Assembly: GCF_000703165.1 (NCBI RefSeq)
Contig: NZ_JNLQ01000002.1
Coordinates: 620,001-684,000, forward strand
Direction of reading: 5' to 3'
DNA from: Butyrivibrio sp. AE3004
GTDB lineage: Bacteria > Bacillota > Clostridia > Lachnospirales > Lachnospiraceae
DNA length: 64,000 nt
The position numbers and the translations under genes are program-made. The notes under the pieces were generated by a model. That model saw nothing but the letters and a program-made list of their open reading frames with translations. It had not been told where the DNA came from and ran no database searches. Of the stretch, positions 1 through 64,000 are shown one piece after another (position 1 is the stretch's first letter; each line of letters starts with the position of its first letter).

Positions 1-1
1 C

Positions 2-1003
2 ACAGATAAGGATGAACAGAAGGTGGGAAAGGATGTTATCAATGAGATACTGACAAAAATTTGCCGTGTGCCGATCGAAACCGTGGATACTGACGACATG
101 GCGGGACTTGCAACTCTTGAGGACAGATTAAAGGGCAAGGTCTTTGGCCAGGATGAAGCGGTAAAACAGGTTGTAAATGCCGTCAAATTTTCAAAGGCAG
201 GTCTTGGCGAGGAGAATAAACCGCTGGCGAGTCTTCTTTTCGTCGGGCCCACAGGTGTAGGTAAGACCGAGATAGCAAAACGCCTTGCGATGGAGCTTGG
301 AGTTAAACTTGTCCGTTTTGATATGAGTGAGTATGGAGAAAAACATGCGGTAGCAAAACTCATCGGCTCGCCTGCAGGTTATGTGGGTTACGAGGAAGGC
401 GGTATTTTAACCGAAGCAATAAGGAAGAATCCTTCGTCAGTACTCCTTCTTGATGAGATAGAAAAAGCGCATCCCGATATTTACAATGTCCTTTTGCAGG
501 TGATGGATTATGCTACTCTCACGGATAATCAGGGAAGAAAAGCGGATTTCAGAAACGTTATTGTAATCATGACCTCCAACGCAGGTGCCAACCGCCTCGG
601 AAAGAGCGGAATCGGCTTTGTGAGTGAAGGACATGATGACAGCGTTCTCATGGAGGAAGTAAAGCGTGTATTCCAGCCTGAATTCAGAAACCGTTTGAGC
701 AAGGTTGTGGTGTTTGGAAGCATGGATTCCAAGATGGCGACAATGGTTGTGGATAAAAAGCTTGGAGAATTATGCGATCAGCTAAAGGCTAAGAAGATAG
801 AGCTTTTGGCTGATGATGAAGCAAAACAGCTTATTAAAAAGCGCGGAATCAGTCAGGAATTCGGTGCAAGAGAGGTTGACCGTGTGATAAGAAATGACGT
901 AAAGCCTCTGTTTGTTGATGAGATTTTATTTGGAAAGTTAAAGGATGGTGGAAAGATAAAACTGTCTGTAGAGAACGGAGAATTCAGAATTCTCTATCAG
1001 TGA
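2..1003 (+). CDS. clpA: ATP-dependent Clp protease ATP-binding subunit ClpA (3' part)
   Basis: This is the C-terminal half of a Hsp100 unfoldase that feeds substrates to ClpP in the cytoplasm. The frame is open to the left edge, so the gene starts outside the window. Visible are the second AAA+ module with Walker A (GPTGVGKT), Walker B (LLLDEIEKAH), the RFDMSEY segment, the sensor region (MTSNAGA) and the small C-terminal D2 domain with FGAREVDRVIR. The FGQDEAVKQ lead-in, the AGLG linker before Walker A and the short C-terminus without ClpB-type extension favour ClpA over ClpB or ClpC. A hairpin terminator follows 11 bases after the stop. Family identity is firm; the N-terminal domain cannot be seen. 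Confidence 0.93.
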   Translation, partial: TDKDEQKVGKDVINEILTKICRVPIETVDTDDMAGLATLEDRLKGKVFGQDEAVKQVVNAVKFSKAGLGEENKPLASLLFVGPTGVGKTEIAKRLAMELGVKLVRFDMSEYGEKHAVAKLIGSPAGYVGYEEGGILTEAIRKNPSSVLLLDEIEKAHPDIYNVLLQVMDYATLTDNQGRKADFRNVIVIMTSNAGANRLGKSGIGFVSEGHDDSVLMEEVKRVFQPEFRNRLSKVVVFGSMDSKMATMVVDKKLGELCDQLKAKKIELLADDEAKQLIKKRGISQEFGAREVDRVIRNDVKPLFVDEILFGKLKDGGKIKLSVENGEFRILYQ

Positions 1004-1014
1004 TTTTTTAAATG

Positions 1015-1052
1015 AAGGCGGAACCTGTTAACCAAGCAGGTTTCGCCTTTTA
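1015..1052 (+). terminator. Rho-independent terminator after clpA
   Basis: The arms AAGGCGGAACCTG (1015-1027) and CAGGTTTCGCCTT (1036-1049) form a long stem with one mismatch, followed by a short T run. Confidence 0.85.
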
Positions 1053-1279
1053 TCTTAGAGAACTAACTCTATAAGCCCAAAATGATAAAAACACTCAATA
1101 TTCTGAAATGTTGCAAAAATAGAAATTTTTTTGGCCAAAATGGAGAAATAGAGCATACATTTTGGTTGAAAATATGATATATTTGAATTTCTTAGATTGT
1201 TAAAATATAAACATAAAGGGAACAGCGTAGCACAATAAAGTGCACGCATTGGGGAAAGACCCCGGGAAGGAAGGTATTT

Positions 1280-2806
1280 ATGGATACTACATTAATTATC
1301 GCACTCGCAATTATCATTGTAATCGCGATCATCGTCATAGCAGCGGGCTATGTAAAGGCACCTCCGGATAAGGCATTTATCATTTCCGGTATGAGAAAGG
1401 TTCCAAGAATTCTCATAGGACGTGCAGGTGTAAAAATCCCGTTTTTTGAAAGAGTAGATAAACTGTATCTTGGACAGATGACCGTTGATATCAAGACAGA
1501 GCAGTCAGTGCCCACAAACGATTTCATCAATGTAAATGTTGACGCTGTCGCAAAGGTAAGAATCGGCACAACACCTGAAGCAATTCAGCTTGCAGCCAAG
1601 AACTTCCTTAACAAGACACCCGAGCAGATCACAATGGATCTTCAGGACTCCCTGCAGGGTAACATGCGTGAGATCATAGGTACACTTGCTTTAAAGACGA
1701 TCAATACTGACAGAGACAGCTTTTCCGATCAGGTTATGGAAAAGGCTTCAAAGGACATGAACAAACTCGGTATTGAGATTTTGTCCTGTAACATTCAGAA
1801 CGTTACTGATGAAAACGGTCTTATAAGCGATCTTGGTATGGACAACACCGCTAAGATCAAGAAGGATGCAGCTATTGCAAAGGCTCAGGCAGACAGAGAC
1901 GTTGCCATTGCCAAGGCAGAAGCTGATAAGGCAGCCAACGATGCACGTGTACTTGCACAGACCGAGATAGCAGAGAAAAACAATGCTCTCGCGATTAAGC
2001 AGGCAGAGCTTAAGAGAGAAGCTGATACAGCAAGTGCTGTAGCCGACGCAGCTTATGAAATCCAGACTCAGGAACAGCAGAAATCAATTCAGACAGCTAC
2101 AGTAAATGCCCAGATTGCAAAGGCTGAGCGTGAGGCTGAACTTAAGCAGAAGGAAGTTATAGTTAAACAGCAGGAACTTGCAGCCGAGATTGAGAAAAAG
2201 GCAGATGCCGAGAAGTATCAGGCTGAGAAGAAGGCCGAAGCAGAGCTTGTTCAGAGACAGAAAAAAGCTGAAGCAGCAAAGTATGAGCAGGAACGTGAAG
2301 CTGATGCCAAAAAGGCTCAGGCTGAAGCCCAGAAATTTGCGGCAGAGCAGGAAGCTGCCGGTATTAAAGCAAAGTATGATGCAGAGGCAGCAGGTATTGC
2401 AGCAAAAGGTAAGGCAGAAGCTGAAGCCATCAGGGCCAAGGGTATTGCGGAAGCTGAGGCTATGGAGAAGAAAGCAGAAGCCTACAAGAAGTATAACGGC
2501 GCAGCTATGGCAGAAATGATGATCAAGATCATGCCTCAGATGGCAGCTGAAATTGCGAAGCCTCTTTCACAGATCGACAAGATCAATATATACGGAACAG
2601 GCGATGGTACCAATGGCGCAAGCCAGATTTCGGGAAATATGCCTATTGTAATGAAACAGGTATTTGATACAATGTCAGAAGCAACAGGTGTTGACTTTAC
2701 AGAGATTATGAGAGCCGGCACATATGATGCCAAAGTTAATAAAAACATTAATCTGTCGGGAGAAGCAGTAAATGTAACTGTTAATGCTCCAAAGGAGGAA
2801 AACTAA
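1280..2806 (+). CDS. floT: Flotillin-like SPFH domain membrane scaffold
   Basis: The 508-residue protein has one N-terminal membrane segment (about residues 4-24) followed by an SPFH/PHB domain (about 25-190). A very long Ala/Glu/Lys-rich coiled coil (about 195-400) with repeated KAEAE/AKAQA motifs comes next, and then a flotillin C-terminal part. Bacterial flotillins organise functional membrane microdomains. A GGAAGGAAGG ribosome binding site precedes the ATG. The unrelated alcohol dehydrogenase starts 4 bases after the stop, suggesting co-transcription. The upstream 220 bases are AT-rich and carry only a small GGGG-CCCC hairpin near the RBS. The family assignment is strong; the cargo is unknown. 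Confidence 0.9.
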   Translation: MDTTLIIALAIIIVIAIIVIAAGYVKAPPDKAFIISGMRKVPRILIGRAGVKIPFFERVDKLYLGQMTVDIKTEQSVPTNDFINVNVDAVAKVRIGTTPEAIQLAAKNFLNKTPEQITMDLQDSLQGNMREIIGTLALKTINTDRDSFSDQVMEKASKDMNKLGIEILSCNIQNVTDENGLISDLGMDNTAKIKKDAAIAKAQADRDVAIAKAEADKAANDARVLAQTEIAEKNNALAIKQAELKREADTASAVADAAYEIQTQEQQKSIQTATVNAQIAKAEREAELKQKEVIVKQQELAAEIEKKADAEKYQAEKKAEAELVQRQKKAEAAKYEQEREADAKKAQAEAQKFAAEQEAAGIKAKYDAEAAGIAAKGKAEAEAIRAKGIAEAEAMEKKAEAYKKYNGAAMAEMMIKIMPQMAAEIAKPLSQIDKINIYGTGDGTNGASQISGNMPIVMKQVFDTMSEATGVDFTEIMRAGTYDAKVNKNINLSGEAVNVTVNAPKEEN

Positions 2807-2810
2807 CATT

Positions 2811-3983
2811 ATGGACAATTTCAAGTACTACGCACCCACGGAAGTTATTTTCGGAAAAGATGTTGAAGATCAGACAGGCGAAACCGCTGTAAAATACGGT
2901 AAAAAAGCACTTTTGGTTTATGGAAAAGGAAGTGTTGTAAAGAGCGGACTTTTGGAAAGAGTTGAAAAATCTCTTTCAGAGTCAGGTGTGGAGTACAAGG
3001 AATTTGGCGGAGCAAAACCCAATCCGACACTTGCTCATGCAGAGGAAGGAATTAAGGAAGCGCTCTCTTTTGGTGCAGATATGATAATAGGGATCGGCGG
3101 CGGAAGTGCGATAGATACCGCAAAGGCTATTGCGCACGGAGCCGCTAATCCGGATGAGAAGCTATGGGAGCTTTGGACAAAGAAGGTACCGCTTACAAAG
3201 TCACTTCCTGTTGGAGCTGTATTAACAATTGCCGCAGCAGGAAGTGAGATGAGTGACTCAGCTGTACTTACAAATGAGGAGCTTGGCAAGAAAGCAGGTA
3301 TTAACACAGATTTTAACAGATGCAGATTTGCCATGGTTAATCCCGCACTTGGAATGACACTTCCAAAGAATCAGATAGCTGCAGGCGTTACTGATATCAT
3401 GATGCACACCATGGAGAGATACTTCATTCCGGGTATTCAGTGTGACATGACAGATGAGATAGCGGAAGGCCTTTTGAGAACCGTTATTAAAAACGGAAAG
3501 ATTGTAGTTGATACACCTTCAGACTATGATGCAATGGCTGAGATATTCTGGGCATCAAGTCTTTCACATAACAATCTGACCGAATGCGGACGAGGCAAGG
3601 ATTTTTCAGTTCACAAGTTTGGGCATGCTTTGTCAGCCCGCTATGATGTGACTCACGGTGATTCGCTTGCAGCGGTGTGGGGGTCATGGGCAAAGGCATT
3701 ATATAAGGATGCTGATTCAAGATTTGCTAAATTTGCGCGTAAGGTATGGGGAATATCCGAAGAGAATGATGAAAAGGCTGCAGCTGCAGGTATAGACAAA
3801 ACAGTGGAATTCTTTAAGAGTATAGGAATGCCTGTAAGTCTGCATGATCTTGGAATTAATCCCACTGATGATGATCTTACAGCCCTTTCTATGGATGCAA
3901 CGATGCAGGATACCGTTAAGCTTTCAAGAATAAGGCCGATTGATGCCAAAGCCGCTTTTGAAATATATAAGGCTGCGCTTTAA
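2811..3983 (+). CDS. Iron-containing alcohol dehydrogenase (BdhA/YqhD-type)
   Basis: This 390-residue NAD(P)H-dependent group III alcohol dehydrogenase resembles NADH/NADPH-dependent butanol dehydrogenases of Clostridia, which reduce aldehydes to alcohols at the end of fermentation. The nucleotide loop GIGGGSAIDTAKAIA is near residues 93-107. The metal ligands of the family are recognisable: Asp and His in VTDIMMHTMERYF, and two His in the HKFGHALSARYDVTHGDSL block. The start at 2811 is chosen because AAAGGAGG lies at 2791-2798 inside the end of the flotillin gene and MDNFKYYAPTEVIFG is the usual N-terminus; an earlier in-frame start would overlap that gene. A strong terminator follows. Confidence 0.9.
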   Translation: MDNFKYYAPTEVIFGKDVEDQTGETAVKYGKKALLVYGKGSVVKSGLLERVEKSLSESGVEYKEFGGAKPNPTLAHAEEGIKEALSFGADMIIGIGGGSAIDTAKAIAHGAANPDEKLWELWTKKVPLTKSLPVGAVLTIAAAGSEMSDSAVLTNEELGKKAGINTDFNRCRFAMVNPALGMTLPKNQIAAGVTDIMMHTMERYFIPGIQCDMTDEIAEGLLRTVIKNGKIVVDTPSDYDAMAEIFWASSLSHNNLTECGRGKDFSVHKFGHALSARYDVTHGDSLAAVWGSWAKALYKDADSRFAKFARKVWGISEENDEKAAAAGIDKTVEFFKSIGMPVSLHDLGINPTDDDLTALSMDATMQDTVKLSRIRPIDAKAAFEIYKAAL

Positions 3984-3991
3984 AACAGTTC

Positions 3992-4037
3992 ATCGCTATT
4001 TTTTGAAATAAAATTTCAAAAAATAGCGATTTTTTTG
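3992..4037 (+). terminator. Rho-independent terminator after the alcohol dehydrogenase
   Basis: The arms ATCGCTATTTTTTGAAAT and ATTTCAAAAAATAGCGAT are perfectly complementary around an AAA loop and are followed by six T. Confidence 0.92.
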
Positions 4038-4150
4038 ATTAATAGTTCACAGTTTATATAATTTAATATCGTTTTAATAGCTTTGTTTTTTCGAACTTTT
4101 TATAATTTACCCATAAGGTTATTTAGATTGATTCAAGGAGGAACATTCTA

Positions 4151-4621
4151 ATGAGTAAATTATTGAAGAACGGTATCGTACTGGTAGCAGGACTTGCGAT
4201 GATGCTTTCGCTTGTATTATCTCCCGTAAAGGCTTATGCTGCGGGACAAACTGGGGATACCACAGTAGAAAAAGCTTCTGATGCAGAGATTTCACAGATA
4301 ATGACTTATACAGAGAGTCTTTTGAAGGAAAGCTTCGGAAACAATTATAAGATTACCAGGGAAGGAGATCTTGTAACAATATCCATTTGGCAGAACGGGA
4401 TGGCAGAATTTGCCGCTTTGGCTATAGAGGATAAAAACTATAAAGCCGGGTGGGATGATATGATGAATACACTTAAAGAGATGGCTGACGCTGTTAACGG
4501 TCTTTATCGTTTGTATAATCTGAACTGTGCGGTGAATCTATTAAACGAGCTGAATACTGACAATGCTCTCGCATCCTATTACAACGGAATGCTGGTATAT
4601 GATGCAACAAGCAATCAGTAA
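4151..4621 (+). CDS. Small secreted protein of unknown function
   Basis: I do not recognise a family. The 156-residue product begins with a clear signal peptide (basic MSKLLKNG, hydrophobic core to about residue 27, cleavage around AYAAG). The mature part is about 125 residues with no Cys, no membrane segment and mostly helical composition. An AAGGAGGAA ribosome binding site precedes the ATG. It stands alone, between the terminator of the alcohol dehydrogenase gene and its own hairpin terminator. It is probably an exported or cell-surface protein; nothing in the sequence shows a catalytic motif. Confidence 0.75.
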   Translation: MSKLLKNGIVLVAGLAMMLSLVLSPVKAYAAGQTGDTTVEKASDAEISQIMTYTESLLKESFGNNYKITREGDLVTISIWQNGMAEFAALAIEDKNYKAGWDDMMNTLKEMADAVNGLYRLYNLNCAVNLLNELNTDNALASYYNGMLVYDATSNQ

Positions 4622-4657
4622 AGGATATCTGTTTTAAAATCAGAAGTAAAATGACTG

Positions 4658-4702
4658 CCGGGTATATATTCATTTTGAGTGATGAATATATATCCGGTTT
4701 TC
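4658..4702 (+). terminator. Hairpin terminator after the small secreted protein
   Basis: CCGGGTATATATTCAT (4658-4673) pairs with ATGAATATATATCCGG (4682-4697) with one G-T pair; the T run after it is short (TTTT). Confidence 0.7.
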
Positions 4703-4866
4703 TGATTTTCTGCGTGTGATTTTATTTTTGCATTCAATAAGCCATGACTTTACGTACGATAACAAGGTATAAAAATGTCATGAAACTAAGTATAAATAGT
4801 CATGTAGAAAAAAAGGATCACAATGATATAATTTAGTCTTGCAGTGTAAAAAGTTTACGGGAGGCA

Positions 4867-7185
4867 ATGATGCAAAGTAAATTACAGGACAGAGAAGTGA
4901 TTCTTAGATATACAAAGCCTGCATCGGATTTTAATGAGGCTATGCCTATAGGAAACGGTAGAATAGGCGGAATGGTATATGGAGGTCCGGATAAGGATCT
5001 TGTTGGATTAAATGAGGATTCTGTGTGGTCGGGCGGTTTAAGACACAGAATTAATCCCGATGCGAAGGAAGGCCTTAAGGAAGTAAGAGACCTTCTTTTT
5101 AAAGGGGATATTCCGGCTGCAGAGAAAACTGCATTTGAAAAAATGCAGGGAATAAATCCCAATAGCAGGCATTATATGCCGCTTGGAGACCTTAACATAG
5201 TTTTTTCCTGCGATGATGAAGACGTTACGGAGTACAGCCGAATCCTTGATATAGGTAATGCCGTTGCCACCGTAAAGTACAAGTGCGGGAACACAGAGTA
5301 TAAAAGAGAGTATTTTGCGTCTGCTCCCGATAATGCGCTGATAGTACACATTACATCATCAGTGCCCGGTAAAGTGAGCTTCAAAGCTGATATTGACGGA
5401 CGGGATGATTATTATGACGACAACAGGCCCTGCGCTGACAACATGATTATGTATACGGGAGGAACAGGTTCAAAGGATGGAATCTTTTTTGCTGCTGTTC
5501 TTGCCGGCTCCTGCAAGGGAGGAAGCATTAGGACTCTTGGTAAAAAGATAAGCGTTGAATGTGCGGATGAGGCAACTCTTATATTGACTTGCCGCACAAG
5601 TTTTTATGAGTACAGCTTAAGTGACAAGGAAGATACATTAAACGATTTAGATGGGAAGAAGTATGCCCGGAGAGCAATAAAGGATGCAAAAGCTGTTATT
5701 GAAAAATCTTATGAGGATGTAAAAGAAACTCATATTTCAGATTATAAAAAGTACTTTGACAGGGTAGAACTGTTATTAAATGATAACAGTGACAGCGCAA
5801 GAGAGCTCTCTACTGACGAGAGACTTAAGAGGTTTTCAGCAAACGACGGTACCTTGGAAAAAAGAAATCTCGATAATAAGCTGATGGAGCTTTACTTTAA
5901 TTTTGGCAGATATCTGATGATTTCAGGAAGCCGTCCGGGGACACAGCCACTAAACCTTCAGGGAATCTGGAACAAGGATATGTGGCCTGCATGGGGAAGT
6001 AAGTACACGGTGAATATAAACACAGAGATGAATTATTGGCCGGCTGAAAGCTGCAATCTTTCTGAGTTTCATGAGCCGCTTTTTGATCTTCTTGAGAGGG
6101 TCTGCGTAAACGGAAGAATTACAGCCAAGGAGATGTATGGTATCGAAAAGGGTTTTGTATGCCATCACAATACGGATATCTGGGGAGATACCGCACCACA
6201 GGACGAATGGATTCCCGCAACCATATGGCCAATGAGCGGAGCATGGCTTGCTACCCATGTTTTCGAGCATTACGAATATACGAAAGACAAGGAATTTCTT
6301 AAGGATAAATATCACCTGATAAAAGAAGCCTGTGAGTTTTTTACAGAATTCCTTATTGAAGACAGTGACGGAAGGCTTGTTACCTCACCTTCCGTATCAC
6401 CTGAAAATACCTACATGACCGATAAGGGTGTAAAAGGGTGTCTTTGCATGGGACCGTCTATGGATTCACAGATAATTACAGTTCTTTTTGAGGATGAAAT
6501 AAAGGCATCAGAGATTCTCGGAATTGATGAGGCCTTTGCAGAGCGCCTTAAACAGATGATGGAGAAACTCCCAAAGCCTGAAATAGGAAAATACGGTCAG
6601 ATAAAGGAATGGGCTGTTGATTACGATGAGGTTGAGATAGGCCACAGACATATTTCGCAGCTTTTTGCGCTTTATCCGGCAGACCTTATAACACCGGAAA
6701 AGACTCCGCTCCTTGCAAAAGCAGCGAGAGCTACCCTTGAAAGAAGACTTTCTCATGGCGGAGGACATACGGGATGGAGCAGAGCCTGGATCGCAAATAT
6801 GTGGGCAAGATTATATGACAGCAAGAAGGTGTACGAGAATATTGAAAAGCTCCTCGGCAATTCCACAAATCCGAACATGTTTGACAATCATCCGCCGTTT
6901 CAGATAGACGGAAACTTTGGAGGAGAGGCGGCAATTTGTGAAGCCCTTTTGCAGTGTACAAACGGAGAAATTATTCTTTTGCCCGCACTACCGGATGAGT
7001 GGAGTGAAGGAAGCGTAAAGGGGTTAAGGGCAAAGGGAGGCTTTACCGTCAATATGAGCTGGAAAAATAAGGAGCTTTCCTCTGCTGAAATTATAGCTGA
7101 TCATGACAGTGAATGTGATGTCAGAATAAGTGGAGCATTAAGACATTTTAAAGCAATAGCGAAAGAGAGACTGGAGCTTATTTAG
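4867..7185 (+). CDS. GH95 family alpha-L-fucosidase/galactosidase
   Basis: The 772-residue glycoside hydrolase family 95 enzyme would remove terminal alpha-1,2-L-fucose (or L-galactose) from plant or host glycans by inversion. The N-terminal beta-sandwich opens with PIGNGRIGGMVYGG and NEDSVWSGG. The (alpha/alpha)6 barrel holds the family hallmarks: NLQGIWNKDMWPAWGSKYT, NINTEMNYWPAE (the paired catalytic Asn residues), SPSVSPENTY (the Glu general acid), HRHISQLFALYP, GHTGWSRAW and IDGNFG (the Asp). There is no signal peptide, so the enzyme should be cytoplasmic and act on imported oligosaccharides. It is a single gene without a neighbouring transporter. The start is ATG 4867 or 4870, both behind GGGAGG. 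Confidence 0.93.
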   Translation: MMQSKLQDREVILRYTKPASDFNEAMPIGNGRIGGMVYGGPDKDLVGLNEDSVWSGGLRHRINPDAKEGLKEVRDLLFKGDIPAAEKTAFEKMQGINPNSRHYMPLGDLNIVFSCDDEDVTEYSRILDIGNAVATVKYKCGNTEYKREYFASAPDNALIVHITSSVPGKVSFKADIDGRDDYYDDNRPCADNMIMYTGGTGSKDGIFFAAVLAGSCKGGSIRTLGKKISVECADEATLILTCRTSFYEYSLSDKEDTLNDLDGKKYARRAIKDAKAVIEKSYEDVKETHISDYKKYFDRVELLLNDNSDSARELSTDERLKRFSANDGTLEKRNLDNKLMELYFNFGRYLMISGSRPGTQPLNLQGIWNKDMWPAWGSKYTVNINTEMNYWPAESCNLSEFHEPLFDLLERVCVNGRITAKEMYGIEKGFVCHHNTDIWGDTAPQDEWIPATIWPMSGAWLATHVFEHYEYTKDKEFLKDKYHLIKEACEFFTEFLIEDSDGRLVTSPSVSPENTYMTDKGVKGCLCMGPSMDSQIITVLFEDEIKASEILGIDEAFAERLKQMMEKLPKPEIGKYGQIKEWAVDYDEVEIGHRHISQLFALYPADLITPEKTPLLAKAARATLERRLSHGGGHTGWSRAWIANMWARLYDSKKVYENIEKLLGNSTNPNMFDNHPPFQIDGNFGGEAAICEALLQCTNGEIILLPALPDEWSEGSVKGLRAKGGFTVNMSWKNKELSSAEIIADHDSECDVRISGALRHFKAIAKERLELI

Positions 7186-7199
7186 GAATATTGTAATAT

Positions 7200-7229
7200 A
7201 AAAAGAGGAGGACTTATTTGTCCTCCTCC
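7200..7229 (-). terminator. Terminator of the zinc-ribbon protein gene (minus strand)
   Basis: GAGGAGGAC (7205-7213) and GTCCTCCTC (7220-7228) pair. Read on the minus strand the stem is followed by TTTTT, and the stop codon of the gene lies in the loop. It may also help stop transcription of the GH95 gene from the other side. Confidence 0.75.
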
Positions 7230-7690
7230 ATAAAACGCATCTTGTTGCTGCCCTGAGTCTGGGGCTGTCCGATGGCAATACCTTTCTGTTCGGCTTTTCG
7301 CTTTTCCTTCATACATTGCGGGCATATTGTGCCAAAGTTTGTTGGTTTTCCGCAAATCTGGCAATAATTGCCCATGAAAATCTGCTTCATTGTAGGGTCA
7401 TCTTTGTATTGGATTCTGCCTTGCTTTATCCACTCCTTTACCTTTGCCAAAGGCAGATTGAAATGATCTGCAACCTCATAGTCTTTTACATCGTTAGCAC
7501 GGATATAATCCCGTACTTCGCAGAAAAGCTCCTGTTCGGAGCACATAGGGCACAGATTCCCCTTGATATCGTGAAGCAGCCTTCGTCCGCAGTTATGGCA
7601 TACCCTCGTTCTTTCTTTTTCCGTATGTAATTTTATTTTATCTCCGTGAAGAGCCTCAAATCTCTTCAGGTTTTTCTCATAGCTATCCAT
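7214..7690 (-). CDS. YvyF-like double zinc-ribbon HTH protein
   Basis: The 158-residue protein carries two four-Cys zinc ribbons: CHNCG...CPMC at about residues 31-50 and CQICG...CPQC at about 109-126. Between them is a helix-turn-helix-like segment (YEVADHFNLPLAKVKEWIKQG). The arrangement matches the flagellar-operon-associated YvyF family, though no flagellar gene is visible here. DNA binding or a regulatory/adaptor role is an inference from the HTH; no partner is evident. It is transcribed divergently from typA and ends in its own terminator hairpin. Confidence 0.7.
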   Translation of the reverse strand: MDSYEKNLKRFEALHGDKIKLHTEKERTRVCHNCGRRLLHDIKGNLCPMCSEQELFCEVRDYIRANDVKDYEVADHFNLPLAKVKEWIKQGRIQYKDDPTMKQIFMGNYCQICGKPTNFGTICPQCMKEKRKAEQKGIAIGQPQTQGSNKMRFMEEDK

Positions 7691-7887
7691 ATTTATATTT
7701 TAAGGCTTTGGCAATCAAATTTAAATACACAAAACACAGTTTATATTTATTTAATGATATCTGCGTTGTCTTTATTATTGCATCAATTATTGCTGCGTGA
7801 TATACTATGTGAGTTTTGAAACCAAATAAATGGAATTCACACATTAATATAGTAAAAATAGTAATAAAAAAATAACGGAGGAAAACC

Positions 7888-9729
7888 ATGAAACAGACAA
7901 GAAACGATGTCAGAAACGTAGCAATTATTGCCCACGTCGATCACGGTAAGACAACACTGGTTGACGGACTTCTCAGACAGAGCGGTGTTTTTCGTGAGGG
8001 CCAGGACGTCGTAGAGCGTGTTATGGACTCAGGAGATATCGAGCGTGAGCGTGGAATCACCATCATGTCCAAGAACACAGCTATCAGCTACAAAGACATT
8101 AAGATTAACATTATTGATACGCCCGGCCACGCAGACTTTGGCGGAGAGGTAGAGCGTGTCCTTAAAATGGTTAATGGTGTTATTCTTGTCGTTGACGCTT
8201 TTGAGGGTGCGATGCCCCAGACCAAGTTCGTTCTTGGAAAAGCAATGGAGCTTAAGCTTCCCGTAATCGTATGTATAAATAAGATCGACAGACCTGAGGC
8301 TCGTCCGGGTGAAGTTATCGATGAAGTACTTGAGCTTCTTCTTGACCTTGGCGCAGATGATAAGCAGCTTGACTGTCCTTTCGTATTTGCATCAGCTAAG
8401 GCGGGAACATCATCCATGTCACTTGATGAGCCCGGAAGCGACCTTAAGCCTCTTCTCGACACTATCATCAATTACATTCCCGCACCTGTAGGTGATCCCG
8501 ATGCAGGTACTCAGATGCTTATCAGTACTATCGACTACAATGAATATGTTGGCCGTATAGGTGTTGGTAAGGTTGATAACGGAACAGTTAAGGTTAACCA
8601 GGAAGTAATTGTAATAAATCACCATGAGCCTGATCGTTCATTTAAGACCAAGATCAGTAAGCTTTATGAATTCCAGGGACTTGGCAAGGTAGAGGTTCAG
8701 GAAGCAGGAATAGGTTCTATCGTGGCAATTTCAGGTATTGAAGATCTTAAGATTGGTGATACACTCTGTGCTCCGGATGCACCTAATGCAATTCCTTTCC
8801 AGAAGATTTCAGAGCCTACAATTTCAATGAACTTCATTGTTAATGATTCACCTCTTGCAGGTCAGGAAGGAAAATACGTAACATCACGTCATATTCGTGA
8901 TCGTCTTTACAAGGAACTTAACACTGACGTATCACTCAGAGTTGAGGATACAGATACAACAGAGACCTTTAAGGTTTCAGGACGTGGTGAGCTTCATCTT
9001 TCTGTCCTTATCGAGACAATGCGTCGTGAAGGCTATGAATTTGCAGTAAGTAAGGCTGAGGTTATTTATAAGACCGATGAAAACGGTAAGAAGCTTGAGC
9101 CTATGGAAAAATGCTACATCGATGTTCCTGAAGAATTTGCTGGAAGTGTTATCCAGAAGCTTGGTGAGCGTAAGGGTGAGATGATCAACATGGGACTTGC
9201 AAACGGTGGCTATACACGTCTTGAGTTCCTTATCCCTTCAAGAGGACTTATCGGATACAGAGGTGAGTTCATGACAGATACCAAGGGTAACGGTATCATG
9301 AACACAATCTTTGAGGGCTATGCTCCTTACAAGGGTGACATCTCTTATCGTAAGCAGGGGTCACTTATTGCTTTCGAGACAGGTGAAGCAGTAACCTATG
9401 GTCTTTTCAATGCTCAGGAGAGAGGACAGCTCTTCATCAGCCCCGGCGATAAGGTTTATTCAGGTATGGTCATCGGTTCCAGTGGAAAGAGTGAAGATAT
9501 CGAGGTTAACGTATGTAAGACCAAGCACCTTACAAACACAAGAACATCATCTTCCGATGAGGCATTGAGACTTGTTCCTCCGCGCATCATGTCACTTGAG
9601 CAGAGTATTGACTTCATCGATACTGATGAGCTTCTTGAGGTAACACCTACAACTCTTCGTATCCGTAAGAAGATACTTGATCCTACACTTCGTAAGAGAG
9701 CAGGATTTGCCGCAAAAAATAAAAAATAA
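7888..9729 (+). CDS. typA: Ribosome-associated GTPase TypA/BipA
   Basis: The 613-residue translational GTPase binds the 70S ribosome and aids 50S assembly and stress adaptation. The G domain shows G1 AHVDHGKTT, the switch I region ERERGITI, G3 DTPGHADF, G4 NKIDR and G5 SAKAG. EF-G-like domains II, III and V follow, and the BipA-specific C-terminal domain is full length. The AACGGAGGAAAACC ribosome binding site sets the ATG. The 197-base divergent spacer upstream is AT-rich and contains an imperfect ATGTGAGT...AATTCACACAT dyad. An unusual tandem array of hairpins follows the stop. Confidence 0.97.
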
Positions 9730-9734
9730 GGTAT

Positions 9735-9975
9735 AAAAAACCCCTTATGGAGTGTGTATTCCGTTCCGACCTCGTTGCAAAGGACGCATAATCGGTCGGA
9801 ACGGAACACACACTCCAAAGGGGTTTTTATTATTCCGTTCCGACCTCGTTGCAAAGGACGCATAATCGGTCGGAACGGAACACACACTCCAAAGGGGTTT
9901 TTATTATTCCGTTCCGATCTCGTTGCAAAGGACGCATAATCGGTCGGAACGGAACACACACTCCAAAGGGGATTT
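9735..9975. repeat. 74-bp tandem repeat array of terminator-like hairpins
   Basis: The typA terminator is a long hairpin: the left arm AAAACCCC...GTTCCGAC (about 9737-9770) matches the right arm GTCGGAAC...GGGGTTTTT (about 9795-9828). The loop-plus-right-arm unit is then repeated. The segment starting ATTCCGTTCCGAC occurs at 9758, 9832 and 9906, an exact spacing of 74 bases. Each unit keeps an internal inverted repeat (TTCCGTTCCGAC/GTCGGAACGGAA) and ends in CCAAAGGGG(T/A)TTTT. Copies differ at only a few positions (e.g. GACCTCG against GATCTCG), so the duplication is recent. It lies between convergent genes. Confidence 0.9.
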
Positions 9976-9986
9976 TTTCTTAAATA

Positions 9987-10532
9987 TTATTCAAGGGTTT
10001 CGTCGTAGTGGGCACGGATGCCACCGATGAATTTTGGACGAACACGGGCGGAGGTGATATGTGCTTCGCCTATTTTGTTATTTGTGAGTCTTAAAGGTAC
10101 TGCGACCTTTTTCAGGTGCATACCTATAAGGGTATCTCCGATATCAAGTCCGGCATCTGCTCTTATCTCTTCGACTGCAACAGGATGAGCAAAGGTTTTA
10201 TAGGCTGTGGTCGCAAAGGAGCCGCCGGCCTTGGGCTGAGGAACAACATTTACTATATCCTGTCCCGGAACAGCATCAGCTTCAATTATGATTGCACGGT
10301 TTAAATGTTCACAGCACTGCGCTGCAAGATATATGCCATGCTTTTGAGTGGCTGAATATATTCCGGAAAATACAGCCTCTGCAGCCTCAAGGTTTGAGCC
10401 GGTTCCGATTGTATCTCCGCATACTTCCGAGGTGGAACAGCCGACAACAAGGATCTGTCCTTTTTGTAGACCAGCTTTTTCTATTAATTCTTCTGTAACC
10501 TGTGATGACTGATTTGTAAGTTCTTCGTACAT
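9987..10532 (-). CDS. UPF0340 (YwlG/TIGR01440) family protein
   Basis: The 181-residue cytoplasmic protein of the conserved YwlG family has a glycoside-hydrolase-like alpha/beta fold and an unknown reaction. The family pattern is visible in GCSTSEVCGDTIGTGSN near residues 31-47, CCEHLNRA near 74, QPKAGGSFATTAY near 99, and the C-terminal TSARVRPKFIGGIRA. Length is typical for the family. GGAGAAAAATA precedes the ATG. The downstream neighbour is a large lipoprotein on the same strand; the gene converges on typA across the hairpin array. Confidence 0.88.
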   Translation of the reverse strand: MYEELTNQSSQVTEELIEKAGLQKGQILVVGCSTSEVCGDTIGTGSNLEAAEAVFSGIYSATQKHGIYLAAQCCEHLNRAIIIEADAVPGQDIVNVVPQPKAGGSFATTAYKTFAHPVAVEEIRADAGLDIGDTLIGMHLKKVAVPLRLTNNKIGEAHITSARVRPKFIGGIRAHYDETLE

Positions 10533-10554
10533 TATTTTTCTCCAATCTTCTTAT

Positions 10555-12381
10555 TTACTTTATTTTGTATAAGTATTCCGTGTTGTAGGTTAGAACATAG
10601 AGGTTATCGTCCATCGGTATAAAATATGAAGGCGCTGATTTAACCTTTGTCTTTTTCTGTATTTTTCCGTTATGACGATTGAGTATGTAAATGTAGTCAG
10701 GTTCTGCAGTAAAGCCATAACCGCATATTATGCTGTCGTCCCTGATAATGAAATTACAGGAGCCGCAGACCTGATCTGCGCTTCGCCAAAGTGTTTTGCC
10801 GGATACTGTATCTATCGCAACTATGTAGGATTTATGAGGATTGGCAGAAGCGTAGGTCCTGTGACCAAGTGATACATAAAGGATGTCATCCTTCATAAGT
10901 GCATAATGGATGTATGGCTGCGTGAAATCTGCAAACAGACCTTCGCCCCCGTCAGGCGCTGCGATGAAATCGTCAAAATAAAAATTACCGCAAAGTGTCT
11001 GGGTTTCATCATTCATAACAGTGAGGGAAAGCGTACCTCCCTCGGGATCATTGGTTACGCTGTAGGTGTAGGTTCCGTCATTATAAGGAAAACTGTCGGG
11101 AAGAGGAATATTGTTCTTTTTGGACCATTCATCTTCGTTTAACCAATCGGTAGTGTTGGAACTGATTTCCGAAAGCTCAAAGGAAGGAGTTCCCTGAGTT
11201 GTATCTATGCCATCGGCAGTCCATTCTTCCCAACCGGGATTTTCTACTATAGTATGGTACCACCAGTCTTCGCCGTAGTCTTCTTCCTCGGTATCTGACA
11301 AATTCTCCGAGGGTGAAGCAGCAACTTCAACATCTTCAGCATCCTTCAGTTCTTTTGCAACAGCTTTTACATCGGGAATTTCGGCATCCCGGTAATTATT
11401 GTAGGTATCTGTGAAAAGATCCGGATAATCTGCAAATCTGATCTTAACATCGCGTGCTCCCGCAGCATAGCTTCCCATTGCGTAATCCTCGAAATTTATC
11501 CGCATGCCGTCGTAGTCAATTGTCCAGGCAAGCCCCCGGGCATTATTAGCTAATCTGTCAGGAAAACTGTCTATAAGGTTTTGTCTGTCTGTAGGACACT
11601 GAGTAAAGTAGTCCTTTAGATCATCATTCTGTTTTATGATTTCATCCGCAACTATTTCGGGAAGGTCCTCTGTGTTTTTTACCACTTCGGAAAAAGCAAT
11701 TTCCTGCCCGGTCGATGGATCAAAATTATAATTGGAATAGTCAGCATAACCATGAGCACCGGCAAGATATGTATAATTCTCGATGACAAAAGAGAAAACT
11801 TTCCCGTCGGCTCTGACCGGATATAGATTGTGATCAAATTCGTATGCTAATTGACAGCCTTGGGAAAACATTTCATTTATTTCATCAGTGTTTGAGGTGA
11901 AAAGATCGTTAAGCATTTTTTCGCCGGATTCATTTAGCTCATCCAATTTTTTCTGAAGCTTTGGATATTTCTCAAGATCACTTTTTTCAAGCTGAACTGT
12001 GTAGTAGTTGCCGGAAGCATATCGGGTTTCATTATTCATGAGAGTCATTGGATGATTCTGATAGGTAAAGTCAATCGGAGATGAGAGATCTTCTTCGGAT
12101 AATGATTCGGAATCGGTAGCTTCGGAATCTTCTGCATTATTTGAGCTTGCAGAATCAGATGAAGCGGAAGCGTTGGCAGTGTCTTCTTCGGCAGTACCTT
12201 TTCCGGCATCAGCCTCTTTAGATTCGGTACTGATTTCGGAATTTGTGGATTCTACTGCTCCGGGTGCATCTCCGGAGCCGCCTGCCTTTGTAGACGATGC
12301 GCAGCCGGAAGATAAAGCTAGTGAACAAATCATAATTACAGATGTCAGTTTCTTTAATAAAACGATTCTTCTTTTTATCAT
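10555..12381 (-). CDS. Large lipoprotein with DUF3298-like and PQQ-like repeat regions
   Basis: The 608-residue protein has a lipoprotein signal peptide ending in the lipobox LSSGC (about residues 23-27). A Ser/Glu/Asp-rich linker spans about 30-100. Residues about 105-340 resemble the DUF4163/DUF3298 pair (the RsiV extracellular fold), with the DPSTGQEIAFSEVV motif. The C-terminal 120 residues look like PQQ-type beta-propeller blades (YIVAIDTVSGKTLWRS, YIYILNRHNGKIQ). It should be anchored outside the cytoplasmic membrane. No sigma factor is adjacent, so a role as anti-sigma factor is not supported. A GGGGGA ribosome binding site precedes the ATG. The function is unknown. Confidence 0.72.
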   Translation of the reverse strand: MIKRRIVLLKKLTSVIMICSLALSSGCASSTKAGGSGDAPGAVESTNSEISTESKEADAGKGTAEEDTANASASSDSASSNNAEDSEATDSESLSEEDLSSPIDFTYQNHPMTLMNNETRYASGNYYTVQLEKSDLEKYPKLQKKLDELNESGEKMLNDLFTSNTDEINEMFSQGCQLAYEFDHNLYPVRADGKVFSFVIENYTYLAGAHGYADYSNYNFDPSTGQEIAFSEVVKNTEDLPEIVADEIIKQNDDLKDYFTQCPTDRQNLIDSFPDRLANNARGLAWTIDYDGMRINFEDYAMGSYAAGARDVKIRFADYPDLFTDTYNNYRDAEIPDVKAVAKELKDAEDVEVAASPSENLSDTEEEDYGEDWWYHTIVENPGWEEWTADGIDTTQGTPSFELSEISSNTTDWLNEDEWSKKNNIPLPDSFPYNDGTYTYSVTNDPEGGTLSLTVMNDETQTLCGNFYFDDFIAAPDGGEGLFADFTQPYIHYALMKDDILYVSLGHRTYASANPHKSYIVAIDTVSGKTLWRSADQVCGSCNFIIRDDSIICGYGFTAEPDYIYILNRHNGKIQKKTKVKSAPSYFIPMDDNLYVLTYNTEYLYKIK

Positions 12382-12513
12382 GTTCGTCCCCCTTAATTAA
12401 GTAATATAAGTATTAAAAAATACTTTTTGACACTGTTTGAGGATAGGAAATTTCCCAATCATCAATAAATTATAGCATATTCGGGCATCCATTTGCTTGC
12501 CGGTTATGAGCTG

Positions 12514-12544
12514 CAAAAAAACGACCTGCATCAAAGCAGATCGC
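12514..12544 (-). terminator. Terminator overlapping the rrf2 stop codon (minus strand)
   Basis: ACGACCTGC (12521-12529) pairs with GCAGATCGC (12536-12544) with one G-T pair. Read on the minus strand it is followed by a T run (12514-12520), and the TGA stop of the regulator lies in the loop. Confidence 0.8.
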
Positions 12545-12926
12545 TCAATTTTTTATTGTAGAAGAAATCTTTTTCCATATTATAGAACTCCTTCCACATG
12601 GAAATGGTTTTACATTTTGTAAGGCGGGGACATTCATCTGCGTTTTCCTCAAGACATACAACAGGTGCCATGGAACCCTCCATGAGCTCTATTATTTCGC
12701 CAATAGAATAATCTGAAGGCTCTCTAAGCAGTTTATAGCCACCGTGTTTTCCACTTGCACCTACTATAAGCTTTCCTTTGACCATCTCTTTTGCGATGAT
12801 TTCAAGATACTTTTTTGAAATGTCCTGTCTTTCGGCAATATCTTTAAGTGGAATAAAGTCAGAGCGATTCTGCTCAGCCAGATCAATCATTATCCTAAGT
12901 GCATAGCGGCCCTTTGTTGAAAACAT
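12531..12926 (-). CDS. Rrf2 family transcriptional regulator, copy 1 (IscR/CymR-like)
   Basis: The 131-residue winged-helix dimeric regulator has an N-terminal MFSTKGRYALRIMIDLA motif, a recognition region ISKKYLEIIAKEM and a wing GKHGGYKL. A C-x7-C-x5-C triad at residues 91, 99 and 105 is the place where IscR binds an Fe-S cluster, so redox, Fe-S or cysteine status sensing is likely. It is divergent from metY, whose promoter carries a dyad that could be its operator. It is a close paralogue of the regulator at 19429-19827, which stands next to a cysK. B. subtilis CymR represses cysteine synthesis genes; a similar role here is inferred from context. Confidence 0.88.
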   Translation of the reverse strand: MFSTKGRYALRIMIDLAEQNRSDFIPLKDIAERQDISKKYLEIIAKEMVKGKLIVGASGKHGGYKLLREPSDYSIGEIIELMEGSMAPVVCLEENADECPRLTKCKTISMWKEFYNMEKDFFYNKKLSDLL

Positions 12927-13051
12927 GTAGCTCCTCCTAATAATATATATTCTTCAATATAATCAATATGTTAAGAATAAAGTATAGATGCGGATTTGTA
13001 GATTAAGCGTTGCTTATAGCAAGTGAAAACAAATGCTTATCGTAAAACATA

Positions 13052-13081
13052 TTGACACAGTAGGTAAATAGATTGTATCAT
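13052..13081 (+). promoter_or_regulatory. metY promoter with probable Rrf2 operator
   Basis: TTGACA (13052-13057), an 18-base spacer and TATCAT (13076-13081) make a sigma-A-type promoter. The dyad TTGAC-N6-GGTAAA overlaps the -35 box. The same arrangement occurs in front of the decayed cysK at 20090, which also lies beside an Rrf2 gene. Confidence 0.65.
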
Positions 13082-13185
13082 CTATTTCAACAAAAGCGAA
13101 CAGCCAAAAGAAAATGGCAAAAATGAAATAGAGAAGAGATTACAAATTCTTAACAGTCAAACAGTCAGAACAGGAGGAAAATGGT

Positions 13186-14469
13186 ATGAGTAATTACAAA
13201 TTCGAGACACTTCAGTTACACGTAGGTCAGGAACAGCCGGATCCGGCAACAGACGCAAGAGCGGTTCCGATTTACCAGACAACATCTTATGTATTCAGAA
13301 ATTCACAGCATGCAGCAGACAGATTCGGACTTGCTGATGCGGGAAACATTTACGGAAGACTTACAAATTCCACACAGGATGTTCTTGAGAAGAGAATTGC
13401 AGCTCTTGAAGGTGGAAGCGCAGCACTTGCAGTTGCATCCGGAGCAGCAGCAATAACCTATACTATAGAAGCTCTTGCTGCTAATGGCGGACACATAGTT
13501 GCACAGAAGACAATCTACGGTGGAAGCTACAATTTACTGGCTCATACACTTCCTCAGTACGGTGTTACAACAACCTTTGTTGATGCTCATAATCTTCAGG
13601 AGGTTGAGGGAGCAATCAAAGAAAATACAAGAGCCATCTATCTTGAGACACTTGGTAATCCCAACAGTGATATCCCGGATATTGATGCAATCGCAGAAAT
13701 CGCTCATAAGCACGGACTTCCGCTTGTAATTGATAACACCTTCGGAACACCATATCTTATCAGACCTATCGAGCACGGTGCTGACATTGTTGTTCATTCA
13801 GCAACAAAGTTCATAGGCGGACATGGAACAACTCTTGGAGGAATCATTGTTGAATCAGGAAAATTTAACTGGAAGGAGAGTGGCAACTATCCTCAGATAG
13901 CAGCTCCTAATCCGAGCTACCACGGTGTATCCTTCTATGACGCAGTTGGACCTGCTGCATTTGTTACTTATATAAGAGCAATTCTTCTCAGAGATACAGG
14001 CGCAACAATTTCTCCGTTTAATGCATTCCTTCTTCTTCAGGGAGTTGAAACACTGTCCCTTAGATTGGACAGACATGCTGAGAACACAAAGAAGGTTGTG
14101 GAATTCCTTTCAAAGCATCCTCAGGTTGAGAAGGTTAATCATCCTTCACTTTCTGATCATCCGGATCATGCACTTTATGAGAAGTATTTCCCTAATGGCG
14201 GAGCTTCAATCTTCACATTTGAGATCAAGGGCGGAAGAGAAGCAGCATGGAAGTTTATCGATAACCTGGAAATCTTTTCACTGCTTGCAAACGTTGCGGA
14301 TGTAAAGAGCCTTGTTATTCATCCCGCTACAACAACTCATTCACAGCTTAATGATGAGGAGCTTGCAGATCAGGGAATCACACAGAGCACGATAAGACTT
14401 TCAATCGGCACGGAGCATATCGATGATATTATTGCAGATCTTGAAAAGGGCTTTGCAGCAGCTAAATAA
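13186..14469 (+). CDS. metY: O-acetylhomoserine sulfhydrylase (MetY)
   Basis: The 427-residue PLP enzyme condenses O-acetylhomoserine with sulfide (giving homocysteine) or with methanethiol (giving methionine). Family features are YGRLTNSTQDVLEKRIAALEGG near residue 57, the ASGAAAI helix start, D-N-T-F-G-T-P and the PLP lysine in VHSATKFIGGHGT. The roughly 50-residue segment after it (KFNWKESGNYPQ...PSYHG) distinguishes MetY from the shorter cystathionine lyases. A GGAGGAAAATGGT site sets the start. It is divergent from an Rrf2 regulator and was probably followed directly by the amino acid ABC transporter before an IS110 element entered the gap. Confidence 0.95.
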   Translation: MSNYKFETLQLHVGQEQPDPATDARAVPIYQTTSYVFRNSQHAADRFGLADAGNIYGRLTNSTQDVLEKRIAALEGGSAALAVASGAAAITYTIEALAANGGHIVAQKTIYGGSYNLLAHTLPQYGVTTTFVDAHNLQEVEGAIKENTRAIYLETLGNPNSDIPDIDAIAEIAHKHGLPLVIDNTFGTPYLIRPIEHGADIVVHSATKFIGGHGTTLGGIIVESGKFNWKESGNYPQIAAPNPSYHGVSFYDAVGPAAFVTYIRAILLRDTGATISPFNAFLLLQGVETLSLRLDRHAENTKKVVEFLSKHPQVEKVNHPSLSDHPDHALYEKYFPNGGASIFTFEIKGGREAAWKFIDNLEIFSLLANVADVKSLVIHPATTTHSQLNDEELADQGITQSTIRLSIGTEHIDDIIADLEKGFAAAK

Positions 14470-14603
14470 AGGAAAGTAAATATAGCTACAAAAGAGGAGA
14501 GTGAAAGTTTGAAACAGAGAGGTAGCGGATAGGAATAAAGTTTAGGGCATGATAAATAAACCACCTGGAGGTAGTCGAAAAATTAAATATTTGGGGCAAA
14601 GAT

Positions 14604-15863
14604 CTACGATGTCACTTCTGCAAGATCATCTTTGATGATAAAACCTCTGGACTTCAATAGATTAAGAGCCTGAGCAGTTGTAAGAGTTTTCTTTTCTTCA
14701 ACGGACTTCTGAATAAAATAACCATCAGGAGTATAGGGCTTAAGATCTGTGAGTATGTGCCAGATAGCGGTCAGGAGCATACGACAGATTGCAATGATGG
14801 CTTTCTTGTGACCACGATGTGATTTGATACGGCGATAACGTTCTGTAATTTCGGGATGCTTCTTGGATTTGATCAAAGCATTTGCAACTTGCACCAATAC
14901 AGGTTTAAGATAAATACCAGCACGGGAAATCCTAGTGGATTTGATTTTGAAATTGCTTTGGTCATTGCGTGGACAGCATCCAGCCCAGGAAACAAGGTGC
15001 TTGTCTGTGGGGAAGACAGACATATCGCCACCTATTTCTGAAAGTATCTGTATTGCCGTGAATGGATTTTTATCCAACCCCGGAACTGTACGAATTAGGG
15101 CAAGAGCATCGTTGTAAGGATCAGAAACACGAAAGATTTCCCGTTCTATTTCATTCTTGTGTTTCTCTAACTCATCTATGTGATCCAGACATTGACGAAG
15201 CTTGATTGCTTGCTCCTTACAGATAGCGCCATCAACGGCAGCCTGGATTTCCTCAATTGGATGCTTACATCGCCTGTCAACAAAAGGAGTAACATCGAAA
15301 CATTCCCCGGGATGCTTAAGAATATATTCAGTTATGGATCTGGAAGATTTGCCAAAAACATCAGTGAACACTTCATCAAGCTTAAGATTTGATACTGTGA
15401 GACAATTAAGGGCACGATTCTTTTCGCCTGTGATCATACAGATAAGCTTGAAACGGTATCTCACAAGATCTCTAAGATGACGAATGTCAGCTGGCGGAAT
15501 GAAGGAAGGCTTGATCATGTCACACATAAATAAGTCACATATCCATTTTGCATCCTTACGATCGGTTTTATTACCTTTTTGGGGCTTTGTATATTTGGGA
15601 TGGGCAAGTACGACATTACAAGACTTTTCAAGGATATTAAAAACGGGTATCCAGTACTTGCCAGTAGATTCCATGCAGACATCAACACAATGATACTTGG
15701 CCAGCCATTCAGCAAGTTCACGCAGTCCTCTTGAGAAGGACGAGAACCTTTTTTCAAAATACTCAGTGCGGCCATTTGCATCGGTAATACCAATGCATGC
15801 ATAGATCCAGGTTTTGTGGACATCAAGCCCACAGCAGTTCTTTCGAAAGATTTTAAATGCCAA
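14604..15863 (-). CDS. IS110 family transposase (DEDD recombinase)
   Basis: The 419-residue transposase has an N-terminal RuvC-like DEDD domain: Asp in GLDVHKTWIYAC, Glu in VCMESTGKYW, and the Asp pair in KTDRKDAKWICDL. The C-terminal transposase_20 domain carries the expected serine region (GCCPRNDQSN...ISRAG). IS110 enzymes recombine DNA under guidance of a bridge RNA. I take the TTG at 15863 as start because AGGAGG sits 7 bases before it; a GTG further upstream overlaps that site. The frame is intact and full length, so the element may still be active. Confidence 0.92.
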   Translation of the reverse strand: MAFKIFRKNCCGLDVHKTWIYACIGITDANGRTEYFEKRFSSFSRGLRELAEWLAKYHCVDVCMESTGKYWIPVFNILEKSCNVVLAHPKYTKPQKGNKTDRKDAKWICDLFMCDMIKPSFIPPADIRHLRDLVRYRFKLICMITGEKNRALNCLTVSNLKLDEVFTDVFGKSSRSITEYILKHPGECFDVTPFVDRRCKHPIEEIQAAVDGAICKEQAIKLRQCLDHIDELEKHKNEIEREIFRVSDPYNDALALIRTVPGLDKNPFTAIQILSEIGGDMSVFPTDKHLVSWAGCCPRNDQSNFKIKSTRISRAGIYLKPVLVQVANALIKSKKHPEITERYRRIKSHRGHKKAIIAICRMLLTAIWHILTDLKPYTPDGYFIQKSVEEKKTLTTAQALNLLKSRGFIIKDDLAEVTS

Positions 15864-15889
15864 TAGATAACCTCCTGTCACATTTTATA

Positions 15890-16085
15890 GTTGTAAAGCT
15901 GACAGTGACTGGTCATCCGGCGAAATCGAGACAACTTCGGAAGAGATAAGTTTACGGGCTACGGTATGCGCCATTCGTTGATGCCTTTACAGATGACCGA
16001 CAACATATAATCATGCGAGGTGGCCGCTATACCGCCCCGCCACTCACCTCCACGTGTTCTGTAGTATGTCAGCCTTACGAATAAA
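15890..16085 (-). ncRNA. Probable IS110 bridge RNA region
   Basis: About 200 noncoding bases precede the transposase on its own strand, the position of the bridge RNA in IS110-group elements. Structure is visible: stem GAGGTG/CACCTC (16017-16022 with 16045-16050), a long-range stem GGTCATC/GATGACC (15911-15917 with 15992-15998), and further short hairpins. The boundaries and the target- and donor-binding loops are not resolved. Confidence 0.55.
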
Positions 16086-16178
16086 GAATATAACAGGAAA
16101 CTTTAAAATAGAAAACAGGGAAAGACGCTGGGTTTCATAACCCCGTTGGTGTCTTTCGCAGAAAGACAGTTAATAATT

Positions 16179-17120
16179 ATGAAAAAGAATCTACTTACAA
16201 AAATCGGAACACTTGTCGCAGCAACAGCACTTATAGGGGGAACTATTGCAGGCTGCGGTTCAGCTAAGGCTGAAACAACAATTACTGATGAAGATACAGC
16301 AAAGGCTGAAACAGCTGAGGCTGCAGATTCATCAGCAGATGCCAATGATGAAGCAGAAACAGATACTGTTTACAGAACACTTGATGAAATCAAGGAGAGC
16401 GGAACAATCAATATCGGCGTTTTTTCAGATAAGAGCCCATTTGGCTATGTTGATGAGAACGGTGAATATGCAGGTTATGACGTATATTTTGCAGAGAAGA
16501 TCGGAGAGGATCTTGGTGTTAAGATCAATTACGTATCTACAGAGGCTGCAAACAGAATTGAATATCTGCAGACAGGTAAGGTAGATATTATTCTTGCTAA
16601 CTTTACAGTTACCGAAGAGAGAGCAGAAGAAGTTGATTTCGCACTTCCTTATATGAATGTTGCACTTGGTGTTGTTTCACCATCTGACAAGGTTGTAGAG
16701 AGTCTTGATTCTGTAGAAGCTGATGATCAGATTATCGTTATTTCAGGAACAACAGCAGAGACCTACCTTGAGAAGAATTATCCTGACATAAAGCTCCAGA
16801 AATATGATGCTTATGCTGAAGCAAAGACAGCTTTCGAAAATGGAAACGGTGCGGCATGGGCAAACGATAACACAGAGGTTATTGCCTTCTCACTTGAGAA
16901 CGAGGGCTATACTGTAGGTATTCCTTCCCTTGGTGATGCTGATACAATCGCACCTGCCGTAACAAAGGGCAATGAGTCACTTCTTACATGGCTTAACGAT
17001 GAGATCGAAACTATCGGCGCTGACAACTTCTTCCATAAGGATTATGAAGCTACTCTTCTTGATACCTATGGAGCAGACTATGAAAACACTCTTGTAGTTG
17101 AGGGTGGTAAGGTTCAGTAA
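16179..17120 (+). CDS. Amino acid (probably cystine) ABC transporter substrate-binding lipoprotein
   Basis: The 313-residue extracellular family 3 solute-binding protein captures polar amino acids for the ABC importer encoded next. Start 16179 is chosen because it opens a proper lipoprotein signal peptide (MKKNLLTK, lipobox IAGC); a TTG 33 bases earlier would spoil it. An acidic linker spans residues about 30-65. The SBP_bac_3 fold then begins with GTINIGVFSDKSPFGYVDENG and shows GYDVYFAEKIGEDLG, with the family's Arg-Glu region in TVTEERAEEVDFALPY. The site upstream of the start is weak. Placement among cysteine genes suggests cystine as substrate, which is inference. Confidence 0.85.
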   Translation: MKKNLLTKIGTLVAATALIGGTIAGCGSAKAETTITDEDTAKAETAEAADSSADANDEAETDTVYRTLDEIKESGTINIGVFSDKSPFGYVDENGEYAGYDVYFAEKIGEDLGVKINYVSTEAANRIEYLQTGKVDIILANFTVTEERAEEVDFALPYMNVALGVVSPSDKVVESLDSVEADDQIIVISGTTAETYLEKNYPDIKLQKYDAYAEAKTAFENGNGAAWANDNTEVIAFSLENEGYTVGIPSLGDADTIAPAVTKGNESLLTWLNDEIETIGADNFFHKDYEATLLDTYGADYENTLVVEGGKVQ

Positions 17121-17122
17121 TT

Positions 17123-17782
17123 ATGAATTTAGATGTGCTTAAATCATATATACCGTTATATAACGAAGCACTACTCCTGACTGTTAAGATAGGTTTGCTT
17201 GGCATCCTGACAGCCTTCGCCATTGGGCTGTCAGGGGCAGCAGCCACCTACTTCAGGGTTCCGGTTATAAACAGTATTTTGAAAGTATATATAGAAATCT
17301 TCAGAAACACTCCGCTACTGGTTCAGCTTTTTTTCATTTACTTTGCATTACCAAAGCTTGGAATCAGGATATCAGCGGAGCTTTGTGGCATTATTGGGCT
17401 GGGGCTTATAGGCGGAGCATACATGATAGAAACCATGAGGAGCGGCCTTGAATCAATTGCAAAGGTACAGAGCGAAAGCGCTCTGTCTCTCGGAATGACG
17501 GATGGTCAGGTATTTTTACATATAATTTTGCCACAGGCCTTTTCGGTAAGCATTCCCGGAATTATGGCAAATGTTATCTTCCTTCTTAAGGAAACTTCTG
17601 TTTTTTCAACCATAAGTCTAATGGATCTTATGTTTACGGCAAAGGATTTAATAGGAATGTATGCAAAGACAATAGAGTGTCTGTTTTTACTTGTTGTTTA
17701 TTACCTGATAATGCTTCTTCCTGTTTCGATTCTGGGATCAATAATCGAGAGGAGGGTGCGCTATGCAGAGTTTGGGGATTGA
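17123..17782 (+). CDS. Amino acid ABC transporter permease 1
   Basis: The 219-residue inner-membrane permease of the His/Glu/cystine (HisMQ/TcyL) type has about five membrane segments. The EAA loop appears as ESALSLGMTDGQVFLHIILPQAF near residues 115-140, and the FRNTPLLVQLFF motif near 60. It starts 2 bases after the binding-protein gene and its end overlaps the second permease by 20 bases, so translation is probably coupled. It should form a heterodimer with the second permease. Confidence 0.92.
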   Translation: MNLDVLKSYIPLYNEALLLTVKIGLLGILTAFAIGLSGAAATYFRVPVINSILKVYIEIFRNTPLLVQLFFIYFALPKLGIRISAELCGIIGLGLIGGAYMIETMRSGLESIAKVQSESALSLGMTDGQVFLHIILPQAFSVSIPGIMANVIFLLKETSVFSTISLMDLMFTAKDLIGMYAKTIECLFLLVVYYLIMLLPVSILGSIIERRVRYAEFGD

Positions 17783-18437
17783 CGTACTTTTTAAAGGCAC
17801 CAATATGATAAGACTTCTAAAGGGACTCTGGGTATCGGTGGAAATAAGCCTGATATCGGTTGCAATAAGTATTGCACTTGGTCTCGTGGTAGGAGTCTTA
17901 ATGACATCCAAAAACAGAATTCTTAAGATTTTGCTTAGGATATATCTTGAGATAGTCAGGATCATGCCCCAGATGGTACTTTTATTTATTGTATATTTTG
18001 GGACAACAAGAGTTTTCGGGATGAATATTTCCGCTGAGTTTTCCGCAATCATTGTTTTTGTGTTTTGGGGAACAGCGGAGATGGGTGATCTTGTAAGAGG
18101 ATCAATAAAAAGCATACCGAAAATTCAGTATGATTCTGCGTATGCACTTGGACTTAATAAATTCCAGGTACATTTCTTTATTATTTTTCCACAGACAATA
18201 AGAAGACTTATTCCTCTTTCCATAAACCTGGTTACCAGAATGGTAAAGACAACATCACTTGTGATGATGATAGGAATAGTCGAGGTATTGAAGGTTGCAC
18301 AGCAGATAATCGAAGCTAACAGAAAGGCATCACCTAATGCCGCCTTTGGTGTATTCGCAGTTGTATTTCTTCTTTATTTCCTTGTTTGCTGGCCGATTAG
18401 CAGATTTGCAGTTAAACTTGAAAAAAGGTGGGCGTAA
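17763..18437 (+). CDS. Amino acid ABC transporter permease 2
   Basis: The 224-residue second permease has the same fold: an EAA loop (YDSAYALGLNKFQVHFFIIFPQ), a VRIMPQMVLLF motif corresponding to the RNTPLLVQL element of its partner, and about five membrane segments. The strong GAGGAGGGTGC site lies inside the end of the first permease gene. The C-terminus (KLEKRWA) ends one base before the ATPase start codon. Two different permeases plus one ATPase is typical of polar amino acid uptake systems. Confidence 0.92.
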   Translation: MQSLGIDVLFKGTNMIRLLKGLWVSVEISLISVAISIALGLVVGVLMTSKNRILKILLRIYLEIVRIMPQMVLLFIVYFGTTRVFGMNISAEFSAIIVFVFWGTAEMGDLVRGSIKSIPKIQYDSAYALGLNKFQVHFFIIFPQTIRRLIPLSINLVTRMVKTTSLVMMIGIVEVLKVAQQIIEANRKASPNAAFGVFAVVFLLYFLVCWPISRFAVKLEKRWA

Positions 18438-18438
18438 G

Positions 18439-19179
18439 ATGAGTGAGCTCGTTAAAGTTAAACATTTACATAAAGAATTCGGTAATAATGTGGTCCTTAA
18501 GGATATAAATCTCTCGGTGAAAAAAGGAGAGGTTATGGTTATAATAGGACCTTCAGGCTGCGGAAAAAGTACCTTCTTAAGGTGCCTCAACGGTCTTGAA
18601 GACATTCAGGGAGGAGTCGTGACCGTAGATGGTCTTCCGGTTGAACCGAATAAAAAGGATATCAGTAATATCAGACAGAAAATTGGAATGGTGTTTCAGT
18701 CTTATGAACTTTTTCCGCATAAGACAGTTCTTGAAAATGCAATCCTTGCGCCTGTGCTTGTGCAAAAAAGAATAAAGGATGATGTCATAAGAGAAGCGCT
18801 TGAACTGCTTGATAAGGTAGGACTTGCTGATAAAAAGGATTACTATCCAAGGCAGTTATCAGGAGGACAAAAGCAGAGAGTAGCTATAGTGAGAGCACTT
18901 CTGATGCACCCCGATGTGCTGCTGTTTGATGAAGTTACTGCAGCGCTGGATCCCGAGATGGTGCATGAAGTACTGCAGACCATGCTTGAGCTGGCTAAGG
19001 GCGGGTCAACCATGATAATTGTTACGCATGAGATGGCCTTTGCAAAAGCGGTCGCTGACAGGATAGTATTCTTTGATCAGGGTGAGATTGTTGAGGAGAG
19101 CAGGGAAGTTAAGAAGTTCTTTGACGAGCCGGAGACAGAGAGGGCGAAGAGATTCTTGAAGACCTTTGCGTATGAGTAA
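18439..19179 (+). CDS. Amino acid ABC transporter ATP-binding protein
   Basis: The 246-residue ATPase energises the transporter above. It shows Walker A GPSGCGKST, the Q loop VFQSYELFPHKTV, signature LSGGQKQR, Walker B VLLFDEVTAALD and switch His in VTHEM. Start 18439 follows AAAAAAGGTGGG and gives the standard N-terminus; longer in-frame versions overlap the permease. The signature residues match the GlnQ/TcyC class. A long palindromic repeat follows the stop and probably ends the operon. Confidence 0.95.
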   Translation: MSELVKVKHLHKEFGNNVVLKDINLSVKKGEVMVIIGPSGCGKSTFLRCLNGLEDIQGGVVTVDGLPVEPNKKDISNIRQKIGMVFQSYELFPHKTVLENAILAPVLVQKRIKDDVIREALELLDKVGLADKKDYYPRQLSGGQKQRVAIVRALLMHPDVLLFDEVTAALDPEMVHEVLQTMLELAKGGSTMIIVTHEMAFAKAVADRIVFFDQGEIVEESREVKKFFDEPETERAKRFLKTFAYE

Positions 19180-19183
19180 GAGC

Positions 19184-19401
19184 CCCTCATCCGGCGCTTC
19201 GCGCCACCTTCCCCCCGAAGAGGGGAAGGCAGAAGAAAGTTTTGTCTAGTGAGAAGTACCGGATGAGGAGTAAATAAAAAAGCCTTCCCCTCTCGGGGGG
19301 AAGGCAGAAGAAAGTTTTGTCTAGTGAGAAGTACCGGATGAGGAGTAAATAAAAAAGCCTTCCCCTCTCGGGGGAAGGTGGCGCGAAGCGCCGGATGAGG
19401 G
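19184..19401. repeat. REP-like palindromic element with 75-bp tandem duplication
   Basis: The outer arms CCCTCATCCGGCGCTTCGCG...CACCTTCCCC (from 19184) and GGGGAAGGTGGCGCG...GGATGAGGG (to 19401) form a near-perfect inverted repeat. Between them a unit running from AGAAGAAAGTTTTGTC to CCTTCCCCTCTCGGGG occurs twice with a 75-base period (AGAAGAAAG at 19231 and 19306). A single-copy relative stands at 49157-49220. It lies between convergent genes. Confidence 0.88.
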
Positions 19402-19428
19402 ACGTTCGAAGCGCCGCTAAGGGGCAAC

Positions 19429-19827
19429 CTACTGCACCAAATCACTCAGTTTCTTCCCAAAAAAGAAATCCTTCTCCAGCTTCTGAAACTCCTTCCACAT
19501 GGAGAGAGTTCTGCAGGTTTCCTTTTTAGGACATTCCTCAGCATCCGGAAGAAGGCAGGCAATCGGTGCTATAGGGCCTTCCATGATCTCTATTATCTCA
19601 CCGACGGTGTATTCCTCGGGAGCTCTTGTCAAAGCATACCCACCATGTTTCCCGCTTGCCCCGGAGATGAGCTTTGCTTTAACCAGTTCTTTCGCTATTA
19701 TCTCAAGATATTTTTTTGAGACTCCGAGTCTATCAGCTGTATCTTTAAGAGGAACGAGTTCACCGGGAGTCTGTTCTGCAATATCTATCATTATTCTAAG
19801 AGCATATCTTCCTTTTGTTGAAAACAT
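19429..19827 (-). CDS. Rrf2 family transcriptional regulator, copy 2 (IscR/CymR-like)
   Basis: The 132-residue paralogue of the regulator at 12531 has the same MFSTKGRYALRIMID start, SKKYLEIIAKELVK recognition helix, GKHGGYAL wing and C-x7-C-x5-C triad (CLLPDAEECPKKETC). The C-terminal WKEFQKLEKDFFFGKKLSDLVQ also matches copy 1. It is divergent from the decayed cysK at 20175. Having two close paralogues each next to a sulfhydrylase gene suggests duplication of a regulator-target pair. Control of cysteine/methionine genes is inferred from context. Confidence 0.88.
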   Translation of the reverse strand: MFSTKGRYALRIMIDIAEQTPGELVPLKDTADRLGVSKKYLEIIAKELVKAKLISGASGKHGGYALTRAPEEYTVGEIIEIMEGPIAPIACLLPDAEECPKKETCRTLSMWKEFQKLEKDFFFGKKLSDLVQ

Positions 19828-19911
19828 AATTCTCCTTCTCTATATTTAACAAAATTTATAGATTCCTGTTTTATCCACAGAAATTTCTACTTTTTATAAG
19901 CAAGAAGTCAT

Positions 19912-19933
19912 ATCTGACAGAATGCTGTCAGAT
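19912..19933. repeat. Perfect inverted repeat in the rrf2-cysK spacer
   Basis: ATCTGACAG and CTGTCAGAT form a 9-base perfect dyad around AATG. It lies about 85 bases upstream of the rrf2 copy 2 start and could be an operator or a transcript end. The rest of this 347-base spacer is AT-rich and holds the cysK promoter. Confidence 0.5.
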
Positions 19934-20089
19934 GCTCTTTTAGAGCTAACACCTACTATTTTATAGGTTAAAACAGAAAACTACAATGTAGTTTTTATAA
20001 TTTCACAATACTTCAGAATTGTTTTAGACAGATACTAAAATTCGGAAAATAGGATAATTTTGCAAGGAAAAACATATTAAATTCACCCA

Positions 20090-20118
20090 TTGACATGGTT
20101 GGTAAATGCTGATATATT
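20090..20118 (+). promoter_or_regulatory. cysK promoter with probable Rrf2 operator
   Basis: TTGACA (20090-20095), a 17-base spacer and TATATT (20113-20118) form a promoter. TTGAC-N6-GGTAAA overlaps it exactly as at metY (13052). The predicted leader also has a TATAAAC/GTTTATA hairpin before the AGGAGG site. Confidence 0.65.
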
Positions 20119-20174
20119 CGTGGAAATGTTTTGTCAGATATAAACATTCGTTTATAGAGATAGAGGAGGGAAGT

Positions 20175-20972
20175 ATGTCTAAGGTATTCAAAGGAATTCT
20201 TGATCTGGTCGGAAACACACCACTGCTTGAGGTGGTCAATATAGAAAAGGAGCTTGATCTTAAAGCTACCGTTCTTGTAAAACTTGAGTATTTTAATCCG
20301 GCAGGCAGCGTAAAAGACCGTATTGCAAAGGCAATGATAGAGGATGCGGAGGAAAGTGGTAAGTTAAAGCCGGGAGCTACTATCATCGAGCCCACAAGCG
20401 GAAATACGGGGATAGGACTTGCTGCCGTTGCTGCTTCAAAGGGATATAAGGTTATCCTTACAATGCCTGAAACTATGAGTGTTGAAAGAAGGAGTATTCT
20501 AAAAAACTACGGGGCTGAGATAGTTCTTACAGATGGAGCAAAGGGAATGAAGGGAGCAATCGAGAAAGCAGATGAGCTTTCAAAGGATATACCAGGAAGT
20601 TACATACCGGGCCAGTTTGTAAATCCTTCAAATCCTGCAATTCATAAGAAGACCACGGGTCCCGAAATCTGGAATGACACAGATGGCAAGGTGGACATAT
20701 TTATTGCAGGTGTAGGAACCATAACAGGAACCGGAGAATTCTTAAAGGAACAGAATCCCAATATTAAGGTTGTTGCATTGGAGCCTGAGGACTCACCGGT
20801 TCTTTCTGAAGGAAAGGCAGGCCCTCATAAGATACAGGGGATAGGAGCAGGTTTTGTTCCTGAAGTTCTAAATACAACGGTATTTGATGAAGTTTTCAAG
20901 GCACCTAATAAAGAATCTTTTGAAACAGCTAAGCTCTTATCGATAAAGGAAGGTATCTCTGTGGGAATATAA
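20175..20972 (+). pseudogene. cysK: Decayed cysteine synthase (cysK copy 1)
   Basis: The 265-residue product is clearly O-acetylserine sulfhydrylase-like, with the PLP lysine in NPAGSVKDR and the substrate loop EPTSGNTG. Two lesions stand out against the intact copies at 24419 and 30237. First, the PLP-phosphate loop GVGTGGT(V/I)TG has lost three residues and reads GVGTITG, an in-frame 9-base deletion. Second, the frame stops after ISVGI, where the others continue with SSGAA and about 38 more residues. The following DNA encodes part of a different protein, so a deletion truncated the gene. Start 20175 follows AGAGGAGGGAAGT. Enzyme activity is unlikely. Confidence 0.85.
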
Positions 20973-21094
20973 ATGACGGAGAGCCTGTACAGAACGTTCC
21001 AAGAAGCATCAAGGAAGAGGGGCACGAAATCCTGGAACTTGATGATAATCAGGATGGTACATTTGAACTGTACATTAAAAAGGTAGGCGATTAA
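20972..21094 (+). pseudogene. 3' remnant of a TusA/SirA-like sulfur-carrier gene
   Basis: Directly after the truncated cysK, frame 20972-21094 encodes about 40 residues (NDGEPVQNVPRSIKEEGHEI ... FELYIKKVGD). This looks like the C-terminal half of a TusA/YedF-type protein (typical pattern D-x-x-x-P-V-x-N-V-x-R...G, then a final beta strand). The N-terminal half with the catalytic Cys-Pro is missing. It has no start codon or ribosome binding site. The simplest reading is one deletion that removed the end of cysK and the beginning of this gene. Confidence 0.6.
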
Positions 21095-21100
21095 AAGGAC

Positions 21101-21140
21101 TTCCTGCACGTAAAAGAAAAATGCGTGCAGGAATTTTTTT
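21101..21140 (+). terminator. Rho-independent terminator after the cysK/tusA remnant
   Basis: TTCCTGCACG (21101-21110) pairs perfectly with CGTGCAGGAA (21124-21133), followed by seven T. Confidence 0.9.
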
Positions 21141-21538
21141 ACCTTATAAGAAATTACTCCGACAATAAGTAAAGGTTATTTCTACCGATAATCATTACTT
21201 AATTTTGCTAACAGTATTGTAGTGGTAATATCTTCTTAAATAAAACAAAAGCACATGTAACTTGCCACTATGTGTGCATATTCCTATACTTTGGCGTAAC
21301 CTCCATTCGGTTTGAAAACGCCTGTGAGTATAGCAGATATGTATTTCGGATTTCATTTGTCCGGAATACATAACAATGAAACAATCCGGTTACAAATCTC
21401 CTTCCGGAAATACAGATTGCTCCGAAGCATATATGCTTTCGGAGCAATTCGCATAATTGGGTTTCATGTATGTGTAACGATAGCGGTAACAGACCGGTGT
21501 GAGCGGGATGAAAAAAGTTTACAGATGAGGAGAAAAGT
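21141..21538 (+). other. 398-base noncoding leader region before the MalY-like gene
   Basis: No coding potential is seen. It contains a long dyad GATTGCTCCGAAGCA / TGCTTTCGGAGCAATTC (about 21415-21447) without a T run. Near its end (21484-21532) it has a copy of the leader motif AACAGAYCRRYRTGAG(T/C)..GAT...GATGAGGAG shared with the nifH-like gene and the SGNH esterase gene. Confidence 0.5.
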
Positions 21539-22729
21539 ATGAGCAGGTACGATTTTGATACAGTTATTGACAGGAAAAACACATCATCTTTGAAATATGA
21601 TTTTGGCCCTGAGAGAAAAAACAGGGATGATCTTCTTCCTTTATGGGTTGCGGATATGGATTTTAAACTGCCGGATGAAATAATTGAGGATATTGAAAAG
21701 AGAGTGAAGCATGGTATTTTTGGCTACACAGATCCTAAGGAAGATTATTATGCTGCAGTCAGGAACTGGTTTTTAAAACGTCATGGCATAACCGTTAAGG
21801 ATGAATGGAACACAATAACTCCAGGAGTAGTATATGCCATAGCAACTGCAATAAGGGCACTTACAGAGGAAGGAGATGCGGTACTTATACAGCAGCCGGT
21901 CTATTATCCTTTTACCGAGATGATAAAGCTTAACAACAGAAGGGCTGTCAATAATCAGCTAATATATAGGGATGGCTACTATGAAATAGATTTTAACGAT
22001 TTCGAAAACAAGATCATATCGGAAAAGGTAAAGCTTTTTTTGCTGTGCAGTCCTCATAATCCTGTAGGCAGGGTGTGGACAAAGGAGGAGCTTATTAAGA
22101 TTGCTGATATCTGCGAAAGAAACGGAGTGTATGTTTTTGCGGATGAGATTCATGCGGATTTTGTTTATAAAGGCTTTAAGCATATATCTTATCTGACACT
22201 TGGAGAGAAATACACTAAAAAGCTGATAGTCGGAACATCACCCAGCAAGACCTTCAATATAGCAGGATTACAGATTGCCAATATACTTATTCCCGATGAA
22301 AACACGAGAAAAGCTTTCAGGGTAGCAAATGAGGCAGCAGGCTATAGCCAGTGCAGTGCACTTGGGCTTACGGCAACAATATCAGCATACACCAAGGGAG
22401 GCGGGTGGCTGGATGAACTATTGGACTATCTTGAGGGGAATGTCTTTTTTATTAAAAATTATCTGGAGGAAAAAATACCGGAGGTCAGACTTATTCAGCC
22501 CGAGGGAACGTATCTTTTGTGGCTCGATTTTAGCCGGATAGCGGATCATCATAAAGACCTTGAAAAGATAATAGTTGATAAGGCTCATCTGTGGCTTGAT
22601 CCGGGAATAATCTTCGGAAGAGAGACTAATCTGTTTGAAAGAATAAATATCGCAGCGCCTAGAAAAATCTTAGAAAAGGCAATGGATCAGCTATACGATG
22701 CTATCAGTAATAATGATAGCGAACGATAA
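21539..22729 (+). CDS. MalY/PatB-type cystathionine beta-lyase aminotransferase
   Basis: The 396-residue PLP-dependent class I/II aminotransferase-fold enzyme belongs to the MalY/PatB group, which cleaves C-S bonds in cystathionine or cysteine. The N-terminus has the group's WVADMDFKLPDEIIEDIEKRV and FGYTD. Also visible are CSPHNPVGRVWTKEEL, FADEIHADFVYKG and the PLP lysine in TSPSKTFNIAGLQ. GATGAGGAG lies 7 bases before the ATG. Standing in a sulfur island, beta-lyase activity (homocysteine or sulfide release) is more likely than a pure aminotransferase role, but the specificity is inferred. Confidence 0.88.
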   Translation: MSRYDFDTVIDRKNTSSLKYDFGPERKNRDDLLPLWVADMDFKLPDEIIEDIEKRVKHGIFGYTDPKEDYYAAVRNWFLKRHGITVKDEWNTITPGVVYAIATAIRALTEEGDAVLIQQPVYYPFTEMIKLNNRRAVNNQLIYRDGYYEIDFNDFENKIISEKVKLFLLCSPHNPVGRVWTKEELIKIADICERNGVYVFADEIHADFVYKGFKHISYLTLGEKYTKKLIVGTSPSKTFNIAGLQIANILIPDENTRKAFRVANEAAGYSQCSALGLTATISAYTKGGGWLDELLDYLEGNVFFIKNYLEEKIPEVRLIQPEGTYLLWLDFSRIADHHKDLEKIIVDKAHLWLDPGIIFGRETNLFERINIAAPRKILEKAMDQLYDAISNNDSER

Positions 22730-22838
22730 GTTTTACTGAATTGTTCTTAAGGGGGCTGTAAGGTAATATTTTCATAATTTATCACGATGAATAGGGAAAA
22801 CAAGGTATCCCTTAAGTCGTCAGGTGGGAGAGAAAAAT

Positions 22839-22991
22839 ATGGCAAAGGTTGAAACAGAAAAATGCACACCGGAAGAAGTCTGGAAGAAGATTCAGAAACA
22901 GGTTGAAAGCCTGAAATACGGAACTGTAACAATTACTGTTCATGATGGGAAGATTACACAGATTGAGACAAGTTCTAAGCTCAGATTTTAA
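22839..22991 (+). CDS. YezD-like small protein (DUF2292)
   Basis: This 50-residue gene lies behind AGGTGGGAG. The product (MAKVETEKCTPEEVWKK ... KYGTVTITVHDGKITQIE ... SKLRF) matches the DUF2292/YezD pattern: a helix, then (Y)GxVxIxVxDGxxxQIExxxKxR. In other Firmicutes such proteins accompany sulfate and cysteine assimilation genes. The function is unknown. It sits between the MalY-like and trans-sulfuration genes on the same strand. A CTTAAGGG/CCCTTAAG dyad brackets its upstream region. Confidence 0.75.
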   Translation: MAKVETEKCTPEEVWKKIQKQVESLKYGTVTITVHDGKITQIETSSKLRF

Positions 22992-23068
22992 TACAAAAAA
23001 GAAGTTTATACAGACGGGGCGATTAGCATGAAAAAAATTACGTAATGCCCGGGGAGGAGGTAATAGAT

Positions 23069-24265
23069 ATGGCTTGCGGTGGTTGCAATAAATGTACTGA
23101 TGTCAACTGCAGTATAGAGACAAAGTGTCAGCAGCTTGACAGAAATATTTTGGATAAGTGGGGGGCAATCAGTTTTCCCATATATCAGACGGCGACATTT
23201 GCACATCCGGGACTTGGAGACAGCACCGGTTATGACTATACCAGGATGCAGAATCCTACGAGACAGCAGCTTGAATCAATCGTTGCTTATCTTGAGAACG
23301 GAAAGGACGCAATTGCCTTTGCCAGCGGAATGGCCGCTATAGCAACTATAATGGAGCTATTTAGTCCCGGGGATCATTTTATTATTGATGAGGACCTTTA
23401 TGGTGGAAGTATCAGGCTCTTTAATGAGATTAGTTTAAAAAATGGTCTGGAATACACAGCTGTCAGTCTGAGTAAAGAAGATATAAGACCTTATATCAGG
23501 GAAAACACTAAGGCTGTTTACCTTGAGACGCCCACAAATCCCATGATGAATGTGACGGATATTTTAAAGCTTTCCGAGGTTACGAAGGAAAAGGGATTAC
23601 TTCTTATAGTTGATAACACCTTTTTATCACCTTATTTTCAAAATCCTTTAAATCTTGGTGCTGATATAGTCATTCATTCAGGAACAAAATTCCTCGGTGG
23701 ACATCATGACACTATAGGTGGTTTTGTGGTGGTAAAGGATGAAGCTTTGGACGAGAGGCTTAGATTCATCTATAAGACGACGGGGGCGGGATTATCACCC
23801 TTTGACAGCTGGCTCATCCTTAGAGGAATCAGAACCCTTGCGGTAAGGCTGGACAGAGCACAGGAAAATGCTTTAAAGCTCGCAAGATATTTAAAGACAA
23901 ATAAGCATGTGACAAGGGTTATTTATCCGGGGCTTCCGGAACATCCCGGATACGAGATTATGAAAAAACAGGCAAGAGGCTTTGGAGCAATGCTTACCTT
24001 TGAAGTAGACAGTCCTGAATTTGCTCATTCTATATTGAATAATGTCCAGCTTATCTATTTTGCAGAGAGCCTTGGTGGAACAGAGACACTTATCACATAT
24101 CCAATAACACAGACTCATGCGGATGTTCCCAAAGACCTTCTTTTGAAAAATGGAATAAACGACAGGGTTTTACGACTCTCTGTAGGAATTGAGGGAATAA
24201 CGGACCTTATTTGTGAATTTAACAGAGTCTTTGCTATAGCTGAAAAAGAAGCCGGGGAACAGTGA
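23069..24265 (+). CDS. Trans-sulfuration PLP enzyme with Cys-rich N-terminus
   Basis: The 398-residue Cys/Met metabolism PLP enzyme is similar to cystathionine gamma-lyase, beta-lyase and gamma-synthase. Seen are YDYTRMQNPTRQQLE, FASGMAAIATIMEL, the DNTFLSPYFQNPL segment and the PLP lysine in IHSGTKFLGGHHDT. The start is 23069 because GGGGAGGAGG lies 8 bases upstream. The first 20 residues are unusual: Cys at 3, 6, 9, 14 and 20 (CxxCxxCx4Cx5C), before the normal start of the family fold. Such a cluster could bind zinc or an Fe-S centre, or sense thiols. Substrate specificity cannot be read from the sequence. Confidence 0.87.
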   Translation: MACGGCNKCTDVNCSIETKCQQLDRNILDKWGAISFPIYQTATFAHPGLGDSTGYDYTRMQNPTRQQLESIVAYLENGKDAIAFASGMAAIATIMELFSPGDHFIIDEDLYGGSIRLFNEISLKNGLEYTAVSLSKEDIRPYIRENTKAVYLETPTNPMMNVTDILKLSEVTKEKGLLLIVDNTFLSPYFQNPLNLGADIVIHSGTKFLGGHHDTIGGFVVVKDEALDERLRFIYKTTGAGLSPFDSWLILRGIRTLAVRLDRAQENALKLARYLKTNKHVTRVIYPGLPEHPGYEIMKKQARGFGAMLTFEVDSPEFAHSILNNVQLIYFAESLGGTETLITYPITQTHADVPKDLLLKNGINDRVLRLSVGIEGITDLICEFNRVFAIAEKEAGEQ

Positions 24266-24418
24266 TAAGAAAAGCTGATGGCAGGAATAAGTAGTGTTTA
24301 TATCAGGCGATAAGGTTTGTTTAATTTCACAAACGGGAAAGGCATGGTATAAATAACTTAGTTCAAAACAAACGGAAAACAAAAGACACAATATAAAATA
24401 TATACGGAGGAGACAGTC

Positions 24419-25354
24419 ATGGCAGATATAAAAGAAAGCGCATTGGAGCTTATTGGAGGAACACCCATACTTAAACTTAACGGCTACAGCAAGGCAGCAG
24501 GAGTTACAGAGGCAACTCTTCTTGCAAAGCTCGAATATTTAAATCCCGCAGGATCGGTTAAGGACAGAGTAGCACTTAGCATGATCGAGGATGCTGAGAA
24601 GAAAGGAAAGCTCAAACCCGGAGCTACGATCATTGAACCTACCAGCGGAAATACAGGAATCGGACTTGCAGCAGTTGCAGCTGCAAAGGGATACAAAGCA
24701 ATACTTACACTTCCTGATACAATGAGTGTTGAGAGAAGAAATCTCTTGAAGGCTTACGGCGCTCAGATCGTACTTACGGAAGGCGCAAAGGGTATGAAGG
24801 GTGCAATTGCAAAGGCAGAGGAGCTTGAAAAGGAAATTGAAGGATCAATCATCCTTGGACAGTTTGAAAATCCGGCAAATCCGGAGGTTCACAGAAAAAC
24901 CACAGGACCTGAAATCTGGAAACAGACAGACGGTAAAGTAGACATCTTTGTTGCAGGTGTTGGTACAGGCGGAACAGTTACAGGTGTGGGTGAGTTCTTA
25001 AAGGAGCTTAATCCCGATGTTAAGATTGTAGCAGTAGAGCCTGCAAGCAGCCCGGTTCTCTCACAGGGAACAGCAGGCGCACACAAGATTCAGGGAATCG
25101 GAGCAGGCTTTGTTCCTGAAACACTCAATACCAAGATTTATGATGAAGTTATTCCGATAGAGAATGATGACGCTTTTGCAGAAGGTAAGAAGTTTGCGGT
25201 TTCAGAGGGAATTCTTGTAGGAATATCATCAGGTGCAGCACTTAAGGCAGCAACAATACTTGCAAAGAGAGAAGAGAATAAGGGCAAGAATATAGTTGTT
25301 CTTCTTCCCGATTCAGGTGACAGATACCTTTCAACAGCGCTTTTCGCAGATTAA
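24419..25354 (+). CDS. cysK: Cysteine synthase (cysK copy 2, intact)
   Basis: The 311-residue O-acetylserine sulfhydrylase makes cysteine from O-acetylserine and sulfide. Intact motifs are PLP lysine [11 protein letters not shown], substrate loop [10 protein letters not shown], phosphate loop [10 protein letters not shown], and the C-terminal GISSGAA and [23 protein letters not shown] precedes the ATG. It follows the trans-sulfuration gene by 153 bases and is followed by a terminator, so it is not part of the nifB operon. It is the reference against which the decayed copy at 20175 is judged. Confidence 0.96.
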
Positions 25355-25393
25355 CAGTACTCGGCAAAAAAATCGAATAAAGCTGACTGGACA

Positions 25394-25452
25394 ACCGGAG
25401 GCTTACGTATACTTCATTCCATTCGTGGGGTATACGCCAGCTTCCTTTTTTA
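25394..25452 (+). terminator. Terminator between cysK copy 2 and nifB
   Basis: GGAGGCTTACGTATAC (from 25397) pairs with GTATACGCCAGCTTCC (to 25445) with few mismatches, followed by TTTTTT. Confidence 0.8.
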
Positions 25453-25517
25453 TACGCAAAAATAAGGTTTTTTCACAGTAAACAAGGTTACATACATCAA
25501 AATAGAGGTTTTAAAAC

Positions 25518-26387
25518 ATGGCTACAGACGAACATATAATTTTAAAGGAACATCCGTGCTTTGGACCATGCAAAAAGAATAAAGGAAGGATTCATCTGCC
25601 GGTGGCTCCCGGATGCAATATTGAGTGCCGGTTTTGCGATAGAAAGATAAATGAAGATGAGCAAAGACCGGGGGTTACAAGTGCAGTACTTGAACCTGAG
25701 GAGGCAGCAGGCTTTGTGGAACTGGCAATTGAGAAATGCCCGGAAATTACGGTAGTTGGAATTGCAGGGCCGGGTGACACTTTGGCGACAGACAGAGCAC
25801 TTAAAACATTCAGACTTTTAAGAGGAAAATTTCCAAAGCTGATAAGGTGCATGAGTACCAATGGACTTCTTCTCGATGAAAAGGCAGAGGAAGTTGCCGA
25901 ACTGATAGATACCTTAACGGTGACGGTGAATGCGGTAGATCCTGAGATACAGGCACAGATAAATAACAAGATCATCTATCACGGAAAAATTTATACAGGA
26001 ATTGAAGCAGCAAAGATACTTATAAGAAATCAATTAAGTGGCATCAGAAAAGTTGCAAAGGCAGGAACTCTTGTAAAAGTAAATACAGTTTTGGTGCCCG
26101 GGATAAACGATAAGCATATAGAAGAGGTTGCAGCTACGGTAAAGGCAGCGGGAGCGTCAATCTACAATATAATCCCGCTTATTCCGCAGAATGATATGAA
26201 GGACATAGCTGCACCGACCTGCGAGGAGCTTCACAGGGCGAGACAGGAAGCAGAGCTTTACATAAATGTTTTCAGACACTGTCAGCACTGCAGGGCAGAC
26301 GCTGTTGGAGTTCCGGGTGTTTACGACATCGGAGCAAAGCTTTATCAGGGAAGATTAAGTGTAAAGGAGACGTTTTCTCATGGCTGA
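25518..26387 (+). CDS. nifB: NifB-like radical SAM cofactor synthase
   Basis: The 289-residue radical SAM protein matches NifB, which fuses two [4Fe-4S] units and inserts the central carbon to give the 8Fe-9S-C NifB-co/L-cluster. The SAM cluster motif CNIECRFC is at residues 33-40. The NifB-specific extra ligand sites are present: HPCFGPC near residue 12 and HCQHCRADAVG near the C-terminus. The usual C-terminal NifX-like domain is absent and is encoded by the next gene, which overlaps by 8 bases. The presence of NifB implies that the nitrogenase-like proteins downstream carry a complex Fe-S cofactor rather than only simple clusters. Confidence 0.93.
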   Translation: MATDEHIILKEHPCFGPCKKNKGRIHLPVAPGCNIECRFCDRKINEDEQRPGVTSAVLEPEEAAGFVELAIEKCPEITVVGIAGPGDTLATDRALKTFRLLRGKFPKLIRCMSTNGLLLDEKAEEVAELIDTLTVTVNAVDPEIQAQINNKIIYHGKIYTGIEAAKILIRNQLSGIRKVAKAGTLVKVNTVLVPGINDKHIEEVAATVKAAGASIYNIIPLIPQNDMKDIAAPTCEELHRARQEAELYINVFRHCQHCRADAVGVPGVYDIGAKLYQGRLSVKETFSHG

Positions 26388-26793
26388 TGAAAAGTTCAAG
26401 GTTGCGGTGGCAACGTCTGATGGAATAAATGTTGATTCTCACTTTGGTCATGTGACCGAATTCACCATATATGATGTGGATGTAAATTCCGGTGAGGGGG
26501 AGCCGGCAGAATCAAGGGAAATAAGTGTTGCGGGCTGCAGCGACGGAAGCTGCGGAGAAGTAGGAACCTTTGACAGGATTGCCGAAAGGCTTTCCGATGT
26601 GGAATACGTGCTTGCAGCAAAAATCGGTCCTCGTGCGGTAATGGCACTTGGAAGAGCAAACATAATCGCTATAGATGCAGTTATTCCCATAGACAAAGCA
26701 CTGTCCAAATTAAAGGACTACAGAGATAAGAAAAAGCAGAAGGAAGAACGGGCAAGGAGAATATTATCCGAAAACGGGATAGTAGATAAATAA
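26380..26793 (+). CDS. NifX/NafY-like cofactor-binding protein
   Basis: The 137-residue protein has the dinitrogenase iron-molybdenum cofactor-binding fold found in NifX, NafY, VnfX and the C-terminus of long NifB proteins. The pattern AVATSDGINVDSHFGHVTEF at the start and ADEV-like strands are typical; His in SHFGH is the candidate cofactor ligand. A lysine/arginine-rich tail (DKKKQKEERARR) ends it. It overlaps nifB by 8 bases, so the two products are probably made together and act as a split NifB-NifX. It likely carries the cofactor to the D/K-like proteins. Confidence 0.85.
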   Translation: MADEKFKVAVATSDGINVDSHFGHVTEFTIYDVDVNSGEGEPAESREISVAGCSDGSCGEVGTFDRIAERLSDVEYVLAAKIGPRAVMALGRANIIAIDAVIPIDKALSKLKDYRDKKKQKEERARRILSENGIVDK

Positions 26794-26818
26794 AAAGGAA
26801 AAGAAGAGGAGAAAAATT

Positions 26819-27256
26819 ATGGCATTAACACATGAAGAAATTGAAAACTATCTTAAGAGTACAAAGAGAATTCTTTTGTCAACGGTGACAGAAGACAATC
26901 AGGCAGATGTAAGAATCCTAGGTGCTATCGCGACAGACGGTGTAAAGACTTATTTTTCCACACAGTCAAATGCAAGAAAGGTTGCCCAGATTGAGAAAAA
27001 CGATAACGTTGCAATCTATTTTGAAGCACCCGGACAGGAATTTCCGAATTATGTAAATGCAACTGTGTATGGCAAGGCAAGGAAGGTTACCTGTGAAAAA
27101 GGAATTGAAAAGGCAGCAGCACTCATAAAAGAAAAACTCCCTAAATTCGAGCTTACTGAGGACAAGAGTATTTTTGTCGTTGAACCAAAACAGATAAAAA
27201 TCTTTAATTCCTCAGCTGAACTGGCACAGGACAAGGTTCAGATAGTTGAATTTTAA
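26819..27256 (+). CDS. FMN-binding split-barrel (PNPOx-like) protein
   Basis: The 145-residue protein of the pyridoxamine 5'-phosphate oxidase-like split-barrel superfamily has RILLSTVTEDNQADVRILGA and FSTQSNARKVAQIEKNDNVAIYFE in the usual positions. Such proteins bind FMN or F420 and perform two-electron reductions. AAGAGGAG precedes the ATG. Its place inside the nitrogenase-like operon, 25 bases after the NifX-like gene and 62 before the K-like gene, suggests an electron-transfer or substrate-processing role. That is inference; no pyridoxine gene is nearby. Confidence 0.82.
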   Translation: MALTHEEIENYLKSTKRILLSTVTEDNQADVRILGAIATDGVKTYFSTQSNARKVAQIEKNDNVAIYFEAPGQEFPNYVNATVYGKARKVTCEKGIEKAAALIKEKLPKFELTEDKSIFVVEPKQIKIFNSSAELAQDKVQIVEF

Positions 27257-27318
27257 TCATTTGTTTAGATATGAAGTGTTTGATTTAAACGCTGACAGAT
27301 GAAAGGAGAATAGAAATA

Positions 27319-28653
27319 ATGAGTGATTTTATAGAGCGCTCCAAATTTTCATGTGCCCTGGGAGGTGCGCTTTCAACTATAGCAGCTATTCCGAAGGCTG
27401 TTCCCATCGTTCATGCATCAGGCGGATGTGCTGCGGCTTTGTCCGGAACCTATAACCTGTCCGCAGGTTACAGAGGTGTCGGATATTGCGGAGGGAATAT
27501 GATCCCTACATCTAATATCTCACAGAGCCATATAGTATTCGGTGGTGAGAGTAAGCTGGAGGGACAGATTGAGGGAACACTTAAATATATAAAGGGCGAT
27601 CTATATCTGGTTGTAACCGGTTGTCAGACGGAAATGATAGGTGACGATGCGGTTGGAATAGCTGACAGATATCGTGATCAGAATGTTATAGGTATAAACA
27701 CGCCGGGATTTTTAGGAAATACTCTCAGAGGATATGATGCAGTACTAAGTGCACTTGTTAAGAATTTTATTGAGAAAAAAGAAGAGAAGGCTCCAAAGAC
27801 AATAAACCTTCTCGGTATCGTACCCGGCCATGATGTTTTTTATCGTGGAAACATTGGGCATTTAAAGAATCTTCTGGAAAAGATAGGAGTTAAGGCAAAT
27901 ACCTTTTTCGGAGACGGAGAATCGGTAGAGAAGATAAAAAACTATGGGGATGCTTCACTTAGCGTGGTTGTTTCCGAAACAGCGGGACAGATTACTGCAA
28001 AGGCATTTGAAACTGTTCACAAAATACCGTACATAACTACCGAATTACCGATAGGCCCCAAAGCTTCAGAAAGATTCCTTCGTCTTATCGGAGAAAAGCT
28101 TGGAATAGATACAGCTGTCATCGACAAGGTGGTTGAAGAAGAGACAAAGTATTTCTATTCATACTTCGAAAGAATTGTAGATGTTGCTTCGGATCTTGAT
28201 TTCCAGAGATATGTGGTTGCCATCACCGACAGCTACTATGCGTATCCGCTAGTGGATTTCGTATCTGAAGAGCTTGGATGGATACCACATTTCGTAGCGG
28301 TAAACGATCTTCAGGATAAGAGTAAACAGGAGGCGTACACAAAGAAATTTGAGAACCTTACATCACAGACAAAGCCTTCAGTGATATACGAAGATAAATT
28401 CAGTTATGTGAAAAAGAAGCTTCGTGCGAGCTGGCCTTATAACAATAACCAAAAATATTATGATTCACTGGGCCCCCTTTACATAATCGGAAGTGTGGTT
28501 GAACGTAATTTGGCAGCAGATTACGGCGCAGGATTTTTAACCGTAGCATTCCCTGTTAGTAACAGAGCAGTACTTAATAAAGGCTATGCCGGATTCAGGG
28601 GTGCATTATCACTTGTTGAAGACTTACTTACGAATCTGGTTGCATCACGATAG
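27319..28653 (+). CDS. Nitrogenase-like component 1, K-type (beta) subunit
   Basis: The 444-residue nitrogenase component 1 oxidoreductase domain protein aligns with NifK by its P-cluster ligands: Cys12 (SKFSCALGGAL, like NifK Cys70), Cys37 (HASGGCAAALSG, like Cys95) and Cys102 (VTGCQTEMIGDD, like Cys153). Cys57 is an extra one. It lacks the long N-terminal extension of true NifK and is shorter than the usual 510-520 residues. It should pair with the D-type subunit encoded 17 bases downstream to form a P-cluster at their interface. Context points to a nitrogenase-like reductase of the sulfur-metabolism (methylthio-alkane reductase-related) type rather than nitrogen fixation. Confidence 0.88.
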   Translation: MSDFIERSKFSCALGGALSTIAAIPKAVPIVHASGGCAAALSGTYNLSAGYRGVGYCGGNMIPTSNISQSHIVFGGESKLEGQIEGTLKYIKGDLYLVVTGCQTEMIGDDAVGIADRYRDQNVIGINTPGFLGNTLRGYDAVLSALVKNFIEKKEEKAPKTINLLGIVPGHDVFYRGNIGHLKNLLEKIGVKANTFFGDGESVEKIKNYGDASLSVVVSETAGQITAKAFETVHKIPYITTELPIGPKASERFLRLIGEKLGIDTAVIDKVVEEETKYFYSYFERIVDVASDLDFQRYVVAITDSYYAYPLVDFVSEELGWIPHFVAVNDLQDKSKQEAYTKKFENLTSQTKPSVIYEDKFSYVKKKLRASWPYNNNQKYYDSLGPLYIIGSVVERNLAADYGAGFLTVAFPVSNRAVLNKGYAGFRGALSLVEDLLTNLVASR

Positions 28654-28670
28654 GAAGGTGGGATGAGAAA

Positions 28671-30212
28671 ATGCCAAAATTATTGAATGAGAATCTTAAA
28701 TACAATTTTTTAGCAGCTGATGAACCACCTGTAAGAGATGAGCGTGTAGGCGGTTGTACAGCATATTGCGGTTCCTGTGCAGGACTTAAGGGGGATTTTA
28801 AAAGCGGATGTGCGCAGGCACAAAACAGAAAGTTTTCACAGAGTGGCGGGTGTCAGCTTGGACTTGCACTCGGAATAATCAACTCCCTGACAAGGGCAAT
28901 AACAATAGTTCATTCACCACTTGGCTGCTGCTCGGGACTTGCAGGTATGGCAGGCGTAAGAAGCACAAGCAGAGCATCGAGAGGACTCGTGGTTGAGGAA
29001 CAGCCCTGGATCCATACAAATATGGATGAACTGGATGTAGTAAACGGCGGCGTTGAAAAGCTTAAGAAAGCCATTTTATATGCTGAAGAGGAATATCATC
29101 CCGAGGTAATTGCAATAGTAAACGGATGTGTTCCCGGAATTATAGGCGATGATATTGATGCTGTAGTAAGAGAACTGGAGTCACAGATTTCCGCAAGACT
29201 TGTTCCGATCCACTGTGAAGGCTTTAAGAGCCGTTTTGTTTCATCAGGCTATGATGCAGCAAATCACGGTATTTTGAAATATCTCATCCGTGATCCTAAG
29301 GAATATCCGCAGCTTACCGAAGAGGCACAGATAAAATACGACTTTGCAAAGAAATATCGTACAAGCAGAACAGTAAACATCTTCAACGTAGGCTCAAACA
29401 GTAATGGAGATGAGGTTGAACTTTCAAGACTTGTAAGTGCACTTGGGCTTATCCCGAGAGTCGTGCCTTTAAATGCAACGGTTGATGATCTTGATCATCT
29501 GGGAGAAGCAGCGCTGAATGTCAGCATATGTGCAACTCATGACGATTATCTTCTTGGTCATTTGAAGGAGCGCTACGGAACGCCCTACATTCTGGATGTA
29601 CTTCCCATTGGAATAAATTGCACCAATACATGGATCAGGAAAATCGCAGCCCACTTTCATCTTGAGGCTGAGGCAGAGAGGCTTATAGAGCAGGAGAACA
29701 GAGAACTGAAGGAGGCAATTGCTCCTTTTGTGGAAGTCCTTAAGGGCAAGAAGATATTTGTAGGAGGCGGTGAGACACGTATTCTCACAACAGCGGATTT
29801 TTACAGAAGCATAGGAATGGAGCTTGTGGGAATAAAGGCACATAACCTTGACCGATTTGTTGAAAATCTTCTTAGCGATATCAAAGATCCAAATCTTACG
29901 GTAGAGGTAGCGGCAGGACAGCCCGCTGAAGAGCTTAATACATTAACCAGATTAAAGCCTGATATTTATATAGGGCATGCAGGTGCGAACGGCTGGGTTT
30001 CAAAGATAGGTATTCCTAACATTCCACTGTTTGGAGCACCAATAAACTACATGGGATATTCCGGAGCGTTTGAGCTTGCAAGGAGAGCAGCAAGAGCACT
30101 TAAGAATACAAACTTTTCTAAGAACATTGGCAAATATGTGGGACATCCGCTGACTGAAACCTGGATGAATCTTGATCCTAACGACAACATCATTCAGGGC
30201 GACAGATTCTAA
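28671..30212 (+). CDS. Nitrogenase-like component 1, D-type (alpha) subunit
   Basis: This is the 513-residue partner of the K-type subunit. P-cluster ligands are Cys61 (SGGCQLGLAL), Cys86/87 (HSPLGCCSG) and Cys153 (VNGCVPGIIGDD), matching NifD Cys62, 88 and 154. Cys287 in NVSICATHDDYLLGHLKERYGTPY aligns with NifD Cys275, the cofactor ligand, so a cofactor site exists. The region equivalent to NifD His442 (after GIPNIPLFGAPINYMGYSGAFEL) has no His. A distinctive N-terminal block carries four more Cys (29, 33, 36, 47) before the first P-cluster ligand and might hold another Fe-S centre. It is the probable catalytic subunit; the substrate is unknown, probably an organosulfur compound. Confidence 0.88.
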   Translation: MPKLLNENLKYNFLAADEPPVRDERVGGCTAYCGSCAGLKGDFKSGCAQAQNRKFSQSGGCQLGLALGIINSLTRAITIVHSPLGCCSGLAGMAGVRSTSRASRGLVVEEQPWIHTNMDELDVVNGGVEKLKKAILYAEEEYHPEVIAIVNGCVPGIIGDDIDAVVRELESQISARLVPIHCEGFKSRFVSSGYDAANHGILKYLIRDPKEYPQLTEEAQIKYDFAKKYRTSRTVNIFNVGSNSNGDEVELSRLVSALGLIPRVVPLNATVDDLDHLGEAALNVSICATHDDYLLGHLKERYGTPYILDVLPIGINCTNTWIRKIAAHFHLEAEAERLIEQENRELKEAIAPFVEVLKGKKIFVGGGETRILTTADFYRSIGMELVGIKAHNLDRFVENLLSDIKDPNLTVEVAAGQPAEELNTLTRLKPDIYIGHAGANGWVSKIGIPNIPLFGAPINYMGYSGAFELARRAARALKNTNFSKNIGKYVGHPLTETWMNLDPNDNIIQGDRF

Positions 30213-30236
30213 TGAAGACGAGAAAGGAAGAGCAAA

Positions 30237-32146
<1,910 letters not shown>

Positions 32147-32179
32147 GAATAAGTTGTGAGTTAAGAAAGGAGGGAGCCT

Positions 32180-33130
32180 ATGAAATCTAAGTTCAGAACA
32201 GTGTTCCCCATATTGGGCGTACTACTTGCATTGAGCGTAAATATCATAATTCCAAATCATAAAAAATTAAAATACGCGGAATTGCCACATTACAGATACT
32301 TCCTATGGATAGCGCTGGCAGTGGTGATCCTCCTGGCAATTTTGGCTTTATTTAATGAGAGAGTGAGGGAAAGGTATTCCTATCGGGGGTATTTCATATG
32401 CGGGGTATTTGCATTTTTGAACATATTGGATCTGGTAACCGCAAAGTTTCTGATCCTACCACAGTTGTATTTCCCAAGCATAGCAAGAATATTTAATGTT
32501 TATTTCGAAGATAAGGAGCTCCTCCTCCAATGTCTTGAAAGTTCTTTTTTACTGTTGGTCAAAGGAATAATAATCGGATTTATTCTTGGTATGATCTGTG
32601 GAATTACGGTGGGGTGGAGTAAAGATGCAAATTACTGGATTTACCCCCTGATCCGCATACTTGGACCGATTCCATCATCAACCTGGACACCGCTTGCGCT
32701 GGTTGTATTTCCGTCAGCTCAGGGAGCTGCGGTTTTTCTGATAGCATTCGGTGTCTGGTTCCAGATAACAATCCTTACCTGCTCAGGTATTCAGAGTGTA
32801 AAAAAAGCTTACTTTGAAGTATCTTCAACACTCGGTGCTAGTAATCTGCAGAATCTTTTTAAGATCGCGGTTCCTGCAGCATCACCATCGATTTTCCTTG
32901 GCTTTTTCAATGCCACATGTTCCTCCTTTGTGGCACTTATGGCAGCTGAGATGATCGGATGCAAATCGGGTCTTGGCTGGTACGTAAACTGGCAAAAGAC
33001 CATGCTCTCTTACCCTAATGTCTATGCGGGACTTATAGTTGTAGCAATTTTCTGTTACATCCTTGTTACCATTCAGTTCAAGGTAAGAGACAAATTATTA
33101 TCATGGCAGGAGGGTGTTGTCAAATGGTAG
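32180..33130 (+). CDS. SsuC/TauC-type ABC transporter permease
   Basis: The 316-residue permease of the nitrate/sulfonate/taurine class has the EAA loop (KAYFEVSSTLGASNLQNLFKIAVPAASPSIF, near residues 210-240) and ILGPIPSSTWTPLALVVFP. It has about seven membrane segments. It is longer than usual because of two extra N-terminal segments (about residues 8-27 and 38-58). An AAAGGAGGGAG site precedes the ATG, 34 bases after nifH. The end overlaps the ATPase gene by 7 bases. It is probably the importer for the organosulfur substrate of the nitrogenase-like enzyme. Confidence 0.88.
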   Translation: MKSKFRTVFPILGVLLALSVNIIIPNHKKLKYAELPHYRYFLWIALAVVILLAILALFNERVRERYSYRGYFICGVFAFLNILDLVTAKFLILPQLYFPSIARIFNVYFEDKELLLQCLESSFLLLVKGIIIGFILGMICGITVGWSKDANYWIYPLIRILGPIPSSTWTPLALVVFPSAQGAAVFLIAFGVWFQITILTCSGIQSVKKAYFEVSSTLGASNLQNLFKIAVPAASPSIFLGFFNATCSSFVALMAAEMIGCKSGLGWYVNWQKTMLSYPNVYAGLIVVAIFCYILVTIQFKVRDKLLSWQEGVVKW

Positions 33131-33930
33131 AAACAGGAAGCACCGGTGCAATATCGGCAAGGAATGTGCGAAAAGAATTTATCGATCCGAACGGAGAGAC
33201 GGTTATTGCGCTTGAGAAAGTGGACGTAGATATAAAGCCGGGGGAATTTATATGCCTGATAGGACCTTCCGGTTGCGGAAAATCAACGTTCTTAAGGCTT
33301 GTTGCAGGACTTATTGAGCCTACGGAGGGAGCCTTATTCCTTGATGGAGATGAGATTACAAAACCGGGATATGAGAGAGGACTTGTTTTCCAGGATCCTA
33401 CTCTTTTTCCCTGGTTGAACATATATGAGAATGTGGCTTTTGGATTAAAGACACGACACATTTTTAAAGAAAAGAAAGATGATGTAGAGGAATTTATTAA
33501 GCTGGTAAAGCTGGAAGGGTTTGAAAAAGCTCTTCCGCATCATTTATCAGGTGGTATGGCACAAAGGGCGGGACTCGCAAGGGCTCTTGTAAATCATCCT
33601 AAGGTACTTCTTCTTGATGAACCCTTTGGAGCTCTTGATGCTTTTACAAGAATGAATATGCAGGATGAACTTTTGCGTATCTGGAAAGAGCGGGGAACGA
33701 CGATGATCATGGTTACACATGACGTTGATGAGGCTGTTTATTTAAGTGACCGCATTTTTGTAATGACACCGAGACCGGCAAAAATCGAGTCAATTGTGGA
33801 TGTGGAAATAGGGAGAAATGAGACCCTTGGCCGTAAACGTGACAGCGTGGATTTCCTTAATCTAAGGTCAAAAATATTGCAGATTCTGGATTATACCGGA
33901 AAAGCTGCAGAGATTGAGTATGTGATTTAA
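33124..33930 (+). CDS. SsuB/TauB-type ABC transporter ATP-binding protein
   Basis: The 268-residue ATPase has Walker A GPSGCGKST, Q loop VFQDPTLFPWLNIYENVAFGL, signature LSGGMAQRAGLARAL, Walker B VLLLDEPFGALD and VTHDVDEAVYLSDRI. The FPWL segment after the Q loop is characteristic of the nitrate/sulfonate/taurine group. Start 33124 is preferred because GGAGGG lies at 33107-33112. It overlaps the end of the permease by 7 bases, indicating translational coupling. Confidence 0.92.
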   Translation: MVETGSTGAISARNVRKEFIDPNGETVIALEKVDVDIKPGEFICLIGPSGCGKSTFLRLVAGLIEPTEGALFLDGDEITKPGYERGLVFQDPTLFPWLNIYENVAFGLKTRHIFKEKKDDVEEFIKLVKLEGFEKALPHHLSGGMAQRAGLARALVNHPKVLLLDEPFGALDAFTRMNMQDELLRIWKERGTTMIMVTHDVDEAVYLSDRIFVMTPRPAKIESIVDVEIGRNETLGRKRDSVDFLNLRSKILQILDYTGKAAEIEYVI

Positions 33931-33946
33931 AAAGAGGAGAAATATT

Positions 33947-35113
33947 ATGAAGAAAAGATTTGTTGCATTAATATTGGCAACTGTTTTTGCACTATCTGTC
34001 CTTTCTGGCTGCGGAAGCGGAGCTTTAAAAGAAACTGGGGGTGTTGTGACAGAAAATATCGAAGATGAATCTGAACCAAAGGCACCGGATATAGTTGATG
34101 AGGATTTTGACCTTGATGCTGCTTTTGCAAAAGAAACAGGAGTAGGTGATCCCATAAGAATAGTAAGTACCTTTGAAGGTACCTGCCAGGTTCAGACACA
34201 GATAGCATATCTGCTTGGCTTTTATGAACAGGAAGGTCTTGTAGAAGGTGTTGATTATGACTTTGTGGATGCAGGTGGAGAAACGGGAGCGGTTCTACTG
34301 TCAACCGATCAGGCAGACGTGGCTATAGGACTTATTTCAGGTATGCTACAGCCACTTGATAACGGTCTTGAAGCTAAGGCAATCGCCGGACTACATACCG
34401 GCTGTGTGACAATTGTAACTCTTAAGGACAGCGGAATAGAGTCCACTAAGGATCTTGCAGGAAAGACAATCGGAGTTACGGCACTTTCAAGTTCACAGCA
34501 TATAGCAGCGCTTCGTGCACTTAACTATGAGGGCTTTTCAGGAGATGATGTGGAATTTGTTGTCTATGACAAGGATTCAATTGAGCAGGCACTTTTAAAC
34601 GGAGCAGTTGATGCTATCGGACTCGGAGATTATAAGGCTGCTATCCTTGCAAGGGATGAAGGAGCAAAGGTTATATTTGATACTTCAAATGATGAGAGAC
34701 TTAAGGATGAAAACTGCTGTGTACTTTTTGCCAGCAGCGCATCCATAGAGAGAAAGCCTGCAACACTTGCAAAGCTTGTTACCGCAATCCAGAAGGCTTC
34801 TGTATGGATCGCGAACAATCCGGAACTTTCCGCGCAGATTCAGGTAGCTCAGGGATATACAGTGGGTGATGTAAATGTAAATACCGATCTTTTAAAGACA
34901 TATCAGTATCCTACTTCGCTTAGCTCTTTGAAGGAAGCTATTTACAGAAACTTTGATGATGCACAGGTTTTAGGACTGCTCAAAGAGGATACGGACAAGG
35001 CTGCTCTTATACAGACAAGCTACCTGTTCCTTCCGGGAATTAAAGACGGACTTGATATAACAGAAATCGATCCGCCAAAGGATCCTCAGCAGTTTTTAAC
35101 TGCAAAGGAATAA
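33947..35113 (+). CDS. SsuA-like ABC transporter substrate-binding lipoprotein
   Basis: The 388-residue solute-binding protein of the NMT1/SsuA class has a lipoprotein signal (MKKRFVALI..., lipobox LSGC at about residues 19-22) and an acidic linker. The binding fold then begins near PIRIVSTFEGTCQVQTQIAYLLGFYEQEG. DQADVAIGLISGMLQPL and KDLAGKTIGVTALSSSQHIAAL are typical positions. The ligand pocket includes the FEGTCQVQ segment with one Cys. It completes the transporter encoded by the two previous genes. The ligand is unknown; sulfonates, sulfides or other small anions are possible. Confidence 0.87.
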   Translation: MKKRFVALILATVFALSVLSGCGSGALKETGGVVTENIEDESEPKAPDIVDEDFDLDAAFAKETGVGDPIRIVSTFEGTCQVQTQIAYLLGFYEQEGLVEGVDYDFVDAGGETGAVLLSTDQADVAIGLISGMLQPLDNGLEAKAIAGLHTGCVTIVTLKDSGIESTKDLAGKTIGVTALSSSQHIAALRALNYEGFSGDDVEFVVYDKDSIEQALLNGAVDAIGLGDYKAAILARDEGAKVIFDTSNDERLKDENCCVLFASSASIERKPATLAKLVTAIQKASVWIANNPELSAQIQVAQGYTVGDVNVNTDLLKTYQYPTSLSSLKEAIYRNFDDAQVLGLLKEDTDKAALIQTSYLFLPGIKDGLDITEIDPPKDPQQFLTAKE

Positions 35114-35144
35114 TTTTTAGTGACATGAATGAGGAGAATAGGTT

Positions 35145-35582
35145 ATGAAAAACAGAATTATATCAGGAATTACATTTATTATACTTGGACTTTTAATTGC
35201 AGTTGGACCGCAGTCAATATTTGCGGTGTGTGGTCCCATGGAGGACGGTAAGTTTATGAAATGTCACTGGACAGCACAGGCTGAACTGGGAATAGGTCTT
35301 GCAATTGTGTTTTTGGCAGCCGGGATTCTTTTCTTTAAATCAGAACAGATTCGTGCGGGATTAAGCATAGCGGCCTTTGCGCTTTCAATCGTTTCAGTTC
35401 TTGTCCCCACAAAGCTTATCGGAGTATGTGGTGGTGAACATATGCAGTGTCATTCACTTACAAAACCGGTACTTATCATTCTTGGCATTGCAGGTGCGGT
35501 TTTTGCTCTTGCAAATACATTTTTCCTCTTAAAAAACAAGGAGAAAGTACAGGTAGTTCAAGAATTAAGAAAAGGAGCTTAA
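35145..35582 (+). CDS. DUF4418 family membrane protein
   Basis: The 145-residue protein has four predicted membrane segments (about residues 5-25, 48-65, 70-92, 108-130). Two similar external motifs are VCGPMEDGKFMKCHW (about residues 28-42) and VCGGEHMQCH (about 93-102), each a Cys...Cys-His element that could bind metal or form disulfides. DUF4418 proteins are commonly encoded beside a FtsX-type permease and a LolD-type ATPase, as here, 5 bases upstream. It is 31 bases after the substrate-binding protein, so it probably belongs to the same transcript. The function is unknown. Confidence 0.8.
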   Translation: MKNRIISGITFIILGLLIAVGPQSIFAVCGPMEDGKFMKCHWTAQAELGIGLAIVFLAAGILFFKSEQIRAGLSIAAFALSIVSVLVPTKLIGVCGGEHMQCHSLTKPVLIILGIAGAVFALANTFFLLKNKEKVQVVQELRKGA

Positions 35583-35587
35583 TTCCT

Positions 35588-36799
35588 ATGAATAATAAAC
35601 GTTTGGGAATTCCATATATAGCCTTTTTAAACGTAAAGAACAGTCTCACAAGATCAGTGGGACTTGTTCTTTTAATGGCAGTACTTTCTTTTGTCCTTTT
35701 TGGTGGAGCTATACTTTCAAAAAGCTTAAGCAACGGACTTGGACAAATGAAGGACAGGCTTGGTGCTGATCTTATGATCGTTCCCGTTGAAAATCAAAAT
35801 GATCTGGAGGCTGTTTTGTTAAAGGGAGAGCCAAGCTGTTTTTATTTTAAAAGAACGCTTGAGGGAAAGGTTGCAGGGCTGGAAGGTGTTTCACTTTGCT
35901 CTTCCCAGTTTTTTCTGACATCGCTTGAAGCAGAGTGCTGTGATGCAAAGGTTCAGCTTATTGGTTTTGACCCTGATACCGATTTTGTAATTCAGCCCTG
36001 GATCAGGAAGACCTTTGACGGAGAGCTGAAAAACGGCGCTGTGATAGTCGGAAACGACATACAGACTGAATCGGGCGGGTTCATTAAGCTTTTTGGCAAG
36101 GAATATGAGATTGCTGCAAAGCTTGATGCCACAGGAACAGGACTTGACCAGGCAGTCTATGCGACAAAGGATACAATACTTAGAATGTATGCTGATGCTG
36201 AAGAAAAGGGACAGCGCTTTTTGGAAGACGCAGATCCAAAGGAGGCGATATCAGCCATACTTGTGCGCGTTCAGGAAGGCTATGACAGAAAAACACTTAT
36301 AAAGAACATAAGACGGGAAATTGGTGGTGTTAAGATTGTTGAATCACAGAACATGATAACCGGAACTGCTGATAACATGAAAAATGTGGCAATCTTCTTA
36401 TATATTTTTTCCGGTCTGTTTTTTCTGACTTCTGTAGCAACTCTTTTGCTGGTATTTTCAGTTATTTCAAACGAAAGGAAAAAGGAATTTGCGGTTCTGA
36501 GAACTCTTGGAGCAACCAGGAAGAAGCTTGCGGGAATTATACTTTCGGAGTCTGCAATAATAACCGGAACGGGTGGACTTGTAGGTGCAATTTTCGCAGC
36601 AATCATAATATTTCCGCTTAATGTGTACATAGGAGACAGACTGGGGCTTCCCTATCTTCTTCCGAATGCGGGGATGATAGCCTTTATCTTTCTTGTTGAT
36701 CTTGTTGTTTCATTTTTGACAGGACCTCTTTCAGCAGCTCTTTTGGCAGTGAGAATCAGTAGAGCGGAAACCTATCTGACAATGAGGGAGGGTGAATAA
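35588..36799 (+). CDS. MacB/FtsX-type ABC transporter permease
   Basis: This 403-residue type VII ABC permease has an N-terminal membrane segment (residues about 22-45), a large extracytoplasmic MacB-PCD-like domain, and three C-terminal segments forming the FtsX domain. Start 35588 follows AAAGGAGC and gives MNNKRLGIPYIAFLNVKNS. A longer version would run through the DUF4418 gene. The RTLGATRKKLAGIILSESAII stretch is the FtsX coupling region. It works with the adjacent ATPase in mechanotransmission or export, not import. Confidence 0.87.
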   Translation: MNNKRLGIPYIAFLNVKNSLTRSVGLVLLMAVLSFVLFGGAILSKSLSNGLGQMKDRLGADLMIVPVENQNDLEAVLLKGEPSCFYFKRTLEGKVAGLEGVSLCSSQFFLTSLEAECCDAKVQLIGFDPDTDFVIQPWIRKTFDGELKNGAVIVGNDIQTESGGFIKLFGKEYEIAAKLDATGTGLDQAVYATKDTILRMYADAEEKGQRFLEDADPKEAISAILVRVQEGYDRKTLIKNIRREIGGVKIVESQNMITGTADNMKNVAIFLYIFSGLFFLTSVATLLLVFSVISNERKKEFAVLRTLGATRKKLAGIILSESAIITGTGGLVGAIFAAIIIFPLNVYIGDRLGLPYLLPNAGMIAFIFLVDLVVSFLTGPLSAALLAVRISRAETYLTMREGE

Positions 36800-37483
36800 A
36801 TGACTTTGGAAATAAGGGGACTTGAGAAAAAGTTTATACAGGGAAATCGGGAAATATATGCGGTAAGAGATGCAGGTCTTTTTGTTCCCGGCGGAAGCTT
36901 TATTAGCATTATCGGTCGTTCCGGGAGCGGGAAAAGCACATTGCTTAATCTTATCGCAGGTCTTCTTGAACCATCAGGCGGAACGATTGTACTTAATACA
37001 AGAGAGATAGCAAGGCTTTCCGATGAGGAGGCATCATACCTTAGAAATTCCGAAATCGGATATATAATGCAGGGGAAAAGTCTTCTGAAAAATTTAACGG
37101 TTCTTGATAATGTACGCCTTCCATTTTACCTGTTTAACAGAGAAGGAGATGACACGGAAAGGGCGAGACAGCTTCTTGACAGGGTTGGCATTCTTCATCT
37201 TGAAAATGCTTATCCCTCCAGCCTTTCCGGAGGTGAGCTAAGGAGAGTTTCAATTGCGAGAGCGCTAATCAATAATCCCGGAATATTACTTGCTGATGAG
37301 CCTACGAGCGACCTTGACAGGGAAAATACATCAGGGATTCTTAAACTTTTCAGAAAAATTGCGGATGAGGGGACAACCGTAATCATGGTTACACACGAAC
37401 TTGATACTCTTAAGTACGGAGATGCTGTTTACAGGATGGAGGAGGGTATTCTTACTAAGGAAAACGGAGCTGCAATTGCGTAG
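36800..37483 (+). CDS. MacB/LolD-type ABC transporter ATP-binding protein
   Basis: The 227-residue ATPase is encoded immediately after the permease stop. Walker A GRSGSGKST, signature LSGGELRRVSIARAL, Walker B ILLADEPTSDLD and switch VTHELDT are the LolD/MacB pattern. It is probably the end of the long operon that starts at nifB. The 236 bases after it hold no gene and lead into the SGNH esterase gene. Confidence 0.92.
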   Translation: MTLEIRGLEKKFIQGNREIYAVRDAGLFVPGGSFISIIGRSGSGKSTLLNLIAGLLEPSGGTIVLNTREIARLSDEEASYLRNSEIGYIMQGKSLLKNLTVLDNVRLPFYLFNREGDDTERARQLLDRVGILHLENAYPSSLSGGELRRVSIARALINNPGILLADEPTSDLDRENTSGILKLFRKIADEGTTVIMVTHELDTLKYGDAVYRMEEGILTKENGAAIA

Positions 37484-37663
37484 ATATGTATTTATTCATT
37501 ACATATTGTCCGGGTGACTGCTTATGCAGTTGGCTGTGATAGCATTTCTTTATATGTGACTATCACTTTTGGATATTTTACACTACAGTGGCTATATCTC
37601 ATAATTATATTGTAAGGATTAGTACTGTACCGGGAATGTAGGAGTGCTTGCGGAACGGTACCG

Positions 37664-37711
37664 GCAACAGATCAGTATGAGTCAGATATAAACATATGTT
37701 GATAGATGAGG
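37664..37711 (+). promoter_or_regulatory. Leader motif before the SGNH esterase gene
   Basis: AACAGATCAGTATGAGTCAG followed by ATATAAACATATGTT and GATGAGG closely matches the leader before nifH (31244) and, in part, the one before the MalY-like gene (21484). A GTACCG/CGGTACC inverted repeat lies just upstream. Confidence 0.45.
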
Positions 37712-37719
37712 TATAACTT

Positions 37720-38343
37720 ATGGGAAACATACTTGCTTTTGGAGATTCAAATACCTGGGGGCTTATCCCCGGAACGAAGGACAGATATCCTTGGGGGATT
37801 AGATGGACAAGTCTGGTTCAGGAAAATCTTAGGGAAGTAAGACTGGTAGAGGATGGCCTATGCGGACGGACTACCGTTTTTGACGATCAGCTTCGCCCTT
37901 TCAGAAAGGGTGCTGAGATATTGCCACTTAGTCTTGAGAGCAATTATCCTCTCGATGCTGCGATCATTATGCTTGGTACAAATGATTGCAAAACCATGTT
38001 TAAGGCTAATTCTCATATTATCGGAAAAGGCCTTGAGCTATGCCTGGACGAACTGGAAAAATATATAGCACCCGAAAAAATCCTGGTGGTCTCGCCAATA
38101 AAACTGGGAAATGAGGTATATCTTCCCGAAAAAGATCCCGAATTCGATGAGAACTCCGTTGCGACCAGCAAATCCTTAAAGCAGGAGTATGAGCGTATTG
38201 CAAGAAAAAGAGGTAATCAGTTCCTGGCAGCATCCGATTTTGCTGAACCAAGTACAGTGGATGATGAGCATATGGACGAGAAAGGCCATAAAGAATTATC
38301 TGTTGCAATCGTAAAAAAATTAGAGGAGATGAGGATTGCTTAG
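37720..38343 (+). CDS. SGNH/GDSL-type esterase
   Basis: The 207-residue cytoplasmic SGNH hydrolase carries the catalytic Ser in FGDSNTWG (block I, near residue 8), the Gly in DGLCGRT, the Asn in IIMLGTNDCK (block III) and the Asp/His pair in VDDEHMDEKGHKEL (block V). There is no signal peptide. Relatives deacetylate sugars (acetylxylan esterase-like) or act as arylesterases; here deacetylation of imported oligosaccharides would fit the polysaccharide lifestyle. It stands alone, with a leader motif shared with two sulfur-island genes. Confidence 0.87.
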   Translation: MGNILAFGDSNTWGLIPGTKDRYPWGIRWTSLVQENLREVRLVEDGLCGRTTVFDDQLRPFRKGAEILPLSLESNYPLDAAIIMLGTNDCKTMFKANSHIIGKGLELCLDELEKYIAPEKILVVSPIKLGNEVYLPEKDPEFDENSVATSKSLKQEYERIARKRGNQFLAASDFAEPSTVDDEHMDEKGHKELSVAIVKKLEEMRIA

Positions 38344-38518
38344 AAGAGGCGGTCCATATAGATGACAGCAGCACTGTCGTAAACTCGGACATTTTTTTTA
38401 AATTCAGTTTATGTTTTTCAATAGACAATATAGGGTTATGACATAAAGTAATAAGCGTCATACCATCTATAAATTATTGATAGATAGTGTGACGCATTTA
38501 ATAAAAAACTAATTTGAG

Positions 38519-39571
38519 TTATTTGATATTTATGTGAGTAGTGTATGGGTCAGGTAGCGGGGCAGCAACAGAATTTGTTAAAAAACCTTTCTGATATGTT
38601 ATATCAATAGTTTCCGATAAATTAACAGCTCTGGGGATACTGTCTTTTATTGACTTGAAAGTGCAACAAGCTTCATCACATACAGTTTTTAGTTGTTTTC
38701 TCTCTATAGAAGAAAACTTCTTGTGTGCTCTATTTGAAGTAGAAGGTACATCTATAGAATAATTTTTTCTGGTGAAACCAAGCTGGTTTTCTGATGCTAA
38801 AAAATTGTTTTCCATAGTATCAAGTGATGCATTACTTAAATCTGTTGCATCTACTAATTGCCATTTACCATTATATTTCACTATATTCCATATATGACCA
38901 GTACCATAAGCAGAACCTTGAACTGTCACACACTCAATATCATTAACATTACAAAAAAGTTGAAATGCTCTGGCATAGCTGCAACAAACACCTCTTCCTG
39001 AGAATAGTCCTTCAGGTAATTGATCCTTTCGATTATAACTTACTTTAGTTGTGCCGTCTGGTTGATGATCTATATATGTGTATGAAGAAGTATTAGTAGA
39101 ATATATGATATTTTTTGCAACCATGTAAAATATTTTTCTCAATTTTGAATCAAGAGGGCCACTTATTTTATACTTCTTTGCAAACGCATTATTGTAATCT
39201 GCAAAGCGACAATCTTTAGCTACATATAAGTATGTACTACTGCAATAGATGTACCAATACACCTCAGGATAATCACAATTTAAAGCAAGCATCACATTAT
39301 TACATTGTGTTGTAGTTAATTTGGTATCATTGGGAGTCCATGGATAAGCCCAATCACCCTCATAAGCATAGTTAATAGCAAACTCATACACATACCTTTC
39401 TGCTGACGTGACAAGTTTAGAAAACATTTTATTCCTACCAGAGCCAACATTTGTGGCTGTCCATGTGTTGCTATATGCATGACTTATAATTGGATGTATG
39501 GGTGCAGCTATTATTATTGGAATAACTATTCCAACTAAAATATGTAATAATATCTTTTTAATTTGCCTCAT
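38519..39571 (-). CDS. Secreted transglutaminase-like protein
   Basis: The 350-residue exported protein has an N-terminal hydrophobic signal segment (about residues 8-28). A transglutaminase-like core follows with a Cys in GRGVCCSYARAF (near 195), a His in GTGHIWNIV and an Asp in WQLVDATD, the Cys-His-Asp triad of the family. In bacteria such domains are usually proteases or peptidoglycan/amidase-related enzymes outside the cell. Its DNA is markedly richer in A/T than the flanking genes, as is the next gene, which suggests foreign origin. The C-terminal 70 residues have no recognised domain. Confidence 0.82.
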   Translation of the reverse strand: MRQIKKILLHILVGIVIPIIIAAPIHPIISHAYSNTWTATNVGSGRNKMFSKLVTSAERYVYEFAINYAYEGDWAYPWTPNDTKLTTTQCNNVMLALNCDYPEVYWYIYCSSTYLYVAKDCRFADYNNAFAKKYKISGPLDSKLRKIFYMVAKNIIYSTNTSSYTYIDHQPDGTTKVSYNRKDQLPEGLFSGRGVCCSYARAFQLFCNVNDIECVTVQGSAYGTGHIWNIVKYNGKWQLVDATDLSNASLDTMENNFLASENQLGFTRKNYSIDVPSTSNRAHKKFSSIERKQLKTVCDEACCTFKSIKDSIPRAVNLSETIDITYQKGFLTNSVAAPLPDPYTTHINIK

Positions 39572-39661
39572 TTATACTCCTTCTTAGAAAAAATAATGAA
39601 ATATTTTTATAGATCCTTTAGGTTATTCTTAGTGCTATAAATAACTTAACGTAATCCGCAG

Positions 39662-40210
39662 TTATTTAATAGTTGCATTTGTCTGTTTGCTGATTTTCTT
39701 TATAAGTTTCTGTTTAGAGTTTCCTTTGGCTCCTTTTAGAAGAATAGTTGCATTTTTACCAATCTTTCTGAATGCGTTCCTTCCAACATTTAAGTTTCCA
39801 CTGTTATTTATTATTACCTGTTTTAGCTTCTTACAGTTATAAAATGCATTATCTTCTATATTTTTAACATGTGGACCTATAGTAATTGTAGTTAGTGATT
39901 TATTACCTTTTCCGGCACTTGCAGTAATAGTATTAACATAATAAATCTGATCATTATAGATAACATGATCTATATGAGCTTTCTTAACATTGGAAATAGA
40001 GATAACGAAAGTCATGGATGGATATATTTTATACGTAATTCCTTTTTTGGTTATTTTTATAGGCCAATCGCCATAAATTTCCTTATTATCGCCAGGTTCT
40101 ATATCTTCTAAGTTATAGTTTATGGCGCGAGTAATATAGCCTGTATTATTAAAAAGTAATAGTAAACATAGCAAGATACTGACAATATTTATTACTCTAT
40201 TAATTTTCAT
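39662..40210 (-). CDS. Secreted BspA-like leucine-rich repeat protein
   Basis: The 182-residue protein has a signal peptide (MKINRVINIVSILLCLLLLF). Its C-terminal half contains one to two BspA/LRR_5-type repeats: ITIGPHVKNIEDNAFYNCKKLKQVII and NVGRNAFRKIGKNATILLKG. Such surface repeats mediate binding to host or plant glycans and proteins. The gene lies 90 bases upstream of the transglutaminase-like gene on the same strand and shares its A/T-rich composition, so the two may have arrived together. Low repeat number suggests a shortened family member. Confidence 0.78.
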   Translation of the reverse strand: MKINRVINIVSILLCLLLLFNNTGYITRAINYNLEDIEPGDNKEIYGDWPIKITKKGITYKIYPSMTFVISISNVKKAHIDHVIYNDQIYYVNTITASAGKGNKSLTTITIGPHVKNIEDNAFYNCKKLKQVIINNSGNLNVGRNAFRKIGKNATILLKGAKGNSKQKLIKKISKQTNATIK

Positions 40211-40511
40211 GATAAACAGGTCTCCTTCTACTGTCGTTATATAGGTAGAAATAATTATAATTTAGAATATTTAATTGTGTATTACCGTAGATAATCCTTG
40301 TAGTTGTTTTTATAATACCCTTATATGTTCAGCATGACAATATTGTTATCATATGTAAAAAGCTAAAGGTATTGGATATTACAAGTGTAGTTAAATATGT
40401 TCCTTTTTCTATATGCTTTTGGTATAATTAATATAAGCAAATAGAGATGTAGAAAAATTATCTATAAGTATATGTAGTGGTGTAGAAATCTTTGATGTGG
40501 AGGTAAATGAC
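40211..40511. other. AT-rich noncoding spacer between divergent genes
   Basis: No gene or structured RNA is evident in these 301 bases. They must contain the promoters of the LRR gene (minus) and of the small gene at 40512 (plus). No clear -35/-10 pair stood out. Confidence 0.4.
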
Positions 40512-40688
40512 ATGGCTATTATAGATAAGATTTTCGGAGAACATAAAGGTATGTACAATTCCCCTTCAGAGGATGAGCTGCAGATGGAACAAACGGGAAC
40601 CAAGGAGAAGAAGCCGAAGGCAGAGATTTCCGAGGATGATACGGTAAGGTTTACTGAGCATGACAGATTTTGGGAGGGAATGAAATAA
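40512..40688 (+). CDS. Small acidic hypothetical protein
   Basis: The 58-residue protein (MAIIDKIFGEHKG ... RFWEGMK) is not recognised. It is highly charged, with an EEE/KEKKPK middle section and no hydrophobic segment or Cys. TGTGGAGG lies 8 bases before this ATG, which I prefer over an ATG 15 bases upstream that would place the site inside the gene. It stands alone directly upstream of the lysine riboswitch promoter. Its coding status is moderately supported by the good ribosome binding site and a complete short frame. Confidence 0.55.
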   Translation: MAIIDKIFGEHKGMYNSPSEDELQMEQTGTKEKKPKAEISEDDTVRFTEHDRFWEGMK

Positions 40689-40708
40689 GTCATTTGTGAT
40701 TTATCACG

Positions 40709-40737
40709 TTGACACTTTAGTGTACTAGTGTTATGCT
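40709..40737 (+). promoter_or_regulatory. Promoter of the lysine riboswitch-dapA transcript
   Basis: TTGACA (40709-40714), a 17-base spacer and TATGCT (40732-40737) lie about 15 bases before the start of the riboswitch aptamer. Confidence 0.8.
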
Positions 40738-40749
40738 TTTAAAAGATTT

Positions 40750-40916
40750 GAAGATAGAGGTTGCGTATTTTATCAGTATGAATTCTGATGCGACAGGCGC
40801 ATATGAGGGATTCGGAAAGGACAATACGCCGAAGGATGAGCTTTCCTGAAGAGCTTGTACCTGGGCATACAGCTAATAACTGTATGACTGTCATCGTAAG
40901 ATGGGGAGCTATCGTG
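40750..40916 (+). ncRNA. Lysine riboswitch (L box)
   Basis: The conserved lysine aptamer blocks are visible in order: GATAGAGGTTGCG, ATCAGTA, the GCCGAAGGATGA stretch, CCTGAAGAGC, CTGGGCAT, TGACTGTCATCG and ATGGGGAGCTATC. The P1 stem GATAG (40753-40757) pairs with CTATC (40909-40913). A terminator hairpin follows, so lysine binding should stop transcription before dapA. Confidence 0.95.
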
Positions 40917-40938
40917 CTAATATGATCAATGGTGATTT

Positions 40939-40980
40939 CATGAAGCTAACTCTCTTTGCGGTGGGTTAGCTTCATGTTTT
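40939..40980 (+). terminator. Riboswitch-controlled terminator before dapA
   Basis: CATGAAGCTAAC pairs with GTTAGCTTCATG, followed by TTTT. It is the expression platform of the lysine riboswitch. Confidence 0.85.
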
Positions 40981-41009
40981 GTGTTATATATATTAAAGGA
41001 GACTTTGAA

Positions 41010-41891
41010 ATGGCAGTTTTTAAGGGTGCAGGTGTTGCCATTGCGACACCGTTTAATGAAGACGGATCAGTTAATTATGATGAGTTCAAGAGACTGATTG
41101 ATTTCCAGATTGATAATGGTACAGACGCTATTATCGTATGCGGAACAACTGGAGAGAGTGCGACTATGACAGAAGAGGAGCACATGGAGGTTTCCAGGTT
41201 CTGCATAGAGTATGTTAACAAAAGAGTTCCCGTAATCGCAGGTGCCGGATCAAACTGCACCAAGACAGCGGTAGATCTTTCAATCGATGCAGCTAAGGCA
41301 GGAGCCGACGGAATTCTTTCCGTTACACCTTATTACAACAAGGCAACTCAGGATGGCCTTGTGCAGCATTTTACAGCCGTTGCCAAGGCAGTTGATATTC
41401 CGATAATCCTTTACAATGTTCCGAGCCGCACAGGCTGCAATATTCAGCCTGCAACCGCTGCCAAACTCTGCAAGGAAGTTGACAACATTGTTGGTATCAA
41501 GGATGCAACAGGCAATCTTGCTCAGACCACCAAGATGATGCAGCTTGCTGAGGGTGCTGTAGATCTTTATTCAGGAGAGGACGGACTGGTAGTTCCTATC
41601 ATGTCACTTGGAGGACTCGGTGTTATTTCGGTTCTTTCAAACGTTGCACCAGCAAAGACACATGAGATGTGCCAGAAGGCTCTGGACGGTGATTTCGCAG
41701 GTGCTACCAGGATTCAGCTTGAAGCACTTCCTCTTATTGATGCTCTTTTCTCGGAGGTTAATCCTATCCCTGTAAAGGCAGCTCTTGAGATGATCGGCTT
41801 TAAGGCAGGCCCGCTTCGTCTTCCTCTTACATCAATGACTGAGGCAAACAGGGTGGTGCTTGAAAAGGAACTGAAGAAATTTTTGGCATAA
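41010..41891 (+). CDS. dapA: 4-hydroxy-tetrahydrodipicolinate synthase
   Basis: The 293-residue class I aldolase condenses pyruvate with aspartate semialdehyde in the first committed step of lysine/diaminopimelate synthesis. CGTTGESATMTEEEH, the catalytic Tyr in YYNKATQDG, and the Schiff-base Lys in VGIKDATG are all visible. Start 41010 follows AAAGGAGAC. It is controlled by the lysine riboswitch and followed 55 bases later by dapB. Confidence 0.97.
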   Translation: MAVFKGAGVAIATPFNEDGSVNYDEFKRLIDFQIDNGTDAIIVCGTTGESATMTEEEHMEVSRFCIEYVNKRVPVIAGAGSNCTKTAVDLSIDAAKAGADGILSVTPYYNKATQDGLVQHFTAVAKAVDIPIILYNVPSRTGCNIQPATAAKLCKEVDNIVGIKDATGNLAQTTKMMQLAEGAVDLYSGEDGLVVPIMSLGGLGVISVLSNVAPAKTHEMCQKALDGDFAGATRIQLEALPLIDALFSEVNPIPVKAALEMIGFKAGPLRLPLTSMTEANRVVLEKELKKFLA

Positions 41892-41946
41892 TAGTGTAAC
41901 CTTTATGAGCAATAGTGCCGATTTTGCCGGATGAAAGGAGAACACG

Positions 41947-42699
41947 ATGATAAAGGCAATAATGCACGGCTGTAACGGCCGTATGGGTCACGTGATCGTT
42001 GACCTTGCATCAAAGGATGAAAACATAGAAATTGTAGCAGGAGTAGATGCTTATGGTGAAAATACCTATAGCTTTCCTGTTTTTGATTCAATAGAAAAAT
42101 GTGATGTGGATGCTGATGTTGTTATTGATTTTTCAAACGCATCAGCAGTTGATAATCTTCTGAAGGTATGTACTGATAAGAATCTGCCTGTAGTATTATG
42201 CACAACAGGACTTTCTGATGACCAGCTTTTGGAAGTAAAAAAGACTTCTGAGAAGGTTGCGGTTTTAAAGTCAGCCAACATGTCAGTTGGTATCAATATG
42301 CTGATGAAGGTTTTAAAGGAAATCTCACCTACACTTGATGCAGCAGGCTTTGATATTGAGATTGTTGAAAAGCACCATAATCAGAAGCTTGATGCTCCCA
42401 GTGGTACAGCTCTTGCACTTGCTGACAGTGTAAATGATTCATTATCCGAAAAGTGTGAGTATGTTTATGACAGAAGTAGCAGAAGAGAAAAGCGTCCAAA
42501 GAAAGAAATCGGAATTTCTGCAGTACGCGGTGGTACAATCGTCGGTGATCACGATGTCATCTTTGCAGGCACTGATGAAGTCATTACACTTTCTCACAGA
42601 GCATATTCCAGATCCGTATTTGCAAAGGGCGCTATTGAAGCTGCTAAATTCCTCGCAGGTAAGGGTGCGGGAATGTACGATATGAGTGATGTAATTTAA
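41947..42699 (+). CDS. dapB: 4-hydroxy-tetrahydrodipicolinate reductase
   Basis: The 250-residue NAD(P)H-dependent reductase catalyses the second step after DapA. The nucleotide site GCNGRMGHVI is at residues 8-17. CTTGLS, the catalytic His pair in EIVEKHHNQKLDAPSGTAL and the FAGTDEVITLSHRAYSR block are present. A GAAAGGAGAACACG site precedes the ATG. A terminator ends the two-gene operon. Confidence 0.97.
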   Translation: MIKAIMHGCNGRMGHVIVDLASKDENIEIVAGVDAYGENTYSFPVFDSIEKCDVDADVVIDFSNASAVDNLLKVCTDKNLPVVLCTTGLSDDQLLEVKKTSEKVAVLKSANMSVGINMLMKVLKEISPTLDAAGFDIEIVEKHHNQKLDAPSGTALALADSVNDSLSEKCEYVYDRSSRREKRPKKEIGISAVRGGTIVGDHDVIFAGTDEVITLSHRAYSRSVFAKGAIEAAKFLAGKGAGMYDMSDVI

Positions 42700-42743
42700 A
42701 AAATTAAGATTTCTGAGGAAATTCAGGAATCAATGTATTTAGG

Positions 42744-42780
42744 AAAAGCGGTTATGTAATATTGCAAAACCGCTTTTTAT
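42744..42780 (+). terminator. Terminator after dapB
   Basis: AAAAGCGGTT pairs with AACCGCTTTT, with the T run continuing to 42779. Confidence 0.88.
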
Positions 42781-42896
42781 CTTATTGAAATTTATTTAGT
42801 AATTTGCTTTGTAATTTCTATAGATAAAACCGCTCAGCTATGAATTTTTTAATTACCGATATACACGACCGGTATATCGGATGTGAAGAGGGATAT

Positions 42897-43673
42897 ATGA
42901 GATTCAGACCTTGCATAGACATACATAACGGACAGGTTAAGCAGATTGTGGGCAGCAGCCTAAGGGACATGGGGGACTTGGCTACGGAGAACTTCGTGTC
43001 AGAGCAGGACGCTGCTTTTTTTGCACGCCTGTATAAAGAAAAAGGGCTATATGGCGGACACATAATAATCCTTAATGCTATAGACAGCCCATACTATGAA
43101 GCTACGGCAAATCAGGCACTTTCTGCGCTTAGAGAGACTCCGGGATACCTTCAGATAGGCGGTGGAATAACGGCAGATAATGCATGGAGATTTCTTGATG
43201 CAGGGGCATCACATGTCATAGTCACGAGCTACGTGTTTAAGGATGGAAAAGTAAACTATGACAATCTTCGTAAGCTCCTTAATGAGGTTGGAAAAGAGCA
43301 TCTTGTACTTGATCTAAGCTGCCGGAAAAAGGATGATAAATATTATATTGTTACCGACAGATGGCAGAAGATGACGGAAGTAGAGGTGAATGCATCAACA
43401 CTGGATGAGTTTTCCTCTTATTGTGACGAATTCCTTATTCATGCGGTAGATGTTGAAGGCAAACAGTCGGGTATTGAGGTGGAGCTTGCATCAATGCTTG
43501 GAAAATGGGGACAGCTTCCCACGACCTATGCCGGAGGAGTACATAACTTCGAAGACCTTACTTCTCTGAAGGAATGTGCCGACGGAAAACTGGATGTAAC
43601 GGTTGGAAGTGCTCTTGATATCTTTGGCGGTAACATGAAATTTTCAGAGCTTCTTGAGTTTCTCAGAAAATGA
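42897..43673 (+). CDS. hisA: Eukaryote-type HisA (ProFAR isomerase)
   Basis: The 258-residue TIM-barrel isomerase belongs to the fungal/plant HIS6 branch rather than the bacterial HisA branch. Diagnostic are CIDIHNGQVKQIVG at the start, NFVSEQDAAFFARLYKEKGLYGGHII, LQIGGGI, VIVTSYVF, LDLSCRKKDD (second catalytic Asp), FLIHAVDVEGKQSGIE, YAGGVHNFEDL and SALDIFGGN. It should convert ProFAR to PRFAR in histidine synthesis. No other his gene is nearby. Start 42897 follows GAAGAGGGAT; an earlier in-frame ATG at 42840 has no good site. A large hairpin region follows about 130 bases downstream. Confidence 0.88.
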   Translation: MRFRPCIDIHNGQVKQIVGSSLRDMGDLATENFVSEQDAAFFARLYKEKGLYGGHIIILNAIDSPYYEATANQALSALRETPGYLQIGGGITADNAWRFLDAGASHVIVTSYVFKDGKVNYDNLRKLLNEVGKEHLVLDLSCRKKDDKYYIVTDRWQKMTEVEVNASTLDEFSSYCDEFLIHAVDVEGKQSGIEVELASMLGKWGQLPTTYAGGVHNFEDLTSLKECADGKLDVTVGSALDIFGGNMKFSELLEFLRK

Positions 43674-43806
43674 TAATCCAAAGATTTATGACGTCATGAT
43701 ACTAAAACATGTTTTTACGAAAAAACGAAGAATATGAGTATTTTCAAATATCATTAGAAATTCAATTTTAGATCATTGTTTATAAAATTCGATTAAATGT
43801 TAAAAA

Positions 43807-43890
43807 TCCCCGGGTATATGTAAGTTCAATTCCCTGCCGCTATTACTGTAAATGTAATAGGGCGGAAGTGAAAATACATATACCCGGGGA
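43807..43890. terminator. Two-level hairpin between convergent hisA and chemoreceptor genes
   Basis: The outer stem TCCCCGGGTATATGTA (43807-43822) with TACATATACCCGGGGA (43875-43890) is perfect. An inner stem CCGCTATTAC/GTAATAGGGCGG lies inside it. No long T run follows, so it is a probable bidirectional transcription end of unusual size. Confidence 0.65.
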
Positions 43891-43953
43891 TACGTTTATA
43901 GATTCCTTAATGCATTTTTATTTTTACGTTCAAGAAGTCTGCTTAAGCAATGT

Positions 43954-45753
43954 TTATAATGAGAATTTTGCAACGAAATCCTGAAGTTCCTGAGCATTCT
44001 CGGCGAGACGGTCGGAAGCTTCCGCAACTTCGTGAGTTGATGCGGTCTGTTCCTGTGATGCTGCAGATACATTCTGTGTTTCGTCTGCTACGTTAACGCT
44101 CATTTCCTCAATCTTCTGGATGTTGTGAGCAATAGTCTCGGTACCGCCGGAGAGCTGATCAACAATTTCGCTCATGCGTGCACTTTGCTCTGAAACGGAA
44201 TGAACTTTGTTAACGATTTCATTGAAGGTATTTCCGGCTTCGTTTACAACCTCTGAGCCTTCAATAACGCTCTGTGCGCCTTCACGCATGGACTCAACCG
44301 CTTCTTCAGAGCTCTTCATGATATCCTCAATGAGAACAGTGATATTGTTTGCTGCTTCGTTTGACTGATCGGCAAGCTTGCTGATCTCACTTGCAACAAC
44401 CGCAAAGCCTTTACCCATTTCTCCTGCACGTGCAGCCTCAATGCTGGCGTTAAGGGAAAGAAGGTTTGTCTGACTTGCAATTTCAGCAATTGTGTCAACG
44501 AAGGAATCAATGTTCTTAAGCTTGTCACCAAGGCCTTCAACCATAGTTGCTGTATTTTCAACAGAATCTTTAATGGTTTCCATCATGGTAGTTGCATGAT
44601 TCATATCTGCAGCACCCTTGGTAGCTGCTTCATTAGTGGCCTGAATCATCTCGCTTGAAGCGACGATAGCATCCTGGAATTCCTGCATGTTATTTACAAA
44701 TGCCTGTGTTTCATTACTTGCACCGGATACAGCTGTAATCTGACCGCTGCAGGAGTTTGCAACATTCGTGCAAGAATTTGCAACCATTTCGCTGGCTTCA
44801 GCTGACTGAGAAGCACTTGCTGAAAGCTCTTCTGAAGCTGATGCAACGTAAGCAGTTGTATCTGAAATCTTTGCCATAAGCTCTCTGATATTTCCGTGTA
44901 AGAGATCAAGAGCATCGGAGATAAGACCAATCTCATTATTGTTCTTTTTAAGAGGACGAACCTTCTTCATGTCAGAATTATCACTAAAGTCACTGTTCGC
45001 CATTTTCTCCATTTCCTTAGCAACAAGAATAATGGGAGTTGTGATTTTTTTACCAATATAGAAGGCAAGGATTACGCCTAAAACGATAAGAACCAGAAGT
45101 ACTATTACGGATTTAATAATAGCCTTGCTAAGAGCTTCCTGAGCAGCTTCTTTATACTCAGCTTCAAGATTATCAATGTGGTCAATCCATACACCGGTTC
45201 CGATTACCCAGTTCCAAGGCTCATAGAGCTGTGTGTAACCCATCTTGGGAAGAGGCTCTGTTTCATTCGGTTTAGGAAAACTGAAATATGAAAATCCGCC
45301 GCCTGCCTTAGCGTTAGCGATGAAATCCTGGATCATATGAACGCCGTTAGGGTCAACAGAATCAATACGACTCTGACCTTCTGTGTTTTCACGTCCAAGA
45401 AGTACAACGTTTATACCTTCTGTTGTATCAATCCAAAAGTATCCGTCACCATCCATGTAACGAAGCTCACGTACATAATCTGCGGCAATTCTTTTGGCGT
45501 CATCTTCTGTGATTGCACCGGACTTAGCTGCGTTATGTACCTGTTCAACCAGGCTTACAACGTTTTGAACCTGATTTTTTAATTCTGATTGCTGATCGGC
45601 CATCAGACGTTCGCGGTATGCAGCTGTCTGCGTATTATTGGTGGCAATGGTGCTGTTGATTGTGAAAAGCTCAATGACGATACCCGTAATAATAACGGCA
45701 CCTGCAATGACTGCAATAAGAGAATACAATAAAGAACCGTTTCGTTTTTGCAT
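43954..45753 (-). CDS. Methyl-accepting chemotaxis protein with Cache sensor
   Basis: The 599-residue transmembrane chemoreceptor has its first membrane segment at about residues 9-31 and an extracytoplasmic single-Cache-type domain (about 40-215, with [24 protein letters not shown] and GWVIGTGV-like [12 protein letters not shown]). The second segment (about 225-247), a HAMP domain and a signalling domain with the hairpin tip [22 protein letters not shown] follow. Start 45753 follows TGGAGGTATAACG; a start 33 bases upstream lacks a site. Ligands of such Cache domains are often small organic acids. Chemotaxis implies a flagellated organism. Confidence 0.93.
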
Positions 45754-45860
45754 CGTTATACCTCCATAAGAAATTGAAACACACATTTAGAATAGCAAAC
45801 CGTGTTTGGTATAACAATTAATTTAGTATAAAATTTTGGTAAAATTAGATTGCACTCAAA

Positions 45861-45888
45861 AAACCCATCCGTTACCGGATGGGTTCTT
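45861..45888 (-). terminator. Terminator of the cold-shock gene (minus strand)
   Basis: AACCCATCCG/CGGATGGGTT pair around TTAC. Read on the minus strand the stem is followed by a T run (TTTTTTGAG). Confidence 0.85.
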
Positions 45889-45969
45889 GATTAATCATTT
45901 GTACATCTGCTGATTCTATATATAAAGAATAAGGCACATTGTAGTCTTGATTAAAATGTTTGCCGTTAA

Positions 45970-46170
45970 TTAAAGCTTATTAACGTTAACGGCCTGCGGT
46001 CCTTTTTCGCCCTGGATTACATCGTAATCAACTGCAGCGCCTTCGTCGAGAGACTTGAAGCCCTCCATGTTGAGTCCTGAATAATGTACGAATACATCAT
46101 TGCCTGCCTCATCAGAAATGAAGCCGTAACCCTTCTGGTTGTTGAACCACTTAACTGTACCCTTGTTCAT
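45970..46170 (-). CDS. cspA: Cold shock protein
   Basis: The 66-residue OB-fold RNA chaperone has RNP1 KGYGFI and RNP2 [27 protein letters not shown] is the standard N-terminus, and the length is typical. An AGTGGAGGTAAGCT site precedes the ATG. Its untranslated leader upstream is AT-rich. A terminator on its strand lies about 85 bases downstream. Confidence 0.96.
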
Positions 46171-46469
46171 AGCTTACCTCCACTAAAAATAAAAAAATAG
46201 TTCTTATCGTCATTCGAGTACATCAATTGACGATATGTTGTATTAAAACAACATAATTAGAATATCACAAGACTACTTAAAAGTAAAGGAATTATTAAAA
46301 TATTCGCGAAAAAATTCACAATTCATCTAAGCTTGACCGGCATTACTTTACTTTAATTGTTTAGTGTGTTAAAATATGCAAGCAGTGAAGTGAATTGACG
46401 AAATATAGTAAACTTGCAAATTTTTATTTTAAAGAGATTATTACTGCAATCGAAATATTGGAGGATTGT

Positions 46470-46760
46470 ATGAACAAGAAAATTCGTACAGAGGCAGTCG
46501 ATCACCTTTTTGAGGCTATATTGTCACTCGATAATAAGGAAGAGTGCTACAGTTTTTTTGAAGATTTATGTACCGTTAACGAATTGATGTCACTTTCACA
46601 GAGATTTGAGGTGGCAGCAATGCTTAGAGAACATAAAACTTACCTTGAAATAGCTGAGAAGACCGGTGCATCTACAGCCACGATCAGCCGTGTGAACAGA
46701 TCACTTAATTACGGTGACGACGGTTATGCACTTGTTTTCCAACGTATGAAGGAACAGTAA
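46470..46760 (+). CDS. YerC/YecD family TrpR-related regulator
   Basis: The 96-residue helical DNA-binding protein of the TIGR02531 TrpR-like family has ECYSFFEDLCTVNELMSLSQRFEVAAML followed by the helix-turn-helix YLEIAEKTGASTATISRVNRSLNYG. Start 46470 follows TTGGAGGAT; a longer in-frame version lacks a site. In other Firmicutes such proteins regulate aromatic amino acid or unrelated genes; the target is not evident here. A long hairpin terminator follows. Confidence 0.9.
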   Translation: MNKKIRTEAVDHLFEAILSLDNKEECYSFFEDLCTVNELMSLSQRFEVAAMLREHKTYLEIAEKTGASTATISRVNRSLNYGDDGYALVFQRMKEQ

Positions 46761-46778
46761 GGACAAAAACAAAATACC

Positions 46779-46862
46779 CCGTGATATATATTTTCATTTT
46801 CAGCAGGCTTGATTAAACAGCATCTGCTGAGGAAGAAAAAATGTGTCACGGGGATTTTTTTG
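46779..46862 (+). terminator. Terminator after the TrpR-like gene
   Basis: CCCCGTGA (near 46779) pairs with TCACGGGG (near 46846), with a nested CAGCAG/CTGCTG stem. Seven T follow. Confidence 0.8.
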
Positions 46863-46917
46863 TCTTATAAGAAATTATTCTGTTTTCCGTAAATTTTCAG
46901 ATCTCGAATATCTGATG

Positions 46918-47340
46918 TCAGTTGTTTGTGGTAGCGGTAGCTCGTTCCTTGGCGGTTTCTGCAGAAGTCTTATCAGCTGTCATATTGCATTGCCCCTGGA
47001 AGATTGCATTTTCATCTATTACAAGGGTTTTGGCGGTCAGATCTCCGATAAGCTTTCCGGTGTCACTGATCTCAACCTTGCCTGTTCCTGCGCTTACATT
47101 TCCCTGAATTTCACCTGCGAGAAAAAGGTTGGTGGCTGAAACAGCTCCGACTATTTTTGCCTCCGGTCCAACTATAAGTGAACCGTTTACAGATACATTG
47201 CCGTTTATGGTGCCGTCTATTCTTGTGCTTTCCTTTGCGGAAAAAGGACCATCAACGATAGCGCCTGCTGCGATGAATGATGTTATGGGTTCTGCGGCGA
47301 CATCAAGACCGCCTTCCTTTGAGTTGTTAAAAAGTGCCAT
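46918..47340 (-). CDS. Bactofilin
   Basis: The 140-residue DUF583 polymer-forming cytoskeletal protein has a right-handed beta-helix core with repeated GxxxGxV/I patterns (DGPFSAKESTRIDGTINGNVSVNGSLIVGPEAKIVG). Bactofilins polymerise without nucleotide at the membrane and position cell-wall enzymes. The gene is 37 bases downstream of a LytM-fold protein gene on the same strand, a pairing frequent in other bacteria. A TCAAGGAGGAAAC site precedes the ATG. Confidence 0.92.
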   Translation of the reverse strand: MALFNNSKEGGLDVAAEPITSFIAAGAIVDGPFSAKESTRIDGTINGNVSVNGSLIVGPEAKIVGAVSATNLFLAGEIQGNVSAGTGKVEISDTGKLIGDLTAKTLVIDENAIFQGQCNMTADKTSAETAKERATATTNN

Positions 47341-47377
47341 TGTTTCCTCCTTGAAATGGGATGATTACCATATGTAT

Positions 47378-48223
47378 TTACCCGTTTATTTGAGCGAGCT
47401 CTTCCGGGTTTATAAATACTCCGTCTTTTTTTATCTGATATCCAAGTTTTGTGTTATCACTTCCGACTACAAAAAGTGCAGTACCTTTTGTGACTGTATC
47501 ACCTTCGTGGACAAGACTGTCACCGGCGTTTCGATAAATGGATATGTAACCATTGCCGTGATCGATTGTCACACAGTTTCCGTATTTGATATCTCCTGCA
47601 ACTGAAGCTACCGTACCGGAACCTGAGGCAATAATTGTGGAATTCTCTTCGGTAGAAAGAATGAGGATTGGATCAAGCTTTGATACATCCACAGGCTCTT
47701 CGGCATTTTCTTCGTTTTCTTCACCTTCAGCTTTTTCCACAGCATTGCCGTCGGCATCGATAATACCGGCAATTGCAATATCAGAGGAATTCGGGTCATC
47801 ATAAGTGTTGATCATGGAAGCAGTTCCGGAAATCGGAAGTTGGGAAGGAATGCTGAGTTGTTCTTCTTCGGCTGCAGTCTGTGCCTCAGCCTCAACCTTC
47901 TGGTTAAGTGCCTGGCTCAGCTGACTAACCTCATTCTGAAGTTCTGAATTGGCTTGGGTGAGTTCTTTGTTTGTCGTATCAAGCTCAAGAATCTTGGCAT
48001 CCTGCTCGTTTGCATATTTTTTTAAAGATGAAACCGTGATTGCTGAATGCACAAGAAAGCACACCAGTGCTACAAAAATGGCAAATAGAGAAAAAGCCAC
48101 AACCTGAGTGGCAATATGACTTAGATGAAAGCTTTCACTACTTCCGTCAGAGTCTCCTGAAATTATCATAAAAGTATAATGTCTTTTATGTCTGTGTTTT
48201 TTAGGTTTATTATAGTTTGCCAT
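47378..48223 (-). CDS. Degenerate M23/LytM-domain membrane protein
   Basis: The 281-residue protein has a short basic cytoplasmic start (MANYNKPKKHRHKRHY), one membrane segment (about residues 36-58), a coiled coil (about 62-110), an acidic linker, and a C-terminal LytM fold (about 195-281). The zinc-ligand positions of active M23 endopeptidases are lost: the usual HxH-type strand reads ISIYRNAGD, and the LHFEI strand reads LGYQIKKDG. It is therefore probably a non-catalytic LytM factor that activates or localises a cell-wall enzyme, perhaps with the bactofilin encoded next. Start 48223 follows GAGGGGG. Confidence 0.8.
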   Translation of the reverse strand: MANYNKPKKHRHKRHYTFMIISGDSDGSSESFHLSHIATQVVAFSLFAIFVALVCFLVHSAITVSSLKKYANEQDAKILELDTTNKELTQANSELQNEVSQLSQALNQKVEAEAQTAAEEEQLSIPSQLPISGTASMINTYDDPNSSDIAIAGIIDADGNAVEKAEGEENEENAEEPVDVSKLDPILILSTEENSTIIASGSGTVASVAGDIKYGNCVTIDHGNGYISIYRNAGDSLVHEGDTVTKGTALFVVGSDNTKLGYQIKKDGVFINPEELAQING

Positions 48224-48540
48224 AAGAACCCCCTCTAAACTAGGCATATGATACCACAATTCCCTTAATTAGCCAAGATTGTTGCATATTTTAATATATG
48301 TGTGCAGATTCATCATGACTTCCTGAACGCAAAGATGAAAATGAGCTCAGGAATCTATATATGTTTGTTATTTACCCCATGGAAGTCAAAGCTGTAACTG
48401 ACAAAAATGCGTAAAGAGCCAGTTTTGAGCATAGTAGTGAATGTTTACATTGCAGTAAAAACATAATATAATATGAGGGATTGCGACATGGAAAACATGA
48501 GCACATAGAAATACATTTAATTTGGAAGTGAGGTTACATT

Positions 48541-49050
48541 ATGGCATTATTACAACAGTGGCGTGATATGGCTTATTCAGAAAAAGCTGATAAGGCACAG
48601 CTGCAGAAACTTTGGACAGATTATTTCCAGAAGGAAAAAGAAATCTACGCAATCCTTCTTAAAAATCCTGATGAGGAAGTTAAAGGCACAGTTAAAGAAC
48701 TGGCTGAGAAATATAGCATAGATATCATGACAATGACAGGTTTCCTTGATGGTATCAATGATTCACTTAAGGAACAGAATCCTATCGAAGAGATGGATGA
48801 GAATACAGAGGTTTCTCTTGGCTTTGATAAGGAACTTCTTTACAAGAACATGGTTGCAGCAGGTGCTGACTGGCTTTACGGTCTTCCTGAATGGAACGAG
48901 ATCTTCTCAGAGGAGAAGCAGAAGGAACTTTACAAGGAGCAGAAGGCTTCTCAGACTGTTCGCAAGGAGAACAAGGTTTATCCTAACGATCCCTGCCCGT
49001 GCGGAAGTGGCAAAAAGTATAAGAAGTGCCACGGTAAAGGTAAATTCTAA
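48541..49050 (+). CDS. SEC-C motif protein
   Basis: The 169-residue protein has a helical N-terminal domain (about residues 1-120) and a C-terminal SEC-C zinc motif ([16 protein letters not shown], about 150-166) like the SecA tail that contacts SecB and ribosomes. The N-terminal part is found in Lachnospiraceae SEC-C proteins but has no known function to me. An AAGTGAGG site precedes the ATG. It is followed by a C7-A10-T-G4 tract and a palindromic repeat. Confidence 0.8.
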
Positions 49051-49156
49051 TTGGATTTTATCCGAAAACTATATATGTCCCCCCCAAAAAAAAAATGGGG
49101 AATGCCACATTTTAAAATCTGTTTTGGATTTAAGATGTCAATAAAGAAAAGAACAC

Positions 49157-49220
49157 CTCATAAAGCCTTCTCTCGCTAAGGGAGAAGGTGGCCCGATGGG
49201 CCGGATGAGGGTTTTTTTAA
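49157..49220. repeat. Single-copy REP-like palindrome
   Basis: CCTTCTC/GAGAAGG and GGCCC/GGGCC stems within CCTCAT...GGATGAGGG match the core of the element at 19184-19401, here without the tandem insert. An eight-base T run follows, so it can also end transcription of the SEC-C gene. Confidence 0.8.
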
Positions 49221-49264
49221 TAAATAGTAACTATACCCGGTTGGTATGGTAGAAGGAGAAAGAG

Positions 49265-51142
49265 ATGACAAAAGAAGAATTCAAAGAAGTGTATCGCCAT
49301 TCATTGGCACACATTCTGGCAAAGGCCGTAATTGAGATTTACGGTAAGGAGACACAGTACGCAATTGGTCCGCAGGTGGCAGACGGTTGCTATTATGACT
49401 TCGTTTTGCCAAAGGCTGTAACAGAGGATGATTTCAAGGCAATCGAGGATAAGATGCGCGAGATCATCAAGAGAAGAGAGGATTGGACCAGAAAAGAGGT
49501 TTCAAAGGAAGAAGCACTTGAGATTTTCAAGGATCAGAAATTTAAGACTGAGCTTATAAATGATCTTCCTGATGGCGAGACTATCACAACCTACAATACA
49601 GGTGATGATTTCATCGATCTTTGCCGCGGACCTCACGTTGAGAACTCTCAGGAATTGATGAATGTTTCATACAAGGTAAAGGCAGTTTCCGGAGCTTACT
49701 GGAGAGGCGATGAGAAGAGAGATTCCATGACAAGAATCTATCTCTATGCATTTCCTACAAAGGATGAGCTTAAGGCTCACCTTAAGATGATCCAGGAAGC
49801 ACTTGAGCGCGATCATAAAAAGATTGGCGCACAGCTCGACCTTTTCATGTTTGATGAGACAGCTCCCGGTATGCCTTACTGGCTTCCCAGAGGCTGGAGA
49901 ATGTATCAGAAGCTTCTTAAATTCTCAAGAGATATACAGGAGAGACACGGATACACTGAGATAGCAGCGCCTCTTATCGATAATAAGAAGCTGTGGCTCA
50001 TCAGTGGTCACTGGGCTCACTACATCAACAACATGTTTATTGTTCCCGGTATTGCAGGTCACGTACAGGCAGACACAAATATACCGGATGTAGCAGAGAG
50101 TATGGATGAGGATGCACCTAAGGCACCTGTTAAGATTGAGAGAGGATCTGTTATCTATAACAGAGAGCAGATTGACACAATGGGTGCTAAGCCTATGAAC
50201 TGCCCTAATGCCATGATGACATATAAGAGAACAGTTCATTCATATAAGGAACTTCCTATTCGTTACAGTGAGTATGATGTCCTTCACAGAAAAGAAAAGT
50301 CAGGACAGATGAACGGTCTTTTCCGTGTTCAGGAGTTCAGACAGGATGATGACCATACATTCGTAATGGAGTCACAGATCGAGGATGAGATTGCTGATAT
50401 CATTGCAATTGCTGATGAGATCTACAAGACTTTCGGTGTAACCTACAGAGCTGAGTTTTCAACACGTCCCGAGGACTTTATGGGTGATATCGAGGTTTGG
50501 AACAGAGCAGAGGCTGCTCTTAAGAACATCCTTGATAAGACCTACGGAGAGGGCGGCTATGAGATCAACGAGGGTGACGGAGCTTTCTATGGCCCTAAGA
50601 TTGACCTTCAGATCAAGGACGCTCTTGGAAGAGAATGGCAGTGCGGTACTGTTCAGCTTGACTTCCAGCTTCCTCATAACTTTGGCCTTACATATCAGGC
50701 ACAGGACGGAAGCCTTGAAATGCCTGTTGTTATTCACAGAGCTATTTACGGATCGCTTGAGAGATTCATCGGTATCATTATCGAGAACTTCAAGGGTGCA
50801 TTCCCGTTCTGGCTCAGTCCTTATCAGGTAGGTATTGTTCCGATTCGTGTTGAGCATAACGAATATGCTAAGAAGGTTGCTGATCTTCTTTTCGAGAACG
50901 GAATTGATGTAGAGGCTGATTACTCCGACAACAACATGAAGGAGAAGATCAAGAAGTTTAAGAACTACAAAGATCCTTATATCATCGTACTTGGTGATAA
51001 GGAAGCTGCAGAGAACACAGTATCCATCAATGTTCGCGGCTCCAACAAGCAGATTCAGAATGTACCTCTTGAGAAGTTTGTTGAGATGTGCAAGAAGATG
51101 AATGCTGAACATACACTTGAGCTTATTGACAGTGTTGAATAA
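49265..51142 (+). CDS. thrS: Threonyl-tRNA synthetase lacking the TGS domain
   Basis: The 625-residue class II synthetase charges tRNA-Thr. It starts directly in the editing domain (HSLAHILAKA, later CRGPHVENS), so the roughly 60-residue N-terminal TGS domain of the common bacterial form is missing. In the catalytic core the zinc ligands are recognisable (Cys in KPMNCPN, His in QDDDHTF and VVIHRAIYGSLERF). Between HYINNMF and KPMNCPN there are about 45 extra residues compared with E. coli ThrS. The anticodon domain follows. A GAAGGAGAAAGAG site precedes the ATG; no T-box is present in the short leader. Confidence 0.93.
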   Translation: MTKEEFKEVYRHSLAHILAKAVIEIYGKETQYAIGPQVADGCYYDFVLPKAVTEDDFKAIEDKMREIIKRREDWTRKEVSKEEALEIFKDQKFKTELINDLPDGETITTYNTGDDFIDLCRGPHVENSQELMNVSYKVKAVSGAYWRGDEKRDSMTRIYLYAFPTKDELKAHLKMIQEALERDHKKIGAQLDLFMFDETAPGMPYWLPRGWRMYQKLLKFSRDIQERHGYTEIAAPLIDNKKLWLISGHWAHYINNMFIVPGIAGHVQADTNIPDVAESMDEDAPKAPVKIERGSVIYNREQIDTMGAKPMNCPNAMMTYKRTVHSYKELPIRYSEYDVLHRKEKSGQMNGLFRVQEFRQDDDHTFVMESQIEDEIADIIAIADEIYKTFGVTYRAEFSTRPEDFMGDIEVWNRAEAALKNILDKTYGEGGYEINEGDGAFYGPKIDLQIKDALGREWQCGTVQLDFQLPHNFGLTYQAQDGSLEMPVVIHRAIYGSLERFIGIIIENFKGAFPFWLSPYQVGIVPIRVEHNEYAKKVADLLFENGIDVEADYSDNNMKEKIKKFKNYKDPYIIVLGDKEAAENTVSINVRGSNKQIQNVPLEKFVEMCKKMNAEHTLELIDSVE

Positions 51143-51154
51143 TTAGCTTTATAC

Positions 51155-51185
51155 CACCCGTAAGCACTCTGTGCTTACGGGTAAT
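51155..51185 (+). terminator. Terminator after thrS
   Basis: ACCCGTAAGCAC pairs perfectly with GTGCTTACGGGT around TCT; only a weak T stretch follows. Confidence 0.7.
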
Positions 51186-51200
51186 TTGGTAGGTGATCGT

Positions 51201-51929
51201 TTGTTGTTTTTTAAAAATTTTTTATGTAAAAAAAACATATGTAAAATTATAGCTCTGGCGGGAATGACTATAGCGGTGATCGGTTATGGAAATGGCTCCC
51301 TGAGGGTTTTTGCGGAGAGTATTACGGATGCTACCTCGGTTGGTGCAGGAGCAGTTCTTGATGATATTGTTGACGGTAAAAACGAAAACAAAGAAGAGGC
51401 GAATGCACCTTCGGAGTTTGGAAGTCTTCCTAAAGCACTTAGCTGTACATTTATAGTTCCCGCAGGCTTTCATATCTCTGACATACCGGGGCAATACGTA
51501 AATGAACATTATCCCTTGGAATCGGCAAATGTTACTTATAACATGACAGTGCTTCCAAAGGAGAAAGTATTAACCAATGCTGAAAAGGCAGCAGGTAAGA
51601 CCGCTGATAACGGTGTGGAATACAGATATAATGAGCTTACATCCAAAATGTATGAAAGCATCCAGAAGGAAAACTATCAGAATCTATATGGTGAGAACAT
51701 AAACTTCACTATGGAAACTTTTGAGAAAAAGGAATTTGACGGTTTTCCGGGCTATTTGATTAAGACTTCATTCACACCCGAAAATGCGCAGACCATACAT
51801 CAGATGACTGCAATTGTGCTTTCATCAAATAAAGTTTTTACTGTGGTTTTTTCCCGCGCTGCTGATGATGATTTCGAAGAGGCATTTATTGAGAGCCTTG
51901 AGAGCATTCATGTTATAAAGCTGGATTAA
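51201..51929 (+). CDS. Exported protein of unknown function
   Basis: The 242-residue product is not recognised. It has an N-terminal signal or anchor segment (IIALAGMTIAVIGYG) after a Lys-rich stretch, an acidic linker (DDIVDGKNENKEEAN) and a soluble domain of about 165 residues. The soluble domain ends in a strand-rich region (TIHQMTAIVLSSNKVFTVVFS) followed by a helix, resembling small lipid- or wall-associated folds. I choose TTG 51201 because AGGTGAT lies just upstream and earlier starts fall inside the thrS terminator hairpin; the start is uncertain. A good terminator follows. Confidence 0.65.
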   Translation: MLFFKNFLCKKNICKIIALAGMTIAVIGYGNGSLRVFAESITDATSVGAGAVLDDIVDGKNENKEEANAPSEFGSLPKALSCTFIVPAGFHISDIPGQYVNEHYPLESANVTYNMTVLPKEKVLTNAEKAAGKTADNGVEYRYNELTSKMYESIQKENYQNLYGENINFTMETFEKKEFDGFPGYLIKTSFTPENAQTIHQMTAIVLSSNKVFTVVFSRAADDDFEEAFIESLESIHVIKLD

Positions 51930-51950
51930 GTAAGTGAATAATAGATTATA

Positions 51951-52008
51951 AAAAACTCTTATGTTAAAGCGTTTTGATAAGAAATGCGATAACATGAGAG
52001 TTTTTTTC
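51951..52008 (+). terminator. Terminator after the exported protein
   Basis: AAACTCTTATGTTA (near 51953) pairs with TAACATGAGAGTTT (to 52003), followed by seven T. Confidence 0.85.
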
Positions 52009-52108
52009 TTTATTGTAAGAATTACTCTCAGGCCTGTTTTTCAATATGCGAAGTTCAAGTTAATTAATTGATTTTTTTCCACATATGAAATAAAGAAAAT
52101 TGTAACTG

Positions 52109-52122
52109 AAAAAATGTCGGAT
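52109..52122 (+). promoter_or_regulatory. Shared operator AAAAAATGTCGGAT, site 1 (GH78 gene)
   Basis: AAAAAATGTCGGAT followed four bases later by another A run lies 135 bases upstream of the GH78 start. Identical 14-mers lie at 59013 and 61754. It is a probable AraC-type regulator site. Confidence 0.65.
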
Positions 52123-52257
52123 ATGAAAAAAGAAAAAACATTTTTTAATTTGACATTAGAAAATAAAATAAGAATAAGAAAAAGATACGGTGCCTATAAC
52201 TGACCGCTTTGAGTCAGATAAAAGAAATGTTTCATATAAGAAGGTGAGAGGTAAGCA

Positions 52258-55056
52258 ATGAAAATAACAAGAACAAAGCTTAATGGAATAGTTAATCCGA
52301 TCGGATATTGCTTTAAAAAGATAATAGCATCCTGGAACGTGGAAGAGACGACTTCAAAGTCTCTTAAAAGCGGAGTCTTGGAGGTTTCTACAGATAGTGA
52401 ATTTAATGAGATATTGTACAAAAAGGAATCTTCGGAGCTTGATCAGAGCGGAGAGGTTATAAATATAGAATTAAAACCAAGGACAAGATATTTCTGGAGA
52501 GTAACTGTAACCGGTGACAGGGATGACCGCGCTACATCCAAGACGCAGTTTTTTGAAACGGGGAAAATGGATGAACCCTGGATGGGAAAATGGATCGCAG
52601 CAGGCGAAGGAGAATGCTATCATCCGATTTTCAGAAAAGAGCTTTCTTTAAAAGAAAAACCTGCCAGTGCAAGGCTGTATGTCAGCTGCCTTGGAGTTTT
52701 TGAGGCCTATCTTGACGGGAAGAAGATCGGAAATGAAATTCTTACACCTTATATAAATGACTATGAGACCGGAATGCAGATAATTACCTTTGATGTTACT
52801 GATGAATTAAACGAGAAAAGTGTTCTGGATATTCAGGTTGCAAAGGGCTGGTATATGAGCAACTTCGGACTTGAGGGCGGTTATAATTTCGGAGACAGAA
52901 TGGAGGCTATAGCAGAGCTTCATGTAGACTATGCGGATGGAAGTCATGAAGTAATCGGGACAGATGACAGCTTTGAGGTTTTGAAGAATGATGTAACCGA
53001 TTCCGGGATTTATTACGGAGAAGATATCGACAGAACTGCAGGTACGCCTTCCATGGGAAATGCACAGGTAACCTGCGGGCAAAGAGAGCTTTTGGACAGA
53101 TACAGTATTCCGGTGATTGTAAAAGAAGTTCTTAATGCAAAAGAAATAATACATACACCTGCAGGGGAGACGGTTGTTGATTTTGGCCAGAACCATGCGG
53201 GAATTATGGAGATAGACGCTGATTTTCCGGCAGATACAAAAATCATAATAGATTGTGGTGAGATACTGCAGGAAGGGAACTTTTTTAATAAGAATTATCG
53301 CGAAGCAAGATCCCGGTTCGTATACATTTCAGATGGAAGAAAGGAAACCATACATCCTAAGTTTACCTTCTTTGGATACAGATATTTAAGAATCACAGGT
53401 TGGCCGGGGGACATAGAACTTACTACGGAGAAAATCAGATCAAACGTAATCTATTCAGATATGGAGAGAACAGGCTTCATTGAAACCGATAATGAAAAGA
53501 TAAACAGACTCTATGAGAACTGTATATGGGGTCAAAAGTCCAACTTCATAGATATGCCCACAGACTGTCCTCAAAGAAATGAGAGGCTTGGCTGGACCGG
53601 AGATGCACAGGTATTTTCACAGACAGCGAGCTACAACATGGATACGAGAGCTTTTTACAGAAAGTTTCTGCGTGATCTGGGGTCTGACGCAAAGCGTCAT
53701 GAAGGTGCAGTGGCAAGCTTTCTTCCTAATACTGCAGGTAATCTTGCAGGAGTTGCAAGTATATGGGCAGATGTCAGCACGATAGTTCCCGAGGTTTTGT
53801 ATAACACCTTCGGAAATCTTGAAGACATTAAAGAGCACTATGAGATGATGAAGGGCTGGGTCGAATACATGCACAGAAATGATGAGGAGCATGGCGATAA
53901 AGGCTTCTTTATATTGCCTTTCCAGTTTGGCGACTGGCTGGGGCTCGACGGAATTACAGAGCAGAGCTTTAAGGGCGGAACTGATGATAATTATCTGTCT
54001 GCTGTTTATTATTACAGGTCTACGGTCATTACCGCAAAAATGGCGGAGCGTCTTGGCTATAAAGATGATCGGGAAAAATACGAAGCACTGGCAAAGAAGG
54101 TTAAGGGAGCAATCCTTGATGAGTATTTCTCAAAAAACGGAAGGCTTGCCTGCGATACTCAGGCTGCTTACATCGTGGCTCTTGCTTTTGATATATACGT
54201 GGACAAAGACAAACTTACAGAGCAGTTTGTGGAGAGACTTACAAAAGACTGCTTTAAGATAAAATGCGGATTTGTAGGAGCACCGCTTCTTTGTACCACC
54301 CTTGCAAAAATCGGAAGGATGGACCTTGCTTATCAATTCCTGTTTAATGAAGATTTCCCGAGCTGGCTTTACTGCGTAAATCTCGGGGCTACTACAATCT
54401 GGGAGAGATGGAATTCTGTAATGCCTGATGGCTCCATTTGCGGAGAGGGAATGAATTCATTAAATCACTATTCCTACGGAACGATTGTACAGTTCATGTA
54501 TGAATATATCGGTGGACTTCGTCCCGCTGCAGAAGGTTTTAAACGTGCTGTCATTGCTCCCGAACCGTCTATGAGATTCAGACATTTTGGAGCCTCGATG
54601 GTAACTGCACAGGGCAAATATGTTTCGAACTGGAAAATCGAAGAAGATGGAAAAATCACCCTGCATATTGAAATTCCGTTTGGCGGGGGCGCAGATGTAA
54701 GGCTTCCGAGATTTAGCAAAAATATGTTTAATGCTGATTGCATTGATGTAGATTCTGTAAATTGGGATGGGATGATTACGCTCCCTGCAGGAACTTATGA
54801 TATCAGTTATATGCCGTCTAAGGATTACCGATATGTGTACGGAGCTGAAACCAGACTTTCCGAACTTGAGAAGGATGATGAAGTAATGGGAATTTTGCAA
54901 AAGGAGCTTCCCGTTGCTTTTGGAATAATCAAAAATCATGATCCTGAAAACGGTAATCACACCCTGGGAGAGCTGCCGTTTTTATTCTACATGGGCTTTT
55001 CGCCGGAGACGGTTAACCCTGTTACAGATAAGATATTTAAACTTAAGAGGTGGTAA
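52258..55056 (+). CDS. GH78 alpha-L-rhamnosidase
   Basis: The 932-residue inverting glycoside hydrolase family 78 enzyme removes alpha-L-rhamnose from pectin side chains, flavonoids or bacterial glycans. N-terminal beta domains include RLYVSCLGVFEAYLDGKKIG (Bac_rhamnosid_N). The (alpha/alpha)6 barrel carries the family block DMPTDCPQRNERLGWTGDAQ, with acidic catalytic residues, and WERWNSVMPDG / GMNSLNHYSYGTIVQFMYE. There is no signal peptide, so it acts on imported oligosaccharides. It is preceded by the shared operator and a possible weak copy of the leader motif (52192), and is followed 3 bases later by a GH2 gene. Confidence 0.94.
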   Translation: MKITRTKLNGIVNPIGYCFKKIIASWNVEETTSKSLKSGVLEVSTDSEFNEILYKKESSELDQSGEVINIELKPRTRYFWRVTVTGDRDDRATSKTQFFETGKMDEPWMGKWIAAGEGECYHPIFRKELSLKEKPASARLYVSCLGVFEAYLDGKKIGNEILTPYINDYETGMQIITFDVTDELNEKSVLDIQVAKGWYMSNFGLEGGYNFGDRMEAIAELHVDYADGSHEVIGTDDSFEVLKNDVTDSGIYYGEDIDRTAGTPSMGNAQVTCGQRELLDRYSIPVIVKEVLNAKEIIHTPAGETVVDFGQNHAGIMEIDADFPADTKIIIDCGEILQEGNFFNKNYREARSRFVYISDGRKETIHPKFTFFGYRYLRITGWPGDIELTTEKIRSNVIYSDMERTGFIETDNEKINRLYENCIWGQKSNFIDMPTDCPQRNERLGWTGDAQVFSQTASYNMDTRAFYRKFLRDLGSDAKRHEGAVASFLPNTAGNLAGVASIWADVSTIVPEVLYNTFGNLEDIKEHYEMMKGWVEYMHRNDEEHGDKGFFILPFQFGDWLGLDGITEQSFKGGTDDNYLSAVYYYRSTVITAKMAERLGYKDDREKYEALAKKVKGAILDEYFSKNGRLACDTQAAYIVALAFDIYVDKDKLTEQFVERLTKDCFKIKCGFVGAPLLCTTLAKIGRMDLAYQFLFNEDFPSWLYCVNLGATTIWERWNSVMPDGSICGEGMNSLNHYSYGTIVQFMYEYIGGLRPAAEGFKRAVIAPEPSMRFRHFGASMVTAQGKYVSNWKIEEDGKITLHIEIPFGGGADVRLPRFSKNMFNADCIDVDSVNWDGMITLPAGTYDISYMPSKDYRYVYGAETRLSELEKDDEVMGILQKELPVAFGIIKNHDPENGNHTLGELPFLFYMGFSPETVNPVTDKIFKLKRW

Positions 55057-55059
55057 TTG

Positions 55060-57522
55060 ATGAAGAAAATAAAGTGGAACGAGGATTGGCTGTTTTGGGA
55101 TAGCAAGGATGCCTTTGCTTTAGTGTGGAACATCCCCGAAAATGCAAAGAAGGTGACTCTTCCTCATGATGCAATGATAGAGACTCAAAATGTCGCTGAC
55201 TCACCAAACGGAGGAAATACAGGGTTTTATAACGGCGGTTCATACACTTATGTGAAGTTTTATGAATCAAAGCCTGGAGACAGAAGCAGAAATATCATGC
55301 TTTTATTTGAAGGCATATACATGAACTCGTTTGTCTATGTAAACGGACAGCTTGCCGCAAACAGACCTTATGGCTATTCGCAGTTTATCGTTCCTATATC
55401 ACAGCTTCTAAAGGAAGAAGGGGAAAATGAGATACGTGTTCAGGTAAGAAACAATGCCTGCCCAAATAGCCGCTGGTATACGGGCTCTGGTATATATAGG
55501 GATGTTTATCTTTTAAGTGCAGGTAATACATATATTAAAGAAAATGGGTTACTTGCTACTACAGAGGAATGCAGCAAAGAGGAGGCAACTGTACTTTTAA
55601 AGGCGCAAATAACAAATGATGACACTGTGCCAAAGGACATACTTGTTACCTTTAAAATTGAAGACTCAAAGGGAAAAACAGCTGCGTATGAACAGAAGGT
55701 TATGAGTATAAATAAGGGTGATTCGGCAGAAGTGTTTTCCAGATTATTTATTGATAATCCAATGCTGTGGTCAGATGAGTCTCCCAATCTGTATAAGGCA
55801 GAGGTTACGATTGCTGCGGCTAATATCGGAGAAGATGGCAAATGCTGTCAGGGTGAAATCATGGATAAGGCTGAAGAAGTTATCGGTATAAGGAAACTCC
55901 GGCTTGATGCAAAACATGGACTTAGAGTAAACGGGAAAACTGTAAAACTTCGCGGAGCATGTATTCATCATGATAGTGGGATTTTGAGTGCAAAAACGTA
56001 CTACGAAGCTGAGTTTAGAAGAGTCACAATATTAAAAAAGGCCGGATTTAATGCTATAAGAATGTCACATCATCCTGCAGCACCGGCACTTGTAAAGGCC
56101 TGCGATGAGCTTGGAATGTATATTATGGATGAAGCCTTTGATATGTGGACAAGGGCAAAATCGGACTATGATTATAACCTCTATTTTAATGATTGGTGGA
56201 AGAGAGATATAGAATCCATGGTAATGAAGGATTACAACCATCCTTCCGTCATAATGTATTCCATCGGAAATGAGATCCCGGAAATCGGAACTGATGAGGG
56301 AAGCAGGCTTGCAAGACAGATAAGTGAGCTTTGCCATAAACTTGATCCCTACAGATACACACTTGCATCTATAAACGGTGTGTTTGCGGCAGGGGACGGT
56401 GTTCCACAGATAACTGCGGATGTAGCGGCATCTCTGGATGGGACAGACGACTCCATAAATGTCAATGATTTCATGACGATCATGGATAAATATATGGATA
56501 AAATTGTTGCTCATCCTGAGATCACAAAAAGGCTTGATAAGGCCTGCGCAGCAACAGACATTGCGGGCTATAATTATATGACTGCGAGGTATGCTCTTGA
56601 TAATAATCAGGCGCCAAACAGGATTATTGTGGGTAGTGAAACATATCCCCCGGAGATAGCTGTCAACTGGCGAGAAGTCATGAAATACGATCAGGTTATA
56701 GGTGATTTTACCTGGACCGGATGGGATTACATTGGAGAAGCGGGAGTTGGAATTCCTGCGTATAAATTCGGGGACGGAGGCTTTGGAGCATGCTTCCCGG
56801 CAAGGCTTGCCTATACAGGAGATATTGATATAACGGGATTCAGAAGACCCCTCTCATACTACAGAGAGATAGTTTTCGGACTTAGAACAAAGCCCTATAT
56901 TGCAGTTCAGGATCCTGCTCATTACGGAGAAAAGCTTATAAAGACACCCTGGGTAATGAGTGATGCGATTTCAGGATGGAACTTTGACGGATATGAAAAT
57001 AAGCCGGTTTTGGTGGAAATATATTCTGCAGGCGATGAGGTTGAATTGTTCCTTAATGATGAAAGTATCGGAAAAAAGAAGATGACTGACGCTGATAATT
57101 GCAGGGCGATTTTTGAAACAACATATTCCCCGGGCACACTTAGAGCGGTGTCAAGGGAAAACAGAGCAGATATCGGAGAATATGAGATAACTACGGCAAA
57201 AGGTGATGTAAACCTTGTTGCAGAGGTTGATGAGCATTTACCGGTTAATAGTAGCTTGTTATATATCAATCTTTCTCTGGTAGACGCAAATGGGAATGTT
57301 TTTACAGATAAAGAAGCGCAAATTACAGTAGAGGCTATGGGAGATGGTGAACTGATTGGACTTGGCTCTGCCAATCCCAAATCACAGGAAAACTATTGCG
57401 GAAATATGACAACCACCTGGAATGGCCGTGCTCTTGCCATCATACGCAAAAAAACCGAAGGGCATGTGTCTTTGAAGGTATCATCAAGCGATGGGGAAAT
57501 TGTGATTTTGAAAGAAGTATAA
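55060..57522 (+). CDS. GH2 family beta-galactosidase (DUF4982-type)
   Basis: The 820-residue retaining glycosidase has a GH2 N-terminal sugar-binding domain (VTLPHDAMIE, FYNGGSYTY, YGYSQFIVPI, SRWYTGSGIYRDV), an immunoglobulin-like domain, and the TIM barrel. The acid/base Glu is in MYSIGNEIPEIG and the nucleophile region is GSETYPPEI. A DUF4982-like domain (KPVLVEIYSAGDEVELFLNDESIG) and a C-terminal Ig-like domain follow. It is cytoplasmic. It starts 3 bases after the GH78 stop with AGAGGTGG, so both are one operon. Galactosidase is the commonest activity of this architecture; glucuronidase is an alternative. Confidence 0.9.
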   Translation: MKKIKWNEDWLFWDSKDAFALVWNIPENAKKVTLPHDAMIETQNVADSPNGGNTGFYNGGSYTYVKFYESKPGDRSRNIMLLFEGIYMNSFVYVNGQLAANRPYGYSQFIVPISQLLKEEGENEIRVQVRNNACPNSRWYTGSGIYRDVYLLSAGNTYIKENGLLATTEECSKEEATVLLKAQITNDDTVPKDILVTFKIEDSKGKTAAYEQKVMSINKGDSAEVFSRLFIDNPMLWSDESPNLYKAEVTIAAANIGEDGKCCQGEIMDKAEEVIGIRKLRLDAKHGLRVNGKTVKLRGACIHHDSGILSAKTYYEAEFRRVTILKKAGFNAIRMSHHPAAPALVKACDELGMYIMDEAFDMWTRAKSDYDYNLYFNDWWKRDIESMVMKDYNHPSVIMYSIGNEIPEIGTDEGSRLARQISELCHKLDPYRYTLASINGVFAAGDGVPQITADVAASLDGTDDSINVNDFMTIMDKYMDKIVAHPEITKRLDKACAATDIAGYNYMTARYALDNNQAPNRIIVGSETYPPEIAVNWREVMKYDQVIGDFTWTGWDYIGEAGVGIPAYKFGDGGFGACFPARLAYTGDIDITGFRRPLSYYREIVFGLRTKPYIAVQDPAHYGEKLIKTPWVMSDAISGWNFDGYENKPVLVEIYSAGDEVELFLNDESIGKKKMTDADNCRAIFETTYSPGTLRAVSRENRADIGEYEITTAKGDVNLVAEVDEHLPVNSSLLYINLSLVDANGNVFTDKEAQITVEAMGDGELIGLGSANPKSQENYCGNMTTTWNGRALAIIRKKTEGHVSLKVSSSDGEIVILKEV

Positions 57523-57876
57523 AAGACAATCACAGTAAAGAGTCTTTTTGACCTATTATTCTTAATTCGAGTGTTGTGTCTGGAGATTTATGCAGTAATC
57601 AGACACTTGCACTAATCAAAGTTTGGATTTCAAGTGTCAGAATTGGGAATTTGCTGTCGAAATGCAACGAACGAAGATAAGCCTGGCCATCAAAGAATTT
57701 TTTTTAATCTTTTTGTTTTGTCATAATAAAAGGCCTCCTTAAGATTTTATCTTAGGAGGCCTTATTCATGCGATATATTAGTACAGCATTTATTTAAGTA
57801 CTGGAACCAAAGCATTGCATTCTTATTTGATAGTATAGTTCCTAAAGCGTTGGTTCATTCCTATAGAGTTTATACT
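57523..57876. other. Noncoding spacer between convergent genes
   Basis: 354 bases with no gene. They contain a GTGTCTG/CAGACAC dyad (57576-57582 with 57600-57606) and the minus-strand terminator at 57729-57763. Confidence 0.5.
57729..57763 (-). terminator. Terminator of the Big2-domain gene (minus strand)
   Basis: AAGGCCTCCTTAAGAT and ATCTTAGGAGGCCTT pair with one bulge. Read on the minus strand the stem is followed by TTTTATTA. Confidence 0.8.
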
Positions 57877-58932
57877 TTAGTTTATTTGCTTCCATTCGTA
57901 TATCCAGGCAATGGATGCTCCGCCAAACTGAGAAAAAACGATGGCTTTTTGTTCGCCTAAGGTTCCGCCCTTTGGAACTTTATAGGTGACATCGGAGTCG
58001 AGATTAAGAGCAAAATCCTGATTCTGACTGCAGTTTAGATACATATCTTTAGATGAGGTGAATTTGTCACCGCCGTTATAATCTACAGTACCTGACTTGC
58101 AACCGTTCCAGCTTACATAGATTCTGTATGGCTCACCCACATCCTTGGCTTTATTGGACATGTTCATTGACACCTTAAGGCTTATGGTATCATCGGGCTT
58201 TAGAGTATCAAGCGGAGCTGTGCACCTGGTTGTGAATGTTGAAGTAACTTTATTACCGCTATTGTCATGAGCATTAAAAATCTCTTGTACGGTTATGCTT
58301 TGAATATCAGCGTCATAGCATCTGTTGTATAGACCTTCTACTCTGGGGTCCGGGATGTCTTTTACAACACCTTTTTTCACCCAGGCATATACGGGATCCA
58401 CGTGGGTTACTGTGATATCACATTTTAGTACAGAGTCCCCAACATAAACTTCTGCAATGGTTTTCCCTGCTTTAAGGCCTTTAATGGAGAAAGTGTTAAC
58501 ACCGGTAGCTGCCACAGAGGCAATGGTTTCATCAGCTATAACACATTTATCGGCTGTACCCGTTCCGACGTATCTGAGAGTTTCTGTGCTGTTATCTTTG
58601 AGCTCCAGACTCTTTGAGCTAAGTTCACATTCAACCACTTTTACTTTGCACTTAAGCACTTTTTTTCCTACTTTGACTTTTATGGTGGCAGAGCCTTTTT
58701 TACGGGCTGTTATATTTCCTTTTTTATTTACCTTTGCCACCTTGGATTTTGAAGAAGTGTAGGATTTGGCTTTTCCGTTTTTGACTTTAAGAATATAGGA
58801 AGTGCCTTTGACAAGAGTAAGCTTTGATTTTGATAAAGATGCGGATTTTGCACCTGCACTTACCGGTATAAAGATGATAAATGCCAGAATTACCAATAAT
58901 GAAACAATAATCTATTTGATGTTCTTATTCAC
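57877..58932 (-). pseudogene. Secreted Big2-domain protein with an amber stop in its signal peptide
   Basis: From residue 8 on, the frame encodes a hydrophobic signal core (IIVSLLVILAFIIFIPVSAGA) and a Lys-rich Big2-like immunoglobulin domain (TYSIL-type repeats, SKSKVAKVNKKGNITARKKGSATI). A second Ig-like region (SLELKDNSTETLRY) and a C-terminal domain of about 150 residues with paired Cys follow. The natural start is GTG at 58932 behind GAGGGG, reading MNKNIK, but codon 7 is TAG (58912-58914). Translation could only restart at internal TTG or ATT codons without a site. Either the strain lost the protein or suppression occurs. It is probably a surface adhesin or carbohydrate-binding accessory protein. 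Confidence 0.7.
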
Positions 58933-59012
58933 TGTTTTTCCCCTCTTTAAACAATTTATTATTTCTATAAATAATTATACAAAAAAACCAATTTGCATTA
59001 TACCCTTATCTG

Positions 59013-59026
59013 AAAAAATGTCGGAT
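59013..59026 (+). promoter_or_regulatory. Shared operator AAAAAATGTCGGAT, site 2 (sugar symporter gene)
   Basis: Exact copy of the 14-mer, with a second A run four bases later (GGAAAAAG), 100 bases upstream of the GPH transporter start. Confidence 0.65.
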
Positions 59027-59126
59027 TTGGAAAAAGTAACTACATGGAGGGCGCCAGGCTATATTGCTATTATAATCATGCAAAGCAAAAAACATTGTTA
59101 CCAAAAAAATAAAAAGGAGAAGGACA

Positions 59127-60524
59127 ATGGGGAACAATAGCAATACGAAAAATAAATCTGAAGTTGGAAGTGCGTTTAGCTGGTTTCATGCCACTTCCGT
59201 AAATGGCGGAGCGATGATGGTCGCAGCAGTTTTGGCAAGTTATCTTTCTGTTTATATGACAGATACACTGAAAATTCCTGCAGCGATATGTTCAGTGATA
59301 ATGCTGATCTCAACTTTATGGGATGCAATTAACGATCCAATCATGGGTGTTCTTGCGGACAGTACACATACGAAAATGGGCAGATATCGTCCCTACTTTT
59401 TATTTGCACCTGTGCTTCTGACATTCTTTGCAACTATGGTATGGGTAGACTGGGGATTTACAAATACCACAGCAAAGGCTGTATATATTCTGATCATGTA
59501 CATAGGTTACGGAATGACAGTTACTATGTACACAATGCCACAGATGGCAATACTTCCTGCAGCCGTTAAAAAGGATCAGGAGAGAAACAAGATTATTACT
59601 ATGGGTGCGGGATGCTGTGCAGCTGCATTTACAATCGGGAACACATTCACACCGAATATAACAGGATTTTTTAACAGTCTTGGTTTTTCAAACGGCTATG
59701 TTCCGTACATGCTGATCTGTGGTGTACTTTCATTCATTTCATTCTGGGGATTATTTAAGGCTTCCAAGGGACAGGAGATATATCTTTCTGAGCCTGAGAA
59801 GAATCCGTTTAAGGGAATCGGAATGGTTCTGAAATATAAGGAAGTATATCCGAACATCATTGCCTGGGTAATGGCATCAATGGGGTACGGTCTGATGTTT
59901 GCGTCTTCCGTTTACTATATGATGTACTACTATGAAAGACCTGATCTTATCGGTGTATATATGGGTGTTATTTCGGTTGGTGCACTTGTTTCAATGGTTG
60001 TTGCTATGCCGATTGTACTTAAGATATTTAAGACAGGTCAGAGAGCACTTTGCTTCTCACAGATTTCAACAATTATTATGTATATTATTCTTTTCTTCTT
60101 TGGAAAAACAAACTTTGTTTTCCTGTGCGTACTTACCTTTATTGCATCAGTGGCCGGCGCAATGCAGAATGCACTTGTTAATATTCTTGTAAATGACACA
60201 ATCGACTTCATCATGTACAAGGAAGGAAAAACAGCTAACGGACTGGTTTCTTCAATCAAGGGATTTGCACAGAAGTGCGGAAACACAGTTACAAATTCGG
60301 GAATTCTTGCAATCCTTGCAGCATCAGGTTATGTTGCAGGAGCAATCGGACAGCAGCCTGCATCAGCAATGTTTGCACTTAACTTTATAAAATTCGGAGC
60401 ACCTTCAGTTACAGGACTTATCGTTGTTCTTTGTGTAGTCTTTGGACCTATCAGAAAGTACAAGGCAGAAATCGAAGAGATGAAAGCAAAAATGCATGCA
60501 GAAGGCGATAATAAAGTAGCGTAA
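59127..60524 (+). CDS. GPH family glycoside:cation symporter
   Basis: The 465-residue MFS-fold transporter of the glycoside-pentoside-hexuronide family (MelB/XynB/UidB-like) has 12 predicted membrane segments. The GPH pattern is visible in WDAINDPIMGVLADSTHTKMGRYRPYFLFAP (loop 2-3, with the conserved Asp residues) and DTIDFIMYKEGKTANGLVSSIKGFAQKCG. It should bring rhamnose- or galactose-containing oligosaccharides into the cell for the GH78, GH2 and GH3 enzymes. An AAAAAGGAGAAGGAC site precedes the ATG. The upstream 14-mer operator puts it in the same regulon. Confidence 0.93.
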   Translation: MGNNSNTKNKSEVGSAFSWFHATSVNGGAMMVAAVLASYLSVYMTDTLKIPAAICSVIMLISTLWDAINDPIMGVLADSTHTKMGRYRPYFLFAPVLLTFFATMVWVDWGFTNTTAKAVYILIMYIGYGMTVTMYTMPQMAILPAAVKKDQERNKIITMGAGCCAAAFTIGNTFTPNITGFFNSLGFSNGYVPYMLICGVLSFISFWGLFKASKGQEIYLSEPEKNPFKGIGMVLKYKEVYPNIIAWVMASMGYGLMFASSVYYMMYYYERPDLIGVYMGVISVGALVSMVVAMPIVLKIFKTGQRALCFSQISTIIMYIILFFFGKTNFVFLCVLTFIASVAGAMQNALVNILVNDTIDFIMYKEGKTANGLVSSIKGFAQKCGNTVTNSGILAILAASGYVAGAIGQQPASAMFALNFIKFGAPSVTGLIVVLCVVFGPIRKYKAEIEEMKAKMHAEGDNKVA

Positions 60525-60530
60525 TAACAG

Positions 60531-60582
60531 GGATCCTTCATTTTAGTCTTCGGTTGAGAACGGAATGAAGGGTCCTTCATTT
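60531..60582. terminator. Probable bidirectional terminator between symporter and araC-type gene
   Basis: GGATCCTTCATT pairs with AATGAAGGGTCC with one G-T pair and is followed by a TTCATTTTTG stretch. The right arm overlaps the last codons of the regulator. Confidence 0.65.
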
Positions 60583-61667
60583 TTGTTCTGCTTTCTGAAT
60601 TCCGCAGGAGACATCCCATATTCTGTTCTGAATACTCTGGAAAAATGGTCGGCACTGTTATAGCCGATTTCCTCTGCAATCTCATTTATTTTCTGAGAGG
60701 TGTTAACAAGTAAATCCTTTGCATCCCTCATTCTTAAGGCTTTTATCAGATCGGTAAAGTTTTTTCCTGTATTCTGCTTTATCAGAGTGCTAAGGTGCGG
60801 CTCCGAGTAATGGAAAAACTCAGCGAGAGCGGACAGATTAAGGTTCTTGTAGTTGTGCTGAATATACTGCAGTACAAGCGAGAAATCCGAGTTAATGTCA
60901 TAGTTATAAAAGGATATGGTCTTACTGTAATTTCGGAGCAGGTTTGCAAAGAACAGATTTATCAGATTGATGCAGCAGTTATTGCTATAGCTGTCATGGT
61001 TCTCTGTTTCTATGAGGAGTTTTCTTAAAAAAATCCTGCACTCCATATTGTTTTCGGTAAAAAGCATAAGGTAATTTGTGCGGTCTTCATTTTTTAAAAT
61101 ATTGCGGAAAAAACCGGATAACAGATCTTCATGATGCATAAAGGAAGAAAAGGTGCTCTCAAAGGTACTTTTCCTGATGCAAACGGTATAAACGATGGAG
61201 GATTCGTCTTCTATGATGACATCATGGCTTGATCCCGGGGCAATAATACAGACCTCTCCCTCGTGCATGGGGTGGGCTGATTCTTCAAAATAAAAAACAG
61301 CACTACCCTTTACGATAAAATTTATCTCAAAGTAATTGTGAACGTGAGATACATGACGTGTTAGGCGGGGGTGACGGATTGTGAAAACATCAAAAAGAGT
61401 GGGGATCATTTTTTCCTCACCTATTTCATTTGAGCTGGAATACTGACCTCCGATCCGGATAGGGATAGAATCAACCAGTTTATCAAAATCTTCATCATTC
61501 ATGGAAAGAGCATCAAGAGGAATCCTGCAAAAGGATGGAGCTGAGTCCATCATTCCTTTTTCCTCCATTCGCTGTATCATTTCCGTGAACTGAAGCTTCA
61601 TCCCTGTTCGACTGTAATAGGAGTTCATTTCATTCTGGAATTTTCCGTAGGTCGTATATTTTGTCAT
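60543..61667 (-). CDS. AraC family transcriptional regulator
   Basis: The 374-residue regulator has a cupin-type ligand-binding N-terminal domain (about residues 85-165: HVSHVHNYFEINFIVKGSAVFYFEE, CIIAPGSSHDV) and a C-terminal pair of helix-turn-helix motifs (LSALAEFFHYSEPHLSTLIKQNTG; INEIAEEIGYNSADHFSRVFRTEYGMSPAEFRK). Start 61667 follows GAAAGGT; an ATG 18 bases earlier has no site. It lies between the symporter and the GH3 gene, divergent from the latter, and is the obvious candidate to bind the 14-mer found upstream of three genes here, probably as a sugar-responsive activator. Confidence 0.9.
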   Translation of the reverse strand: MTKYTTYGKFQNEMNSYYSRTGMKLQFTEMIQRMEEKGMMDSAPSFCRIPLDALSMNDEDFDKLVDSIPIRIGGQYSSSNEIGEEKMIPTLFDVFTIRHPRLTRHVSHVHNYFEINFIVKGSAVFYFEESAHPMHEGEVCIIAPGSSHDVIIEDESSIVYTVCIRKSTFESTFSSFMHHEDLLSGFFRNILKNEDRTNYLMLFTENNMECRIFLRKLLIETENHDSYSNNCCINLINLFFANLLRNYSKTISFYNYDINSDFSLVLQYIQHNYKNLNLSALAEFFHYSEPHLSTLIKQNTGKNFTDLIKALRMRDAKDLLVNTSQKINEIAEEIGYNSADHFSRVFRTEYGMSPAEFRKQNKNEGPFIPFSTED

Positions 61668-61753
61668 AACACTATTACCTTTCAATATATTGCCTTACAG
61701 CCTCATATCCGCATTTAGTGATATCTGAGATTTTTAGACTTGGACATTCGATT

Positions 61754-61767
61754 AAAAAATGTCGGAT
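61754..61767 (+). promoter_or_regulatory. Shared operator AAAAAATGTCGGAT, site 3 (GH3 gene, divergent from araC-type gene)
   Basis: Exact copy of the 14-mer 103 bases upstream of the GH3 start and 87 bases upstream of the regulator start. Here it is part of a GACATT...AATGTC dyad, so it may serve both directions. Confidence 0.65.
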
Positions 61768-61870
61768 GGTTAAAAACAAATGCTGTTCAAGTGTTTTTAT
61801 ATAGAATATAAAATTCTAAACATGAAAGCAATGGTTAACAGAAATTTTGAGGTTTTAAGGGAGTATTGTA

Positions 61871-63559
61871 ATGTTTGACTATAAGGAAAAACCATTTAAT
61901 CTCAGTGATGAAAAGATTGGATGGGTTGAAAGTACATATGAAAAAATGACGCTTGAAGAGAAAATAGGGCAGCTTTTTTGCCCCGTTGTTTTTGATAAGG
62001 ATGAGAAGACTTTAAAGGCTTTTCTTGAAAAATATAAGGTCGGCGGAATTCTTTACAGAGAAGGTCCCGGAGAAGAGATAAGAAAAGCCCAGAGTTTTTT
62101 ACAAAAAGAAAGTAAAATACCTCTCCTTACAGCGGCTAATCTTGAATATGGCGGAAACGGCTCTGCTGTTGAAGGAACTTACTATGGCAGGGAAATGCTT
62201 GTTGGAGCAACGGGAAATACAGAGAGAGGCTATCAGCTTGGAAAGGTAAGCTGTGCTGAAGGTGCTGCAGTCGGTGATAACTGGTCGTTTGCACCGGTGG
62301 TTGATCTGGACAGAAATTATCATAATCCCATTATCAATGTAAGAGCATTTTCAAAGGATGTTCAGACTGTCATAGATATGGGACGCGGATACCTTAAGGC
62401 AGCTGCGGAAGAAGGCGTGGCAACTGCCGTCAAGCATTTTCCGGGTGATGGAATTGATGAGAGGGATCAGCACCTTGTGACAAGCGTCAATTCATTATCT
62501 GTAGAAGAATGGGATGAGACCTTCGGAAAAATATATGAAGCAATGATTGAGGAAGGGACGCTTAGCGTAATGGCAGGACATATAGCAATGCCTGCCTATG
62601 AGGAATATTTTGACAAGCAGGCACCGCAAAAGATAATCCCCGCTACACTTTCAGAAAATCTGTTAAAGCGACTTCTTCGTGAAAAGCTTGGATTTAACGG
62701 ACTTATAGTTTCCGATGCAACACCCATGGTTGGTTTTTGCAGTGCAATGGACAGAGAACATGCCGTACCTCTTTCCATTGAAAACGGTTGCGACATGTTT
62801 TTGTTTAATAGAAATATAGATGAAGACTACGAATTCATGCGCAGAGGATACGAGAAGGGCATCCTGTCAAAAGAACGCCTTGAGGAGGCAGTAAAGCGGA
62901 TTCTGGCTACAAAGGCTGCACTAAAACTTCCTGAAAAGAAGGAGAAGGGCATACTTGTTCCCGGTAAAGAAGCGCTTGAAATCTTGTCATGTGATAAGCA
63001 TGTGGAATGGGCAAAGCAGTGCGCTGATGAGGGTGTAACTCTGGTAAAGGATACACAGAAACTGCTTCCGATAAATCCCGAAAAGCACAGACGTATCCTT
63101 CTTGAGCTGATGGGTGGTTTTGAGTCCGATGAGAGAGTTACGGATTATATGATGAAAAAGCTTTCTGAGGAAGGCTTCGAAGTAACCTTATATAAAAAGG
63201 AAGGCTTTGAAGTAATGACGGATTCCGTAGAAAAATTAAAGTCATCCTATGACCTTATCCTATATGTGGGAAATATTGAAACGGCATCAAATAAGACAAC
63301 AGCCAGAATGAACTGGCATACAATGTTCGGACTCGGAAACAATATGCCCTGGATGGTCCATGAACTGCCGGTTATGTTCGTAAGCCTCGGTAATCCCTAC
63401 CATCTGCTTGATACACCGATGATAAAGACCTTTATAAACGGATATTGTAATTCGGAATTTGTCATGGATGCAGTAGTGGATAAAATCCTTGGAAGAAGCG
63501 ATTTTAAAGGAAAATCTCCCATAGATCCTTTTTGCGGGAAGATGGATTTGAGATTTTGA
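61871..63559 (+). CDS. GH3 family glycosidase (NagZ-like branch)
   Basis: The 562-residue retaining glycoside hydrolase family 3 enzyme has MTLEEKIGQLF at the N-terminus of the TIM barrel. The KHFPGDGIDERDQH motif is the NagZ/beta-N-acetylhexosaminidase signature with the Asp-His acid/base dyad, and the nucleophile Asp is in NGLIVSDATPM. The second alpha/beta domain (about residues 370-560) is present. The motif favours N-acetylglucosaminidase or a related phosphorylase-type activity over beta-glucosidase. It has no signal peptide. GGGAG precedes the ATG. It is in the AraC regulon by its operator. Confidence 0.9.
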   Translation: MFDYKEKPFNLSDEKIGWVESTYEKMTLEEKIGQLFCPVVFDKDEKTLKAFLEKYKVGGILYREGPGEEIRKAQSFLQKESKIPLLTAANLEYGGNGSAVEGTYYGREMLVGATGNTERGYQLGKVSCAEGAAVGDNWSFAPVVDLDRNYHNPIINVRAFSKDVQTVIDMGRGYLKAAAEEGVATAVKHFPGDGIDERDQHLVTSVNSLSVEEWDETFGKIYEAMIEEGTLSVMAGHIAMPAYEEYFDKQAPQKIIPATLSENLLKRLLREKLGFNGLIVSDATPMVGFCSAMDREHAVPLSIENGCDMFLFNRNIDEDYEFMRRGYEKGILSKERLEEAVKRILATKAALKLPEKKEKGILVPGKEALEILSCDKHVEWAKQCADEGVTLVKDTQKLLPINPEKHRRILLELMGGFESDERVTDYMMKKLSEEGFEVTLYKKEGFEVMTDSVEKLKSSYDLILYVGNIETASNKTTARMNWHTMFGLGNNMPWMVHELPVMFVSLGNPYHLLDTPMIKTFINGYCNSEFVMDAVVDKILGRSDFKGKSPIDPFCGKMDLRF

Positions 63560-63648
63560 TGAAGCTATGACTTCCTAAACGCACAAATGAAAATGTGTTT
63601 GAAAATCAAAACTTATGAATTTATGGATGAGGAGAAACTTATTACAGT

Positions 63649-64000
63649 ATGAAAGCACTTATTTTTGACCTGGACGGAGTCCTTGTTTTTACAGATAAAT
63701 ATCATTACAAAGCATGGAAGATGATTGCAGATAAGCTGGGAATTCCTTTTGATGAGAAGAAAAATAACAGATTAAGAGGTGTAAGCAGAATGGAATCTCT
63801 TAACATTATTTTGGAAAACAGTACTTATGATTTTTCCTTAGAGGAAAAGGAAATCCTTGCTGAAGAAAAAAATGAGTATTACAGGAAACTTCTTGGAACA
63901 ATGACTCCCGGGGATGTGTCACCGGAAGTAAGAAAAACACTTAAAGAACTAAGAAGTAGAGGGCATAAGCTCGCAATCGGATCATCCAGCAGGAATACGA
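63649..64000 (+). CDS. pgmB: Beta-phosphoglucomutase (5' part)
   Basis: The first 117 residues of a HAD-family phosphoglucomutase are present; the gene runs off the right edge. The catalytic Asp pair is in IFDLDGVLVFTDKYHY (Asp7, Asp9), the cap-domain motif RGVSRMESLNIIL is the beta-PGM signature, and the second HAD motif begins at IGSSSRN. It converts beta-glucose 1-phosphate to glucose 6-phosphate. It follows the GH3 gene by 89 bases. This suggests that phosphorolysis of a disaccharide is part of the pathway, perhaps by an enzyme outside the window. Confidence 0.9.
   Translation, partial: MKALIFDLDGVLVFTDKYHYKAWKMIADKLGIPFDEKKNNRLRGVSRMESLNIILENSTYDFSLEEKEILAEEKNEYYRKLLGTMTPGDVSPEVRKTLKELRSRGHKLAIGSSSRNT

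Follow-up and report, generated by a model that had tools for sequence, protein, structure and literature searches.

The question raised by this locus is which reaction a nitrogenase-like operon surrounded by sulfur genes serves in a fermentative Butyrivibrio. The operon lies at positions 25518-35113 of a 64,000-nucleotide stretch of the Butyrivibrio sp. AE3004 genome (hereafter, the window). We confirmed its existence, its bounds and the co-linearity described in the first-pass annotation, with ten open reading frames on the plus strand. The gaps between genes are short, as had been stated (at most 62 bases, or 71 upstream of nifH if its ATG start is used), and there are two overlaps.

25518-26387, +, NifB-like radical SAM enzyme, radical SAM domain only (TIGR01290 272.3 bits; PF04055)
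26380-26793, +, NifX-like stand-alone protein (PF02579 58.6 bits, cut-off 26.3)
26819-27256, +, PNPOx-type FMN split-barrel protein (PF01243 49.1 bits, cut-off 28.1)
27319-28653, +, K-like subunit (PF00148 219.5 bits)
28671-30212, +, D-like subunit (PF00148 245.8 bits)
30237-31217, +, cysK, cysteine synthase A (TIGR01139 441.1 bits, cut-off 350.95)
31289-32146, or from TTG 31220, +, nifH-like reductase (TIGR01287 455.4 bits, cut-off 394.35)
32180-33130, +, ABC importer permease, SsuC/TauC/NrtB-like superfamily (PF00528; NCBIfam SaoP 104.7 bits)
33103-33930, +, ABC importer ATPase (PF00005; NCBIfam TIGR01184 245.8 bits)
33947-35113, +, substrate-binding protein (SBP), NMT1 fold (PF09084 91.6 bits)

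Cofactor genes and host background

TIGR01290 was the best model for the nifB-like protein. The score is below the cut-off of 343.65, and the model includes a NifX-like half which is a separate gene here; the stand-alone NifX-like protein has a match to the model's C-terminal part as well. The motifs HPC, CxxxCxxC and CxxCRADAVG, which we take to be NifB hallmarks, were found. Presumably the NifB-like protein makes the [Fe8S9C] precursor cluster and the NifX-like protein is the cluster carrier. The nifH-like reductase scored above its cut-off and keeps the P-loop and both cluster cysteine motifs. Neighbourhood counts, covering 79 of the 80 named related loci, placed the NifX-like cluster at 25 and the FMN split-barrel cluster at 12 of them. 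At clade loci of the named collection, nifH was found within 8.5 kb of D in 14 of 43 cases and nifB in 13 of 43, many of the contigs being short.

The only PF00148 genes in the host genome are the K and D of the operon, so there is no NifE and no NifN. Models for NifV and ModB gave only weaker matches, under their cut-offs; at these cut-offs, the earlier statement that NifE, NifN, NifV and molybdate transport are absent held for the whole genome. Siroheme sulfite reductase and APS/PAPS reductase were not found in the host genome. PF01077 was present in 19 of 41 operon carriers, taken without completeness figures, and in 70 of 150 family genomes; this co-occurrence does not support the operon as a general substitute for sulfite reductase.

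Conserved cluster ligands and a remade pocket

Among solved structures, D is nearest to MarD and K to MarK of methylthio-alkane reductase, MarK 9d9u_C being the best solved match of K (E 3.7e-62). All six P-cluster cysteines are kept: C61, C86 and C153 in D, and C12, C37 and C102 in K, which align with MarK C32, C56 and C121. D C287 and H436 correspond to the [Fe8S9C] cluster ligands Cys270 and His429 of Mar, and the Cys and His ligands are kept in 43 of the 43 clade D rows listed.

The pocket differs. Mar C73, Q74, H194, W195, F199 and H375 are all replaced, by G-I-F-V-Y-N, and a glycine precedes H436 where Mar has Arg428 of its Arg428-His429 hallmark. Every one of the seven pocket and hallmark positions checked is therefore different. 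In the clade, Arg was found in 0 of 43 rows, and the positions matching Mar His194, Trp195, Phe199 and His375 hold F or Y, V, Y and N, with H375 retained in two rows (L079 and L082). Judged from the sequence, cofactor and chemistry would be Mar-like, but with the different pocket the substrate and product are probably different as well. Of the proposal that the operon encodes a Mar-related, NifB-dependent reductase, the Mar-like scaffold tied to sulfur assimilation, and not a nitrogenase, was borne out, whereas pocket, hallmark and tree position depart from Mar.

A separate clade with cysK as fixed neighbour

A phylogeny of D had been suggested as a check in the first-pass annotation. In the D trees, D fell in a K-before-D clade of its own, apart from Mar, the Isr-like proteins and Heliophilum NflDK1, our proxy of the N2-fixing Nfa lineage, which counted against a true nitrogenase. 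MarD was positioned inside a different, strongly supported clade (RH clade). Before alignment, D ORFs shorter than 430 or longer than 640 aa were removed, as were exact duplicates; these filters took out the D of L086, a locus which still shows the K-D-cysK order. For the later tree, 59 of the 151 rows were thinned beforehand and the D of the window was included twice. The clade hosts are rumen- and soil-labelled MAGs and cultured genera such as Anaerocolumna, Herbinix and Sporomusa; isolate codes suggest that some of the MAGs are termite-gut-derived.

The K-before-D arrangement with cysK turned out to be clade-wide, and so stronger than had been claimed. CysK directly follows D in 41 of 44 clade loci (34 of 35 where there is room on both sides), which is more than chance would give. 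The order is D-K in 6/6 Mar-type loci. Of the loci with such room, 14 of 17 RH and 5 of 6 Mar-type ones have no adjacent cysK. The cysK genes next to K-D form a mostly separate lineage, in a comparison from which ORFs outside 280-360 aa or below 200 bits were removed. The operon CysK scored above the TIGR01139 cut-off and carries SVKDR, TSGNTG and GTGGT, presumably the PLP and substrate motifs of CysK.

CysK is not confined to the K-D clade: at L154, a locus of RH type, cysK occurs together with an OAH sulfhydrylase. Another locus, L156, holds one RH pair and one pair without the His, plus a cysK-type gene. A strict rule pairing the K-D clade with CysK and the RH clade with OAH sulfhydrylase is broken by these two loci. 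The general link, from nitrogenase-like genes beside cysteine synthase to sulfur metabolism, already stands in a 2012 publication (PMC3464626). In the literature searched, we met no description of the K-before-D clade or of its pocket, nor of the constant gene order K-D-cysK or the Cys4 importer family.

The importer and its binding protein

The importer had been called organosulfur-type, a label that goes beyond the evidence. It is a superfamily match only (NMT1/SsuA/TauA/NrtA fold), is not assignable to sulfonates, and its substrate cannot be read from the sequence. Against curated models of importers for sulfonate, taurine and nitrate, its scores stay below the cut-offs (SsuA_fam 101.9 against 163.5, SsuC 65.3 against 347, SsuB-type 182.8 against 395); the best NCBIfam matches, SaoP for the permease (cut-off 295) and TIGR01184 for the ATPase (cut-off 291.8), are likewise too low. 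In a fold search, the SBP matched Thi5, SsuA, TauA, NrtA, CmpA and DszB equally, and because the NMT1 fold is common to all of these no ligand can be deduced.

An alignment of 18 SBPs, made up of the window's own and 17 of 20 homologues scoring above 140 bits, revealed four invariant cysteines: C80, C153 in GxHxGC, and C257-C258. This Cys4 family is enriched alongside nitrogenase-like D genes, being present in 11 of 25 genomes with them, compared with 5 of 125 other family genomes. The neighbours of the Cys4 SBP in four genomes without D (L149-L152) indicated no pathway.

Surrounding genes and regulation

Further sulfur genes lie upstream, and a three-gene module beyond the coordinates of the first-pass annotation follows directly downstream.

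13186-14469, MetY, about 11 kb upstream of nifB, its presence near the operon as stated earlier
21539-22729, +, PatB C-S lyase (NCBIfam)
23045-24265, +, cystathionine gamma-lyase/synthase (CGL) family (NCBIfam)
24419-25354, +, housekeeping-type cysK (NCBIfam)
35145-35582, +, DUF4418 protein (family named on homologues in locus L064)
35447-36799, ORF with uncertain start, +, FtsX-like permease (also named on homologues in L064)
36800-37483, +, ATPase beside the FtsX-like permease

In Butyrivibrio sp. YAB3001 (L062), PatB and CGL-type genes are interspersed with nifB and nifX. The downstream module (35145-37483) is probably accessory to the operon; within 10 kb, FtsX was found at 13 and DUF4418 at 10 of the 44 clade loci.

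The window and 19 of the 80 named loci were scanned at the gathering threshold; no riboswitch that would mark sulfur regulation was found, only tRNAs. The window carries a lysine riboswitch elsewhere. A promoter scan gave 39 promoter-like sites against a shuffle mean of 38.6, which is no excess, and terminators numbered 20 against 14.4 in shuffles; neither was used as evidence.

Proposed function and alternatives

We lean towards an organosulfur-scavenging pathway made of an importer, an ATP-driven C-S reductase that releases sulfide, and capture of the sulfide by CysK. The ABC importer would take up a small sulfur compound unable to diffuse freely. From the conserved genes and ligands, NifB and NifX would build the [Fe8S9C] cluster and carry it to D, and the conserved residues suggest ATP-driven single electron steps from NifH through the P-cluster between D and K to this cluster. 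There, the C-S bond would be reductively cleaved and the sulfur released as sulfide, which CysK would join to O-acetylserine to give cysteine; these last steps are suggested by the fixed gene neighbourhood and a host without sulfite reductase. Since CysK is the fixed partner and no siroheme sulfite reductase was found in the host, sulfide is a likelier product than methanethiol. Of the earlier suggestion of sulfide or methanethiol for CysK and MetY, we thus favour sulfide for CysK over methanethiol.

Several observations count against this pathway: the importer scores under its cut-offs, PF01077 occurs in 19/41 carriers, nifH and nifB lie near D at a minority of loci, no sulfur riboswitch was found, CysK could serve cluster assembly, and the RH-type L154 has cysK.

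A more tentative extension, which we consider less likely than not, is that the operon performs biological hydrodesulfurisation: an organosulfur compound would be imported and stripped completely of its sulfur, which would leave as sulfide. Its SBP may then be a new NMT1-fold Cys4 class recognising thiols or metal thiolates, and the system one of many diversified sister systems of anaerobes, where the sulfhydrylase encoded next door, be it CysK, OAH sulfhydrylase or at some loci both, would tell what each reductase releases.

It is unlikely that the enzyme instead converts methylthio compounds to methanethiol, for methionine via MetY, as a methylthio-alkane reductase. The best solved matches, the identical metal ligands and the position of metY agree with this, but the seven altered positions, the place of Mar in another clade, the fixed partner CysK and the opposite gene order do not. 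We rejected Mar proper on the pocket, the Arg428-His429 hallmark and the D tree.

It is improbable, in our view, that the enzyme takes a sulfonate or an inorganic sulfur oxyanion all the way down to sulfide, a reduction by eight or six electrons, standing in for both a desulfonating enzyme and sulfite reductase. The sulfonate-type importer superfamily, CysK and the host without sulfite reductase would fit, and large clusters are suited to multi-electron reduction. However, we know of no precedent, and nearly half of the carriers have PF01077.

An Isr-like sulfonate reductase releasing sulfite is quite improbable. The importer belongs to an SsuABC/TauABC-like superfamily and Isr likewise works with an SsuCAB importer, but Isr lacks two of the three D-subunit P-cluster cysteines and both cofactor ligands, all kept here, and IsrB is BciD-like whereas the radical SAM partner in the operon is NifB-like (PMC11423573). 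In addition, the usual route of sulfite assimilation is closed in a host without siroheme sulfite reductase. We rejected Isr on the cluster ligands and the radical SAM partner.

We regard as very improbable that cysK serves cofactor building, with cysteine as sulfur donor, and that the enzyme acts outside sulfur assimilation. Cysteine is required for cluster assembly and nif regions can carry cysteine-biosynthesis genes. Nevertheless, most RH and Mar-type loci, expected to need the same clusters, lack an adjacent cysK, the gene adjoins K-D and not nifB, and the neighbourhoods also hold PatB, CGL or OAH sulfhydrylase.

A group IV-A N2-fixing enzyme, as claimed for Endomicrobium proavitum, is hardly credible: NifB, NifH and the cofactor ligands occur without NifEN as in that lineage, but the Heliophilum homologue grouped with it (PMC9147875), our proxy, lies far off in the RH clade, NifV and ModB are not above cut-off, and sulfur genes surround the operon. 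The name E. proavitum was absent among the matches listed (120 of 380, and 120 of 1041, mostly nameless rows) and the 80 of 223 relatives kept. We rejected a true nitrogenase on the presence of only two PF00148 genes, the NifV and ModB scores and the D tree.

In the K-before-D clade, nitrogenase-type cluster ligands go together with a rebuilt pocket and with a constant partner that is a candidate for capturing the product; sulfide release follows from these as a testable prediction. If true, fermentative anaerobes, some of them unable to reduce sulfite, would use nitrogenase cofactors to scavenge sulfur, which would help account for the frequency of nifHDK-like genes in bacteria with no known nitrogen fixation.

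Comparison with known systems

Group IV nitrogenase-like clades given a function in the surveyed literature are Cfb, Mar, Isr and Nfa (claimed). MarBHDK of Rhodospirillum rubrum (9fmg, 9d9u; PMC12552129) has the same fold, six P-cluster cysteines, Cys270/His429 ligands and NifB- and NifH-type partners. The operon differs in its K-D order, CysK partner, own importer, separate clade, and the replacement of C73, Q74, H194, W195, F199, H375 and Arg428. IsrBHDK of Rhodobacter capsulatus is also a nitrogenase-like H-D-K system of sulfur assimilation and likewise comes with a radical SAM protein and an importer of SsuCAB type. It differs in having one of three D-subunit P-cluster cysteines and no cofactor ligands, in the BciD-like nature of its radical SAM protein and in releasing sulfite (PMC11423573). 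The importers SsuABC, TauABC and NrtABC share fold and gene set with that of the operon, which differs by scoring under the curated cut-offs and by the four invariant cysteines of its SBP.

NfaHDK and Heliophilum NflDK1 (group IV-A; PMC9147875) share group IV membership, NifB and NifH and the lack of NifEN. Unlike the operon, they have the RH loop, keep W195 and F199, show D-K order, belong to another clade (by the Heliophilum proxy) and have a claim to N2 fixation. Heliophilum NflDK2 (PMC9147875; locus L127, named by matching gene order to coordinates) has the K-D order and a GH loop and falls in the same wider clade at 41% identity, but its pocket reads F-M-I-V-Y-H against G-I-F-V-Y-N in the operon D.

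The operon and its surroundings

The ten plus-strand genes listed by the first-pass annotation at 25518-35113 were borne out by our gene reading of the window. The operon and its upstream neighbours are as follows:

At 13186, upstream of the operon: metY
16146-19179, upstream of the operon: cystine- or polar-amino-acid-type ABC importer
Upstream of the operon: PatB C-S lyase, cystathionine gamma-lyase/synthase family gene and a further cysK
25518-35113, + strand: nifB-like, NifX-like, PNPOx-type FMN protein, K, D, cysK, nifH, permease, ATPase and binding protein, in this order

NCBIfam and Pfam agreed on the operon gene families. The operon cysK and nifH passed the curated NCBIfam cut-offs; nifB stayed under that of its model, half of which is NifX-like and corresponds here to a gene of its own. 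The importer stayed below the cut-offs of the models for sulfonate, taurine and nitrate uptake, and its earlier description as organosulfur-type was not upheld. Since the only two PF00148 genes in the AE3004 genome (4.47 Mb, completeness 99.97) are the operon K and D, NifE and NifN are absent, as the first reading had it. The NifV and ModB models likewise gave no match over cut-off in this genome, in line with the noted lack of NifV and molybdate transport. The D protein carries four cysteines (C29, C33, C36 and C47, within residues 29-47) N-terminal of the P-cluster ligands, and C47 is invariant in alignment A2.

A third cysK frame (20106-20972) is C-terminally shortened, lacks some glycine-rich loop residues present in the neighbouring cysK and is probably decaying. 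A lysine riboswitch (40747-40919, 112.9 bits) stands directly upstream of what appear by eye to be dapA and dapB. A module of DUF4418, FtsX-like permease and ATPase genes, which may serve export or the handling of lipoproteins, lies at 35145-37483 of the window, at 6363-8654 of locus L064 and at 347-2661 of locus L153; it was found beside nitrogenase-like genes of several clades.

The window's D protein belongs to a separate clade

D-like genes were present in 49 of 391 Clostridia genomes (E 1e-10 or better, true nitrogenases counted in). Both D trees, of 57 and 92 sequences, separated a wide, mostly K-before-D clade with a Gly-His (GH) loop from a wide D-before-K clade with an Arg-His (RH) loop. 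A D phylogeny had been proposed as a check at first pass: in both trees the window's D falls in a clade of its own, and MarD, of methylthio-alkane reductase (Mar), lies in the RH clade together with Mar-type Clostridia proteins (signature CQHWFHR). The window's clade is tight, with a long stem, 17 rows and an SH-aLRT of 100 in the 92-sequence tree, a quick tree with long branches in parts outside this clade.

Heliophilum NflD1 (L127, 782-2263), which adjoins a nifH-like gene, is also inside the RH clade. PMC9147875 groups NflDK1 with NfaDK of Endomicrobium, a claimed N2 fixer, and calls the role of NflDK2 unknown. Matching names to coordinates by gene order, we infer that NflDK2 is the K-D pair of L127 inside our wider clade. 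Two Clostridia proteins (L027 and L039) lack two of the D cysteines and branch apart in the D trees; IsrD, of isethionate reductase (Isr), is described with the same lack in PMC11423573. A further Clostridia D clade (L034, L037, L011) keeps the four cysteines and has a loop without the histidine.

cysK is fixed behind D

We counted the linkage in 44 loci of the window's clade (43 loci of the named collection and the window). In 41 of them, the gene immediately behind D, on its strand, is cysK; two exceptions (L082, L091) are at contig ends and one (L078) is real. With sequence room on both sides, the count is 34 of 35. Adjacent cysK genes were counted in 18 of 43 other GH loci (preceding K in 14, following in 4; 16/37 with room on both sides), in 5 of 35 RH loci (3/17), in 1 of 6 Mar-type loci (1/6) and in 0 of 11 loci of D proteins without the histidine (0/3). 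The tie is strictest in our clade but extends beyond it: cysK stands within 5 kb in 27/43 other GH and 11/35 RH loci.

In the cysK tree, 38 of 39 linked genes form one group (fork support 92, not starred), in which four further rows carry an unlinked label and another is linked to a different clade. The window's two other cysK genes fall outside this group. The 39th linked gene, from Herbinix hemicellulosilytica (L068), is of housekeeping type in the same place. So constant a CysK partner is most readily accounted for if the enzyme releases sulfide.

Distribution

At E 1e-20 or better, 41 of the 79 genomes of the window's genus have at least one D-like gene, and these genes differ widely in identity to the window's D. 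Related systems seem to have been swapped within one genus. A close D was found there only in the AE3004 genome and in one other (100 and 96% identity; the next 40%), whose coordinates are those of Butyrivibrio sp. YAB3001 (L062). Among the matches listed, the other named carriers are Anaerocolumna, Herbinix, Sporobacter termitidis, Sporomusa and Pelosinus-labelled genomes, beside rumen-labelled and termite-gut-like MAGs; the isolate codes of some MAGs suggest termite guts. The system is patchy and probably moves between lineages.

The importer accompanies nitrogenase-like systems of several clades

Single-linkage clustering of the neighbours in 79 loci gave, besides K and D, clusters of cysK (66 loci), ATPases (55, a cluster that also includes other ATPases), the binding protein (50), permeases (46), nifH (34), nifB (29), NifX-like (25) and PNPOx (12). 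Part of the loci carry orthologues of the window's importer. Others have another importer from this superfamily, one with two permeases; the two binding proteins of the latter kind that we examined are NMT1 by Pfam. Myxococcota-labelled MAGs ('Deltaproteobacteria') have up to five tandem binding proteins. In two of these (L085, L093), five of NMT1 type lie upstream of K-D-cysK.

The window's substrate-binding protein (SBP, 33947-35113) has GxHxGC and CC motifs, both present in 23 of the 70 binding proteins of the cluster. Its C80, C153, C257 and C258 are invariant in alignment A4 (the window's SBP and 17 of its 20 best homologues). Four invariant cysteines are unusual in a secreted protein of strict anaerobes; they may point to binding of a thiol, a metal thiolate or a metal, and could alternatively form structural disulfides. 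In the fold search, the SBP fold proved common to binders of sulfonates, taurine, nitrate, bicarbonate and thiamine precursors and also to Thi5 and DszB; since the same fold serves such differing ligands, it does not assign one.

D-like genes, some of them probably true nitrogenases, were found in 25 of 150 genomes of the family, and members of the window's SBP family (at E 1e-35 or better) in 16, of which 11 belong to the 25 with a D-like gene and 5 to the remaining 125 (Fisher p 8e-7). In 9 of these 11, the AE3004 genome included, the SBP and a D gene share a contig and are at most about 7 kb apart. Four of the 5 SBP-bearing genomes without D also carry both motifs, which counts against exclusivity. 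The four-cysteine-type SBPs and importer genes of four family genomes without a D-like gene (L149-L152) have neighbours that name no pathway.

We read the loci of four of the 11 genomes (L153-L156). RH-type D genes (CMVWFHR) are present in L153, L154 and L155, and L156 has one RH-type D and one without the histidine. The window-type importer stands with nifH in all four and nifB and NifX-like genes are in three. This importer is thus shared by nitrogenase-like systems from more than one clade. FtsX-type genes occur in L153, L154 and L156, DUF4418 in two loci, an OAH sulfhydrylase in L153 and L154, and a cysK-type gene in L154 and L156.

Sulfur metabolism of the host

The AE3004 genome has neither the siroheme sulfite/nitrite reductase domain PF01077 (control positive in 11/14 genomes) nor the PAPS/APS reductase domain PF01507 (14/14). 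The usual pathways of sulfate and sulfite assimilation are therefore closed to the host. Among carriers as a whole, absence of sulfite reductase is not a rule: PF01077 is in 19 of 41, the same share as in the family (70/150). This means that the host speaks against a sulfite product, and the clade shows no dependence either way.

Proposed reaction and comparison with known systems

Beside the observed gene content, conserved ligands, clade, cysK linkage, importer association and host without sulfite reductase, we set a putative pathway. The importer would bring the substrate in, NifB and NifX would assemble the cluster and NifH would drive ATP-dependent electron flow; a C-S bond would be reductively cleaved, and the released sulfide would be captured by CysK. 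A compound that has to be imported and gives up sulfide within a single enzyme could be a thiol. It could also be a sulfonate that is reduced completely, or a thioether if its remaining half is dealt with by other proteins.

The link of nitrogenase-like proteins to cysteine synthase is already in print. Those with the Cys275 equivalent commonly occur with O-acetylhomoserine sulfhydrylase or cysteine synthase and others adjoin ABC transporters, for which metal transport was considered, according to Dos Santos et al. 2012 (PMC3464626). In Pillotina corrugata, nifK and nifD share an operon with cysteine synthase (PMC13067680). The signature of our clade, the fixed K-D-cysK unit and the four-cysteine importer family were not found described in the main texts searched, few of them subscription papers.

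MarHDK-like group IV-A genes lie in or near corrinoid methyltransferase clusters according to PMC10418091. Near K-D, URO-D family methyltransferases were seen in 9 sister-clade loci and B12-binding proteins in 8 (L095, L096 and others), and in none of our clade; these genes may be of the cluster kind described there. Corrinoid methyl transfer coupled to the nitrogenase-like enzyme is possible in the sister clades.

The operon gives a strong prediction on its product. Mar and Isr are the characterised C-S cleaving relatives. The system is a genuine, widespread but patchy variant, predicted to be a nitrogenase-like C-S reductase as well.
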